From contig OX359248.1 in the NCBI GenBank assembly GCA_947179485.1, positions 30,017,378 through 30,081,377 on the forward strand: DNA of 64,000 bases, written 5' to 3'. Origin of the DNA: Allacma fusca. Taxonomy: Eukaryota > Arthropoda > Collembola > Symphypleona > Sminthuridae. The position numbers and the translations under genes were made by a program. Below are positions 1-64,000 of the stretch, piece by piece. Position 1 is the stretch's first letter, and each line of letters opens with the position of its first letter. The notes beneath the pieces were generated by a model. The model made no database searches and was not told where the DNA came from. It saw nothing but the letters and a program-made list of their open reading frames with translations.

Positions 1-480
1 ACTGATGTACGTTGTTAAATACTTTTCCAATGCTTTAATGATTATTGATGCTTCCGAAAAGTAATTGGAAGCGTCACTGCTCGTCGTATTAGTGTGGTAG
101 TGAATTGTCACCAAAATTTCACGAATTTCTGATATAGCAGCCCATTCAGTTTTCGATAAGTTTAAGCTCGTGTCACCACAATATTCAACAATTATTGACA
201 TCTCTCATTGTACTCCAAGAAGACTGCATGGACAAATATGCTATTTTCCGTTTTGCTTGAGAAAATTTCGGAAGCTGCAGTCCTGTTCTTTGCTTCAGCT
301 CTACAGTTAAGATCATGGATTTTGTTACAAGTATTGACCTTATCAATTACTTTCTTGTAATTTAAGTCCATATCGAATGGTTTCAGACATACTACAGACG
401 TAAACTGTATTTTAAGCAAGCATAACTTGAATAAAGAGTTTCTACAGTATAGTCAATTTCTTCATCAAAACTTTCAATGC
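1..480 (-). pseudogene. Degenerate coding remnant, possibly hAT transposase-derived
   Basis: Several minus-strand stretches here are open and protein-like but lie in different frames. From about 170 down to the window edge a frame stays open for over 50 codons and contains LSKTEWAAISEIREIL. A second open stretch covers 192-419, and a third covers about 390-480. The Trp-centred helix resembles the region of hAT transposases around their conserved Trp, but no catalytic motif is visible, so the family is a guess. The third stretch joins in frame to minus-strand sequence at 18,634-18,750 if the transposons between are removed. The remnant leaves the window on the left. Confidence 0.3.
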
Positions 481-488
481 ATTCTAAC

Positions 489-1033
489 CACTGATCGGCA
501 AAATTTTTGAACTCGATCTCGCACTCACGAGCGCTAGGAGTCTCTAAACGGAACTCAGAACTCACTCAGGAACTCAAATTCCGAATCAAACAAGAGCTCG
601 CACTCGCACTCATGAGTGACCATGATGAAATTTTGCACTCAAACTCGCACTCAGGAACTCTCAGTAACAAATTAAAATTAGCGCCATTTCAAGGAGACCG
701 CCAAAGAATAACGCTGAATGCGTCCACTGAACTGACGATAGCTCGCATTTTTAGCGGAAACGAAATCATCAAAACGCTAAATGCAGGCAAAATGTACTAA
801 ATTTGTAAGTGTAGCTGGTGGCAACATGCATTCCTTTATGGAATATATGAGTTCCAAATACTGCTCTCACACTCTCGCTCAATGACTGTAATCTATTTTT
901 ATGGCACTCGACCTCACAAACTGAGTTCTGCTCAGAATGCCGCGGGTCTCACACTCGGCACTCAAATTTTGAGTTCTGAGTGCGAGTTGAGTGCGAGTTT
1001 TGCTCTCAAAACTCGTGAGTGCGCCGATCAGTG
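489..1033. mobile_element. Non-autonomous hAT-like MITE, 545 bp
   Basis: The ends are perfect 11-bp inverted repeats (CACTGATCGGC and GCCGATCAGTG). They are flanked by an exact 8-bp duplication ATTCTAAC at 481-488 and 1034-1041. An 8-bp duplication is the hallmark of hAT insertions. The interior is packed with variants of ACTCGCACTC / GAGTGCGAGT, in one orientation near the left end and the other near the right, like the subterminal binding-site clusters of hAT elements. The 97-codon open frame at 507-800 is made of this repeat and shows no transposase features. Superfamily assignment rests on target-site length and ends, not on a transposase. Confidence 0.8.
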
Positions 1034-1041
1034 ATTCTAAC

Positions 1042-1488
1042 CAAGGATGGGAATCGGAATTAGATTCGAAAATTTGAGGATTTTAAATCATATTGGAATC
1101 CCGAATAATTCACAGGAAGTATTTTAATTCAAAATTGCAACCAAAAACTTTTTGGAATCGGAATTGGTATTCAAATTATTTTTTACTGAATTCGGATTAA
1201 AGTAAAGTGTGTCTTTTCAGTGACACATTCTTGTTTTTCAGCGTACATACTTAAATATAAATTTAAAATTATCGCAATTCTTACTTACAACGGAAAGCTA
1301 ATCAAAGAGCATTGGCGAACGTTTTCTTCATTCGAAATGAACATGCTTCCTAATTCTACTGAAAATAAAGGCGAATTATTAGCACTTGTCATAGGCTTTT
1401 AACGGTTGTGCTCAAAACTATTGTTTGTCCTACAAGCTAATTACTCAAGTAATTTAAATCGTTGATGCTAAAGATTTTTTAAGGCAAC
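1042..1488. repeat. Left arm of the second hAT-like element
   Basis: This non-coding AT-rich arm is rich in GGAATCGGAAT-type motifs related to those at 18,440-18,620. It ends in a single minisatellite unit (about 1466-1483) and in GCAAC (1484-1488), which is the left target duplication of the Copia insertion. The 60-codon frame at 1220-1402 has no recognisable features. Confidence 0.6.
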
Positions 1489-1491
1489 TAT

Positions 1492-2026
1492 TATTAAGGT
1501 CAAGATGAGGTCACTCCATTTGAGTAACTTTCCAAGCTTGACTAATTATGAATCGTGCTAAAAATGTAATTAATTGGATGAAAGCAATTAATAAAAGTCT
1601 CAAATGTAATCCAGACAATTATTGAATGAAACAACCCGAAGGCTGATTGTTTATTCAAAACGAAACTGAAAACGAAATGATAATTACTTCAACAATAACT
1701 TCAGAAACTTAAAAATAGAACAAAAGGGGAATCTCAGAGGATTCTAAAAATCAAACAGAAAGGAATAACTCTCAGTCTAAGACTGAAGTTCGCAAATAAG
1801 ATTTGCACACACTTTAACACTGTCGTGTGTGATTCATACATCATTACATCATTTCATAAGATGAGACGCGTCCAAAAGTGGAGCGTGAGAAGTCCCTCGT
1901 CAGGGATTCTTTACTCTGCTCTAGACGCAGCTAGAGCTGACCTTTAACACTAATAACAATTTTATTACATGACTAAAATCACTTCTTACAACTACACTTC
2001 TTACAACTATGTATGTATACCTTACA
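1492..2026 (-). repeat. 3' LTR of the Gypsy element
   Basis: On the minus strand it starts TGTAAGGTATAC and ends CTTGACCTTAATA. It matches 10,019-10,553 base for base as far as I could compare by eye. In element orientation this is the 3' LTR, because the polypurine tract lies at 2027-2040. Confidence 0.95.
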
Positions 2027-2392
2027 TCCCGGGGTCCGGGAAAAACATTTTGTCCTCAAAATGTGAACAATTTTATCATGAATAAAATATAAATGAGCAA
2101 AATTATGTCAAAATGATACCATAATAAGTACTTGTAAAGTACAAACCTGAAAATGATAGAGTAGATAGTTACAGCAAGAGAAAAAGAGAGACAAAAGATT
2201 GGTTTTGTATTTTTCATCTATACTTACACTTGATTATTTACAAGGAAGACATTATCAAGTTTGCCTCACAATCGGAAGCCACTTAAAACTATGACAATTT
2301 GATTAATTTCATAATTCTAAGTACCACAAGCACTGACTAAAAATATTTTTAACACCACACTTTTATATACACAAGCACTTTATTGATGAAAG
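2027..2392 (-). promoter_or_regulatory. Gypsy 3' untranslated region and polypurine tract
   Basis: Non-coding sequence between the env-position stop and the 3' LTR. Immediately before the LTR the minus strand reads GGACCCCGGGA, preceded by GAGGACAAAATG. This is the expected place for plus-strand priming, and similar GGAC...CCCGGGATGT junctions occur in insect Gypsy elements. No other feature is seen. Confidence 0.6.
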
Positions 2393-4288
2393 TCAATAAG
2401 CACGGGGGAAGGTAACAACGGGAGCAGGATGCTGGGCGTTGTTATTTTCTTCAGGAGTTGACACGAAGACAGCCTGCTGGAGGTGTCCGTGTTGACGCGA
2501 AGAAGTGCGGCGGTAACGGTAACAACCGTAAATGATTAAAAGTAAACCAAAAAGAGTAAAGAAAACAATACCAGTTATGGAGAAAATTCTGAATTCCAAA
2601 TTATAATCACCAGTGCCGAGGCCAACTTCAAGTTGAGGGGTTGGAATGACAGCAGGGATGACTGGAAGTTTGAATGACTGCTCTTGTGCAGTCGGAGAGG
2701 CTGGAGTAGCTTGGGTGGACTTTATGACGCTCTCGAAATTGAAAGTTTTAGGGTCGGCAATCAGCATGAGTTGGAGCAACTTGAAATCTTGTATGGCTTG
2801 ATCCATGGGAGACAAGGTCACGTTAGGGCTGAAATTAATACTTTCACTCACACTAGTAACATCTTCTTTGAGAAGTTGATGAGGAGGAAGGTTTTGGTTG
2901 AAGGTATTAGAAGGTGAAGGCACAAAATCAAGCACTTTAGCAATTACGGGAGGAGCAAGCACAAAACCGGCTCCAAGAGCCATCACTTTTAATGCATTGG
3001 CACGTTTTTTCTTATTTATGTCAGTGAGAAAAGAGTTTGGGGCAACTTTAGAATGAAGCGTGTTAATACTTACTGACCTTTGAGGAGGAATTACCAACTT
3101 TTGGTTGGAAAGAGCTTGTTGCTGGTTCATTTTGGAGAGACTGAATCCACTTGTGAGGGATGGTACGCTGTTCCATCTGCCGGGCGGGGGTAGTGGGGCC
3201 GCTCCGCCGGAGCAGATGAGGAAGAAAACACAGAGCGTGGTGAACTTTGTGGAGAGGCCACAAATTCTCCTCTGTCGTTTAGCAGGAACTGTTGAGACAT
3301 ATGTGACTGAGTCATCTGAGGAGTCCCCGGAAGGTGGGACGATGATTCCCGGGGATGAGGCGGATTCTCCGAAGAGGGCGGAGGCCGGCTCATCATGCTC
3401 GTTGTGGAAGAAACTGTCGTGGACGGAAGTCCCGAACGGAGCACTTCGAAGGAGGGAAGGCGATATGCAGGAGACTCGTTCCGCACGCGAATTGGATCGC
3501 TTTGAGCGGGTCGGATTAATGACAGGTTTTGGAACTGACACTGGGGGTGAGTCACTTTTGGGGTGGAAAAATTTTGACACGCCGGAGGTACCGGGTTGGG
3601 GTGAATCTCTGGCGGAACTACTAAAAACTGAGCTCGCGAGTGACTCGGAGCTGACATTTGAATAGGCGGGCGACTGTGGCAATGATATTTCGCGTTTGTC
3701 AAAGGACTCGAGGTAGGGAGCAACTTCCGTTGTTTCGGAACTGCCTTGAGATGCTCGAGTGTTGACTGGGTAAAAACTTCGATGTGGATTTGAGGGTCCA
3801 CTAAAATCACTGGAGTGGACAGAACGAATTCCGCTGGGGAATCCCTCATTTGATGCAACAATTGTTTCCATGTTATAGCCTGGCGGTACGCTGCCGCACA
3901 ATAAGCACCTCTCAATTGATCTATGAGCAAGGGCACAGCACTGGGTAATACAAGTCCCAGGGCGACGTGACGAAAAGTTCTGGAGTAGATGGGAACTGAA
4001 CAATCCGTTGCAGCAATGACTTGTCCAGTTGCATCCGAAAACTGAAGGGGAAAAATTTTTACAATACACTCGGCCACCGGACAATAAACTGGGATATTGG
4101 ATGGAGTAGGGAGTGTAACCGAAGCTAACTGCGACCAAGGGTTCTCTCCTAATTTGAAAATTGGCCTGACTCCCAGCGTAGTCATAGGAGTCAGTTGGCC
4201 TTGGAGAGTGGGATATTGCGGGGGTGCTGGAGAGTTGGGGGATGAAGAATTCATGACGATGCATGTGTAAAACGACACAGTAGGGCAA
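2393..4288 (-). CDS. Gypsy env-position frame A: membrane protein (631 codons)
   Basis: The frame opens 22 nt after the pol stop and runs to within 370 nt of the 3' LTR. The C-terminal half looks like a membrane glycoprotein. At residues ~346-362 there is a basic run (AKRQRR) and a hydrophobic signal-like segment (TTLCVFFLICSGGAAP). A Pro/Ser/Gln-rich ectodomain with N-X-S/T sites follows. A strong transmembrane segment lies at ~565-590, ending in YRYRR, with a short tail. The N-terminal half overlaps frame B (3127-4278) and is low in recognisable structure. The functional product may therefore start internally or by splicing, near the hydrophobic signal at about 3240. No similarity to a known Env family is recognised. 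Confidence 0.6.
   Translation of the reverse strand: MPYCVVLHMHRHEFFIPQLSSTPAISHSPRPTDSYDYAGSQANFQIRREPLVAVSFGYTPYSIQYPSLLSGGRVYCKNFSPSVFGCNWTSHCCNGLFSSHLLQNFSSRRPGTCITQCCALAHRSIERCLLCGSVPPGYNMETIVASNEGFPSGIRSVHSSDFSGPSNPHRSFYPVNTRASQGSSETTEVAPYLESFDKREISLPQSPAYSNVSSESLASSVFSSSARDSPQPGTSGVSKFFHPKSDSPPVSVPKPVINPTRSKRSNSRAERVSCISPSLLRSAPFGTSVHDSFFHNEHDEPASALFGESASSPGIIVPPSGDSSDDSVTYVSTVPAKRQRRICGLSTKFTTLCVFFLICSGGAAPLPPPGRWNSVPSLTSGFSLSKMNQQQALSNQKLVIPPQRSVSINTLHSKVAPNSFLTDINKKKRANALKVMALGAGFVLAPPVIAKVLDFVPSPSNTFNQNLPPHQLLKEDVTSVSESINFSPNVTLSPMDQAIQDFKLLQLMLIADPKTFNFESVIKSTQATPASPTAQEQSFKLPVIPAVIPTPQLEVGLGTGDYNLEFRIFSITGIVFFTLFGLLLIIYGCYRYRRTSSRQHGHLQQAVFVSTPEENNNAQHPAPVVTFPRAY
3127..4278 (-). 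CDS. Gypsy env-position frame B: 383-codon accessory ORF
   Basis: This frame is open for 383 codons and overlaps the first 60% of frame A in a different register. Its first ~180 residues have balanced, folded-protein composition, with the LGVRPIFKLGENPW and LIDQLRGAYCAAAYRQ segments. The rest is Ser/Pro-rich and probably disordered. It starts 33 nt beyond the pol stop and would be translated from a spliced RNA or by reinitiation. No family is recognised. Because the first half reads like a real protein and frame A's second half carries the membrane signals, two products are likely. One long env with a chance overlap is the alternative. Confidence 0.5.
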   Translation of the reverse strand: MSFYTCIVMNSSSPNSPAPPQYPTLQGQLTPMTTLGVRPIFKLGENPWSQLASVTLPTPSNIPVYCPVAECIVKIFPLQFSDATGQVIAATDCSVPIYSRTFRHVALGLVLPSAVPLLIDQLRGAYCAAAYRQAITWKQLLHQMRDSPAEFVLSTPVILVDPQIHIEVFTQSTLEHLKAVPKQRKLLPTSSPLTNAKYHCHSRPPIQMSAPSHSRAQFLVVPPEIHPNPVPPACQNFSTPKVTHPQCQFQNLSLIRPAQSDPIRVRNESPAYRLPSFEVLRSGLPSTTVSSTTSMMSRPPPSSENPPHPRESSSHLPGTPQMTQSHMSQQFLLNDRGEFVASPQSSPRSVFSSSSAPAERPHYPRPADGTAYHPSQVDSVSPK

Positions 4289-4310
4289 CTAAAGTAAGTA
4301 TAGCAAAAAT

Positions 4311-7300
4311 TTATACACGTTTGGCTTTATCAATCAATCGTTGAGATTTTCGCACCGGAAGTGGGAGTTTAGATGGAGACGAAACTTTGGATAAAACTGG
4401 AACACGAGTCGCACTTTCAGAAGATGATGATGGAGTGGAAATGTCAGGAGAGTCGGAGGAGTGAAAATGACTGAGCCAAGAGTTAAACTCATCTTGGTCA
4501 TCACTTGTGTATACATACTCAGGGTGTATTATACCATTACCTAAATCTAAACTTATAAGCTTGAGCTGTGAAAGATGACACCGGACATTAGGTCGCAACC
4601 TTTGAGAAGGGAATGTTAAAACTAACTCAGCATTATTGTTCTTATCTATACTTACAATTGTATAGGGGCCTATCCACCTACAGAGTAATTTATCGGAAAG
4701 ACCAACTTTACGCTGTGGTAAGTAAAATCTAACGTGGGAACCAACTTTATATTCAAAGGGTCTGTATTGCGCATCAAACTTTTCCTTGGCCTGAATCTGA
4801 GCTTTGCGAATTAATTGAGCAATTCGCTGATGCATAATTTTTACTTGATTCGGACTCAACTGAGTAATACTTAAAAGGGAATTTGGGATCGAGTTTAACA
4901 TGGGAGCTGGAGGCTGGCGCCCGAAAAACGCTTGGAAAGGGGAAATTTTTGTAACCGAATGCTCACTGGTATTGTAAGCAGCAATTACATATGGAACATA
5001 TACGTCCCAATTATCTTGATTATCGGAAACAAACTTACTAAGCATTATTGCTAAAGTTTGGTTAACTCTTTCCACGGCTCCATGAGACCGGGGGTGAAAG
5101 GGCACACTAAAATTATGAGTAATGTTAAATTGTTGTGTTAACTTTTGCACAACTGCCGACTTAAATTCAGCGGCACCATCAGAAATTAATGTGGACATGC
5201 CTGGAAAAGTTAAAATAAATTGCTCGAGATGCATGGAAACATTCGCAGCATCTTTGACAGGAAGCAATGAAACATGAACCCATTTTGTAAACAAGTCTGT
5301 TAAAACTAATACATATTTATTACCTCTAGGTGTTTCTTTAAAGGGGCCTAATAAATCCATCGCGTAAGTACTAGCGGGGATTTTTATGGGAATTATTTTA
5401 AGACTGTCCATCCGTAGACGAGTCTGATGTTGGCGACTTTGGCACTCGGGGCATTGTGAGCAATGCTTGAAAGTGTCCGCGGTCATGGATCGCCACCAAT
5501 AATAGGGACGGATCCTTGCCAAACATCTACGAAAACTGAGATGACCTGCTAAGGGATGATTATGGGCATTATGTAATAATGTGGGAATCAAGGCCTTAGG
5601 AACTAAAAGTAAATTAGGTTGCCTAGGATTAAACTGAATAAAATACACACCATCACTATTCGAAGTAACTTTTGAGCGCTTTTTTGTTAATAATCTCTGC
5701 AAAACAGGATCAATAGCTTGAGCATGTTTCAAGTCGTCAGGATTAATTAACGGATCAAAAGGAGTAATGAGAGAGGAAGTAAAACCAGGTAAAATCAAAT
5801 CCTCCTCAGATTGTGTATCACTCGACAGTGCGTATGGACAACGGGAGACGCCATCCACATTCCTGTGGAGAGAGCCTTTTTTATAACGTATCACATATCT
5901 ATATTCCTGTAAAATTATAGACATTTTTGTAAGTCTAGCAGTAGGGTCACGCTGACACTTTAAAAAGCATAATGCATGATGGTCAGTGACAATTGTAAAA
6001 GGCTTTAAAAATAAAAATTCACGTAACTTTTTCGTGGAAAATACAACAGCAAGACACTCTTTCTCAGTGACACTCCAATTTTTCTCCGTAGGAGTGAGTG
6101 CACGAGAGACATAATAAACGGGATGCTCTCCATCCTCAAACTGTTGGTGGAGAATCCCTGCAATTGCAAGGTTGCTCGCATCCGTGTACAATAAACATGG
6201 AAGATTCTCATCATAATGTCTCAACACAGGGGCTTTACACACGGCCTGTTTGAGATTTTCAAAAGACTCATCACAATCCTTGGACCAATGGTACAAAGAA
6301 TGTTTTTTGAGTAAGCTCTGCAATGGAGCTGCAATCTGAGCAAAACCTAAAATAAATCTTCGGTAATAACCTATAGTGCCCAAAAATTTTCTAAGAGTAT
6401 CTAAATTATTGGGCTTCGGCTGGCGCATTATAGCAGCCACTTTAGCCGGTTCCGTTGTTAATCCTTGTTGGGTCAAATAAAATCCGAAAATGATATGTTC
6501 TTGCATAGCAAAATTACATTTCCATGGACTGAGTCGAAAATTAACTCGGGATAACGCTTGAAAAACTAATTCAAGGGCGACTAAATGAGAAGGAAAATCA
6601 CGACTGTATGGAATTATATCATCTATATATGATACAGCATGTGTATAGCGTAAGCGTCCCAAAGTTGCTATAGCTAATTTTTGGAAATAGGCCGGAGCAT
6701 TTTTGAGACCGAAACATACGCGGAGGTACATATATATACCAAACTCAGTAATAATAGCGCATAAATGTCTATCATCAGGATGAATCAGAGCCTGATAATA
6801 GCCGCTAAATAAATCCAAGGGGGAAAAATACTTTGCATGTCGGAGCTGAAAAAGTAAATCATCAATACGGGGAAGAGGAAATAACTCATCTTTAGTGATT
6901 TTGTTTAACTTTGTAAAATCACACACTAATCTCCATTTATTTAATTTTTGTCGAACTAAAAACACTGGGGTTGAATAATTGGAAGACTCACACGGGACTA
7001 TAATATTAGCCTGTATGAGTTTGTCAAGTTCACCTTTTAATATTTCACGTTCAAGGGGACTAAGTCTATACGGTTTGGACTGAACTGGAACATCCGAGTT
7101 CAACTGTATACGCATGGGAGGGAGAATGCAAGCCTGTAAATCATTAATGCTCCATGCAAAAAGATAAGAATACCGATTTAAAAGTTGAATAATAGCATGA
7201 CGCTGGTCTGGGGTAAGCTGAGAATTAATATTGATAACTGAAAGTTGTTCAGTAGTCAATGGTTTAATTTCGGAGGGAATAACTGGGACAGAAGAGAGGG

Positions 7301-8270
7301 CTTGAACAAACTCATACCGTTGTGAGTAACCTAATATTGTGCCCGCAACAATAAGTTGAGGAGAGCGAGACACATTGGAAGCCAATAAAACATTTTTACT
7401 ATGGTTGATGACAGGGGGAAAAATAACTTGAAGTTGTTTTTCTACTGTAGGGCTGGGAATGAACGCACATGTATGAGTGGAATTCATATCCGTGGTTGGA
7501 ATGTACATTTGACGTCGAGGGGGAAGGTTAATGGTAAACAAGGACTTCACTGGTAAGGAACATCCACATTCCACTGAGCACACTTCATTGTATGCATGAC
7601 TACGAAGATAATGGGTCACTTGTGAATTATACATAATACTACGACTAACATCTACAACCAATGTGTATTGTTTGAGAAATGCACACCCTAAAATGAATGA
7701 GGGGGTGAGAGTATCCAGCACATGAGCTGTAGTCGTATAATTAATATTATCTAATTTAAAACACAAAGTTACTACACTGGAAGTTTTAAGTTTGGTTTTG
7801 TCAGCGGTCATAATATGACAGGGAGGGCCTGGTAAAATTTTACACTCAGCTGGCACTGCACGTCGTAAAATTAATGTATGTGTAGCACCAGTATCAACTA
7901 AAGCATCAATTGTCACTGAGGTAAAATAGCACATGATGTAGGGGCAATGTGTAGCACTTAATACATTTACAGAGGGTAAGTAATCTGTGGGTATGACTGT
8001 AGAGTGGGATTTGCTTGAACTTGCTGGGGAACTGCAGCCTGTTGAGGAGGCGCAAAAGCAAGTTCCACTCTTTGAACATTCTGGCGATTGTTGGGATTGT
8101 AATTGTTGTTGCGGCGGTAATTGTTGTTTTGGTAATTCCGTTGACCATTGTTGCGGTTCTGGAATTGTTGTCGATTTTGATTGTTTTGGGGACCCTGGTT
8201 CTGATTGTTGGGTCCCCGCTGCCCATTTCCCGACCGACAGTCGCGAGCAAAATGACCAAATTTGTTGCAA
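4311..8270 (-). CDS. pol: Gypsy Pol polyprotein (PR-RT-RNase H-IN)
   Basis: Domains in order: aspartic protease with ALVDTGATHTL at ~126; reverse transcriptase with RLVCDFTKLN, FSPLDLFSGYYQ and the YIDD catalytic box at ~547; RNase H starting at LLYTDAS (~693); integrase with an HHCC zinc finger (~890-945), catalytic D in YAMDLLGPF (~972), D in LISDGAAEF and E in GAVERVNQ; and a C-terminal WIGPYTIVSI (GPY-type) segment near 1200. It is in the -1 frame relative to gag and overlaps it by about 300 nt, so -1 ribosomal frameshifting is the likely route of expression. The given start is the first Met and need not be used. All catalytic residues appear intact. Confidence 0.95.
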   Translation of the reverse strand: MQQIWSFCSRLSVGKWAAGTQQSEPGSPKQSKSTTIPEPQQWSTELPKQQLPPQQQLQSQQSPECSKSGTCFCASSTGCSSPASSSKSHSTVIPTDYLPSVNVLSATHCPYIMCYFTSVTIDALVDTGATHTLILRRAVPAECKILPGPPCHIMTADKTKLKTSSVVTLCFKLDNINYTTTAHVLDTLTPSFILGCAFLKQYTLVVDVSRSIMYNSQVTHYLRSHAYNEVCSVECGCSLPVKSLFTINLPPRRQMYIPTTDMNSTHTCAFIPSPTVEKQLQVIFPPVINHSKNVLLASNVSRSPQLIVAGTILGYSQRYEFVQALSSVPVIPSEIKPLTTEQLSVININSQLTPDQRHAIIQLLNRYSYLFAWSINDLQACILPPMRIQLNSDVPVQSKPYRLSPLEREILKGELDKLIQANIIVPCESSNYSTPVFLVRQKLNKWRLVCDFTKLNKITKDELFPLPRIDDLLFQLRHAKYFSPLDLFSGYYQALIHPDDRHLCAIITEFGIYMYLRVCFGLKNAPAYFQKLAIATLGRLRYTHAVSYIDDIIPYSRDFPSHLVALELVFQALSRVNFRLSPWKCNFAMQEHIIFGFYLTQQGLTTEPAKVAAIMRQPKPNNLDTLRKFLGTIGYYRRFILGFAQIAAPLQSLLKKHSLYHWSKDCDESFENLKQAVCKAPVLRHYDENLPCLLYTDASNLAIAGILHQQFEDGEHPVYYVSRALTPTEKNWSVTEKECLAVVFSTKKLREFLFLKPFTIVTDHHALCFLKCQRDPTARLTKMSIILQEYRYVIRYKKGSLHRNVDGVSRCPYALSSDTQSEEDLILPGFTSSLITPFDPLINPDDLKHAQAIDPVLQRLLTKKRSKVTSNSDGVYFIQFNPRQPNLLLVPKALIPTLLHNAHNHPLAGHLSFRRCLARIRPYYWWRSMTADTFKHCSQCPECQSRQHQTRLRMDSLKIIPIKIPASTYAMDLLGPFKETPRGNKYVLVLTDLFTKWVHVSLLPVKDAANVSMHLEQFILTFPGMSTLISDGAAEFKSAVVQKLTQQFNITHNFSVPFHPRSHGAVERVNQTLAIMLSKFVSDNQDNWDVYVPYVIAAYNTSEHSVTKISPFQAFFGRQPPAPMLNSIPNSLLSITQLSPNQVKIMHQRIAQLIRKAQIQAKEKFDAQYRPFEYKVGSHVRFYLPQRKVGLSDKLLCRWIGPYTIVSIDKNNNAELVLTFPSQRLRPNVRCHLSQLKLISLDLGNGIIHPEYVYTSDDQDEFNSWLSHFHSSDSPDISTPSSSSESATRVPVLSKVSSPSKLPLPVRKSQRLIDKAKRV

Positions 8271-9469
8271 TTATAGCATTGGAGCCCACGAGCAGGGTTG
8301 GGATTATTATTATTACCGTTATTTGGATTATTATTGTTACGAGGAGTACCATTATTATTATTTCTACCACCGCCTCGTCCGCGACGATTATTATTACGTT
8401 GAGCAGGTGGGTTACCATTTAATGCGTTAACTTGAGCATGTGGGGCATCAGATGTAGTTAACTTTTTGATTTGTTCTTCCAAAGCTAATAATTTAGCAGT
8501 AGTATCGGGCATGGGAGTAGCTTCTTGTTGAAATTCACGATGCTCGCAAAATCTAACAAGGGCTGCGATACTTGTAAAACTCAAGCCGCTAGTAGCTTGG
8601 GCGTATTTTGGGAGTAGTCCCGAAATGCCCCAAGCCACTCTATCAGCGACGGGCATGTTTGCATCATAACGGGAACAAAGTGTATCCATAGCATACAAAA
8701 ATTTTGCACATGACTCTTTTTCTACCTGAACTTTTGATTTAAGTTGGTGCAAATAAACTTGACGGCTTTTACCGTATCTCTCTCGAAGAGCTGTATACAT
8801 AGTGGGAATATCTACTACAGTGGAACCTGCACGTCTAATTTCACCCTGTAGCCAAAGAAATGGATCAGGCAATAATAAATTGGGGAGATTATTTTGTAAC
8901 TCCGCCCAATCCCATTTAAGTAAACCAATAATCCGCTCCAAATCCCTAATAAAATCAAAAACATCATGATTTGCTGGATCAAACTGATTTGTCTTCTTAA
9001 AATTAAGAAAAGAATTCGCTGGAGGGGTTTGAATCACAATCGTAGGCGGAACCGTCGTCGCCATTTTATTCGTATGATAATAAACTGTTGAAAAATAACC
9101 ACTAGGTTCTTGAAATAAATCACATAAATTTATTACCGGAGGTGGGATCTTAAATTTACGAGAAGCACGTTTTGCATTTTTCTGCGAAGCACTTTGAGTA
9201 AAACTAGCACTAGGGGTAGGTTTAGTAGTTTTGGTTTTAAGGGGTGGAATTAATGGAACAGTTGTAGTAGTTGGAGGAGTCTGAGCTGTGCTACTGGAAA
9301 CTGTAGTTACAGGTTGGCGCTTACGAGCAGCCTTTAAAACCTTAGCTAATTGATCTTTATCTAAAATGTCAGGGTTAGAATTTGAACGAGTTGAACGCCC
9401 TTGAGGCGGAGGTGAAATTGATGACTGAGATGCAAGGGGTTTCTTTGGAGGCTGTTTTGAGCCAGACAT
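7967..9469 (-). CDS. gag: Gypsy Gag polyprotein (500 aa)
   Basis: Capsid/nucleocapsid precursor. A Ser/Pro-rich N-terminus is followed by a capsid-like stretch (~150-320, FLWLQGEIRRAG) typical of retrotransposon Gag. Near residue 400 there is one CCHC zinc knuckle (CYNCNKFGHFARDC) set in an Asn/Arg/Gly-rich RNA-binding tail. The start at 9469 is the first Met, 549 nt inside the 5' LTR boundary. Long plus-strand frames across 7,987-8,430 are shadows of the AAC/AAT-rich tail. Confidence 0.93.
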   Translation of the reverse strand: MSGSKQPPKKPLASQSSISPPPQGRSTRSNSNPDILDKDQLAKVLKAARKRQPVTTVSSSTAQTPPTTTTVPLIPPLKTKTTKPTPSASFTQSASQKNAKRASRKFKIPPPVINLCDLFQEPSGYFSTVYYHTNKMATTVPPTIVIQTPPANSFLNFKKTNQFDPANHDVFDFIRDLERIIGLLKWDWAELQNNLPNLLLPDPFLWLQGEIRRAGSTVVDIPTMYTALRERYGKSRQVYLHQLKSKVQVEKESCAKFLYAMDTLCSRYDANMPVADRVAWGISGLLPKYAQATSGLSFTSIAALVRFCEHREFQQEATPMPDTTAKLLALEEQIKKLTTSDAPHAQVNALNGNPPAQRNNNRRGRGGGRNNNNGTPRNNNNPNNGNNNNPNPARGLQCYNCNKFGHFARDCRSGNGQRGPNNQNQGPQNNQNRQQFQNRNNGQRNYQNNNYRRNNNYNPNNRQNVQRVELAFAPPQQAAVPQQVQANPTLQSYPQITYPL

Positions 9470-10004
9470 AAAAAACCATAATTATTTACGTACCTTTTTC
9501 CAGTAAAACATCAGTAAGTCTTGATATGACCAAAATAATAAATCATTTAAACACTTGGACAGGAAAATCACTCTGTCAAAACAACACACACAGGAAAATC
9601 TTCTGTGGAAAACTTGAAAGCAGGTAAAGGTCCTCTGCAAAAATCCAGTAAGGCAGGCAAATCCTCTGCAAAATCTTGTACGGGCAGGCAAATCCTCTGC
9701 TTAGTATGACTCAATCCTCGGAACCTCCGTGGGCCAGGAGAGTAGACTCGGGGGTAGTCCAAGACAGCTTTTGTCGCCACTTGGGCCACCTGACTTCAGT
9801 AGTTGCAATCTACAAGTCCTTTAACAAAAATTCTCGAGACGGGAATAAAATCAACCGTTAGACAAACCTCATGTTTAAAATTCAATCTCAAAAGAATGCC
9901 AAAATCTCAAACTTATTGCTTATTTATTGCGCTTTTAACCCGGGGAGCCTAATCTGAGAGCTATTCGGGTGACTTATTCACAGACAAACGGGTGAAAAGT
10001 CTTT
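9470..10004 (-). promoter_or_regulatory. Gypsy 5' leader
   Basis: Non-coding leader between the primer-binding site and gag. Around 9,590-9,700 a GAAAATCYTCTGY...GGCAGGCAAATCCTCTGC motif recurs several times. Short frames here are repeats of that motif and not genes. A packaging role is only what is generally expected of this position. Confidence 0.45.
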
Positions 10005-10018
10005 GACATGGGCCACCA
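10005..10018 (-). promoter_or_regulatory. Gypsy primer-binding site
   Basis: Directly after the 5' LTR the minus strand reads TGGTGGCCCATGTC. It begins with TGG, as required for pairing with a tRNA 3' CCA end. The matching tRNA is not recognised. Confidence 0.6.
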
Positions 10019-10553
10019 TATTAAGGTCAAGATGAGGTCACTCCATTTGAGTAACTTTCCAAGCTTGACTAATTATGAATCGTGCTAAAAATGTAATTAA
10101 TTGGATGAAAGCAATTAATAAAAGTCTCAAATGTAATCCAGACAATTATTGAATGAAACAACCCGAAGGCTGATTGTTTATTCAAAACGAAACTGAAAAC
10201 GAAATGATAATTACTTCAACAATAACTTCAGAAACTTAAAAATAGAACAAAAGGGGAATCTCAGAGGATTCTAAAAATCAAACAGAAAGGAATAACTCTC
10301 AGTCTAAGACTGAAGTTCGCAAATAAGATTTGCACACACTTTAACACTGTCGTGTGTGATTCATACATCATTACATCATTTCATAAGATGAGACGCGTCC
10401 AAAAGTGGAGCGTGAGAAGTCCCTCGTCAGGGATTCTTTACTCTGCTCTAGACGCAGCTAGAGCTGACCTTTAACACTAATAACAATTTTATTACATGAC
10501 TAAAATCACTTCTTACAACTACACTTCTTACAACTATGTATGTATACCTTACA
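10019..10553 (-). repeat. 5' LTR of the Gypsy element
   Basis: Direct repeat of 1492-2026, adjoining the primer-binding site and therefore the promoter-bearing LTR in element orientation. It is followed by the CTAT target duplication, which is part of the Copia LTR start. Confidence 0.95.
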
Positions 10554-10554
10554 C

Positions 10555-10840
10555 TATGATGATACATATGTTATGTTATCTTATTTGTCTTATAATTTAA
10601 GTATGGTGACACATACACGTGGACAGCAGTGTGAATATGTCACTATATTTACCTTTCTTAGAATTTCCACAGTTACCAATCTTAAACTTTCCAATATTAG
10701 TAATTATACTTTTGGTGACTCACTCACTGACTCTCACTTTATGATTGTGTGGATCGGTGCGCTTGTTCTACGTCCGCACTAACCTTTCTCTTTTACACTT
10801 AAGTCTCTCTTATGCCTAAAACTGTCACACTTGGAACTTT
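10555..10840 (+). repeat. Copia 5' LTR, truncated at its 3' side
   Basis: Matches the first ~285 bp of the 3' LTR (17,147-17,432) with few differences. It then diverges abruptly after CACTTGGAACTT. The last ~93 bp of the LTR, which in the 3' copy include AATAAA and the TCATCATA end, are missing. The first three bases are repeated at 1489-1491 because the Gypsy insertion duplicated CTAT. Confidence 0.85.
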
Positions 10841-10995
10841 CTAGAAGTTCTAGGCACACAATTTTATATTTTTTGAGTAGATAGGGACAGTTCACATCAG
10901 CTAGGATCAAAGGTTATCTGGGAAGCTGTATGTACTAAATCTACATCAGTTAAATATATAAACAGTGCAGGTTTACGGCTCAAAATAGTGCAAAA
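10841..10995 (+). promoter_or_regulatory. Copia leader, primer site not identifiable
   Basis: 155 bp between the truncated LTR and the gag start, with no TGG placed next to an LTR end. GGTTATCTGGGAAGC (about 10,911-10,925) is the only stretch resembling a primer site and is weak. The leader begins TCTAGAAGTTCTAG, a small palindrome at the junction. Confidence 0.35.
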
Positions 10996-12468
10996 ATGTC
11001 TAGCATAAGAGTGGATAACATCGACAAACTTACAGGAAACAACTTTCCGAGGTGGAAATTCCAAGTTAGGAACGCTTTAGAAGCACATGACCTCATGGAA
11101 ATTGTGGAGGGGACGTACCCAGCTCCAACTGCAGAGGCAGATCTCAAGAAATGGAAGAAACGAGACGCTCAGGCTAGGTCTATCATTGGAAACTCGGTGG
11201 ATGAGGATCAGGGGACACAAATATACGACCTCAAGACTTCAAAAGACATGATGGAGAGATTGGAACAAATCAACGCGGATTCTATCGAAATGAACCGTCA
11301 ACTCACATATGCGAAGTTCTCCAACTACCAACTGAAGAAGGGAGATTCACCGGTGGAAGCTATGATTCAAGTGCAAAGCCTTGCCAATAGTCTATCCTCC
11401 ATGGGTCAAACACTTTCAAATGAGCAGATAGTTACCAAGATTGTGGAGATGTTACCCCGGGAATACCATCCGTTCAAGTCGGCGTGGGACAACATTTCAC
11501 CTGATAAGCAAACTCCAGCTCTACGTCTCACCAGGTTGAAGAAGGAATACCTGCGGTTTGAGTCATATAAGCAGGAGGATCAAGCACAAGAAGAAACGAA
11601 GGCCTATCTCTTCGTGAAAAGTGGAAACAGAAATCCTGGGTCCCAGCAAACGTCACGACAAAATCAACAGCAAGGAAAAGGCCACACACCCAAAGGCGAG
11701 TGCTTTCATTGTGGAAAAGTTGGACACTTTAAACGTGACTGTCGATCATTAAAGTCAAATCAGAATCATAACGCACCCAGGCAAAATGGACGTGCACAAG
11801 TTGCAAGCACCAGTCACAGTGCGAATGCGTGGGTGGCGAAGATAACTTATGAAGATCAACATGGGGATAACGGTACTTCATCCACAGAATGTAAAAGGTA
11901 TGGGCCAACGGCAGATCTTGATATTAGCACACCTTCTATAGAAAAGATAGGCGAGAACTTTTATGATGATCAGGAACAAATAGTTTTTACAAACTCAGAT
12001 ATGTTAGATTGCCATACAAGTTTTGATGAGTCATCAGATTATAACACGGTGAAGGTAGCTTACACAGGGACCAATGACTCGATGCTTGAAAATTACTGGG
12101 TGAGCGACTCAGGCGCATCCCAGCATATTTGTGGAAATTTAGACTGGTTTAATAATATAGCATCGTTTGAAGATAGCAAGGGGCCATCTGTAAAAATCGC
12201 AGATGGGTCAAAAGTGCATGCTCAGGGAACAGGACAAGTAATGTTGGAGGCTTCAGTTAATGATAAATGGCAAACTACTACTTTAAACAATGTTCTCTGC
12301 ATTCCGGGTGCGCCAAACCTATTTTCGGAGATACGCATGGCTAAGAAAAGGTTCAGAATAGTCAGAGAAGGGCCAGTCACAACATTTGCAGCAAATGGTA
12401 CAGGGCCAGGGCCCGTGGCTCACTTTAAACACGGAGCGTATATAATGAAGTTTAGGCCCATACCATAG
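10996..12468 (+). CDS. gag: Copia Gag-protease (490 aa)
   Basis: N-terminal Copia-type Gag region (KLTGNNFPRWKFQVRNAL at ~10-27, about 200 residues in all). A CCHC knuckle (CFHCGKVGHFKRDC) lies at ~236-249, and an aspartic protease with WVSDSGASQHI at ~367-377. It ends at a TAG, after which the same frame continues into integrase with no shift. The TAG is therefore either a nonsense mutation of a normal single Copia ORF or a readthrough signal. The start is the first ATG after the leader. Confidence 0.92.
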   Translation: MSSIRVDNIDKLTGNNFPRWKFQVRNALEAHDLMEIVEGTYPAPTAEADLKKWKKRDAQARSIIGNSVDEDQGTQIYDLKTSKDMMERLEQINADSIEMNRQLTYAKFSNYQLKKGDSPVEAMIQVQSLANSLSSMGQTLSNEQIVTKIVEMLPREYHPFKSAWDNISPDKQTPALRLTRLKKEYLRFESYKQEDQAQEETKAYLFVKSGNRNPGSQQTSRQNQQQGKGHTPKGECFHCGKVGHFKRDCRSLKSNQNHNAPRQNGRAQVASTSHSANAWVAKITYEDQHGDNGTSSTECKRYGPTADLDISTPSIEKIGENFYDDQEQIVFTNSDMLDCHTSFDESSDYNTVKVAYTGTNDSMLENYWVSDSGASQHICGNLDWFNNIASFEDSKGPSVKIADGSKVHAQGTGQVMLEASVNDKWQTTTLNNVLCIPGAPNLFSEIRMAKKRFRIVREGPVTTFAANGTGPGPVAHFKHGAYIMKFRPIP

Positions 12469-15400
12469 GTTGTTCATGCAAACATATGTCAAACATCCCC
12501 CAAAACAAAGTTAGCTACATTATGTTACGAGAGATTGAATCACATCAATGGCAAATATATTCTAAAAAGTGTGAAAACCGAGGCAGTGCTAGGGATTCCA
12601 CTTAAAGAAGTTAGCGAAGATGTCCAATGTGGGATGTGTCAGTTAGGAAAGCTTAAACGCAAGCCATTCCCTCGGGTCACCACTCCCAACAATTACAAGC
12701 CAGGCGAAGCTATCTATGCAGATCTCGCTGGAAAGATGCCGTGTCCGTCATTAGGAGGTTCTTGGTACTTCCTACTTCTGAAGGACCATGCTTCCGGATA
12801 CAGACAAGTATTTTTTCTCAAGCAAAAATCAGAAGCAACGGCGCACATAAAGGACTTCATTGCATTCATTGAAAATCAGACATCACATACAGTGAAGAAA
12901 TTCTTCTCGGATAACGGTACGGAATTCGTAAATCGGCATTTAAGAACATTCTTCAGAGAAAATGGCATCATGTATGACACATCCGTTCCGTACTGTCCGG
13001 AAACTAATGGCAAAATAGAGCGTGAAATATGCACAATTAAGGATTGTGCAAGGACTATACTTATATCTGCAAACCTGCCTACGAAACTTTGGGCTGAAGC
13101 TGTCGGTACAACCGTTTACTTGCATAATCGCTTATTAGACAAGCATAGCCCCACTATCACCGCTCATGAAGCTGTTATTGGACGAAAGCCATCGCTTGCA
13201 CATGTCAGGGCATTTGGGTGTCAGGCATACTCCCATGTTCCACGTCAACTTAGAAAAACTTGGGATCCAAAAGGCATCAAATGCATCATGGTTGGGTACT
13301 CCGGCGATAACCGCAAGTATAGGCTTTATGATCCTGTTACAAACAAAATTCATGAAGACAGAAATGCTACATTCTTGGAATCCAATCCAGAGCACATAAG
13401 CGTGGTCACTGAAATGGAGGAGACCCCAAATGACACACAAGAAGTTGTACTTCCAACTCCTTGGTCAATCCCAATTCCCGAAGAAGCTCCAGTTGCACCA
13501 CAATCTTCAGATCCGGCAGTCATTCAGAGGGTTCAACCACTTCCTGGACCATCACACGTCGAGTGCTCGCCCCGCAGAATAGTTCATGCGGATCCCAATT
13601 TGTCAAATACGTCGGATTTGCTGTTTAGCGACAGTGATGATGAGAATGTCACATTTCACCAAGCGCAGGACAACTCGGAACTTACGGAAACAAACAAATT
13701 AGTCCAACCGCCTCCTACTCCAGTGCCAAATAAATCTTCAACAGCAGCTCCACAACAACCTCAAGCAAGTCGTGTCAGAGACATAGTCATTGACACTCCC
13801 AAAGGACGGTTCTCAACACAAGTCCCTGAAGGTGTTCCAACAAAAGTGACTATCCCACCCAAAAATACAAAGCAGGGGTGGTTTAAGCCACAAGTTCTGC
13901 CCAACAGGCTGCGATCCAAAAAGCAGATAGACTACACAGCTGAAACAGTTCTTATCGCTAATGTTATTGACGAACCAGCCACCTACCGAGACGCCATGGC
14001 ATCTACCCATAAGGACGAGTGGACGAAGGCCATAGCAAGCGAAATCGCAAGTCAGGAAACCAATCAATCATGGGAAATAGTGGATCCAAAACCAGGCGCA
14101 AAACTCCTCGACACAAAATGGGTTTTTAAACTGAAACGACATGATGATGGCTCCATAGAACGTTATAAGGCGCGTCTAGTTATACGTGGCTACCGGCAAC
14201 AGGAAGGCGTCGACTATTTTGAAACGTTCGCTGCCGTCAGCAGGTATGAATCAATAAGATTATTCCTGAATATTGCAGCGTCCCAAGGATTTTACATGCA
14301 GCAGTTTGATGTAACCACTGCCTACCTAAATGGGGACCTTCAGGAAGATATCTTCGTAAAGATTCCCACTGGATACTCTGCCCCTTCAGGGAAAGTTCTG
14401 CATTTGCTAAAGAGCATTTATGGGTTGAAGCAATCCCCAAGATGCTGGAATGAGAAGTTTTCCAACTTCCTATCACAAAAATTTGGGCTTCGCCAATCTA
14501 AATTCGGCCCTAGCATCTTTATTGGAGATATTAACTCTGTGTTCGTCTGCCTGGTTCTCTACGTTGATGACGGGCTACCTTTCTCAAGTCAGAAAGACAG
14601 CTTAAAACACGTCATGCAGAAGATTAAAGAAGTTTTTAAAATAACAGAAGGGCCACCAACAAATTATGTCGGTCTAGAAATAAGCCGTCAGGGCGAGACC
14701 GGTGCTATCAAGATCACTCAGCGGAAGTACGTTCAGCAAATGTTAGAAAGATTCAATATGGCTCAATGTAATCCCACTAGTGTTCCCTTACAACCCTACA
14801 CAGAGTTGGTACCCGCAGAGAAAATTGATGATTCATTTCCATATCGTGAATTGATTGGATCTCTAATTTTTCTTGCTAAGAGTTCTAGGCCAGACATTTC
14901 ATTTGCGGTATCCCGCTTAGCCCAGTTTATGAATTCATATAATGAATCCCATTGGAATGCTGCTAAAGGAATTCTCCGGTACCTTAAAGGAACTGCGGAT
15001 ATGGGCATTACCTACCATTGCTCTGGAGACATGGAGCTAACAGCCTACACTGATTCTGACTATGCAGGTGATAAGGTGACAAGAAAATCCACGAGTGGTT
15101 TTGTAGTGATGCTGAATAGCTCAATCATCACGTGGTCCTCCCAAAAGCAGCCGTGTGTGTCGTTATCCTCAACTGAAGCCGAGTATATCGCACTCACCTC
15201 AGGGGCCAGGGAAATCGTATGGTTAAGATCGTTCCTTGAAGAGATGGGATACCCACAGAAAGGCCCGACGTCTATTCTTGTCGACAACCAAAGCGCTATC
15301 CGCCTAACGAAAAACCCAGAAATGCACGCAAGGACGAAACATATTGATGTAAGGTTCCACTACGTCCGAGAACTGGAGGCAAATCAACTTGTTCATGTAG

Positions 15401-16578
15401 AGTACGTCCCCACAGAGGATCAACTGGCCGACAGCCTGACCAAACCTCTACTCAAAGGAAAGTTACAACACAAGCGCAACAGATTGGGAATCAACAATGA
15501 AGATTACAACAACTACAACAAGTTTTGCAAAAATACGATTGGGCCTTTGAAGCCTTCAGTAATTATCAGCTTAATTGCGTTGTTCATAATAGCAGACTCC
15601 GCCACGTCCCACAGCCCACCAGTACTCTGGAGAAAGAGCCACTATCCAGTTACAACTGGCCACGCACATGTTATGCTCTCTATTCAGCTTATAAATCCCT
15701 GTGATCTAATGATGGTCAATAATTTCCATCCCGGGGTAGCATCCCAAGCTGCATTAAAATGCGAACAACTAAGGAAGTGCAAAGAATCTTTTACTACTGA
15801 ACTGTCAAAGATATGTCCGAAACAGTACCTTGGTCAGTTAGTCAAAAGATTTATTGATCCAATCTCAATATCGATTTACATTGCGATTTTTGCCTCTGTC
15901 GTCGGTGTAACGGCTCTGGGTGTCGGCACCACTGCCCTCTCTGAAGTTCATTCAGTAGCTTCTCACAGCACCGAGCAAGACAAGTTGATAAATGAACTGG
16001 AAAATAAAGTTCAGAAAAATCATGAGGCTATCCGAAATCTCACCATAAGGTTTAACAGCGCAATGGAGGACTTACAAGCCCAACAAAGAGACTACGCAGA
16101 GTTTAAGGGAAAGTACGTCAACAGTACCTTTGCTATCACCGCACGCCTAATGATGTCCCGGACCATAATGCAACAATCTGCAAGACAGTGGAAAATGGGA
16201 AGAGTCGACCCAGCGTTTTTAGACTTCTTCAATGTCTCACTTCCATGTGGAGACAGATGTCCAATCGACCTTGCCCGGTCACAGAAGTGCTCGTCAACAC
16301 GCACGGGCGATAAAATCTTGGTAGAGTTTGCAGTTCAAGAGATCAGCCAGGATCTGATCCTCGTGGAGGCGGACCCGTTCTTTTTGATGATGAAGAATAA
16401 AGAGAAAACATGCAAGATCGAGTATACGGGTCCCAGAAACGCAATTCTCTCTGAGAAAGGCCATTGTGTGTATGCAATTAATGTGAACAATCAGGATAAT
16501 CATGATTACATTCTAGCTCCAGCACAAGGATGCATGGTAATCGAAATCTGCCAAATGGGACCAATCACTTCAAGATAA
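12469..16578 (+). CDS. pol: Copia Pol continuation (IN-RT-RNase H) fused to env-like region
   Basis: Same frame as gag-protease. Integrase has the HHCC finger (RLNHIN...CGMC), D in IYADLAGKM, D in FFSDNGTEF and E in NGKIEREI. A Pro/Ser linker follows, then RT from TKWVFKLKRHDDG with the YVDD box near 14,560, and RNase H (TDSDYAGDK, SSTEAEY, VDNQSAI) ending at ADSLTKPL. After ~15,520 the frame continues without a stop into a region foreign to Copia: a hydrophobic signal-like segment, a second hydrophobic Gly/Ala-rich segment, a predicted coiled coil and a Cys-rich domain. It stops at 16,576-16,578, where the env-like protein continues in another frame. Confidence 0.9.
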   Translation, partial: VVHANICQTSPKTKLATLCYERLNHINGKYILKSVKTEAVLGIPLKEVSEDVQCGMCQLGKLKRKPFPRVTTPNNYKPGEAIYADLAGKMPCPSLGGSWYFLLLKDHASGYRQVFFLKQKSEATAHIKDFIAFIENQTSHTVKKFFSDNGTEFVNRHLRTFFRENGIMYDTSVPYCPETNGKIEREICTIKDCARTILISANLPTKLWAEAVGTTVYLHNRLLDKHSPTITAHEAVIGRKPSLAHVRAFGCQAYSHVPRQLRKTWDPKGIKCIMVGYSGDNRKYRLYDPVTNKIHEDRNATFLESNPEHISVVTEMEETPNDTQEVVLPTPWSIPIPEEAPVAPQSSDPAVIQRVQPLPGPSHVECSPRRIVHADPNLSNTSDLLFSDSDDENVTFHQAQDNSELTETNKLVQPPPTPVPNKSSTAAPQQPQASRVRDIVIDTPKGRFSTQVPEGVPTKVTIPPKNTKQGWFKPQVLPNRLRSKKQIDYTAETVLIANVIDEPATYRDAMASTHKDEWTKAIASEIASQETNQSWEIVDPKPGAKLLDTKWVFKLKRHDDGSIERYKARLVIRGYRQQEGVDYFETFAAVSRYESIRLFLNIAASQGFYMQQFDVTTAYLNGDLQEDIFVKIPTGYSAPSGKVLHLLKSIYGLKQSPRCWNEKFSNFLSQKFGLRQSKFGPSIFIGDINSVFVCLVLYVDDGLPFSSQKDSLKHVMQKIKEVFKITEGPPTNYVGLEISRQGETGAIKITQRKYVQQMLERFNMAQCNPTSVPLQPYTELVPAEKIDDSFPYRELIGSLIFLAKSSRPDISFAVSRLAQFMNSYNESHWNAAKGILRYLKGTADMGITYHCSGDMELTAYTDSDYAGDKVTRKSTSGFVVMLNSSIITWSSQKQPCVSLSSTEAEYIALTSGAREIVWLRSFLEEMGYPQKGPTSILVDNQSAIRLTKNPEMHARTKHIDVRFHYVRELEANQLVHVEYVPTEDQLADSLTKPLLKGKLQHKRNRLGINNEDYNNYNKFCKNTIGPLKPSVIISLIALFIIADSATSHSPPVLWRKSHYPVTTGHAHVMLSIQLINPCDLMMVNNFHPGVASQAALKCEQLRKCKESFTTELSKICPKQYLGQLVKRFIDPISISIYIAIFASVVGVTALGVGTTALSEVHSVASHSTEQDKLINELENKVQKNHEAIRNLTIRFNSAMEDLQAQQRDYAEFKGKYVNSTFAITARLMMSRTIMQQSARQWKMGRVDPAFLDFFNVSLPCGDRCPIDLARSQKCSSTRTGDKILVEFAVQEISQDLILVEADPFFLMMKNKEKTCKIEYTGPRNAILSEKGHCVYAINVNNQDNHDYILAPAQGCMVIEICQMGPITSR
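15520..16578 (+). other. Env-like domain, first part (fused to Pol)
   Basis: This is the 3' portion of the long frame. It shows a signal-like hydrophobic stretch near 15,550-15,610 (SVIISLIALFIIADS). A second hydrophobic, Gly/Ala-rich segment near 15,865-15,950 looks like a fusion peptide. A charged heptad-like region follows (15,975-16,110), then N-X-S/T sites and paired cysteines (LPCGDRC, KTC). This arrangement resembles class I-type envelope proteins. I do not recognise the family. Whether it is released by protease, by splicing or not at all cannot be told from the sequence. Confidence 0.6.
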
Positions 16579-17108
16579 AGCACTGCCATCAACCCTTCCA
16601 AGGTGATGAACTTGAGTTTCTCCAGGTGAAGCCCTATAATGATGTTTATCATATATACTGTCCTGGGTCAAACCTTACAATTGCGGGAATCCAACGTCCC
16701 TGCCCGATTGACGAAGTCATTACAATTCCTATGCAGACAAATTTTTCTATCAATGACATGGTCTTTAATTCCCGACAAATCAAAATCGAGCACCATGAAT
16801 CCCTGGACCCAATTTTCACAACTAAGGCAAATTGGATTTTTCAATCTAATCTCAACTGGACTGCGCTCGAACTAGAAGTCAGTGCCACTGATGATTGGCA
16901 TCCAGACTACATTGTCCCCCTTAATAGCAGCCCATGGTTTTGGTCTACCGGATTCGTCTCCATCATCATCATTGCCCTTGTCGGTGTGATCATCTATCTA
17001 TGCCACAAGCGAAAACAAGAAAATCTCTCTCCCAATACTATTTCTGTAATCGCACTCCCCTCGAACCATAACCTTCAAATGTTGCCAATGAGTGTAGACT
17101 CAGCGTAA
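16530..17108 (+). pseudogene. Env-like domain, second part, out of frame
   Basis: Continues the env-like region in another frame after an apparent indel at about 16,540-16,580. It has several N-X-S/T sites, Cys residues and a strong transmembrane segment at about 16,935-17,000 (FVSIIIIALVGVIIYL), followed by a basic cytoplasmic tail (CHKRKQ). A C-terminal anchor with a basic stop-transfer is what an envelope glycoprotein needs. It ends 38 nt before the 3' LTR. Because of the frame change this copy cannot make the whole protein without frameshifting. Confidence 0.6.
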
Positions 17109-17133
17109 TCAATTAATGTGGATTGTAAGTTTA

Positions 17134-17146
17134 GATTGAGGGCAAG
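17134..17146 (+). promoter_or_regulatory. Copia polypurine tract
   Basis: Purine-rich GATTGAGGGCAAG directly before the 3' LTR, the expected priming site for plus-strand DNA synthesis. Confidence 0.6.
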
Positions 17147-17524
17147 TATGATGATACATATGTTATGTTATCTTATTTGTCTTAAAATTTAAGTATGATG
17201 ACACATACACGTGGACAGCAGTGTGAATATGTCACTATATTTACCTTTCTTAGAATTTCCACAGTTACCAATCTTAAACTTTCCAATATTAGTAATTATA
17301 CTTTTGGTGACTCACTCACTGACACTCACTTTATGATTGTGTGGATCGTTGCGCTTGTTCTACGTCCGCACTAACCTTTCTCTTTTACACTTAAGTCTCT
17401 CTTATGCCTAAAACTGTCACACTTGGAACTTGTCTTTACAGTCAGTTACTCTGTCAGTTTAACTGTTTAATAAACTCTTCTTCGTTTGTTATATTGAAAA
17501 CTCAATACCTTAATTTTCATCATA
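17147..17524 (+). repeat. Copia 3' LTR, 378 bp
   Basis: Full-length LTR from TATGATGA to TCATCATA, with an AATAAA-type signal (TTTAATAAACTC) in its last 60 bp. It is followed by the GCAAC duplication at 17,525-17,529. Confidence 0.93.
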
Positions 17525-17529
17525 GCAAC

Positions 17530-18245
17530 TAATGGTTTTTTGGGTTACTAAAGATTTATTTAGGTAACTAAAGATTTATTTAGGTAACTAAAGATTTATT
17601 TAGGTAACTAAAGATTTGTTTAGGTAACTAAAGATTTGTTTAGGTAACTAAAGATTTGTTTAGGTAACTAAAGATTTGTTTAGGTAACTAAAGATTTTAG
17701 GGTAACTAAAGATTTTTTTGGGTAACTCAAGATTTTTTTGAGTAACTAAAGATTTGTTTTAAGTAACTAAAGATTTGTGTTAAGTAACTAAAGATTTGTT
17801 TTAAGTAACTAAAGATTTGTTTTAAGTAACTAAAGATTTTTTTGAGTAACTCAAGATTTTTTGAGTAACTAAAGATTTGTTTTAAGTAACTAAAGATTTG
17901 TTTTAAGTAACTAAAGATTTGTTTTAAGTAACTAAAGATTTGTTTTAAGTAACTAAAGATTTGTTTTAAGTAACTAAAGATTTGTTTTAAGTAACTAAAG
18001 ATTTGTTTTAAGTAACTAAAGATTTGTTTTAAGTAACTAAAGATTTGTTTTAAGTAACTAAAGATTTGTTTTAAGTAACTAAAGATTTGTTTTAAGTAAC
18101 TAAAGATTTGTTTTAAGTAACTAAAGATTTGTTTTAAGTAACTAAAGATTTGTTTTAAGTAACTAAAGATTTGTTTTAAGCAACTAAAGATTTGTTTTAA
18201 GTAACTAAAGATTTGTTTTTGGTAACTAATTTTTTTAAGGCAACT
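17530..18245 (+). repeat. 21-bp minisatellite, about 34 units
   Basis: Tandem units of GTAACTAAAGATTTGTTTTAA and 20-bp variants (GGTAACTAAAGATTTATTTA) at the left end. The central units are nearly identical, so array homogenisation is recent. Because 21 is a multiple of three, the minus strand stays open as a 7-residue repeat (SYLKQIF), which I treat as an artefact. A single unit lies left of the Copia insertion (1466-1483), so Copia inserted near the array edge. Confidence 0.95.
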
Positions 18246-18625
18246 CAATCTTTCTTTAAGTAATTACAAATGGGCCGAAATACAACTAGTAATTTTGGAG
18301 TTCAAGTATCAGTAGAACGCATTTTTTAACACTTAAATTGATACTTAATGACCTGCAGGGGAAACTACCTTTCGTAAAAACAATTGATATCATGTTTCTA
18401 AAGTTAATTTTTTCCGTAATTAAATTCTTTGTGCTTTCAGTATACTAACAGTATTCAAATAAATATTTAAATCGGAATTCATAATGAACGAATACTCGAG
18501 GATATTTAAATCCGTATTAGGATTCATATTTTTCAGTGTTGCTATAGGTATTTTAAATCGGAATTCTTCGCCTTGAATATTTTAATTCGAATTAAGATTC
18601 ATATTTTTCCGATTTCCCATCCTTG
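18246..18625. repeat. Right arm of the second hAT-like element
   Basis: AT-rich, non-coding, with repeated GGAATTC/ATTCGAATT-type motifs as in the left arm. It ends in the inverted CCGATTTCCCATCCTTG terminus. No gene is seen. Confidence 0.65.
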
Positions 18626-18633
18626 ATTCTAAC

Positions 18634-18780
18634 TGTTTCAAATATATTCCCCGAAAGGTCCGTAAACGCACATACCATATAAGAAGCGAAATCGGTGGTA
18701 CAAAGCCATTGTCTGCTTGCCGGAGTTTCATATCTTTTAATGACATTCTTAAAACAATTTTGATTTTTAATTTAAAAAAC
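18634..18780 (-). pseudogene. Continuation of the left-edge coding remnant
   Basis: The minus strand is open through KLRQADNGFVPPISLL to GIYLKQLE at the ATTCTAAC site. With both hAT-like insertions removed it reads in frame into CIESFDEEIDYTVETLYSS at 390-480. It is a short remnant of a gene or older transposon interrupted by the insertions. Function is unknown. Confidence 0.3.
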
Positions 18781-21700
18781 CAACAGTTACCAACGATCAG
18801 CGAAAATGGTCTCATTGAACACAGAAAAACAACTTCTAGTGTTACACCTCGAAAACCCGTAAAATATACGACCATAATGAAATTTCAGTTTTTATTTTCT
18901 AATTACTAAAAATTCAGACGAAATAATTCGGACTTTAATTCAAACAAAATAAATTTTATTTTTTCACTTTTCTGGGATTTTGCAGAATCACTGTATGAAT
19001 TATTAGTGTAACTCATAATTAATAAAGTTACCAACGGATTTGGGTGAAAACAGTTTGTTGAATTTGTTAGTTGGATTGAAAAAATAAAAATCCGATTTGG
19101 AAGAATTTTTATTTTTTCACTTTTTCCAGGAATATTGCATTTTAACTGTATAAATTATCAGATTAATTCATAAAAAATAAAGTTACCAATGGATTTGGGT
19201 AAAAAGGTATCATTGAACTCAGAATGACCAGTTCTATTGAAAAAGTGAAACAAATCCGACTTTGATGAAATTCTATTTTTGTAATTTTTCCTTGAATATT
19301 GCAATAATACTGCATGAGTTATTAGTTAAATTCACGAATAAAAAATTGCCAACGGATTCGGGTTAAAAAAATTTCATTGAACTCAGTTCTATTGAAAAAG
19401 TGGAACAATTGCGATTTTTAAAAAATTTCACTTTTTCTATAATTAATAAAATTACCAACGGTTTTGACTGAAAATAGTTTGATTAAACTCAGAATGACCA
19501 TTGGAATTGGAAAATCCGAAAATAAAATAAAAATTCGGATTTTGGATTTTTTTCTCACTTTTTCATTGAATATTGCAAATTCCCTGCATGAATTATTAGT
19601 TTAATTCATAATTAAGAAAGTTGCCAAAAGATTTGGTTGAAAATAGTTTTATTGAACTCAAAATAACTGATTCTGTCGAAAATGATGGAAAGATTCCGAT
19701 TTTGAAGAACTTTTATTTTTGCACTTTTTACTTTAATTTTGCAGTTTCATTGTATGAATTATTAGTTTAATTCATAATGAAGGAAGTTACCAATGGATTT
19801 GGTTGAAAATAATTTCATTAAACTCAGAATGACCGATTCTGTCAAAAAAAGATGGAACAAATCCGATTTTGATGAAATTTATTTTTGAATTTTATTTGAA
19901 TATTGCAGTTTCACTGTATGAATTATTAGTTTAATTCCTAATTTTTAAAGCAACCAACCGATTTAGTCGAGAAAAGTTTCATTGAACTCTGCATGACCAG
20001 TTGTAATGAAAAATATTTTTTTCATTACAAATAAATATAACTAAAAAATATTTTTTTTCATTACAGATAAATATAATTTTTTTCACTTTTTCCTTGAATA
20101 TTGCAATTTCACGGTATAAATTATTAGTTTAATTCATAATTTATAAAGTTACCAACAGATTTGGTTGAAAATAGTTTCATTGAACTCTGAATGGCTAATT
20201 CTGTCGAAAAAGGTGGAAAAAATAAGATTTTAAAGAAATTTCTTTCTTTCACGTTTTATTTGAATATTGCAGCTTCACTGTATGAATTATTAGTTGAATT
20301 CATAACTAATAAAGTAACCGACCGAATTTGTTGAAAAGTTTCATGCCAGTTTCATTCAACTCTCGATGACCAGTTGTATTAAATAAAATATAAAAAACCC
20401 GATTGTGAAGAATAGTTTTTCACTTTTTCCTTGAATATTATCGTTTCGCTGCATGAATTACTAGTTTAATTCATAATTAATGAAGTTACCAACGGATTCG
20501 GTTAAAAAAAGTTTCATTGAACTCATTGAACTTAGAATGACCAGTTGTATCGCAAAAATTTGTAGAAATCGGATTTTAAAGAAATATAATTCTTTCACTT
20601 TTTACTTGCATATTGCAGTGTCACTGCATTAATTACTGGTTTAATTCATACTTAAAGAAGTTACCAACGGATTTGGTTGAAAATGGTTTCGTTGAACTCA
20701 GACTTTCTTGTTGTATTGAAAAAATCTGATTTTGAAGAAAGTTTGTGTTTTGACTTGAATTTAGAAGTTTAACAATAAACTTCTAGTTGAATTCATAGTT
20801 TATAAAGTTACAAACGGATTTGGTTGAAAATAGTTTCATTGACATCAGACTGACCATTGGAATTGGCAAATCCAATTTTGAATGAATTAAGTTTTTTCAC
20901 CTTTTCCTTAAATATTGCCATTTTACTCTATGAACTATTAGTTTAATGCATAATTAATAAAATAACCAGCGGATTTGGTTGAAAATAGTTTCATTGAACT
21001 CAGAATGACCATTGGAAATGGAAAATCCGATTTGGAATGAAACCAGTTTTTTCATTTTTTCCTTAAATATTGCCATTTCAGTGTATGATTTATTAGTTTA
21101 ATCCATAAATAATAAAATTACCAGTGGATTTGGTTGAAAATAGTTTCATTGAACTGAGAATGACCATTGGAATTGGAAAATCCGATTTTGAATGAATTAA
21201 GTTTTTTCACTTTTTCCTTGAATATTGCCATTTCACTCCATGAACTATAAGTTTAATCCATAATTTATAAATATATCAGAGGATTTGGTTGAAAATAGTT
21301 TCATTGAACTCAGAATGACCATTGGAAATGGAAAATCCGATTTTGAATAAAGTCAGTTTTTTTACCTTTTCCTAGAATATTGCCATTTCACTCTATAAAC
21401 TATTAGTTTAATCCATAATTAAAATAATTACCAGCAGATTTGGTAGAAAATAGTTTCATTGAACACAGAATGTCGTTTAGAATTGGTAAATTCGATTTTG
21501 CATGAATTCAGTTTTTTCACTTTTTCCTTGAATATTGCCATTTCACTCCTAAACGATTAGTTTAATCCATAATTAATAAAATTAATAGAGGATTTGGTTG
21601 AAAATAGTTTCATTGAACTCGGAATGACCATTGGAAATGGAAAATCCGATTTTGAATGAAGTCAGTTTTTTCACTTTTTCCTTGAATATTGCCATTTCAC

Positions 21701-22166
21701 TCTATGAACTATTAGTTTATTGCATAATTAATAAAATTACTAGCGGATTTGGTTGAAATTAGTTTCATCAAACTCAGAATGACCAGTTTGTTGAAAAAAA
21801 TCGGATTTTTATTTTGTTATTTTTACAATTTTTCATTGAATATTATATTTTCACTGCAAAAATTATTAGTTTATCTCATAATTTATAATGTTACCGACGG
21901 ATCTGGTTGAAAATAGATCATTGAACTCAGAATGACAAATTGTGTTGAAAAAGTTAATAAAATTAGATTTTTGTTTTCATTGAATATTGCAGTTTTACTG
22001 TATGAATTATTAGTTTTTTTCATAATAAATTAAGTTGGCAACGAATATTGTTGAAATAAGTTTCATTGAACTCAGGATGACCAGTTGTATTGAAAAATCC
22101 GATTTTGAAGGAATATAGTTGTTTCACTTTTTCCTTGATTATTGCCATTTGTCTGTATGATTTATT
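18781..22166 (+). repeat. AT-rich satellite array, block 1
   Basis: About 20 diverged monomers of roughly 155-170 bp. The recurring core is ATTATTAGTTTAATTCATAAT, TAATAAAATTACCAGCGGAT, TTGGTTGAAAATAGTTTCAT and TGAACTCAGAATGACC. Monomers at the left are the most diverged (for example AACAGTTACCAACGATCAG at 18,780) and become more uniform to the right, the usual pattern of an array edge. The last monomer is broken by the LINE. Confidence 0.92.
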
Positions 22167-22196
22167 CAATTAATTTCGTCAATTAATTATCAAATA

Positions 22197-23213
22197 TTGG
22201 AATCAAATGATTGGATGGTAACTATAAAAATAATATCTAGATCTTCTGTTTTGAAAGATAGTGTCTGTATCTTCTGTTACATTAATCCTAATACTGTCAT
22301 GGAGCAGCTTGTGGAATTAATGTCGTGTGTAAACAATGCTTCTACTCTGTCTAACAGTATACTCTTGTTTGGAGACTTTAATTGCAGAACCGGATCTCAG
22401 CAAACCTTTGGTCACGATCTAAGCAGAATGTCTAAAGACTCCATTCTGAACCCTAATGGTGAATATCTCATTGACAGAGCATCTGATCTCAATTTAACTC
22501 TGATAAATGGCAGTTTTAGTCCTGATAATTTAGGAGAGTACACCTATGTAAGTAAACAGGGATGTAGTGTAATTGATTTGTGTTTTGTGTCGAGTAATCT
22601 AACCAACCAAATAGATACATTTGAGGTTAAACTAAGCCACCACTCAGATCACTACCCAATCATTTTGAAATTTGGAAACAACATGCAAATACAAAAAACT
22701 ACAACTAGAATTAAATGGGATGCGGATTCTGCAGATATTTTTGCATCAAAGGTTAACCGGCTCATCCATTGGCAAGATAATGACAGTGTTGAAATGATGG
22801 ACACAAAACTTACGACCACTATTTCCACCTGCCTCCAAGACTGTAGACTCGTATACAAAACTACAAATATGAAATTATTTAAAGCAAAATGGTTTGATCT
22901 CGCCTGTTTAAAGCTGAAAAGGGAAATGAAGAAAAAACTGCGAAAGTTCCGAAACAATAAACAGGATAGACTTTGCTTTGAAGAGTTCCAACGCCTCAAG
23001 CAGTTGTACAAAAATCAAATTAGAATCTCCAAGGAAGAGTACTTCAAGAGACTGCAAATCCAAATTATTAATAGTAACAATAACATTGAATTCTGGAAAG
23101 CTATCAAAGCTCTAAAGCCAAACAAGATGTTGACTAATTCTATCCCCCTGAAGTTTGGAGCGAATACTACGGTAAACTCTTCAAATCAAAGTGCAACTCC
23201 CAGCTACATCTAG
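22197..23213 (+). pseudogene. LINE AP-endonuclease C-terminal part and linker
   Basis: Contains two conserved endonuclease motifs, LLFGDFNCRTGSQ (the GDFN block) and LSHHSDHYPII (the SDH block), so this is the second half of an exonuclease/endonuclease/phosphatase domain that nicks target DNA. About the first 60-80 residues are lost by 5' truncation. A Lys-rich linker follows. The frame ends at 23,213, while the RT part continues in another frame from about 23,156, so a frameshift lies there. Confidence 0.85.
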
Positions 23214-24670
23214 TTAATGACACCCCTGCGGATTTAATTCTAGACGGACCTATCAAAATCCCCGAAATCAAATCGGCAATTAAAAACCTCAAATCAAGAA
23301 AAGCTCCCGGTAATGATGGTATCATTAATGAAGTTTGGAAAGCTTTACCGGAAGAGTGCTTGTATAATCTCGCAAAACTATTCAGTAAAATATATGAATC
23401 TGGAAATGTACCCCATAGCTGGACCAGAGTTAACATATCCCCACTACACAAGAAAGGTGACAGTAACAACCCTTCAAACTTTAGGCCAATTTCAATAGTT
23501 ATGACCAAAATGAAGCTCTTCACATCAATACTAAATGCCCGTCTTTTAAGATGGAACCATGAGCACAATTTCCTATCTGATTTGCAAGCCGCTTACCGTC
23601 CCCGATTAGGATGCTTGAACCACACTTTTCTTCTGTACTCTCTTGTCACGAAACAGTTAAGAGCGAATAAGCGACTTTATTGCTTTTTTGTAGATCTTTC
23701 AGGTGCATTCGACTCCGTGTCTCATATGATCCTATGGGAAAAAATATCAAAAGCAGGATTGAGTTCCCCATTTGTCAAGTGCATCAAATGTCTGTATGAG
23801 CGTGCCCATGCCTGTGTAAAAACTATCGATGGATTTACAGATCCGTTAAATATCAACGTTGGTGTTCTTCAGGGTGAAAGTTTATCTCCAACTCTCTTTA
23901 ATTTTTTCATAAACGACGTTATTGAAACTCTCAACAGATCATTCACATCTCCTGTTTCGATAGGGGACCGCCGGCTACACGCTTTATTGTACGCAGATGA
24001 TATTGTGCTAATGGCTTACTCCGCGGAGAGCTTACAGCAAAAAATTGATGTGCTTAAAAGCTACTTCAAACAAAATCAGTTGATATTAAATGTGTCCAAA
24101 TCCAAAATTGTTGTATTTCGAAACAGTGGAAGACTCAGAAAAAATGACAAATTTAAATGGGGTGTCCGGGAGTTAGAAATTGTAAAAGAGTTTAAGTATT
24201 TGGGTGTTTTATACCCAAGCACGGGAGCTGTGTACAGAACTGTGAAGGACTTTCTGGCCAGAGGTCGAGCCGCGCTTTCGTCTATGTGGCCGATCTTTAT
24301 CAAAAGTAAACTCCCTCTGAGCCAAAGCCAATTCAAGCTCTTTAATTCACTAGTGAAAACAGTGATAGGTTATGGAGCTGAAGTGTGGGGTCTCAGGCAT
24401 CTTCATAATATTGACAACTTCCAATGGTTCTTTGTGAAAAAACTTCTAAAACTCCCTCAGTCTACTCCAAACTTCTTCATTAAACTTGAATCGAATCTAG
24501 AGAACCCCAGTGTCAACATAATTACTCAATCCATTAAACTATGGGCCAAGTCACTAAACCCGCAAAACCACCTACTAAATTCTTGCTATTGTGATCAGTG
24601 GAACCTACAAGGAGATGTTAGTAACAACTGGGCCTTGCAATTAAAAAATGTACTTAACTTGGTGACATAA
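23156..24670 (+). pseudogene. LINE reverse transcriptase
   Basis: RT blocks in order: SRKAPGNDGIINEVWK, SNFRPISI, FFVDLSGAFDSVSH, GVLQGESLSPTLFN, LLYADDIVLMA (catalytic YADD) and FKYLGVLY in the thumb. These are diagnostic of LINE RTs. It stops at 24,668-24,670 and continues in another frame, so a frameshift separates it from the C-terminal finger. Confidence 0.9.
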
Positions 24671-25170
24671 TCGAGAATACTCTTTGGCTAAGCACAGACC
24701 CATACTCAATACTCCAATCTATACCTACAATTATTGAAAAATATAAGTTAAGGTGCATTAATGCTGAAGTCTCCAAAATGTTAGAATCAACTTCAATACC
24801 ACATTATAAATACATCAAAACGAAGGTCAGACAAGAAAATTATATGAACTCAAATATTCCCATTCAAGTTGCCAGTGTAATAGCCAGACTGCGGTTAAAT
24901 TCTAGTACTATATACTTTGGTAATAACACGTCTCTACAATCCACAAATTTCTGCAAACTTTGCTCCGAGAGCATTGAAGACTTTAACTGGAATCACTTAA
25001 TATTCTCTTGTAACAACCTATCCTCATTAAGGCTCAAACTTTTTGGCACTGCTGACAGTGACCTGGAAGAGCTTAGACTACACTGGTACAAGCTTATCGT
25101 ATCAAACAATTACAATTACTGTATTCAAATTTATAATTTCTTTTCAAGCGTTTGTAAACTTTTCAATTAA
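24671..25170 (+). pseudogene. LINE C-terminal Cys/His region
   Basis: Ends with a CX2C...HX(4-5)C-type finger (CKLCSESIEDFNWNHLIFSC), as found at the C-terminus of many LINE RT proteins. It is out of frame with the RT part. The rest to 25,240 is 3' UTR. Confidence 0.75.
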
Positions 25171-25254
25171 AATCAACAATTCACCGTTGTAATAATCTAT
25201 TGAAGGGGCTAACGCCCACGTCAATAAAATCATACTACTACTGTATGATTTATT

Positions 25255-27528
25255 AATTTAATTCATAATTAATAAAATTACCAGCGGATTTGGTAGAAAA
25301 TAGTTTCATTGAACTCAGAATGAATAATTGGAATTGGAAAATCCAATTTTGAATGAATCCAGTTTTTTCACTTTTTCCTTGAATATTGCCATTTCACTCT
25401 ATGAACTATTAGTTTAATCCATAATTAATAAAATTACCAGCGGATTTGGTTGAAAATAGTTTCATTGAACTCAGAATGAATAGTTGTATTGAAAAATCCG
25501 ATTTTGAAGAAATTTAGTTTTTTCACTTGAATATAGAAGTATCACAATAAACTTCTAGTTGAATTCATAGTTTATAAAGTTACAAACGGATTTGGTTGAA
25601 AATAGTTTCATTGAACTCAGAATGACCATTGGAATTTGAAAATCCGATTTTGAATGAATTCAGTTTTTTCACTTTTTCCTTGAATATTGCCATTTCACTC
25701 TATGAATTATTAGTTAAATTCATAATTAATAAAATTACCAGCGGATTTCGTTGAAAATAGTTTCATTAAACTCAGAAATACCAGTTTTATTGAAAAAAAT
25801 CGGATTTTTATTTTTTTATTCTTACAATTTTTCATTGAATTATATAGTTTCACTATATAAATTATTAGTTTATCTCATAATTTATAATGTTACCAACGGA
25901 TTTGGTTGAAAATAGTTTCATTGAATTTAGAATGAATAGTTGTATTGAAAAAATCCCATTTTGAAGAAATTTAGTTTTTTCACTTGAATATAGAAGTTTT
26001 ACAATAAACTTTTAGTTGAATTCATAGTTTATAAAGTTACAAACGGATTCGGTTGAAAATAGTTTCATTGAATTTAGAATGAATAATTGGAATTGGAAAA
26101 TCCGATTTTGAATGAATCCAGTTTTTTCACTTTTTCCTTGAATATTGCCATTTCACTCTGTGAACTATTAGTTTATTCCATAATTAATAAAATTACCACC
26201 GGATTTGGTTGAAAATAGTTTCATTGAATTTAGAATGAATAGTTGTATTGAAAAAATCCTATTTTGAAGAAATTTAGTTTTTTCACTTGAATATAGAAGT
26301 ATCACAATAAACTTCTAGTTGAATTCATAGTTTATAAAGTTACAAACGGATTTGGTTGAAAATAGTTTCATTGACATCAGACTGACCATTGGAATTGGAA
26401 AATCCGATTTTGAATGAATTCAGTTTTGCACTGTTTCCTTTAATATTGCCATTGCACTGTATGAATTATTAGTTGAATTCATAGTTTATGAAGTTACAAA
26501 CGGATTTGGTTGAAAATAGTTTCATTGAAATCGGAATGACCAGTTATATTGAAAAAAATCGGATTTTTATTTTTTTATTTTTACAATTTTTCATTGAATA
26601 TTATAGTTTCACTGCATAAATTATGAGTTTATCTCATAATTTATAAAGTTACCAACAGATTTGGTTGAAAATAGTTTCATTGAACTCAGAATAACAAGTT
26701 GTATTGAAGAAGTTAAAAAAATCAGATTTTTTATTTATTTATTTATTTTTTCATTGAATATTGCAGTTTTACGGTATGAATTATTAGTTTATTTCATAAT
26801 AAATTATGTTGGCAACGAATATTGTTGAAATAAGCTTCATTGAACTCAGAATGACCAGTTGTATTGAAAAAATCGGATTTTTATTTTTTTTATTTTTACA
26901 CTTTTTCATTGAATATTGTAGTTTCACTGTATAAATTATTAGTTTATCTCATAATTTATAAAATTACCAGTGGATTTGGTTGAAAATAGTTTCATTGAAC
27001 TCAGAATGAATAATTGGAATTGGAAAATCCAATTTTGAATGAATCCAGTTTTTTCACTTTTTCCTTGAATATTGCCATTTCACTCTATGAACTATTAGTT
27101 TATTCCATAATTAATAAAATTACCAGCAGATTTGGTTGAAAATAGTTTCATTGAATTTAGAATGAATAGTTGTATTGAAAAAATCCTATTTTGAAGAAAT
27201 TTAGTTTTTTCACTTGAATATAGAAGTTTTACAATAAACTTTTAGTTGAATTCATAGTTTATAAAGTTACAAACGGATTCGGTTGAAAATAGTTTCATTG
27301 AATTTAGAATGACCATTGGAATTGGAAAATCCGATTTTGAATGAATTCAGTTTTTTTACTTTTTCCTTTAATATTGTCATTTCACTGTAATAATTATTAG
27401 TTTAATTCATAATTAATAAAATTACCAGCGGATTTGGTTGAAAATAGTTTCATCAAACTCAGAATGACCAGTTATGTTGAAAAAAATCGGATTTTTATTT
27501 TTTTATTTTTACACTTTTTCATTGAATA
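25255..27528 (+). repeat. Satellite array, block 2
   Basis: Continues the satellite after the LINE in the same orientation. It contains recurrent monomer variants, one with TTTTTCACTTGAATATAGAAG and one with GATTTTTATTTTTTTATTCTTAC, repeating in a set order. This indicates multi-monomer units. It is broken by the Helitron at 27,529. Confidence 0.92.
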
Positions 27529-27904
27529 CTAGTAAAAGCCCTGCTCCGCAGGGAGATTTTGCTTGAAGTCTTGGTTTGTTGTAATTCATAATTAATAATT
27601 GCGTGATAACAGTCTAGATAGATAGCAGAGTAAAAGCCAATTAAAATGCAAAAAATCGATAAACACGTGAAAAAATCATGATTGAGCGCACTGTTGAACT
27701 TCACACTAAGGACCTTGTTTGATCCCTAGACCGCGGCTGGGAGTCGGTCCCGCATACATTTTTACAAATCAGCAAATTTAACGATTAAAAACGTCCTTAA
27801 TATTTATTGTAAACGTTTCATGTCTGTCATCAAGTATTTTGCCTTGATGCTAAATGTTGACAATTTTTACTTCAACTTTCCTTCTATATGTTGCTCTTCA
27901 AAGT

Positions 27905-28240
27905 TTATAATATTTTGGGCTCTATAAGTCTAATCTCTATAAGTATCATTCCATTCACCCTGTAGTTCCCCTGATCTTCAGTTTTGTCGACATATACTTT
28001 TACACTGTTTTGAGAAGTCGCTCTAAAAAATTCTACATACATCTGACCATGAGTAAACGGTTTTGATAACCAAATGCCTACTTTCCTATAAAACAAACGG
28101 GAATCACCCTCATTTGAAATTAGTGTAACTTGGGAAAGAAACATGGTGTCCCCTTCCGCCCTTCCTGTTAAAACCCTAGCGAATATAAGATTCTCTTTGA
28201 GCGGATCAAGCCACCACCTACGTCGGTAGATAACCTCCAC
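27905..28240 (-). pseudogene. Helitron helicase (PIF1-like) C-terminal fragment 1
   Basis: 111 codons containing ARVLTGRAEGDTMFLSQVTL and VGIWLSKPFTHGQMYVEF. These correspond to the conserved LTG..G..VFIPRI and GQLYVALSR segments that end Helitron PIF1-type helicases. The stretch normally between them, with the INKSQGQT-type motif, is deleted. It lies ~375 bp from the Helitron 3' end, the usual place for the helicase C-terminus. Confidence 0.8.
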
Positions 28241-28461
28241 TTCCCAATAACAACACCAACAGAATAACTACTTGATCCGCTAGTATTAAAGTTCTATTGC
28301 TGAAGTGATTTTTTTATCGAATATTTTTTAAATAATCATGTTTGATTCTGAAATATAATTTCGTATGACTATAATGTGTTACACAACTTCTATACACAAT
28401 TACTTGTGTAGGTTCCTTCACCTTTCTGCAGTGTCATTTACAATGATCTTAATCTTTATTT

Positions 28462-28541
28462 TTGATTTGTCGAAAATGCAACATACAGTTGACCATGTAA
28501 AATCATTGGCTTCGATACACAAATATCAACTGTATCCAAAC
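28462..28541 (-). pseudogene. Helitron helicase C-terminal fragment 2
   Basis: The minus strand reads DTVDICVSKPMILHGQLY followed by VAFSTNQK. This is a second copy of the Helitron helicase C-terminal motif, upstream of fragment 1. Two C-termini in tandem imply that two Helitron copies contribute to this block. Confidence 0.65.
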
Positions 28542-28644
28542 TTTTTCTTGAGAATTTTTCATCGTCACGACGAAGCTTACTTTAAATTATGGTAATTATT
28601 AAGAAAGCCCAAAGGTCTCACGTCGCAAGACCCCGGGACGGCCC

Positions 28645-28925
28645 CCTGTCGTCGCCGTTTCTACTGTATAATGCTTTAATAGTTTATTTTTTTGTTTAGA
28701 AATACTAATTTGAATGAGTGGGCCGTCTTGGTACTGAATGGCTGACCGTGTTAATTTCGCCGCCGTTACTACTGTATCCGGCTTTACTAATTAATTTTTT
28801 AATTTAAAAAAAATAATTCTTTCTTCTAATTTGAAAGAGTGGGCCATCTTGGTGGTAAATGGCTGCCAGTGACAATGTCTGTGATACTGTGTAATGCTTT
28901 AATAATTTATTTAATTTTTTTTAAA
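28645..28925 (+). repeat. Tandem repeat of ~120 bp, 2.5 copies
   Basis: Two and a half units share GCCGTTNCTACTGTAT, a GCTTTAATA-type AT-rich stretch, and TAATTTGAANGAGTGGGCC followed by NTCTTGGT. It lies inside the Helitron block and is non-coding. Confidence 0.65.
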
Positions 28926-29854
28926 ATATCATCTTAATAATTCATTAAATGAATTAAAAAGAAATAAAATAATTAAATATAAAAGCGCACTTAAATTTAA
29001 ATCTCAAATCCGCATTACACCAAGACAAAGACGAAGACTGTCCAATCTTTGAATTTAGTAGAGAGGATGCTTTTTTATTTTGTGTGCTGTTTTACAAATG
29101 CTTTTTTACTTTTTGTTCTTATTTACGCAGATGTTTTTACATTTTTTGCTCTTTTTTAACAATCCTTATAAATTAATGACCTAGGGATGGAGTTTGTGGC
29201 TATTAAACTTTCGCGCTCTACTCTTAATATCAGCGCGCAAGGTTTAGGCATACAGTAAGCCCAAGACTGGGCTTAATTCGAAAGCCGTTTAGCCTCTACA
29301 CTTTTCTGCTGTTGTGTTAATTTAAAGTTGGGCGTGCTCATTTCAATATATAGCAAGCCACTATGTACTATATTATTTCACTATAAAGCCAAGCAAGCCG
29401 GTGGTATACAGCAAGTCGAGAAGCACAGCGGGCTGAAACTCTGTCGCAGACGAGAGCTTTTTCAGCTCGCTCTGCTTCTCAGCTATATACCAACTCCTTG
29501 CAGCCTACTGGAAGCTCGCAATATTACACAATTTTAGATTATCACTTAAAAGCGCTAATCGTAATTATTATAAACATTAGACATAAATCATCAAATTTTG
29601 ATTAAATTAAGTCTGACAGTGATCTTTAGTGGGTCGGAAGCTGTTGTCCCATAATTATTTGATGAAATACCAACTATCCATGTATATGAAACGAATTGTT
29701 AGTCTAACAGTTAATAGTTCACATGTCTTATATAAGATTACTTTACCCGGCGAAGCGGGACATTAATATTAAGCCTTCTCGACAGGCCTTGATACAGGAT
29801 CTATAGCCATTTAAGGTTTTGTGAATACTCTCACAATTCTCAAGTAATTTCCCA
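28926..29854. other. Helitron interior, non-coding
   Basis: AT-rich DNA with no supportable gene. At about 29,325-29,400 there is a ~60-bp stretch (ATTTCAATATATAGCAAGCC, CTATGTACTATATTATTTCA) that recurs in inverted orientation near 51,840-51,905. A second hairpin (CCCGGCGAAGCGGG) lies near 29,747-29,760. Confidence 0.5.
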
Positions 29855-29880
29855 TGTGCGAAGCACAGGGCTTTTACTAG
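29855..29880 (+). mobile_element. Second Helitron 3' terminus (plus strand)
   Basis: Hairpin TGTGC-GAA-GCACA (29,855-29,867), then GGGCTTTTACTAG ending at 29,880, followed by T. The last 13 bases match the 3' terminus of the minus-strand Helitron, but the hairpin differs, so this is a related family. Its 5' end was not located. Confidence 0.7.
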
Positions 29881-29995
29881 TACATATTATGCTCTTTTAT
29901 TTTTTGTACTAATTTTTAAATTAGCTGCTTTGTTATTGGCTCGTAGATTTGGCGCGAAAATTCAAATGAACATACTCACTCCATATAATATAAGA

Positions 29996-30982
29996 TTGTA
30001 GTTTCACTGTATAAATTATTAGTTTATCTCATAATTTATAAAATTACCAGCAGATTTAGTAGAATATAGTTTCATTGAACTCAGAATGACCATTGGAATT
30101 GAGGAATCAAATTTTGAATGAATTCAGTTTTTTCCCTTTTTCCTTGAATATTGCCATTTCACTCTATGAACTATTAGTTTATTCCATAATTAATAAAATT
30201 ACCAGCGGATTTGGTTGAAAATAGTTTCATTGAACTCAGAATGAATAGTTGTATTGAAAAAATCCAATTTTGAAGAAATTTAGTTTTTTCACTTGAATAT
30301 AGAAGTATCACAATAAACTTCTAGTTGAATTCATAGTTTATAAAGTTACAAACGGATTTAGTTGAAAATAGTTTCATTGAACTCAGAATGACCATTGGAA
30401 TTGGAAAATCCGATTTTGAATGAATTAAGTTTTTTTCACTTTTCCCTTGAATATTGCCATTTCACTCTATGAATTATTAGTTAAATTCATAATTAATAAA
30501 ATTACCAGCGGATTTCGTTGAAAATAGTTTCATTAAACTCAGAAATACCAGTTTTATTGAAAAAAATCGGATTTTGATTTTTTTATTCTTACAATTTTTC
30601 ATTGAATTATATAGTTTCACTATATAAATTATTAGTTTATCTCATAATTTATAATGTTACCAACGGATTTGGTTGAAAATAGTTTCATTGAACTCAGAAT
30701 GACAAGTTGTACATAAAAAAATAAAAAAAATCATCCGATTTTGAAGGAATTTAGTTGTTTCACTTTTTCCTTGATTATTGCCATTTCACTGTATAATTTA
30801 TTAGTTTAATTCATAATTAATAAAATTACCAGCGGATTTGGTTGAAAATAGTTTCATTGAACTCAGAATGACCATTGGAAATGGAAAATCCGATTTTGAA
30901 TGAAGTAAGTTTTCACCTTTTACCTCGAATATGGCCATTTCACTGTATAAATTATTAGTTTAATTCATAATCAATAAAATTA
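29996..30982 (+). repeat. Satellite array, block 3
   Basis: The satellite resumes exactly at the T of the Helitron target. This block corresponds monomer by monomer to 31,682-32,618, and both end at an identical MITE junction. They are units of one higher-order repeat. Confidence 0.92.
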
Positions 30983-31681
30983 GGGAGAGGTCACTAATGA
31001 CATCACTTTCAAAAACGTAAATATTTCACCCACCCTATCGTCACTTGCCGTCACTTTCTGTTTGAGGCACCTACCCACCCTAGAAAGTGATGTCACAAAG
31101 GATCGGTGATAAGAAGGGTGATTATTTGCGATACCTGATATATTGTCTTTGAACTCTTAAATTGGAGCAGAAAACTGTAGGACTTTGATTACTTAATAAT
31201 AATTCAAATAGGCGGAATTAAAATAATTTGGTTCACATTAACATTGTTTCAGCAAATAATACTGTTGTTTTTGCTCTCAATTACATCTTATTGATCAAAA
31301 TGTAAATTTTGGCTACGCTTTATAAAAATCCATAATTGAATGAAAATACTGCTCACGATCAATTTAAACAACGCCCGATGCTTAATAATTCCAACAAAAT
31401 ATTAAAAACTGTTGTAGGTAAATGGATGCATATTGTAAGTAAGTTTTAACGCAAATATAGTGCGTATTTACTATTCAAACTGCAATACGCTGCAATAATG
31501 TGACAAGGCAACCCGCAATAATACTAGCATTTGTCGTTCTTGCTGAAGGATCTCAACCTTAATACATGGAGTCGGTGACGTCACTTTCCCAACCAACCAC
31601 CCTACTACTACGTCATGTCTAGTCACTTTTAAAGGTTACCATCCACCCACTCAAAATATGACGTCATTAGTGACCTCCCCC
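30983..31681. mobile_element. PIF/Harbinger-type MITE, copy 1 (699 bp)
   Basis: Ends are inverted repeats (GGGAGAGGTCACTAATGAC and GTCATTAGTGACCTCCCCC) flanked by the 3-bp duplication TTA (30,980-30,982 and 31,682-31,684) inside a satellite monomer. A TTA target and G-rich ends fit PIF/Harbinger. The interior is non-coding. Short CACCCACCC and GTCAC motifs are clustered near both ends. Confidence 0.8.
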
Positions 31682-32618
31682 TTACCAGCGGATTTTTTTG
31701 AAAATAGTTTCATTGAACACAGAATGACCATTGGAATTTGAAAATCCGATTTTGAATGAATTCAGTTTTTTCACTTTTTCCTTGAATATTGCCATTTCAC
31801 TCTATGAATTATTAGTTAAATTCATAATTAATAAAATTACCAGCGGATTTGGTTGAAAATAGTTTCATTGAACTCAGAATGAATAGTTGTATTGAAAAAA
31901 TCCAATTTTGAAGAAATTTAGTTTTTTCACTTGAATATAGAAGTATCACAATAAACTTCTAGTTGAATTCATAGTTTATAAAGTTACAAACGGATTTGGC
32001 TGAAAATAGTTTCATTGAACTCAGACTGACCATTGGAATTGGAAAATCCGATTTTGAATGAATTAAGTTTTTTCACTTTTTCCTTGAATATTGCCATTTC
32101 ACTCTATGAATTATTAGTTAAATTCATAATTAATAAAATTACCAGCGGATTTCGTTGAAAATAGTTTCATTAAACTCAGAAATACCAGTTTTATTGAAAA
32201 AAATCGGATTTTTATTTTTTTATTCTTACAATTTTTCATTGAATTATATAGTTTCACTATATAAATTATTAGTTTATCTCATAATTTATAATGTTACCAA
32301 CGGATTTGGTTGAAAATAGTTTCATTGAACTCAGAATGACAAGTTGTACATAAAAAAATAAAAAAATCATCCGATTTTGAAGGAATTTAGTTGTTTCACT
32401 TTTTCCTTGATTATTGCCATTTCACTGTATAATTCATTAGTTTAATCCATAATTAATAAAATTACCAGCGGATTTGGTTGAAAATAGTTTCATTGAACTC
32501 AGAATGACCATTGGAAATGGAAAATCCGATTTTGAATGAAGTAAGTTTTCACCTTTTCCCTCGAATATTGCCATTTCACTGTATAAATTATTAGTTTAAT
32601 TCATAATCAATAAAATTA
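31682..32618 (+). repeat. Satellite array, block 4
   Basis: Six or so monomers repeating the order seen in block 3, ending at the second MITE copy. Confidence 0.92.
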
Positions 32619-33321
32619 GGGAGAGGTCACTAATGACATCACTTTCAAAAACGTAAATATTTCACCCACCCACCCTATCGTCACTTGCCGTCACTTTCTG
32701 TTTGAGGCACCTTCCCACCCTAGAAAGTGATGTCACAAAGGATCGGTGATAAGAAGGGTGATTATTTGCGATACCTGATATATTGTCTTTGAACTCTTAA
32801 ATTGGAGCAGAAAACTGTAGGACTTTGATTACTTAATAATAATTCAAATAGGCGGAATTAAAATAATTTGGTTCACATTAACATTGTTTCAGCAAATAAT
32901 ACTGTTGTTTTTGCTCTCAATTACATCTTATTGATCAAAATGTAAATTTTGGCTACGCTTTATAAAAATCCATAATTGAATGAAAATACTGCTCACGATC
33001 AATTTAAACAACGCCCGATGCTTAATAATTCCAACAAAATATTAAAAACTGTTGTAGGTAAATGGATGCATATTGTAAGTAAGTTTTAACGCAAATATAG
33101 TGCGTATTTACTATTCAAACTGCAATACGCTGCAATAATGTGACAAGGCAACCCGCAATAATACTAGCATTTGTCGTTCTTGCTGAAGGATCTCAACCGT
33201 AATACATGGAGTCGGTGACGTCACTTTCCCAACCAACCACCCTACTACTACGTCATGTCTAGTCACTTTTAAAGGTTACCATCCACCCACTCAAAATATG
33301 ACGTCATTAGTGACCTCCCCC
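32619..33321. mobile_element. PIF/Harbinger-type MITE, copy 2 (703 bp)
   Basis: Nearly identical to copy 1, at the identical position in the satellite monomer. It has one extra CACC unit and a few substitutions. It is offset 1,636 bp from copy 1. Same flanks and same position mean it was copied together with the satellite and did not insert independently. Confidence 0.8.
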
Positions 33322-35033
33322 TTACCAGCGGATTTTTTTGAAAATAGTTTCATTGAACACAGAATGACCATTGGAATTTGAAAATCCGATTTTGAATGAA
33401 TTCAGTTGTTTCACTTTTTCCTTGAATATTGCCATTTCACTCTATGAACTATTAGTTTAATCCATAATTAATAAAATTACCAGCGGATTTGGCTGAAAAT
33501 AGTTTCATTGAACACAGAATGACCATTGGAATTTGAAAATCCGATTTTGAATGAATTCTGTTTTTCCAATTTGTCCTTGAATATTGCCATTTCACTCTAT
33601 GAACTATTAGTTTAATCCATAATTAATAAAATTACCAGCGGATTTGGTTGAAAATAGTTTCATTGAACTCAGAATGACCATTGGAATTGGAAAATCCAAT
33701 TTTGAATGAATTCTGTTTTTCCACTTTTTCCTTGAATATTGCCATTTCACTCTATGAACTATTAGTTTAATCCATAATTAATAAAATTACCAGCGGATTT
33801 GGCTGAAAATAGTTTCATTGAACACAGAATGACCATTGGAATTTGAAAATCCGATTTTGAATGAATTCTGTTTTTCCAATTTGTCCTTGAATATTGCCAT
33901 TTCACTCTATGAACTATTAGTTTAATCCATAATTAATAAAATTACCAGCGGATTTGGTTGAAAATAGTTTCATTGAACTCAGAATGACCATTGGAATTGG
34001 AAAATCCAATTTTGAATGAATTCTGTTTTTCCACTTTGTCCTTGAATATTGCCATTTCACTCTATGAACTATTAGTTTAATCCATAATTAATAAAATTAC
34101 CAGCGGATTTGGTTGAAAATAGTTTCATTGAACACAGAATGACCATTGGAATTTGAAAATCCGATTTTGAATGAATTCAGTTTTTTCACTTTTTCCTTGA
34201 ATATTGCCATTTCACTCTATGAATTATTAGTTAAATTCATAATTAATAAAATTACCAGCGGATTTGGTTGAAAATAGTTTCATTGAACTCAGAATGAATA
34301 GTTGTATTGAAAAAATCCAATTTTGAAGAAATTTAGTTTTTTCACTTGAATATAGAAGTATCACAATAAACTTCTAGTTGAATTCATAGTTTATAAAGTT
34401 ACAAACGGATTTAGTTGAAAATAGTTCGATTGAACTCAGAATGACCATTGGAATTGGAAAATCCGATTTTGAATGAATTAAGTTTTTTCACTTTTTCCTT
34501 GAATATTGCCATTTCACTCTATGAATTATTAGTTAAATTCATAATTAATAAAATTACCAGCGGATTTCGTTGAAAATAGTTTCATTAAACTCAGAAATAC
34601 CAGTTTTATTGAAAAAAATCGGATTTTTATTTTTTTATTCTTACAATTTTTCATTGAATTATATAGTTTCACTATATAAATTATTAGTTTATCTCATAAT
34701 TTATAATGTTACCAACGGATTTGGTTGAAAATAGTTTCATTGAACTCAGAATGACAAGTTGTACATAAAAAAATAAAAAAATCATCCGATTTTGAAGGAA
34801 TTTAGTTGTTTCACTTTTTCCTTGATTATTGCCATTTCACTGTATAATTCATTAGTTTAATCCATAATTAATAAAATTACCAGCGGATTTGGTTGAAAAT
34901 AGTTTCATTGAACTCAGAATGACCATTGGAAATGGAAAATCCGATTTTGAATGAAGTAAGTTTTCACCTTTTCCCTCGAATATTGCCATTTCACTGTATA
35001 AATTATTAGTTTAATTCATAATCAATAAAATTA
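33322..35033 (+). repeat. Satellite array, block 5 with alternating dimer
   Basis: At 33,366-34,141 the motif GACCATTGGAAT recurs exactly every 155 bp. Monomers alternate between a GAACACAGAATG...GGAATTTG type and a GAACTCAGAATG...GGAATTGG type, forming a 310-bp dimer. From about 34,096 the block repeats 31,682-32,618 up to the third MITE. Confidence 0.93.
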
Positions 35034-35736
35034 GGGAGAGGTCACTAATGACATCACTTTCAAAAACGTAAATATTTCACCCACCCACCCTATCGTCACT
35101 TGCCGTCACTTTCTGTTTGAGGCACCTTCCCACCCTAGAAAGTGATGTCACAAAGGATCGGTGATAAGAAGGGTGATTATTTGCGATACCTGATATATTG
35201 TCTTTGAACTCTTAAATTGGAGCAGAAAACTGTAGGACTTTGATTACTTAATAATAATTCAAATAGGCGGAATTAAAATAATTTGGTTCACATTAACATT
35301 GTTTCAGCAAATAATACTGTTGTTTTTGCTCTCAATTACATCTTATTGATCAAAATGTAAATTTTGGCTACGCTTTATAAAAATCCATAATTGAATGAAA
35401 ATACTGCTCACGATCAATTTAAACAACGCCCGATGCTTAATAATTCCAACAAAATATTAAAAACTGTTGTAGGTAAATGGATGCATATTGTAAGTAAGTT
35501 TTAACGCAAATATAGTGCGTATTTACTATTCAAACTGCAATACGCTGCAATAATGTGACAAGGCAACCCGCAATAATACTAGCATTTGTCGTTCTTGCTG
35601 AAGGATCTCAACCGTAATACATGGAGTCGGTGACGTCACTTTCCCAACCAACCACCCTACTACTACGTCATGTCTAGTCACTTTTAAAGGTTACCATCCA
35701 CCCACTCAAAATATGACGTCATTAGTGACCTCCCCC
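35034..35736. mobile_element. PIF/Harbinger-type MITE, copy 3 (703 bp)
   Basis: Essentially identical to copy 2 and offset from it by 2,415 bp, with the same satellite junctions and TTA flanks. It was amplified with the satellite. Confidence 0.8.
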
Positions 35737-38027
35737 TTACCAGCGGATTTTTTTGAAAATAGTTTCATTGAACACAGAATGACCATTGGAATTTGAAAAT
35801 CCGATTTTGAATGAATTCAGTTGTTTCACTTTTTCCTTGAATATTGCCATTTCACTCTATGAACTATTAGTTTAATCCATAATTAATAAAATTACCAGCG
35901 GATTTGGCTGAAAATAGTTTCATTGAACACAGAATGACCATTGGAATTTGAAAATCCGATTTTGAATGAATTCTGTTTTTCCAATTTGTCCTTGAATATT
36001 GCCATTTCACTCTATGAACTATTAGTTTAATCCATAATTAATAAAATTACCAGCGGATTTGGTTGAAAATAGTTTCATTGAACTCAGAATGACCATTGGA
36101 ATTGGAAAATCCAATTTTGAATGAATTCTGTTTTTCCACTTTGTCCTTGAATATTGCCATTTCACTCTATGAACTATTAGTTTAATCCATAATTAATAAA
36201 ATTACCAGCGGATTTAGTTGAAAATAGTTATATTGAACTTAGAATGACCATTGGAAATGGAAAATCCGATTTTGAATGAAGTCAGTTTTTTCACCTTTTC
36301 CTTGAATATTGCCATTTCACTCTATAAACTGTTAGTTTAATCCATAATTAATAAAATTACCAGCGGATTTGGTTGAAAACAGTTTCATTAAATTTAGAAT
36401 GACCAGTTATATTGAAAAAAATCTGATTTTTTTTTATTTTTACAATTTTTCAATGAATATTATAGTTTCACTTTATCAATTATTAGTTTATCTCATAATT
36501 TATAAAGTTACCAACGGATTCGGTTGAAAATAGTTTCATTGAACTCAGAATGACAAGTTGTATTAAAAAAGTAGAAAAAATCAGATTTTGTTTTTTTTTT
36601 CATTGAATATTGCAGTTTCACGGTATGAATTATTTGTTTATTTCATAATAAATTAAGTTGGCAACGAATATTGTTGAAATAAGTTTCGTTGCACTCAGAA
36701 TGACCCGGGTTATTGAAAAATCCGATTTTGAAGGAATATAGTTGTTTCATTTTTTCCTTGATTATTGCCATTTCACTGTATAATTTATTAGTTTAATTCA
36801 TAATTAATAAAATTACCAGAGGATTTGGTTGAAAATAGTTTCATTGAATTTAGAATGACCATTGGAAATGGAAAATCCGATTTTGAATGAAGTCAGTTTT
36901 TTCACCTTTTCCTTGAATATTGCCATTTCACTCTATAAACTATTAGTTTAATCCATTATTTAAAAAATTACCAGCAAGTTTGGTAGAAAATAGTTTCATT
37001 CAACTCAGAATGACCATTGGAATTGGAAAATCCGATTTTGAATGAATTCAGTTTTTTTTACTTTTTCCTTTAATATTGTCATTTCACTGTTTGAATTATT
37101 AGTTTAATTCATAATTAATAAAATTACCAGCGGATTTGGTTGAAAATAGTTTCATTAAACTTCGAATGACCATTTATATTGAAAAAAATCGGATTTTTTT
37201 TTTACAATTTTTTATTGAATACTATAGTTTCACTGTAAAATTATTAGTTTATCTCATAATTTATAAAGTTACCAACGGATTTTGTTTAAAATAGTTTCAT
37301 TGATCTCAGAATGACAAGTTGTACATAAAAAAATAAAAAAATCATCCGATTTTGAAGGAATTTAGTTGTTTCACTTTTTCCTTGATTATTGCCATTTCAC
37401 TGTATAATTTATTAGTTTAATTCATAATTAATAAAATTACCAGCGGATTTGGTTGAAAATAGTTTCATTAAACTTCGAATGACCATTTATATTGAAAAAA
37501 ATCGGATTTTTTTTTTACAATTTTTTATTGAATACTATAGTTTCACTGTAAAATTATTAGTTTATCTCATAATTTATAAAGTTACCAACGGATTTTGTTT
37601 AAAATAGTTTCATTGATCTCAGAATGACAAGTTGTACATAAAAAAATAAAAAAATCATCCGATTTTGAAGGAATTTAGTTGTTTCACTTTTTCCTTGATT
37701 ATTGCCATTTCACTGTATAATTTATTAGTTTAATTCATAATTAATAAAATTACCAGCGGATTTGGTTGAAAATAGTTTCATTGAACTCAGACTGACCATT
37801 GGAATTGGAAAATCCGATTTTGAATGAATTCAGTTTTTTCACTTTTCCCTTTAATATTACCGTTTCACTGTATGAATTATTAGTTTAATCCATAATTAAT
37901 AAAATTACCAGCGGATTTGGTTGAAAATAGTTTCATTGAACTCAGAATGACCATTGGAATTGGAAAATCCTATTTTGAATGAATTCAGTTTTTTCACTTT
38001 TTCCTTGAATATTGGCAATTTACTGTT
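35737..38027 (+). repeat. Satellite array, block 6
   Basis: Follows MITE copy 3 with the same monomer order as after copy 2, then more diverged monomers. Around 37,130-37,745 two ~308-bp units (each two monomers, with TTAAACTTCGAATGACCATT and TTGTACATAAAAAAATAAAA) are almost identical, a very recent duplication. It is broken by the BEL/Pao LTR. Confidence 0.92.
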
Positions 38028-38400
38028 TGTGAAATGTTGAGACTACTGGGGACTGGAAGCTGGAAGATTTTTTTGAGGCAAATCACGATAGTAACCCATA
38101 TGGCATTATTTTACATTCAAATACATATATATAGCCTTAGTCCATAAGATCCTCATAGAGGGCGCCCATGCATTGAGCCCACACCTCATATACCCAATAC
38201 CCGAATACTGTAACACTCGATTCCCGGGTAGTAGTACCTAGTGGCAACATATGCCATTACTACCAAAAGTCCCTCCAATATATAATACTTGAGTTTAATA
38301 GGCTTAAATGAAAATGTGGGTAGTCATTTTCCCGATAAATTAGCATTAAGGCAAATCGAACATAATCTGAGTAACTACTACTATGGGAAAGTCTCCAACA
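38028..38400 (-). repeat. BEL/Pao 3' LTR, about 373 bp
   Basis: On the minus strand it starts TGTTGGAGACTTTCCC, directly after a purine tract, and ends TCTCAACATTTCACA. These are TG...CA ends. No second copy is in the window, so the boundaries are inferred from the ends, the tract and the satellite junction. Confidence 0.65.
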
Positions 38401-38410
38401 TCCCGGCCCC
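38401..38410 (-). promoter_or_regulatory. BEL/Pao polypurine tract
   Basis: The minus strand reads GGGGCCGGGA immediately before the LTR start TGTTGG. Confidence 0.55.
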
Positions 38411-38435
38411 ATTGAAATATAATTTCAATAAATTG

Positions 38436-39818
38436 CTACTGGTCCATAGGAAGAGGTGAAAGCTTCACCAAGGGACGTTTGTAAATCCCATCGGACGTCT
38501 TAATGGTATATACTCTCGCTATTCCATCTGCTCCTGGATGACTCTCGACTATGCGTGATAATTTCCATTTTAGAGGTGGTAGGCGGTCATCCTTCACCAG
38601 GACCAGATCCCCAATCTGCAAGGCTGGTTTCATAACAAGCCACTTTGGTCGCTTTTGTAAACGAGTAAGATATTCGTTACTCCATCTCTTCCAGAAGTGC
38701 TGAGTAATCTTCTGGATTCCTCTCCATTTCGTAACATGCGACCCCGACTCCTCCATACTCGGTCCTTCAGGGATGGCTGTCAGTGCTTCTCCAATTATAA
38801 AATGACCCGGTGTCAGGGCTGTTAGGTCATTTGGGTCAGACTAAAGCTCTGTCAAGGGCCTAGAATTCAGAATAGCTTCGATTTGGGCAATAAGAGTGCA
38901 TGTATCCTCATAATTGAATATCTCAGCTCCTACGACCCGTATTAGATGATGCTTTACTGAACGTATGCCTGCCTCCCAAAGGCCGCCAAAATGCGGACTC
39001 GAAGGTGGGTTGAAGTTCCACTTTATGCCTTTGCTTGCCGCAAATTCCCCAATGGCCATTCCAACACCTGCTGACTTCCAAATCTTCCGAAGTTCCTGAT
39101 TTGCTCCTACAAATGTTCTGCCGAAATCCGAGTAGATATCACTCGGAATACCACATCTTGCTACAAAACGCTTCCAGACTGCTATGAAGGCCGGCGTTGT
39201 CATGCTGGTTACCACCTCCAGATGTATTGCCCTCGTAAAAATGCAAATAAATATGGTCACGTAGCCCTTTTGTCTCGCATTACCTTTGCCCATCCGCAAT
39301 ATAATAGGGCCGGGAAGGTCAGTGCCAACTTTTACAAATGAACGGGCCGGAGAAACTTGAACGGACGGTAGATTTCCCAGCATCTGAGTAGCTGTCTCCG
39401 AACGAAACCGACAACACCGAACGCACTTCCGGATTTGCCTCCGAACTGCATCACGGCCATTTAGGATCCAGAACTGCCGCTGGATATAAGCTAGGACGAC
39501 CTTGCAACTCCCGTGCAAATTAATTTCATGAGCATAATTTATTATGAGATTGGTCAGTACATGATGCCTTGGTATTATTAACGGGTGCTTTCGTCCATCC
39601 GATATCTTGGATTTTTCCAATCTCCCCCCTATCCTGAGAAGTCCGGCCTCATCCACAAATGGATTGAGACTTCTCAGCCGACTCTTAACAGGAATTGATT
39701 TCTGGATCTTTAACAAAGTTACCTCTGCTGGAAATTCATTCTGCTGAACCAACTTCACAGAAATAAGTAACGCCTGTTGCAATTCCACTGCACTGAGAAC
39801 CGCGAAGTTCCGTTTCAC
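38436..39818 (-). pseudogene. BEL/Pao integrase and C-terminal domain
   Basis: Integrase with HHCC finger (HEINLHG...CVRCC) and catalytic residues D in VGTDLPGPI, D in IYSDFGRTF and E in GGLWEAGIRSVKHHL. Then comes the Pao-specific C-terminal domain (GDLVLVKDDRLPPLKWKLSR, ending KLSPLP). One in-frame stop at 38,838-38,840, just after RPLTEL, splits the two parts. In intact elements this reads through into a PGHFLIG-type segment, whose remnant is visible after the stop. Confidence 0.9.
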
Positions 39819-40213
39819 CTTTTCACCTTACAATTAGCCATAAAGCGCCGCATGTACGGTGTGACCCTCTGCAACTTGGTGAGTGATGAAAACCGATGCA
39901 AAATTGTTTCTTCCATGCCCACATGGTTCACAATTACCCGTTTCCTTTGCTCCTTTAGCGCCTCCTCCGGAACAGAATTAGGTTTGCCGCAATTAAACTC
40001 CTCTTCCAACAGAAATTTAGGACCTTGGCACCACAGTGCGTGAGTTACCAACTCCGAAGGTTGTATTCCCCGAGAAGCACTGTCAGCCGGATTTTCTATA
40101 CCAGGGACATGGAACCAATTTTCATACGGAATGATGTCCTGAATCGCTGATACACGATTTGCTACGTAAGTATTCCAATGTTTGGGATGCTCCTTAAGCC
40201 ACGCTAACACCAC
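39815..40213 (-). pseudogene. BEL/Pao RNase H C-terminal part
   Basis: Contains VLAWLKEHPKHWNTYVANRV and FHVPGIENPADSASRG, the conserved RNase H/connection segment of BEL/Pao Pol. It is in a different frame from the integrase downstream and from the fragment upstream. Confidence 0.85.
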
Positions 40214-40997
40214 GGTTGAATCGGTAAATGCCCATAGCTTCTCTGGTTTAGTGATGAAAGATCTGCAATTGCCATCATCAGGTGCGCCAATAGAACAGCT
40301 GCATTTAGCTCCAGTCGCGGTAAAGATTTCTGCTGCAATGGGGCTACTTTTGTTTTGCCTGCAACCAAACTAATTTGAAACCCATTATTGTCTTTTGACC
40401 GCAAATAAACGACTGCACCGCAAGCAGTTTCTGAAGCGTCAGAAAATCCCACGAGCTCATAGGAAGTTTCGTGAATGGATTTGATGCATCTTGGAATCTT
40501 GATAGATTCAAGTACGGATAGTTCCTCCCGATATCTTGACCATTCCTCCTTAACAGAATCCGGTACTGTAGCATCCCAATCCAATTTCAAGAACCAAAGC
40601 TTCTGCATCATGATTTTTCCTACAAGTGTAACCGGTGCTATAAGTCCTAATGGATCGAATACCTTCGATGTATCCGATGAGATCGTCCTTTTGGTAACTA
40701 ATGGCGTTCTGGTGGAACATTGACCTTAAACCAAAATTCATCTTAAAAAGGTAGCCAGTATAACCCCAAGGTCTTTATAACTTCATCCTCATCTATCCGG
40801 AATGGAGATGCATCGCTCTCATCGAAGGAGGAATTGTTGCCAGAAATTCATCGCTGGATGAAGCCCATTTTCGCAAGTCCATTTTCGCACTATCCATCGA
40901 CACCAAAATGTACTTTGCCAAAGTCTGCGCTTGGTGGACATCCGGTGCTCCTGTCATAAGATATCCGGCTCGGTTAATTAACGGATAATAAAAACGG
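40204..40997 (-). pseudogene. BEL/Pao RT end and RNase H N-terminal part
   Basis: Contains FSDASETACGAVVYLRS and LPRLELNAAVLLAHL of the RNase H. Upstream, in broken frames, are KLWFLKLDWDATVP and, near 40,850-40,930, SMDSAKMDLRKWASS, a segment of the Pao RT. At least three frame disruptions. Nothing of the element remains beyond about 40,997. Confidence 0.8.
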
Positions 40998-42060
40998 AAT
41001 TATTAGTTTAATTCATAATGAATAAAAATACCAGCGGATTTGGTTGAAAATAGTTTCATTAAACTCAGAATGATCAGTTATATTGAAAAAAATCGGTTTT
41101 TTTTATTTTTACACTTTTTCATTGAATATTGCAGTTTTACTGTATAAATTTTTAGTTTATTTCATAACTAATAAAGTTGCCAACGGATTGGGTTAAAAAT
41201 AATTTCATTGAACTCAGAATAATTGATGCTGTCAAAATGGAAGGAACAAATCCGATTTTGAAGAAATTTTATTATTCACTTTTTACTTTAATCTTGCAGT
41301 TTCACTGTATTAAATATTACTTTAACTCATAATTTATAAATTTACCAACTGATTTGGGTGGAACTAGATTTATTGAATCCAGAATGACCGGTTTATTAAA
41401 AAAAGTTGAAAGGACTGCTTTTGATGAAATTTGGTTTTTTCACCCAAGGAATTGGGTGGAAATGATTTCATTGAACTCAGAATAATGAGCTCTATTTTTA
41501 AAAGTCGAAAAATCTGGTTTTTATGAAACTTTATTTCTTCACTTTCCCCCTAAATATTGCAGTTTTGCTGTATAAATTTTTACGTTAATTCGTAAATTAT
41601 AAACTTACCAGAGGATTTGGGTTTAATTGGTTTCATTGAACTCAGAATGACTAGTTCTATTGAAAAAAGCGGGGAAAATCTGGTTTTAATGAAATTCTAT
41701 TTTTTCACTTTTTCGTTGAATATTGCAATTTCCCTGAATAAATTATTTGTTTAATTCATAATTGATAAAGTCACCGACATATTTCGATGGGAATAATTCC
41801 ATTAAATTCAGACTAACCAGTTCTATTAAAATCAGTGGAAAACATACGGCGTTGAAGAATATTTATCTTTTTACTTTCCCCCTAAATAGGGAAGTTTTAC
41901 TGTATAAGTTATTCCTTTAATTCATAATTGATAAAGGTACAAACAGAGTTGGATAGAAATACTTTCATTGAACTCAAAGTGATTATTTCTATTTTTAAAA
42001 GTGGAAAAAACTGGTGTTGATGAAATTTTGTTTTTTAAATTTCCCCCTAAATGTTACAGT
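40998..42060 (+). repeat. Satellite array, block 7 (diverged)
   Basis: Six or seven diverged monomers in the same orientation, with ATTCATAAT, TTACCAACGGATTGGGTT and TTTCATTGAACTCAGAAT motifs. High divergence suggests the right edge of the array. Confidence 0.85.
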
Positions 42061-42572
42061 TGTGACAGAAGCAAGGTTCATTGCGAAGCTAAACCCTGAT
42101 CTGATGAACCACGCTAGTCAAACGGCCGTCTTCACAAGCCAGCAACAGCAAGGAGCACGCCGGAGGTCTTAAGTGGAGTGCAGTGAGAGACGTTGCCTCA
42201 TTGACTCTGGAGCAACCGATCAGTTAGCAGTAGTCTCGTAGCAGTAGTTCTATGCTTTTGTTTCCTTTTATTACTTTGGAACTTTAAGTTAAATTATCAA
42301 GTCGTTACTAATAAATAGCCAACGCAGAGAGTCACTCCGTCCATTTTTATTGGCATACCTTTTGACTGGTTCACATTATTATTTTATTCTCCTATTTTTA
42401 CTATTTTTGATGCTTACAAGCATTCGGGCATAAGCGTACTTAATAATTATTATTGAGAGAGAGAGTGAGAGGTTGGCATATGGATTTGTGAAGCTAATTA
42501 TTATGTTTAATTTTCTGCATTATAGCCACGGCACGGTAATATAGATACTAAGCTTACCCCTGATCTCTCTCA
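42061..42572 (+). repeat. 5' LTR of the 412/mdg1-like element, about 512 bp
   Basis: Starts TGTGACAGAAGCAAGG at the satellite border and ends CTGATCTCTCTCA three bases before the primer site. It contains an AATAAA signal near 42,310. Boundaries are inferred from ends and primer site because there is only one copy. Confidence 0.75.
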
Positions 42573-42575
42573 AAG

Positions 42576-42594
42576 TGGCGACCGTGACTACGGA
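42576..42594 (+). promoter_or_regulatory. Primer-binding site, tRNA-Arg type
   Basis: TGGCGACCGTGAC, three bases after the LTR. From established knowledge this matches the tRNA-Arg primer-site type used by the 412/mdg1 group of insect Gypsy elements. Confidence 0.75.
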
Positions 42595-43237
42595 CTTTAT
42601 TTCGGAACTTGGAAATTTTTGGAGGGTATTGGCAAAAAAAACAATCAGCCGGCCCGTTTTAGGAATTTTTCCGAAGTCCGCGAGTGTACTTAATTTTTTC
42701 ACTGTAAGTAAAATTAAGAAAGCAGCCACAGTGATCTGTAGCTTGCATTTTGTTTGTGGCTTTGGTGATCCCGAGCTACTCAATTATTTTTGTGTGTAAA
42801 TTATGCCAGGGTGATGAAATTTTGGAAATAAGTATTATAACTCAAGTAGCGTTGAAGTACATATACTATTTTAAGATTAGTGTGAACAGGTTAAATGGTT
42901 AGGGCCACGCTGAAAATTAGTAGTCAGTGGATGTAAATTAAGGGACGTAAAATTAGAGGCTGTAAAATATAAGATAAAGGTTGTTAGTTGGCTTCAACGT
43001 TAAGGTCATTCTCCTAGGTGGTACTCTGTCCTTAGTTGATGGGACAAATTAGCATGATAGCTCGCGAGGGTAGTTGGTTAACGCTCTGAACGTTTGGATT
43101 TCCAACATAGGGTCCTTGCTATTCATTTTTAGCTACCTTAGAAGTTTTTAAATAAGATCTATTTTTCTACCCAGTATTTTAAAGCTATTTTTTTAACCAA
43201 ACGTGCTGGTCACTATCTACTTATTTTAATTTAATTT
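42595..43237 (+). other. Leader of the 412/mdg1-like element
   Basis: 643 bp of non-coding leader between primer site and gag. Long leaders are usual in this group. No further feature is supported. Confidence 0.5.
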
Positions 43238-44453
43238 ATGAGTAAAGCCGATAAGGAAATAGCGGCTCAATCTTTGTCAGGATTTGACCCAACCTCAGAT
43301 AGGGCTCTTCGAAGGCAAAATAGGCAAGTTCGAAGTAAAACAGTATCCTATTCAAATCAAGATCCTATCTCAGTTTCTGTAGTAAATCCTAATCCTGAAA
43401 ATAGTACTAGCTTCCAACAATCTCAACAAAGTACGAATATGGCACAATCATGGTACCTAGGTCTTTCTGATGAAGAGAAAGGTTACATGAAACAATATCT
43501 CGATAAGGCATAGCAGGACTCATTAGATACGTTTCGTTTAGCACAAGAAACTACCAAGGCTCTCAAAGATTTGGTTGACTTACATAAGAGTTCTGCAAAT
43601 CAGAACAACCCTTCAGCTCAGAATGTCATTATCACAAACACAAATGTTGAAGCTCCGTTTTACGATAAGAAGAGGATGAATTCAAATTATTTTTTCGAAC
43701 AAGCTAGGAAATATTTTCAAGCTCAGCATCACCCACCTGAAAAGTCAGTTTATCTATTGGGAAATATACTGAAAGGTGACATGAAGAGATGGTATGAGAA
43801 TACTGTCTCCGATACTACAACTTGGGGTGAACTTAAGGATGCATTTAAGTCAGAATTCGATACCGTTTATGATGCCAGAGAGCGAGCTAGGCTTTTAGCA
43901 ACGAAAACTCAAAAACACTATGAAAGTGTCTCAGAGTATGTCTACGAAATGTTGTTTCTAGCTGGGCAGGTAGACAGTAATGAGTCCATGGAAGAGAAAT
44001 TGCGACGTGCATATTTAGGTCTCCACGTTAAAACATATAAGGATATTAAATGGGATCCAGATCAGAATGATCCAACTCCAGGAAAATTGATTGCTGCGGC
44101 TGAGGATACCCTTAGGTCTTTGAATAATACCCAAAAGTTGGACAGCCAGAGCAAGGTTAAATTACCTACATTAGTAGTAATGATGGTCAGGGCTCCAGTA
44201 AAAGCCAATTCCAAGCAAAAAAAATGGTTTTAATAAGGCAAAGACGCAAGTAGACCCGAAGGTCAGGTGTAGTACGTGCAAGGGCTATGGTCATGACGAA
44301 AAAAGCTGCTCTAATAAGGTCAAAGGAGTAGCTATGAGTTTCCAACATACTTCGGTCGAATGTTGGAATTGTGGCGGGGAAGGACACGTAAAGTATCAGT
44401 GTCCCTCGCAAAGTGCTCCGGAAACTGAAGATTCTTCGTCGGGGGAATCATAG
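43238..44453 (+). pseudogene. gag: Gag of the 412/mdg1-like element, broken
   Basis: Capsid-like region with FEQARKYFQAQ and MKRWYENTV...TTWGELKDAFKSEF, a typical retrotransposon Gag pattern. Two CCHC knuckles follow (CSTCKGYGHDEKSC and CWNCGGEGHVKYQC) at 44,268-44,403. Breaks: an in-frame TAG at 43,511-43,513 and a frameshift in an A8 run near 44,214-44,223 that puts the knuckles in another frame. Gag ends at TAG 44,451-44,453 with pol in the -1 frame, so the ancestral element probably used -1 frameshifting. Confidence 0.85.
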
Positions 44454-46642
44454 TGGGGCAGGCGGGTGAACGCCTGGCCCCAAACAATTATCAATTATAT
44501 TTTAGTTTAGCACCTTTTAATTGCGTTAGTAGAAAGGATAAGCCTCCAACAACTCACATTAAAATCAATAACAAGGAATTCCAAGCATTGGTTGACACAG
44601 CATGTTCCAGATGTTGCATAACTAATGAAGCAGCAAAAAGTCTTCCATTTCCAATTAGTGCGGTAAATAGTACGTTTTTAACAGCATCCGGCGAAATTTT
44701 AAAAGCCAAAGGATTTATTGAGCTAGAGTTTCTATTAGGAGATAGATTTATCAAAGGAAAGTTTAATGTTTTGTCCAAATTGCATTGTGGCGCAGATCTT
44801 ATTTTAGGGAAAGATCTGATAGATGCGAATGATAAAAGCTTTAACATAAACCGAGATATGTTCTGGTTTGGCTTAAACCCACCACAAGAACCTTTTCTCA
44901 TTAGTGCAAACTCAAAACGAGTTTTAAGTTTAAAGTTACAGGGTACGAAGTGTGACGATGAAGTCCCGTTAAAGGAACGGATCGAGAAGGATATTTTAGA
45001 AATTTTAGAGGAGTTTAAAGATGTTGCAGCAAAGGATGGTAAAATAACAGACTGGGTATACCATCACATCGATTGTGCTGAAGATCAAATCCCGAAAGCA
45101 AAGGTTTATGGCTTTCCACCTGCTAAACTTAAAATTATTAATGAGGAGGTAGTGAAAATGCTCGAAGCTAGAATTATTCGTAGGTCCACATCTCCATATA
45201 ATTCTAATATAGTTTTAGCCAAGAAAAATGGTTCTTCTAGACTGTGCATTAACTTCAAAAAGGTAAACTCTATCACTAGGGAAAATGCGGCAACTCTGCC
45301 TAACCTACAATGGATGCTTAGACAGATTCCACTTTATAAATGGTTTTCCAAATTTGATTTAAAAAATGGTTATTTCCAAATTAGGCTTGAGCCTCAATCA
45401 ATCCCTAAAACAGCGTTTAGTGTGCCAGGAGGTGGCCACTATGAGTTCTTATGCCTTCCATTTGGTCTTATGAATGCTCCAATGACTTTTCAGCAGTTTA
45501 TGAACTATGCATTCGAAGATCATATGTATAAATTTATTATGTGCTACTTAGACGATGGTCTAATATATTCCAAGACGTACAAGGAAAATTTGCAACATTT
45601 ACGTATAGTATTTAGTATTCTAAGGCAGGCTGGCGTCACACTAAATGTAGATAAAAGTCAGTTTTGCGTACAGGAAACAGAATTTCCTGGCCACGTAATA
45701 ACAACCGAAGGTTTGATTAAAAGTGCAGACAAGGTTCAGGGAATTCGGGATTTTAGAACTCCCATTAATGCGAAAGATGTCCAAAGGTTTCTTGGAAAGT
45801 CAGTCTGGTACTCTACGTTTGTTAAGAATTTTTCAACAGTAGCAGCTCCATTGTATAAATTGCTGAAGAAAGATGTTATTTGGCATTGGAGGGAAAATCA
45901 GGAATTAGCATTTAATAAGATCAAGGATGAAATGGAAAAAGAAGTTTTTTTACAAGGGATTGATTATGAGCGCCCTATTATCGTACAGACAGATGCTAGT
46001 CACATAGGTATCGGTGCAGTTTTAAAACAGGAAATTGATAATAAAGAAAGAATTATTGAGTGTAGGAGCGCCTTGTTAAATGTCAATCAACAGAAATGGG
46101 GCGTGTACGAGAAAGAATGTTTTGCTATAGTTTGGGCACTAAGAAAAATCCATGATTTGATAGCAGGTCATCATATTATAGTTCAAACAGATAATATGGC
46201 AGTTACATGGATGAAACGAAATCCAAGTAAAAAAGCTAAAGTAGAACGCTGGAGCATAGAACTTGAAGAGTATAGTTATGACCTTATTCACATTAAAGGA
46301 AAGGATAATATTTTAGCGGATGCATTGAGTAGGGCACCAAAGGATTCATCAGAGCCTGATCAACTCTTGGATGATATCGCCGAAGGTGAACATATTCCTT
46401 ACATTAATTATTTATTTTCTGATGTGACGCGAGAGAGACTAAGGGAAGCTCAGCTTGAAGATGCAGAGTTAACCAGCATCATAAAATCTTTAAAAACTGC
46501 CAGTAGTGATCCGAGTAACGTATTTCAGTTGGAAGAAGGATTACTTTGTCGGAGAGTTCCGAAATATAATATGTTTGACGTTAGGAAGCATCAACGGAAA
46601 GATCGACAGGAACTGGTTGATGCATATAGAAGCGATGAGTAA
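44453..46642 (+). CDS. pol: Pol part 1 of the 412/mdg1-like element (PR-RT-RNase H)
   Basis: Protease active site reads LVDTACSRCC, with Ala in place of the usual Gly of DTG, so it is probably impaired. RT has RLCINFKKVN, FSKFDLKNGYFQI, GLMNAPMTFQQFM and the catalytic YLDD box (CYLDDGLIYSK). RNase H has VQTDASHIGIGAVL and ends with DNILADALSRAP. The frame is open for 729 codons and then stops at 46,640-46,642. Integrase continues in another frame. Confidence 0.88.
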   Translation: MGQAGERLAPNNYQLYFSLAPFNCVSRKDKPPTTHIKINNKEFQALVDTACSRCCITNEAAKSLPFPISAVNSTFLTASGEILKAKGFIELEFLLGDRFIKGKFNVLSKLHCGADLILGKDLIDANDKSFNINRDMFWFGLNPPQEPFLISANSKRVLSLKLQGTKCDDEVPLKERIEKDILEILEEFKDVAAKDGKITDWVYHHIDCAEDQIPKAKVYGFPPAKLKIINEEVVKMLEARIIRRSTSPYNSNIVLAKKNGSSRLCINFKKVNSITRENAATLPNLQWMLRQIPLYKWFSKFDLKNGYFQIRLEPQSIPKTAFSVPGGGHYEFLCLPFGLMNAPMTFQQFMNYAFEDHMYKFIMCYLDDGLIYSKTYKENLQHLRIVFSILRQAGVTLNVDKSQFCVQETEFPGHVITTEGLIKSADKVQGIRDFRTPINAKDVQRFLGKSVWYSTFVKNFSTVAAPLYKLLKKDVIWHWRENQELAFNKIKDEMEKEVFLQGIDYERPIIVQTDASHIGIGAVLKQEIDNKERIIECRSALLNVNQQKWGVYEKECFAIVWALRKIHDLIAGHHIIVQTDNMAVTWMKRNPSKKAKVERWSIELEEYSYDLIHIKGKDNILADALSRAPKDSSEPDQLLDDIAEGEHIPYINYLFSDVTRERLREAQLEDAELTSIIKSLKTASSDPSNVFQLEEGLLCRRVPKYNMFDVRKHQRKDRQELVDAYRSDE

Positions 46643-48293
46643 CATTAGTCAATCAATGAATTTGTTACAAGAAAGATTGCAAAGACTTGAGAATGCAATT
46701 ATAAAACAGAGAAAGGAATACTCTGTAAACAAATCTGCAGGGAGAACATGCGAAGAGCATACCCTTAACACAGCTCTGTACTGTAAAAATAAAGTTAAAG
46801 CAGCTCTTTACTGCTCTACACTTACGAAGTGTGAGGAGCACTTCTCAATGTGTACAATGTTTCCGGAAACACTTAAGCGTGACAAGCGCTTAGAATCGGC
46901 AGAAATTCATAAAATATTAACTGCCACAAAGTTAAAACAAGTTGAAGAATTGAAAGCTATCAACACTTTGACGGTCCGTGACTGTTCAATGAGGAGCAAT
47001 AAACGCTCTGCGATTGCTAGCAAAAACATGGAAAACTTATTACAGATGTCCATGTTGGTTCCAGTTGTCCCAAAGCGTATGCAGTCCGAAATTATTTCAT
47101 CATTCCATGATGTTCCAGAAAGCGCGCATTTAGGATTCAAGAAGACTAGACACATGTTAATGAAACGATTTTGGTGGAAGGGCATGACAGCCGATATAAA
47201 ATACTTCGTAAAGACCTGTGAAGTATGTCAAGTAATTAAGTGTTCAAACCAGACCCCACAAGGTCTGATGGGACATAAACTAAATATTGTTGAGGCTCAG
47301 GATACTATTTTTATAGATATTGTTGGTAAGCTTCCGAGGACAAAAAGACAGTATGAGTATATTCTTGTCGTCCAGGACGAATTTACAAAATGGTTAGAGA
47401 TTTTTCCTATTAGGAATTGTAATGCACCTACTATAATTGAATTATTAGAAGACCAGGTTTATTGGTTAGCATATTATCACCCACAGTCAAATCAAGTTGA
47501 GCGCAGTAACAAAGATCTTAAGACCATGATCACAGCTTTCTGTGGTAAAAGGCAATCAGACTGGGATAGACACTTGCAAAAATTCGCCTTGACCCTTCGA
47601 ACAATGATTAGGGATTCATTAGGTTGTAGTTCTGATGTTCTGATGTTGGGTAGACACATTCAATTGCCCATAGACAGATCGTTGCAACCAAGAGAAAGAA
47701 AGTCTCTCCAAGCGTCAGACGTAGCTCAAAGGCTGCCTGCGGAATAAGCTAAATTGCGTGATTGGGTTTTAAAAAATATGCATAACTCTTATCTCTCCCA
47801 AAAACAGCGGTACGATAAAAAACGAAAGCCATGTAAGTTCAAAGTAGGAGACAAAGTTTTACTAAGAACTCATATATTGTCAAATGCGGAAGAGAAAATT
47901 AGTAAAAAGCTCAGTAAAAAATGGTTTGGTCCATTCAGTTTAGTAGAAGAGGTTGTCCCAGGTTTAACTTTTAAATTAGTTCATGAGCTCACTGGTGAAC
48001 CTTATGGTACTCATCATGTTTATGATTTCCGACCATACCTTCAGGATAAATCTGATAGGCCCAATGTTTGGAAATCTAGGCAGGAAAAGAGTTTCGAGGT
48101 ACCTAACGAGAGTGTCTTGCAAACTCCTTCACTTACGGATAGAGTGCAACCAGAGGAGAATGACCAGAGAAGTATGGTTAAGTCTGGTAGAAATCTTCGA
48201 AAAACACCAAAGATTGATTATGCTAGGTTAAGTAAACGGATTAAAACGCATGTTTTAAATTTAATTCTGAATAATAGTGAATTTTACAATTAG
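46506..48293 (+). pseudogene. pol: Pol part 2: linker and integrase, deleted and broken
   Basis: After a frameshift from RNase H there is an unusual ~140-residue linker (46,640-47,060) rich in Cys-Glu-Glu-His and Leu-Tyr-Cys repeats. Integrase follows: HHCC finger (AHLGFKKTRHM...CEVCQ), first D in FIDIVGKLP, E in SNQVERSNKDL. The segment that should carry the second catalytic D, between LEDQVYW and AYYHPQSN, is missing, a deletion of about 40-50 residues. An in-frame TAA at 47,745-47,747 precedes the C-terminal domain (KVGDKVLLRTH, KKWFGPFSLVEEV). Confidence 0.85.
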
Positions 48294-48512
48294 GTTAAAA
48301 TAGGATAGGAATTTCAACTCGCGATGTTGCAATAGGTTAAGATTATTTTAATTACCGCATTAAAAAATTTTGTTAGCTGGCTCTAATAGGATTTTAATGC
48401 GTGGTTGTAGTCGAATTTTAAATTACTTTTAAATGTTTGTAAATATTTTAATTGTATGTAATTTTGCTTTTGCTTTTTATATAGCGGCTAAGGTGTACCC
48501 TTAAGCTTCAAA
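48294..48512 (+). other. Spacer between pol and the exonuclease-like ORF
   Basis: 219 bp of AT-rich non-coding DNA. The last bases before the ATG are AGCTTCAAA. No LTR end, intron acceptor or target duplication is recognised here. Confidence 0.4.
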
Positions 48513-49799
48513 ATGTCGCTTGGAGCAAGTTACCCAGGTCGCGTTCAAGATAGATATGTATGGCTTAAGAATCATATGAAGCTTGTTAATAACACCCAAA
48601 GCTTTGAAATTAATTCGCAACAAAGTCATGCTATTGATGTGTGGAAGTTTTACGAAACGCACCGTACTAATTCGTTCAACATTCTAACTATTAACTCTCC
48701 AGTGATGTATTGTAATTCGCTCCCTTTGATTAATGCTATGTATAAACATGTTATGAATGAGACTGAAGTTGGCTTACACATTTGTACACATAATTTAAGT
48801 ACGTATGGTTACGGATTTGTTGTCGTAGTTTCAATAGCTACTCAGTCTAGAAGCTATGTTATACCGGTGATAAGCCAACGTGATTTGATCTGCTTGAAAC
48901 TTAAAGCTATATTTGAAAATACTTTGCTGCTTAAAATTGTATATAATGTTGGCCGAGTAGTTAAGTTTTTGTTTCGAGATTTTGATTCTGTTCTGTTAAA
49001 TTTTGTTGATTTAAAAAACGCAAGTTATTACTGGAATGGAAAGAATGCTTCTGATATAGATGTAAGTCTGATTGAGTTAGGGAAACGCTACATAAATTTT
49101 GAGCTCCCAAAGTCTGATTTTTCTACAAATTGGTCAAGTTCCTTTATCGATTTTAATTCCCAACTTGTAGCTGCTAGATTGTCTAGAATTAACATTTGTA
49201 TCTGGAATAATATTAAGTCTTTAGCCAATGCTCGGGGGAAATTAATTTCTATGCTAAATTATCTGGAATCAAATGAGTGTAAATCTTTGTCCAAAGCAGT
49301 CCATCAATCTGTGCTTAGTGTCATCGAGCCAATTCAATTTATTGAATCCATTCAGAAAGATTTAAATAGACCTGTAAATTCAGATGAAGCAAAAATGTGT
49401 ATGTTGTTAAACACATGGAGGTATCAATTAGCAAGGGATGAGGACCTCCGAGTCCACGAAGTATTTAGTTCTGACGCCATAAGAATTACTCTTGGTCTTC
49501 CTAAACCTGTATCACGTTTAACTTTCTGCCAAAGTGTAAAGCTTTCCAAGCTAGCTTTCGCATACAAAGATCCTATTTTGGAAATTGTCAATGGTAACTT
49601 GTCAACTCTTACAATCACCACCGACGACCGTGAACATGAACCTATGGAAGTTGATGTACAAGAGGTTTCCGAAAGCTCGTCAGGTTCTTCAATTGACCCA
49701 GCCGAAGTGGTTTCGGTAAATTTTCATGAGGATGGGGACTTTGATGTCGCTCCAATCATCCCAAGCATAAATTTAATTCATAACTTATTAAGTTACTAA
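48513..49799 (+). CDS. Degenerate Rrp6/EXOSC10-like protein (exonuclease fold + HRDC), 428 aa
   Basis: An unbroken single-exon frame. Residues ~83-235 follow the DEDD 3'-5' exonuclease fold of Rrp6/EXOSC10: GLHICTHNLSTYGYGFVVVV at the Exo I strands, then ENTLLLKIVYNVGRVVKFLF at Exo II, then LIELGKRYINFELPK at the segment before Exo III. Residues ~296-360 (LLNTWRYQLARDEDLRVHEV onward) resemble an HRDC domain. The catalytic acids expected at Exo I, II and III are replaced (Gly/His, Val, Ser by my alignment), so nuclease activity is unlikely. An acidic Ser-rich tail follows, and the last ~10 codons come from satellite. It lies 219 bp after pol in the env position. Homology is read by eye. An inactive domesticated or captured exonuclease is the inference. 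Confidence 0.6.
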   Translation: MSLGASYPGRVQDRYVWLKNHMKLVNNTQSFEINSQQSHAIDVWKFYETHRTNSFNILTINSPVMYCNSLPLINAMYKHVMNETEVGLHICTHNLSTYGYGFVVVVSIATQSRSYVIPVISQRDLICLKLKAIFENTLLLKIVYNVGRVVKFLFRDFDSVLLNFVDLKNASYYWNGKNASDIDVSLIELGKRYINFELPKSDFSTNWSSSFIDFNSQLVAARLSRINICIWNNIKSLANARGKLISMLNYLESNECKSLSKAVHQSVLSVIEPIQFIESIQKDLNRPVNSDEAKMCMLLNTWRYQLARDEDLRVHEVFSSDAIRITLGLPKPVSRLTFCQSVKLSKLAFAYKDPILEIVNGNLSTLTITTDDREHEPMEVDVQEVSESSSGSSIDPAEVVSVNFHEDGDFDVAPIIPSINLIHNLLSY

Positions 49800-50030
49800 G
49801 GGATTTGGGTTTAAATAATTTCATTGAACTCAGAATGACTAGTTCTATTGTAAAAAGTGGAAATAATCCGGTTTTGATGAATTTTTATTTTTTCACATTC
49901 CCAATAAATAATGCAGTTTTATAGTGCGAGCTGTTACTTTAATATATACCTTATAAAGTTACCAACGTACTTGAGTGTAAATAGTTTCATTCAACTCAGA
50001 ATTACCAGTTACATCCTTTATACTAATTTG
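49768..50030 (+). repeat. Satellite remnant, about 1.5 monomers
   Basis: AATTTAATTCATAACTTATT, then GGGATTTGGGTTTAAATAAT and TTTCATTGAACTCAGAATGA, clearly the same satellite and orientation but diverged. It supplies the stop codon of the exonuclease-like ORF. Confidence 0.8.
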
Positions 50031-50714
50031 AAAGTGATTGTCTTGATAATGATGATGATGATGATGATGGTGCCAGTCGTCACTTATGTACATGACATGT
50101 TGAAGCATAGCGGTTCATTTTTTTCTTTCATCATTCAACAAAATTCTTTGATTTTTATTTTTATTCACTTTTTTGAACGAAAGAAAAAAATGAACTTCTA
50201 TTCTTTTTTAGCATTTCTTTTTTGTTTACTTGGACAGGCTTAATTTATAGTAACCAAGTGTTACTACAATTTAATCCTGTTCAAGTCAACACAAAATAAT
50301 GCCATTTTTGATACCAGAAAAAATAAATTCCGCAATGCTAAACAAGTTACCAAAAAGTTACTATCTTGCATTTTGGAATGTGTATTTTTAATTCGAATCA
50401 ACTACCAGTTGCTTATTGTGCACGCCTTTGAATATTTCGTACAGTTTGGCTAATACGATCATTCACCATCTTTTAACTACCACGATTAAATTCTAACTTT
50501 GGATATGAGAGTAAGTAGAGTATATAACTTAGAGTAACTTTGGGGTTCATCAACACATGTCAGATATAAAATTAATTAAAATGATGTAGCTATCATGCAT
50601 TGACAGCGTTCTATATTAATAGAAAAATTGTCACTTTCGTGGTTACAAATTATGGTCTTTAATAGCTAATATTTTGCATTCAATTCTTATAATTTTAATA
50701 ATGGGTTCCATTGC
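50031..50714. other. AT-rich spacer with a GAT microsatellite
   Basis: Contains (GAT)n at about 50,048-50,070. The 110-codon frame at 49,911-50,243 is low-complexity Phe/Ile-rich and not supported as a gene. Nothing else is seen. Confidence 0.5.
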
Positions 50715-50910
50715 AGTTTCACTGTATGAATTATTACTTTAATTCATAAGTAATAAAGTTACCACCGGATGTGTGCGGAATTAGTTTCATTAAACTCAGA
50801 GCGACCAGTTTGATTTAAAAAAGTGGGAGGAATCCGGTTTTGATGAAATTTTATTTTTCACTTTCCCCTCAAAACTTGCAGTTTCACTGTATAAATTATT
50901 AGTAATCACA
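50715..50910 (+). repeat. Last satellite remnant
   Basis: One diverged monomer (TTTCACTGTATGAATTATTA, then TTTCATTAAACTCAGAG). It marks the right limit of satellite-derived DNA. Confidence 0.75.
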
Positions 50911-51030
50911 AATATTACTATTTGTGCTTATTGGTAAGTATTACACTTGAGTATTTTCCGGTGCTTTCTAGATTAAATTGCTAAACTATTTTATTAAAAT
51001 ATACTAAATTATTATTGCTTTTTTTAACAG

Positions 51031-51303
51031 AATCCGTTCGAAGAAATTTTACAGAAAAGGTGACTGAGAAGGAAGTTGATCAAGAAACTATTAAGTGGTT
51101 TAAAGGAGCTAAGGACAGATAAGAAGGTTGTCAGCGCCCGTCATCTTCCCAGGAAGTCACCGAGGATCATTCGCCGAAGAATAATCAAAACAGTAGCCTC
51201 GCTTTCTCTATCGAATAATATTTGTGCTAATGCTGAAATAATTCCTGTTAGAACACCCGACCTGGAAATTCAAATACCGTCATGCAACTATTTAAATGAG
51301 TGA
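51031..51303 (+). other. Possible terminal exon of an unidentified gene
   Basis: TTATTGCTTTTTTTAACAG at 51,012-51,030 is a good acceptor. Directly after it one frame reads VRRNFTEKVTEKEVDQETIK and stops at 51,119-51,121. An alternative frame is open at 51,076-51,303 (76 codons, basic, KKVVSARHLPRKSPRIIRRR). AATAAA follows at about 51,520. No upstream exon is identified, so this is only a candidate. Confidence 0.2.
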
Positions 51304-53094
51304 TATTAACGTAAATAGTGTAGCCTGTTGCTAGTGATTGTATTGCTTTAAGAGATCAGCTAAAAATGTGGGTAGCTAAGCATAATATTTTCCTCACTGC
51401 TAGCAATAGTTTACTATTTACCGCAAAATTAAATCCAAATGTATTTTGGTAGCTTAAGATATAAGTGTGTACAAGTTAGCGTGTATTCCGTTTATGCGTA
51501 TTTAGCCTATTTTGTCAATAAATGCATTTTTACGTGAAGCGATTCAACTCGTGTTTTTAGAAAATAATTATTAACCACACTTCGTCACAGGCGGAGTATC
51601 GGAGGGGTAAACTAGTTGACATTTATATGGATTGAGGAGTTGGGCAAGAGAAGGACTACGTCGGTACGAAGTCGGATGAGGGTGAGTCTTCTAGGTTGGT
51701 AATGAGTCGGCTAAGTGGTGTCCCACAAACAGTTGGGTACGAGTTGGAGCAGCGGACAAAAACTATACTGGTCAGCCAACTCGTGCTTAATGCAGCCGGC
51801 CCGACGTCGCCACACTCGCCACGACACAAAATTGTTTACTGGGTTGGCTATATAGTGAAATGATATAGTACATAGCGAGCGGTTGCTATATATTGAAATT
51901 AGCCGCGAAGGTTTGAATTGTAAAGCCAAAGCCGCGAAAGTTTAAATTAACGGAAAGGTCGAGCTCAATAATAAGAAAGGATAGCATTGTGTGTACAGAT
52001 TTCAAGTAAATATTTCAACAAGCATATTTTGTTATTCGCAGCTAATTGCATGGGTAGTCATTTCTACCAAAATTAAAAATCTCAGTTCAAACTGTTCAAA
52101 CTATTCAAGAAAGGTTGTTTTAAAAAGGGTTCACGTCCGTAAAAATTGTCTTGTATTTTAATTTTATCACACAATTTAATCTCAAAATACGTATTTCAAA
52201 ATACTGCATATAGCTCTATTTACAGATAGTCACATTTCCCCTCAAAGTATTTCTCGAAACTAATGCGCTTGCTCCTTCGCTCACTTTTTAATACTCCGGC
52301 CTCCTTCCTGGACGTAACGTCAACAATGAATGAACCTGCGAATCCAAGCGCGGGAAAGCTGTTGTTTAAAAACGTGTGCTCATGGCCTCATACACCCTCA
52401 TGAAGCTTGCATTCCTCAATGCACTATAGGCAGGGAAGGAACCACGGAACTGTCGGTTCCTCGTACTGTTTTGGACTGTTACGTATGTACCTACATTGTG
52501 TGTGCTTTTAACTGTTGGTCGTTTCATAGTTTAGTCTCTTTCGTGCTGCTGTGCTGAGCTGAGCAGTGTGTGAGTGCTGTGTGTAATAAAGACAGTGCCA
52601 TACATATCACAACATACCTATACATTGCGTATGAAGTTCTCATGGGGGTTATTTATCCTGGATGATAGTGAGCATGTAAAAGAGCGCTTAAGTGCCGACA
52701 AGTAATTATTAGTAGTTTTGTGCTGAAGGTTAATTTCGTGTTTATGTTTAACTATACAAAAATAATTACTAGAATTTTCTTCCCTGGTCTCTGTTCGTAT
52801 AAGTTAATTATTTACTTGAGGATTGAGTTACCCTCCAAAGATAACAAGGATATGAGATGATGAGTGTAGCAGGGAAATAATTAAGAGTAAATATATCCAA
52901 GTTTAAATAACCCCAAGACTATAAGACTGATTAGGGCAATAGTTAAGGAAATGCTTCCATTGAAGTATTTAATTGTTGGGACTGACGCTAGTATTGAGTA
53001 CCTGGATCGGCACAATATTCAATATTATTGTTGTTAGTGTGGGGATTTAAACTTCGGAATTGGGATTATAGGTCAGAAGGAGACAAGAGACAAG
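51304..53094. other. Intergenic region upstream of the zinc-finger gene
   Basis: No supportable coding region. At 51,840-51,905 it contains a stretch that resembles 29,325-29,400 in inverted orientation. GC content rises around 51,600-51,850 and 52,250-52,600, and the second block may be the promoter or 5' UTR region of the downstream gene. The frame at 52,330-52,557 shows no protein features. Confidence 0.4.
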
Positions 53095-53200
53095 ATGTTA
53101 TCTGCAAGAGTATGGGAGGCTGTGGAGACGTTCAATGCCCGGACATCGGTGGGAAGAGTGGTTGTGAATCCTCCTGGAAGTAATAATTTTGAGTATATTT
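53095..53200 (+). other. Candidate upstream exon of the zinc-finger gene
   Basis: ATG at 53,095 opens a 35-codon frame starting MLSARVWEAVETFNARTS. The first sure exon (53,332) needs an upstream exon ending with one extra base. No donor in the right phase is convincing here, so the true start codon is unresolved. Confidence 0.25.
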
Positions 53201-53331
53201 AGTGCCTTTAAAATGGTGTGAATGAATATGTGTATTTAATTAGGATGGAGATGATATTTGTTTAGATTTTTGGGGCATTAACTATTATATCAAGAGTTGT
53301 TTAAAACATTTTTTAAATGGTGAATTCGCAG

Positions 53332-56300
53332 AACGAGGGGAAGTTAAAGCTCATCCTACCTTGGAGACGTGGCATTTTTGTAAATGTGGAAAGGCCTTTA
53401 GCAACCCGGATAGCTATGTCCTTCATCGGAAGACACATCAGGGGAAGAATATCAGCTTGCAGCTGGACCTGACCCCGGCACCGTCCAAGAATGGGAAAAA
53501 GGTGGAAGAGCTGAATTGTGGGAAAGCGTTGAAGAAACCACTGACTTCAAAAGTGATAATCAAGAAGAGAATTGAGAAGGAAGTGAGAGTTGTGGAGAAG
53601 CCGGATCCTTCTCCGAAGAAAGTCCAAGTGGTTAAGGTTACTCCCAAAGGTATCAAATCCATCAAGGGGATTAGGCTGCACATCAAAAATGGTGCTAATG
53701 TCAGGCCTGTGTGGCCGGTTGCTACCCCTCCGCAGATGCAGCCACAGGCTAATAATATACATAGATGCAACCAGTGTGAGCAAGTATTCATACTGGCAGT
53801 TCATTTAAAGTAAGCTTATAAATACATTTCAGGGTTACACATTGTGGAAATGAGTATCAAAAAGTGGGTAACGGATCTAATTTTTTAATTGTTTATTTTA
53901 GGGCACATATTAGATTAAAACATACTCCATCCTTACTGGGTAAGGTGGGAGAAGCTATGGAGGTGGTGATGACATTACCCCAGCCGGTTCAGGTAATGCC
54001 CAAGCCCAAACCCTTGACAGCTAAAAGACTAAAACTTCGTACAAAAGTCTCGAATGTGAGTTGTGAACCTTGCAAGCTTGCCTTCAGGACACATATTGGC
54101 TACTTTCTACATCTCAAGGTACGAACTTATAATATTTTTTTTAGTTACTGGGGGGGGGGGAATTATAGGATTTCATTTCTGTAATTGTTAAACAATTACA
54201 GGTTGCGCACGGAAGTAAGGGATTGCATTGTTGTCCTCATTGTCCGAAGAAAACTTTGTCCAGGGATACTTTGCATGCGCATGTAAATTCGTTTCATAAG
54301 ATGACCAAACCTACGAGTAACATCAGCACCCGATCCACCGGCAAAAAGATTCAGGAAGTGTGTGAAGCAAGTGCTGACTCGGCAGTATATGTAGCACATC
54401 CAGTCGTTGCAGTACCTATCAGTAATGAGCTTAAGGCTGTGAAACTTTCTGAGGATATGACGAACTTTATATCTACTAGGTCTGGAAATCATCAGAAATT
54501 ACCTGAAGTGAGTAATGCCAGAAACACATCTCTTCTTCCTAGGTGCAAGATATGCAAGAGGTTGTTTTACAGCGCGAAGTTACTGCAGTACGTTTACTTT
54601 TTATTTCTACATTTTTATGGAGTTTTGACGTAAGAACTATTTCGGAAAAGGGATTATAGGAAATAATTTTTAAATGGTTCTATCGAAAACTACCTTAATT
54701 AATCCTCCTTTGTTTCAGGACACACATGATTCGGAAGCATAACAAGCCTGAGTGCAGAACTATAGAAAAATCTGTGGTATTCACTTTACATCCACTTCGC
54801 CTTCCTTTATGTCGGGTTTTGTATACTGTTGAAATTGATTCGTCTTTTTACGATAGGAACTCGTGCATGAGAATATTCCTTTGTCAACACCGAAATCATC
54901 ATCTAAAAAGTCTTCGTTATTGAAAGTCGGGATGCCTGGTAAAGCTAGTTCGGAAGGTAAAAGTTTGAATGGTGGTTCCTTGTTTCATGATGTGGTCGGG
55001 ACAAGGACGAGATCAAGATTAACCAGTACCAATAGCTCCAGCATTTCCGATCCGATCCTAACTGATGATGTTCCTACATTGCCAGTGGGCTCACAAGCAG
55101 AGTAAGCTGAATTTTAATGATCTTGGTGAAAAAGTTTACCTATGTTAGAATTTTGGATTGTTATTTGCTTCAAACAATGTTTTTTCGTGCAGTAAAACGG
55201 ATATTAAGGACAAGGAGACTGCTGAACCTATGGCACCGTCAAGTAGCGATTTTACGTGTAAATCGTGTGGTATTAATTTTGAGACTCGAAGAAGCTTAGT
55301 CCATCATACCAGAGTGAGATTTTGTGTTGCCCTGCATTGTATGTGCATTATAAGTATGTAATTTGCTTAAAGCTAATGATTATGTGTACTTAGGAAAGTC
55401 ATCCGGTTGAAAATTTACTGAAGTGCAAGGATTGCAGTTTGCAGTTTACTACAGCAAATCGGCTTAAGAAACACAGTTTAAGACATACTTTGGCATCTAC
55501 GCGTCAGACTGTTAAAGCTGTGAAACTATCAGGTGGGAACATGGTTAACCTTCGTAAATCTTTTGAAGAAAAGATAAGGTCCGATGTAAGCACAAGGAAT
55601 CTTGGTAAAAGTGCACGTCAGTTGAAGCGTCCTTCTACGGTTTTGAAAGATAAATTGCAAGATGGGGAGCAGAAGAAAAGGTTATTTGACTGTAATCTGT
55701 GTGGCAAGAAATTCTCGCACTTTTTTTCTCTCAGGTAAAGGGCAATCCCACAAGTAACTTACTTGCCACCGAAGTTAAACTGGTGTATTTAATTCCTGCT
55801 GATAACCTTTATCTTTTTATGTAGCCAACATTTAAAAAATCACTCCAGTCCATTTTCTTGTGGCATTTGCGGAACAGGATTTTCGTTACAAGCAAATTTA
55901 GACCTTCACAATGAGGTAAGTTTAGAAAGTTTGAATGTGATTTAATGTATTTTATGGTGGTATAATTTTTTAATTAAAATCAAATAATTTTCATTGTCAC
56001 AGAAAGCTCATTTTCCAGGAGGTCAGTATGCTTGCGAAATATGCCCCTGTGTTTACGAGAATTACCGGGGGTTAGCCAGTCATGTAGCTCATCGTCACCA
56101 AACGAAGTTACAAGCAAAGTAATCCATAATACTCCAATTTATTATTCTAATTAATTTGAATGAAATATTTGTTCGTTTTTTAAGACATGGTCTACTAAGA
56201 ACTACAGGTAAATTGTAAAGACACAGTAGGAGGAAACGGAGCACTATTAGGTGCTCGTGTAGGAATCCTGCTCTCAGTCTGAGTGCAGGGTTATATAATG

Positions 56301-59180
56301 GGCGGTGTTACAATTTACAATACATACTCTGGTTATATCTACAAAATAGGCGAGTGTGCACATTTCTGGGTGTAATTACTTGTAAGTTGGTACGTTATAA
56401 ATATTGGGATCTCGGAGGCTAGAGCATTTTACATTCGAACAAAATGGTATATGTCATAAGATCCACCATGGAGACAGACACTACATGAACAGGTTAGATT
56501 AAATCTAGTTGTGGTATAATTTGTGTTTTCATCTTTTTATTAATTTGAACAGCATCGTTGTCGTGACAAAGGGAAAAAATAACAGTTCATTGGTATCTGA
56601 GGAGGATATTAATCCCACTCAAACTCCAGTCGGACATGTAAGTAGCGTATTCATGAATCATACATACATCATAAATATAAGTTCTATCAGTGTTTAGCAC
56701 AAATTGAACTTTTATGCTTCATTGTACAGGAACACCAATCAAGTTTGTTGCCAACTTTCGAGGTAAAGCGAAGGCCCCAGAAGCCATCTACCGAGATTAA
56801 CACGACTGGATCGACTGATAAAGCTCCAAATTTTATAAAATGTGAAATATGCGGGTGTGAAATTACTAAAAATTTATATGCGTCTCATTTAAAGGTACTC
56901 ACATTCATTTTCAAATTTTTAACTGAATAGAGGGACGGAGAAAACAATGTATGACAAAATATTATCATAATTTCTGGATATTCAGGAAGCCCATGTTGTC
57001 TCCGGAAAGTTCCATTGTCCTCAGTGTACGTGTGTTTTTGAATCCAGACAAAGTTTATCAGTGCACAAAAGAACACTACATTTTTACAGCGGTAATAAGT
57101 CCTTAATGAAACCGATCTATGCCAAACACAAACTATCACCTGACAAGTGAGTTGCTTAGATATATATCCAGTCACAGTATGTGTTTTACGGTGTTAGAAT
57201 TAATTAAAGGTTGTGAAGTAAGTGATTGTGATTGGATTGATCCAGTTCCCCCATCTTACAATTAGAAATACAGAAGGTTTGAAATTGTATTAATTTTTAT
57301 TTAGTAATGTCGATTGTAGTCCGAAAAGGGAACGTAAAGAAACCTCAAACACCGTATTACTTAAGGAGACGCCATCGGTAAACAATTGTGAATGGTCTAG
57401 CTGCACTTTGTGTAGTTTAAGCATCCCTGGCGGCTATGCTGAACTGCAGAAACATTTGCAGGTCGGTACTTTAAAATGCAGCAGTAAATTACATAGGCAT
57501 ACATGATATGGTTTTATTTATAAGCATAGTTTTTTCACAGATTGCTCATGTAAATCCAAGTACATTCAGGTGTCAGCATTGTTCTTGTTCTTTCCGGGAC
57601 CGACGTTCTCTGGTCGTTCATATGACAAATGTGATCCATCCTGTGAATGATAATCCAGTCATACCTGTTTTGATAACTCAAAATAACATTGGAACCGTTC
57701 AAATTCTACCCCACTTCAGGCCAGTACTTCCACAAGGTACCAGTATTACTGAACTGAGTACCACGATAAACCCGATGGAGGAGGTTCCGTGCAAAGCTAC
57801 TGAAACATCTATTGTTCTGGACAAGAAAGAATCTACAAATGAGCTGGTCGAAGATAGTATTCCGAAAATTATAAGCTACTATTCACAAAATCCAGAGTAC
57901 ATTAAAAAACAAAGTCCCCAGAAAAGCAACGAATCTGATGTCCTCGTATGTGTCGAAACTAATCCATCGGAACTTGGAAAGTTAGGAAAAGCAATCGAAA
58001 GTGAAGCTAAGAAATTGATGAAAGCGAAGGATATTAAGAAAGTTCGTGTAACTCCTGGAATATCTATAAGCGTGGTTCAAGCAAATGAGAATGATAATGA
58101 GAAAGGAATGAAAATTAACGGAAATTCCAATGAAAGTCATGGTATAATCCCAGGTGGTTTACACTTGACGAACAGGGGAAAAAGCAAAAGGAGAAAGCAA
58201 AAGCCATTGTTGCCTCCTCCCCCGACAGAGTTGGCCACAGTTTCATCAGAATATCAGCTCCCTTTCGCATTGGATTCGCTTCAGGTTAAACCCATCGTAA
58301 ACGAAGAAAAATCTTTACCCCTAATAAGTAACACGTGCACGAAGTACATGCCTACTGCTAATGTGAATGCTATTGATCACTCTACTGTTGGATTATTTTC
58401 TGCTGTTTTGAAGCCTATTACACCAGAAGTAATAACTTTTCCAATGTCGACCCTTGATCGGGCCAGCGAAGCAACTACGAATGATTGGGACTCTTGGAAT
58501 CTTTCGAAACTTTTAGGAACTAGCAATGACGATGACGATTTTCCCACAGAGAGTGGAAATAATTGTTCTACAGAATCACCAGTATCACAGAAAAGTTTTG
58601 ATATAGGACCGGTAATTGAGACTGATCCATTGGAAAGTGTGCCGGTTAAATCCACTAGTTTTGTAGAATCGAAAAGTGTTAGTCAAAATAAGACAAGACT
58701 GGCAACTTGTCCTGTTTGTAAGAAAAGCTTTTTCAACCAGCAAAAGCTGTTGTAAGTTGTTCTTATGGATTTTAAAAACATTACTAGATTGTGCATGATT
58801 GAAACTTAGTCTCGATTGTGCTAATAGTTTTTGTAACAATTATGAATTGCTATAATCTAAACTTGTTTTTAAAATGTAAGTGTTGAAGTGTATGTCATAA
58901 TTTTGTAGGAGGCATATTGAGCTTCACGAGGATCAGGCTAAGCTGGCTCTGAAACCAGGTGGAAAGTGTGGATACTGTGGACAAAGTTTTGACGTCCATG
59001 CAGCACTCTGGACTCATCTGAAAGTATGGTCCTACGTATTCTTGCTGCATGTTCTTGCCAATATATCAAGATATTGTTTGAATGTAGAACTGTAACGCTA
59101 ATTTTTTAACGTAGGAGTGTCGAGGCAAATCTTCTTCGAATGAAGTAGTCACTGGCGGAAGTCACCCGGAGTCGACATAG
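53332..59180 (+). CDS. Multi-C2H2 zinc-finger protein, 16 exons, 16 fingers
   Basis: Exons joined by GT/AG sites with consistent phases: 53332-53809, 53902-54118, 54202-54587, 54719-54776, 54857-55101, 55193-55313, 55394-55734, 55825-55915, 56003-56118, 56553-56637, 56730-56894, 56986-57146, 57305-57461, 57541-58751, 58909-59023, 59115-59180 (TAG). About 1,336 codons, 5' end incomplete. It encodes 16 C2H2-type fingers, mostly CX2CX12HX3-5H, dispersed and not in a tight array. Finger 1 has CXC (FCKCGKAF) and finger 16 ends in Cys instead of His (HLKEC). The long exon 14 carries a ~350-residue Ser/Lys/Asn-rich spacer. A nuclear nucleic-acid-binding role is inferred. No orthologue is recognised. 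Confidence 0.88.
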
Positions 59181-60600
59181 GCTTATCCAAATTTACTGGC
59201 TTAATATATAACTGTTTGAAGTGTTGACATTTGTCCTTTATAATTCACGAATTTGTTAGACTACTGGTCTGACGTGTGTATTATCGGTACTACCACGTTA
59301 CTTAGTTTTCTTTAGTGTGCATCACCCTTAGATCTCACTGACATGTAGAAGAGTCACGAAGATAGTGTACACTGATGCATGCAACTGTAACACTACGTGT
59401 CAGTACCACGTATCTCACCTCCTATGGTCCCGGATAAGTATTTAATGTGAAGCTTTGTTTCGTTATCCAATAGTTCCGTGTTTGTTTTCAAGTTTATGAA
59501 CCAGCCTGTACGAGTAATTGCTCCAACATTGTCGTGCAAATATTCATGTGTCATTGAATAGGAAGGAAATTTTAGTTTTGAAAAGTGCGCGTAATAATTT
59601 TTATTTTTTCATCTGTACTGCTTTCCTATGAATTTTTATGTACATGGAAATGGGCTTTATTGAAACTTTAGTGCCTCAAAGTAAGGATTTTCGAAAAATA
59701 AGAGGTGTTAATAATTATAGTAGTATGCATTTGCTCAAAATATGTTAGCAAAATGTGTAGATAATTACTATTCGTGCGTTCGTAGGATTAAGTTTTCGAC
59801 TCGATTTCAAAATCACAGTAACTTTTTCTACCTGAAAACTATGACACGCCGGAAATTTTCAAATCTATTATGGTATTCACTCATCTGAGATGCTACTGTA
59901 TTTTATAAACAATGTGATTTTGAAGACGTGGCTCTGAGAGTGTATATAGATATAGTATACAAAAGTACTGTATCACTTTGATAACTCCGCAAATGTAGTT
60001 AAGGCTTACATAATAATGAGAGGGATTTCGGTATGAATTTGATTTGTGCGATGTATTTGATAAACATTCCAAAGTAAAATGTGTTCTCTCTGTTACCACA
60101 TTCGTGTAGTCGTTCTGTATGCATCAGTAAGATAACATTGATGAATTTATTCAATTTCAAGACTTCACAGGTCGTATAAATTAGAAGCTAAACGAAACTT
60201 ATCTGTAAGTTAAAGTTTTGTTATAGGTTATTTTTCATGTGCTGCTACTCTCACCTCTCACCATGCAAGAGCAATCTACATATCGTAGATAGTAAACTTC
60301 AGCTCCACTGAAGCCGAAGGTACCGAAGTATAATTAATTATATATTGAAACCGTTGTGCCACATTTTAAAGTAGTTTTTGGAGTCTGTATCGACGGAAAG
60401 GGATCGTTCAAATATAGGTTTTGATATACAGTACATGCTTTAGGACGTCGTTATTGAAATTATTTATGTATATTACTGTTTTAGTCTACAAGAGGAATCC
60501 ATCAATTATACCATATGTATATGAAACTAAAAACGTTTTTACGGCTAAGCATAGTATTTTGTAAACTACTTGTTGCTGTTTGTACAATAAAATTAAAATT
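59181..60600 (+). other. Probable 3' UTR of the zinc-finger gene
   Basis: AT-rich non-coding DNA after the stop. The first good poly(A) signal followed by A-rich sequence is AATAAA at 60,586-60,591. Short frames on either strand have no features. Confidence 0.45.
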
Positions 60601-62150
60601 ACTTAAACCAAAAACAAATTGTAAATAGTGACCCATGCATTCAAATACTTATGCTTGTGATTTCTGAACCACATACTTTTGCAACTGTTGTTGTCAACCA
60701 CAGTACGATCCCGTTCCCGTACCCAACCCACCAAGTCCGATTGACACGCAGTGATTCTATGAAATGATGAATTCAATGAAATGAAAAGGTAGCACTTAAT
60801 CTCGGTAATTAGGGATCTGTTCAGACTCATGTACGTATATATCATTCTTCGTCTGAAACTAATTTGCCGTATGCTGCAAGTGATAGATATGGGGATGGTT
60901 TTTAAACCCAGAGAAGTGTATAATTTTATAAAATATTGTTATCTAAGAATTACTTTATTGAATAGGTCTTATATAAAATTATAATATTCAAAAAATAGTG
61001 GATTATATTTTTTAAATGTTACAGATAATTTATTATTATTACATTATATTACTATGTACATTCACTTGCTGGTTGGTTCCTGTCGATAGCACAGCTCGCA
61101 AATAAATAAATAATACGTGTCATATTATTTTCCACGTAATTCAAAGAAATGGAGTCCACGAATATTGAATACATATTATTTTATGAATTTTATCTTAACC
61201 ATCGAAATTAACTTTTGCAATCGTCAATTTTGTAGTACTCATTACCTCATTACTCAACCAAAATTATTTACATGTTACTTTCTAAAAAAACTGAAAAACA
61301 TGATCACAAGAATAAACAGATAATGATTTTGGAAGCTCTGTCATGTGATCCTCTATGTTAAAACGACTATGAAGGGATAAAATGATCAAGTTATATGAGC
61401 AAGTCATATGAATTGTATGAGCTGTAGTTATATAAAAAAATCACTTGCACCGTAATAATTGTATACGATAACTTGATTTTATGTTGACACGTTTATAAAG
61501 CTCGTTTAGCCAAGTTTAAAAACAATGTGCGTACTGCAAGAATTTATCATTGCTACGTTACCCTCACGATTGCGGAGCTACTTAAAGCACAGCAGAGAGT
61601 TGTGCTGCAAAAGTCGAAATAAGTATGCCGAACGGTCAAAATTGCTACACAGAGATGTGCCTGAAAGAGCTACACGGAGCACAACCAAGCTTATAAGTAT
61701 ACTGTTGTAGCTGCTTGTAAGTACTGTATAGTATATCAGCGCACATACTTGTGGCAATCACATTTCCTAGTACTTATTTATATTATAATTGACGGTATAT
61801 CCCACAAAATGATATTTTAAAATGTGCCACCGGCGAGTATGCTAGGTTGCGCTCCTACATAATATAATGATAAGTATATGCCAAGTTGTTATAATGGATT
61901 ATGCTGACTGGAAATACTGGAAAAGTGGTAGATATATTTTTAATTATTATTATTTAATACCCTTTGAACCATCAAATACACAACAGTAATGACACAAATA
62001 TACATATACACCGTATGTAATAAATCCTCAGAAATTATTGCTGAAATAGTATAACATTTCATAAATATACAACAACATAAATTGCAATTTATCGAAACAA
62101 CGAGATTAGCTAAACAAGCAAAAATATGAATTAATAATGTAAAATTAAAA
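60601..62150. other. AT-rich intergenic DNA
   Basis: No supportable gene on either strand. At 61,557-61,580 TTACCCTCACGATTGCGGAG has an inverted partner at about 63,205-63,228, so these are two copies of a dispersed repeat. Confidence 0.4.
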
Positions 62151-62174
62151 TGCCACTATGCATGCATAGCGGCA
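62151..62174. repeat. 24-bp palindrome, TGCATGCA core
   Basis: TGCCACTATGCATGC, then ATAGCGGCA: symmetric apart from one base pair. It would form a stable stem in RNA or a cruciform. Function unknown. Confidence 0.6.
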
Positions 62175-62576
62175 ACATTTATCGACTATCATTATTGACG
62201 AAAATTTCCTCTGCATTTTCCTTAGTGTTGTCCTAGTTTAAGCTGTCGTAAAAATACTCCGATTCCACTCCAATTATTTCATGTTGTTCATAATCCAAAC
62301 GGTACGCCCGTATCTATATAATATGTAACAATCATAACAAACATGTGTAATACATAATATAATATGAACCGGATAACAGATTTTGTCCCTTTTTAGCTGA
62401 AATAATAAATAATAGCTGAAATAATAAAAACAATAAATTAAAAACATCTACAACAAAGACAATAAATTATTTCTGGAAGGCGTGCTTTGATGAATAATAT
62501 ATTACAAAATCAGTATATACATTAGAGTCAATAAAAATTAACAACAGCTCAAATAAATAAAGTATTATTAACCCCT
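62175..62576. other. AT-rich DNA between two palindromes
   Basis: Non-coding, with AATAATAAATAATAGCTGAA-type simple repeats near 62,400-62,450. Nothing else supported. Confidence 0.4.
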
Positions 62577-62604
62577 GAAGCCGCCGTGCATGCATGACGG
62601 CTTC
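62577..62604. repeat. 28-bp near-palindrome, TGCATGCA core
   Basis: GAAGCCGCCGTGCA followed by TGCATGACGGCTTC-type symmetry, with two mismatched pairs. It shares its core with the palindrome at 62,151. Confidence 0.6.
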
Positions 62605-63282
62605 ATTTTCTTGTTTACCTGAATTTTTATAAATCCGCAAGTATTAAATACTATGCACTAAATGAGTTCACAACGACAATAGAAAAATTAAATATAAACA
62701 ATAATTGCTTATTCTAATTCTTTTGTACGTGCAATCTCAGGACTATGTACTATTAAATACACAATTAGGAACTAAATTTAATGGCTTCAATTCTTTCACG
62801 TAAAACAGTGAGGCTAAACCCCATAAAGAATCTGCGGATGTACGTACACAATTTGAAACAAAGGCCAAAACCGTTACATAAAAGAAAGTAAGGTCATCCC
62901 GCTTAAATTCCAGTACATAAGTAACCTATTACGCAGTCTAGGCACTATGCGACGTATTTTAATCGTTAATTGCACTAAGCGAAGGGATACTTCGATATGA
63001 TACCTTCGAGTATTTGTTTCCCTAGTGACTGGAATATGCTGCAGATTATACTTAGGTATGATGAGAAAGCATGCCATGTTTTGCAACACAACCATACTCG
63101 TATTGCTTTGCATCCTACTCCAAGTAGGCATATGCACTAGTGTGCTGCGGTATAGCAATATTGAGAGTATATTGCTACTGCGTATGCTTCCCTGTAGCTG
63201 AATGTAGCTTCGCAATCGTGAGGGTATTATAACGCTGGAAGATTTTATTATACCGTCGTCCTATATACCCTTTTATCTGTAA
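62605..63282. other. Intergenic DNA
   Basis: No supportable gene. A 113-codon minus-strand frame (62,874-63,215) shows no domain or motif and overlaps the dispersed repeat near 63,205. Confidence 0.4.
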
Positions 63283-63846
63283 GGCGGCGTCCATTTATTA
63301 CGTAACGCTAAATTTCTCAAATCCGTACCACCTCCCACCAAATGTAACGCACACGTAACGCTTAGATAAAGAGGTACCACCCAACCGTAACGCATATTTA
63401 TTTGTAATAAACTGTTTAAGTAACGTGGTTAAGATTCTGCATTTATTTTTTCAATTGCTCGAAAAAATGATGTCAGGCAGAATTTATGAAGTAAATGTCC
63501 ACAGCTTAAAGCTACAGCGTGTACATCACTTCCTTCACCCCCCTTCGGGCTACCCCGAAGCGGTTCAAAACATGCTCCACATGACAATAAATTGTGCCGT
63601 TTAAAATTTTCAAATTAATAAAAAAAAAATCATTACATGATGCAAAACACTTGAAATCTTTAAGGCGAATTCGACTTTTCCCTGAACAATTGTTTTCAAG
63701 GACATATGCGCATAAACTCATTTATGCATGAAATTTGCGTTACGTGTGTGTCTATAATAGGACCACCATCTCGTCGTAACTACAGTGTAACGGCAGAACA
63801 TTTGACCACCGATCGACCTACCGTTACATAATATATGGACGCCGCC
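63283..63846. mobile_element. MITE with TAA target duplication, 564 bp
   Basis: Ends are inverted repeats (GGCGGCGTCCATTTATTACG and CGTTACATAATATATGGACGCCGCC in complement) with a 3-bp duplication TAA (63,280-63,282 and 63,847-63,849). The subterminal AACGTAACGC/CACC motifs recur inside both ends. A 3-bp T-A-A target suggests PIF/Harbinger, but ends of the GTCCAT...TACGTAAC type also occur in other superfamilies, so this is left open. No transposase. Confidence 0.75.
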
Positions 63847-63849
63847 TAA

Positions 63850-64000
63850 GCAAATGTCGTAATAATTTCATAATGGAATGCACGGTGATAAATCCACGCG
63901 AACCCTTATCCATTCAAATATGACCATGATAAAAGTTTAACCTTGGAGATGATTTGTCACAGTGCCTTCTTTCCTATATAGGAGAGGCTTAAATTTCTTT
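63850..64000. other. Right edge, nothing recognised
   Basis: Non-coding sequence to the window end. Confidence 0.4.

Follow-up and report, generated by a model that had tools for sequence, protein, structure and literature searches.

A third open reading frame encoding a catalytically dead Rrp6-type protein in a 412/mdg1-like LTR retrotransposon lineage of Allacma fusca

The closest described counterparts of the protein considered here are the ORF3 products of two bdelloid rotifer LTR retrotransposons, Juno and Vesta, in which an exonuclease-fold (DEDDy) frame likewise follows pol; such ORF3s are reported to have been acquired by unrelated element types (PMC5408684). Their invariant residues are described as intact, with DEDD changed to DEED, and HRDC is not mentioned in the main text of that paper (PMC5408684). 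A DnaQ-like exonuclease domain is counted among the known accessory domains of LTR elements (PMC6338049), and the DNA transposons named Dada, from a fungus and an alga, also encode a DEDDy exonuclease domain, described with its catalytic residues kept and with RRP6 in the comparison figure (PMC3706591). Among host proteins, EXD1 and Maelstrom are presented as inactive DEDD derivatives that keep RNA binding (PMC5408684). Extra retroelement proteins made from spliced RNA are also on record. The env-F of insect errantiviruses is a third ORF after pol, expressed from a spliced subgenomic RNA, but is an envelope protein, and all 17 D. melanogaster Metaviridae lineages reported with a third ORF (env) belong to the gypsy/gypsy clade and none to gypsy/mdg1 (PMC12992720). 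Export of Cer1 genomic RNA is reported to require CERV, a protein from a spliced mRNA, which suggests a parallel in genomic RNA handling; the text on CERV mentions no exonuclease fold (PMC10309623).

The locus described here lies in a 64,000-nucleotide stretch of the A. fusca genome (the window) and is almost certainly a 3'-truncated ORF3 of a 412/mdg1-like Ty3/Gypsy LTR lineage, with a Rrp6-type domain that is dead throughout the family. Unlike the Juno and Vesta proteins as described, the ORF3 product has a dead active site in all aligned rows and possesses HRDC; a CCHC knuckle, a basic tail, splice signals and the 412/mdg1-like lineage set it further apart (PMC5408684). With Rrp6/EXOSC10, its best match in sequence and structure, it shares the exonuclease fold followed by HRDC, but it is encoded by a retrotransposon, has no catalytic residues and no detected PMC2NT, and carries an added zinc knuckle and tail. 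EXD1, Maelstrom and Egalitarian, the last an RNA adaptor with an exonuclease-like domain, are host genes, unlike this ORF3. Among the papers listed in searches of the open-access literature, none describes an LTR element whose ORF3 is a dead Rrp6 that combines HRDC and a zinc knuckle. The window copy and its flanks comprise the following parts.

41007..42060 (+), satellite-like repeat units of 155-166 bp, the left flank of the element
42061..42572 (+), putative 5' LTR, placed by the satellite border, TG...CA ends and primer-binding site; second LTR copy not found in the window
42576..42588 (+), primer-binding site (PBS) TGGCGACCGTGAC, complementary to the 3' end of the host tRNA-Arg(tcg)
42704..42709 (+), donor-like site GTAAGT
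43238..44233 (+), gag, broken by nonsense, with a Retrotrans_gag domain
44429..48293 (+), pol, broken, with protease, RT, RNase H and integrase pieces
48461..48484 (+), pyrimidine tract and acceptor-like AG, 28 nt 5' of the ORF3 ATG
48513..49799 (+), ORF3, truncated, a dead Rrp6-like protein (P0001), native sequence to about 49776
48678..49262 (+), inactive DEDDy exonuclease domain (residues 56-250)
49365..49610 (+), HRDC domain (residues 285-366), from Pfam, the Rrp6 profile and the predicted structure
49772..50010 (+), satellite-like repeat, source of the final codons and stop of ORF3

An earlier note on this DNA had described an unbroken 428-codon frame 219 bp behind a decayed gag-pol. The frame is found at 48513-49799, at that distance from the end of pol (48293), and the decay is equally real, with nonsense changes, frame changes and an integrase gap; in pol the frame changes between 46494 and 46642 and a nonsense codon occupies 47745-47747. 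By chance, 435 open codons at the ORF's own base composition have a probability of about 2e-14, and its three-base periodicity gives a chi of 48.7, against a maximum of 11.2 in 140 overlapping control pieces from window stretches assumed to be non-coding. The assignment to 412/mdg1-like Ty3/Gypsy elements follows the LTRs, gag, the PR-RT-RH-IN order and the tRNA-Arg PBS, which we take to be a mark of 412/mdg1 elements. The host tRNA-Arg(tcg) end complementary to the PBS has three exact matches in the genome; two were scanned by ARAGORN, which called a gene at one (L047) and none at the other.

The same note had proposed an exonuclease fold followed by HRDC, in the Rrp6/EXOSC10 order, with the acids of Exo I, II and III replaced, and Pfam, the Rrp6 profile and the predicted structure bear this out. 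Pfam DNA_pol_A_exo1 matches residues 74-210 of P0001 at 1.2e-10. The Pfam HRDC match is weak (E 0.23, residues 299-324); on the same stretch, which is taken in by the predicted structure, the Rrp6 profile gives a conditional E of 1.5e-4 and an independent E of 0.038. RRP6 is the top match in all four comparisons (phmmer, family profile, Foldseek and VIA). The catalytic positions read D89H, E91C, D149V, Y219V and D223L, so that none of the five DEDDy residues is kept in P0001, whereas they are kept in 59/59 homologues, which we chose among the 120 matches listed. All five positions are replaced in each of the 11 family alignment rows, and the replacement residues differ between sub-lineages. 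P0001 thus has the Rrp6/EXOSC10 fold and lacks the D-E-D-Y-D catalytic set; of the proposal that it was a captured or domesticated inactive exosome-type protein, the inactive Rrp6/EXOSC10 type is supported and domestication is not. A search of all six window frames with the Rrp6 profile found no PMC2NT, nor did Pfam find it in 10 ORF3s at E<=0.05, and its absence argues against ordinary exosome membership. We consider it quite unlikely that ORF3 is an EXD1-like pseudo-exonuclease that counters or exploits piRNA silencing: the family profile matches RRP6, with no EXD1 chain reaching E<=0.1, and HRDC is a feature of Rrp6/RNase D. EXD1 and Egalitarian are among the VIA matches of P0001, with chains that cover the exonuclease domain only.

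Ten other ORF3 copies measure 505-565 residues from the first ATG, and their N-terminal block, which is conserved, is followed by the dead exonuclease domain, the HRDC region, a linker, a CCHC knuckle and a basic tail. In the aligned copies the N-terminal block spans residues 10-40, with invariant R, W, M, N and Q. The profile of 10 members matches RRP6 at 5.5e-15 over exonuclease and HRDC, EXOSC10 at 4.4e-13 and the nucleocapsid zinc knuckle at 0.014. At E<=0.05, Pfam finds exo1 in 9/10 members, zf-CCHC in 9/10 and HRDC in 5/10; the sole member without zf-CCHC is the truncated P0001 (none at E<=1), and the CCHC block is present in 10/10 non-window alignment rows.

Searching the 392.7-Mb genome (91 contigs) with P0001 gave 43 matches, and gag, pol and ORF lie in the window's order in 20/20 other copies, some pieces being fragmentary. 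With the RT-RNase H piece as query (86 of 2075 candidates scored), 33 places match at 59-100% identity, after which identity drops to <=38% (53 places); ORF3 lies within 8 kb of 31/33 of the close places versus 0/53 of the distant ones. In the reverse check, pol is not listed for 5/36 loci that have an ORF3-type match, the Rrp6-like locus L011 being one of them. In all 12 copies, of the 20, for which both sides were retrieved, the element lies between direct repeats of 366-563 bp, the pairs being 99.3-100% identical in 11 copies and 94.5% in one. ORF3 ends 22-45 nt 5' of the 3' repeat in 11/12; in c12_21011 it overlaps that repeat by 56 nt, and the repeat match ends about 50 nt before the PBS. 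Members with both ends read LTR-PBS-gag-pol-ORF3-polypurine tract-LTR. Three copies have ORF3s identical across 1611 nt, and one ORF3 used as query finds 18 stop-free places that match at least 512/537 residues (of 55 matching pieces). The suggestion that a retrotransposon spreads the protein is therefore upheld by the 20/20 order, the 31/33 versus 0/53 association and the 12/12 direct repeats, and the search for relatives with the ORF between pol and 3' LTR was positive, open copies included.

Trees of 10 elements share supported groups between RT and ORF3, with ORF3 branches several times longer than RT branches; c8_20872 and c1_27530 have no supported order in the ORF3 tree. ORF3 is inherited together with pol, and the window copy is a truncated relic of such an element. 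In an exonuclease tree the seven ORF3s included group together (100/99), and no donor gene is indicated. Queries made from the truncated window protein, rather than the longer ORF3s, found no relatives of P0001 from other species among 5.8 billion proteins at E<=0.01 (3199 candidates), none for residues 60-345 at E<=10 (1382 candidates), and none in viral_contigs.

The window copy is itself a dead, truncated insertion. The C5 sister copy (91% in amino acids) can be aligned with it as far as 49776; beyond this point the C5 copy runs into the zinc knuckle and the window copy into the 155-166-bp repeat, the unit of which also flanks the 5' LTR. Since the junction lies at about 49772-49776 and the sister continues into the zinc knuckle, the final residues and stop of the window ORF are satellite. 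Nothing remains of the zinc knuckle, basic tail, polypurine tract or 3' LTR that its relatives have, and no 3' LTR was found within the 64-kb window. In unit phase, the right flank restarts about 20 bp from where the left one ends, in agreement with insertion into a single satellite unit and one deletion of the 3' end; we did not take this as proof, because arrays elsewhere also begin near the same phase. A host gene with introns was also considered, since codons resembling NPF and a possible acceptor, near 51031, hinted at a second Rrp6 exon. This was ruled out: NPF lies beyond 55% of the length in just 7/121 proteins, in the relatives this place is taken by a zinc-knuckle tail, and the satellite junction is mapped.

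Comparison with related copies reveals a purifying signal. The pN/pS of the window ORF is 0.34 against the C5 copy (P 8e-5 against neutrality), 0.35-0.36 against the 61-62% relatives (c1_43706: 0.35), where dS is near saturation, and 0.81-0.82 against two distant, near-saturated members. Further whole-gene ORF3 pairs, those past pS 0.70 being left out, give 0.32 and 0.71. For 11 close pairs, compared over their first 102-126 codons, the ratio runs from 0.00 to 1.03, with one pair unchanged, and for RT of the same pairs from 0.00 to 0.13. ORF3 is under purifying selection, weaker than on RT and near neutral in some young pairs. The signal that the proposed dN/dS check was to find is thus present, but it belongs to the element lineage, not specially to the window ORF.

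These data bear on domestication, i.e. a captured host gene whose frame is kept by selection for the host, which we regard as very improbable. The window branch does carry a purifying signal, with 8 of 18 polarised changes nonsynonymous (P 0.0016), compared with 13 of 20 on the C5 branch (21 changes could not be polarised), and the open frame adjoins a broken gag-pol. However, the frame is part of an element copy, runs out into satellite and is without the conserved C-terminus, and longer stop-free ORF3s exist at 18 places. An open frame beside dead gag-pol is in itself no evidence, because, given our own count of 4-6 lesions in 5.06 kb of gag-pol, 1.26 kb would be free of lesions by chance with P 0.22-0.37. 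The reading of the frame as a sign of special constraint or later arrival is not supported, ORF3 having come with pol in a truncated element relic.

The expression signals of ORF3 were assessed with splice-site weights that we set ourselves. The best acceptor-like site of each of nine elements is found 27-36 nt 5' of the ORF3 ATG; its score is matched by <=6% of same-element 80-mers in 8/9, c1_24464 failing (35%), and the mean score is reached by 0/2000 shuffles. GTRAG occurs 86-150 nt 3' of the PBS in 9/9 elements compared, and in one 50-nt interval, picked after inspection, in 8/9 versus an average of 1.0 across offsets; if only the score is considered, leader donors are not above pol pieces. 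ORF3 is predicted to be made from a spliced RNA in which the leader donor is joined to the acceptor before ORF3, as for env in insect retroviruses. That ORF3 substitutes for env in cell-to-cell spread we regard as very improbable. In its favour are the slot after pol, the env-like splice signals and the 3/9 ORF3s that pass 1.6, the usual hydropathy cut-off for 19-residue stretches. The maxima in nine ORF3s are 1.34-1.78, with no clear membrane segment; the three peaks above the cut-off begin at residues 103-130, within the exonuclease domain, and the domains are RNA-binding in type.

In Drosophila S2 cells, depletion of RRP6 is reported to raise the RNA of many transposons, members of one family, e.g. 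412, going up or down by insertion site (PMC4577213). The ORF3 protein would bind the unspliced genomic RNA of its own element in the nucleus, by way of the pseudo-active-site groove, HRDC and zinc knuckle, and would take the place of host Rrp6 without cutting; the element RNA would thereby be shielded from exosome surveillance and helped into the cytoplasm for translation and packaging. We regard this mechanism of binding without cutting, protection and export as plausible and somewhat less than probable; its support comes by analogy, from the effect of RRP6 depletion and from the need of Cer1 for CERV (PMC10309623). The ORF3 lineage, spliced expression and RNA shield together form the best explanation as a whole, which we hold tentatively, at just short of probable. 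We are more doubtful of the reading as an arms race, in which a pseudo-enzyme exosome subunit with an RNA-binding knuckle, spliced in the env slot, would be a decoy or shield and an antagonist of Rrp6-dependent silencing, with ORF3 changing several-fold faster than RT. About equally doubtful is a role of ORF3 in RNA chaperoning, packaging or export unrelated to the exosome, with the Rrp6 fold a mere RNA-binding scaffold. The zinc knuckle and basic tail, conserved in members that retain the C-terminus, would suit such a factor, as would the undetected PMC2NT and the precedent of CERV in Cer1, but gag already has two CCHC motifs in 19/20 retrieved copies (L033 has one; in L038 one of the two is interrupted by a stop), and the exonuclease-HRDC pair is retained despite the fast evolution of ORF3.

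The shield reading can be tested directly, as a dead Rrp6 ORF3 has been kept through deep divergence and exists in open copies with near-identical LTRs. It can now be asked whether some antagonists of nuclear RNA surveillance are retroelement products, and whether a lost enzyme can turn into a retroelement RNA escort. ORF3 would also give a third ORF to a clade with none reported in D. melanogaster in the survey cited above (PMC12992720).

Other Rrp6-type loci were seen in the genome. L009 (C12:11292108-11293678) is the host Rrp6 gene, with several exons, L012 (C10:18803571) a diverged multi-exon paralogue, and L011 (C1:60852260) a 344-codon open frame with DNA_pol_A_exo1 at 3.6e-30 and the Exo I motif VDLE. 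A second multi-copy family (L014-L018, at C10:35828409, C12:21703245, C8:35006522, C8:25824220 and C12:32607458, and L048) has a Rrp6-type exonuclease with DEDDy apparently kept, HRDC and apparent introns; a CCHC-like motif was recognised on visual inspection (in Pfam, E 0.3 for L014 and no match for L017). L014 and L015 are 99.65% identical over 3.1 kb, L016 and L017 99.4% over 3.0 kb, and two minus-strand ORFs adjoin L014, one with a DUF4218 match at E 0.0033, below the cut-off. This family is possibly a DNA transposon with an active relative, and even the donor of ORF3.

Elsewhere in the window, large tandem and dispersed arrays of the 155-166-bp repeats occupy 19088-42052. Two LTR-type elements, with frames on opposite strands, lie at 1492-10553 (535-bp direct repeat, 1492-2026 and 10019-10553, 100% identical) and 10555-17435 (289-bp pair, 10555-10842 and 17147-17435, 98.3% identical). 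Weak C2H2 zinc-finger matches in several frames at 53244-58755, under curated cut-offs, are probably exons of a host gene.
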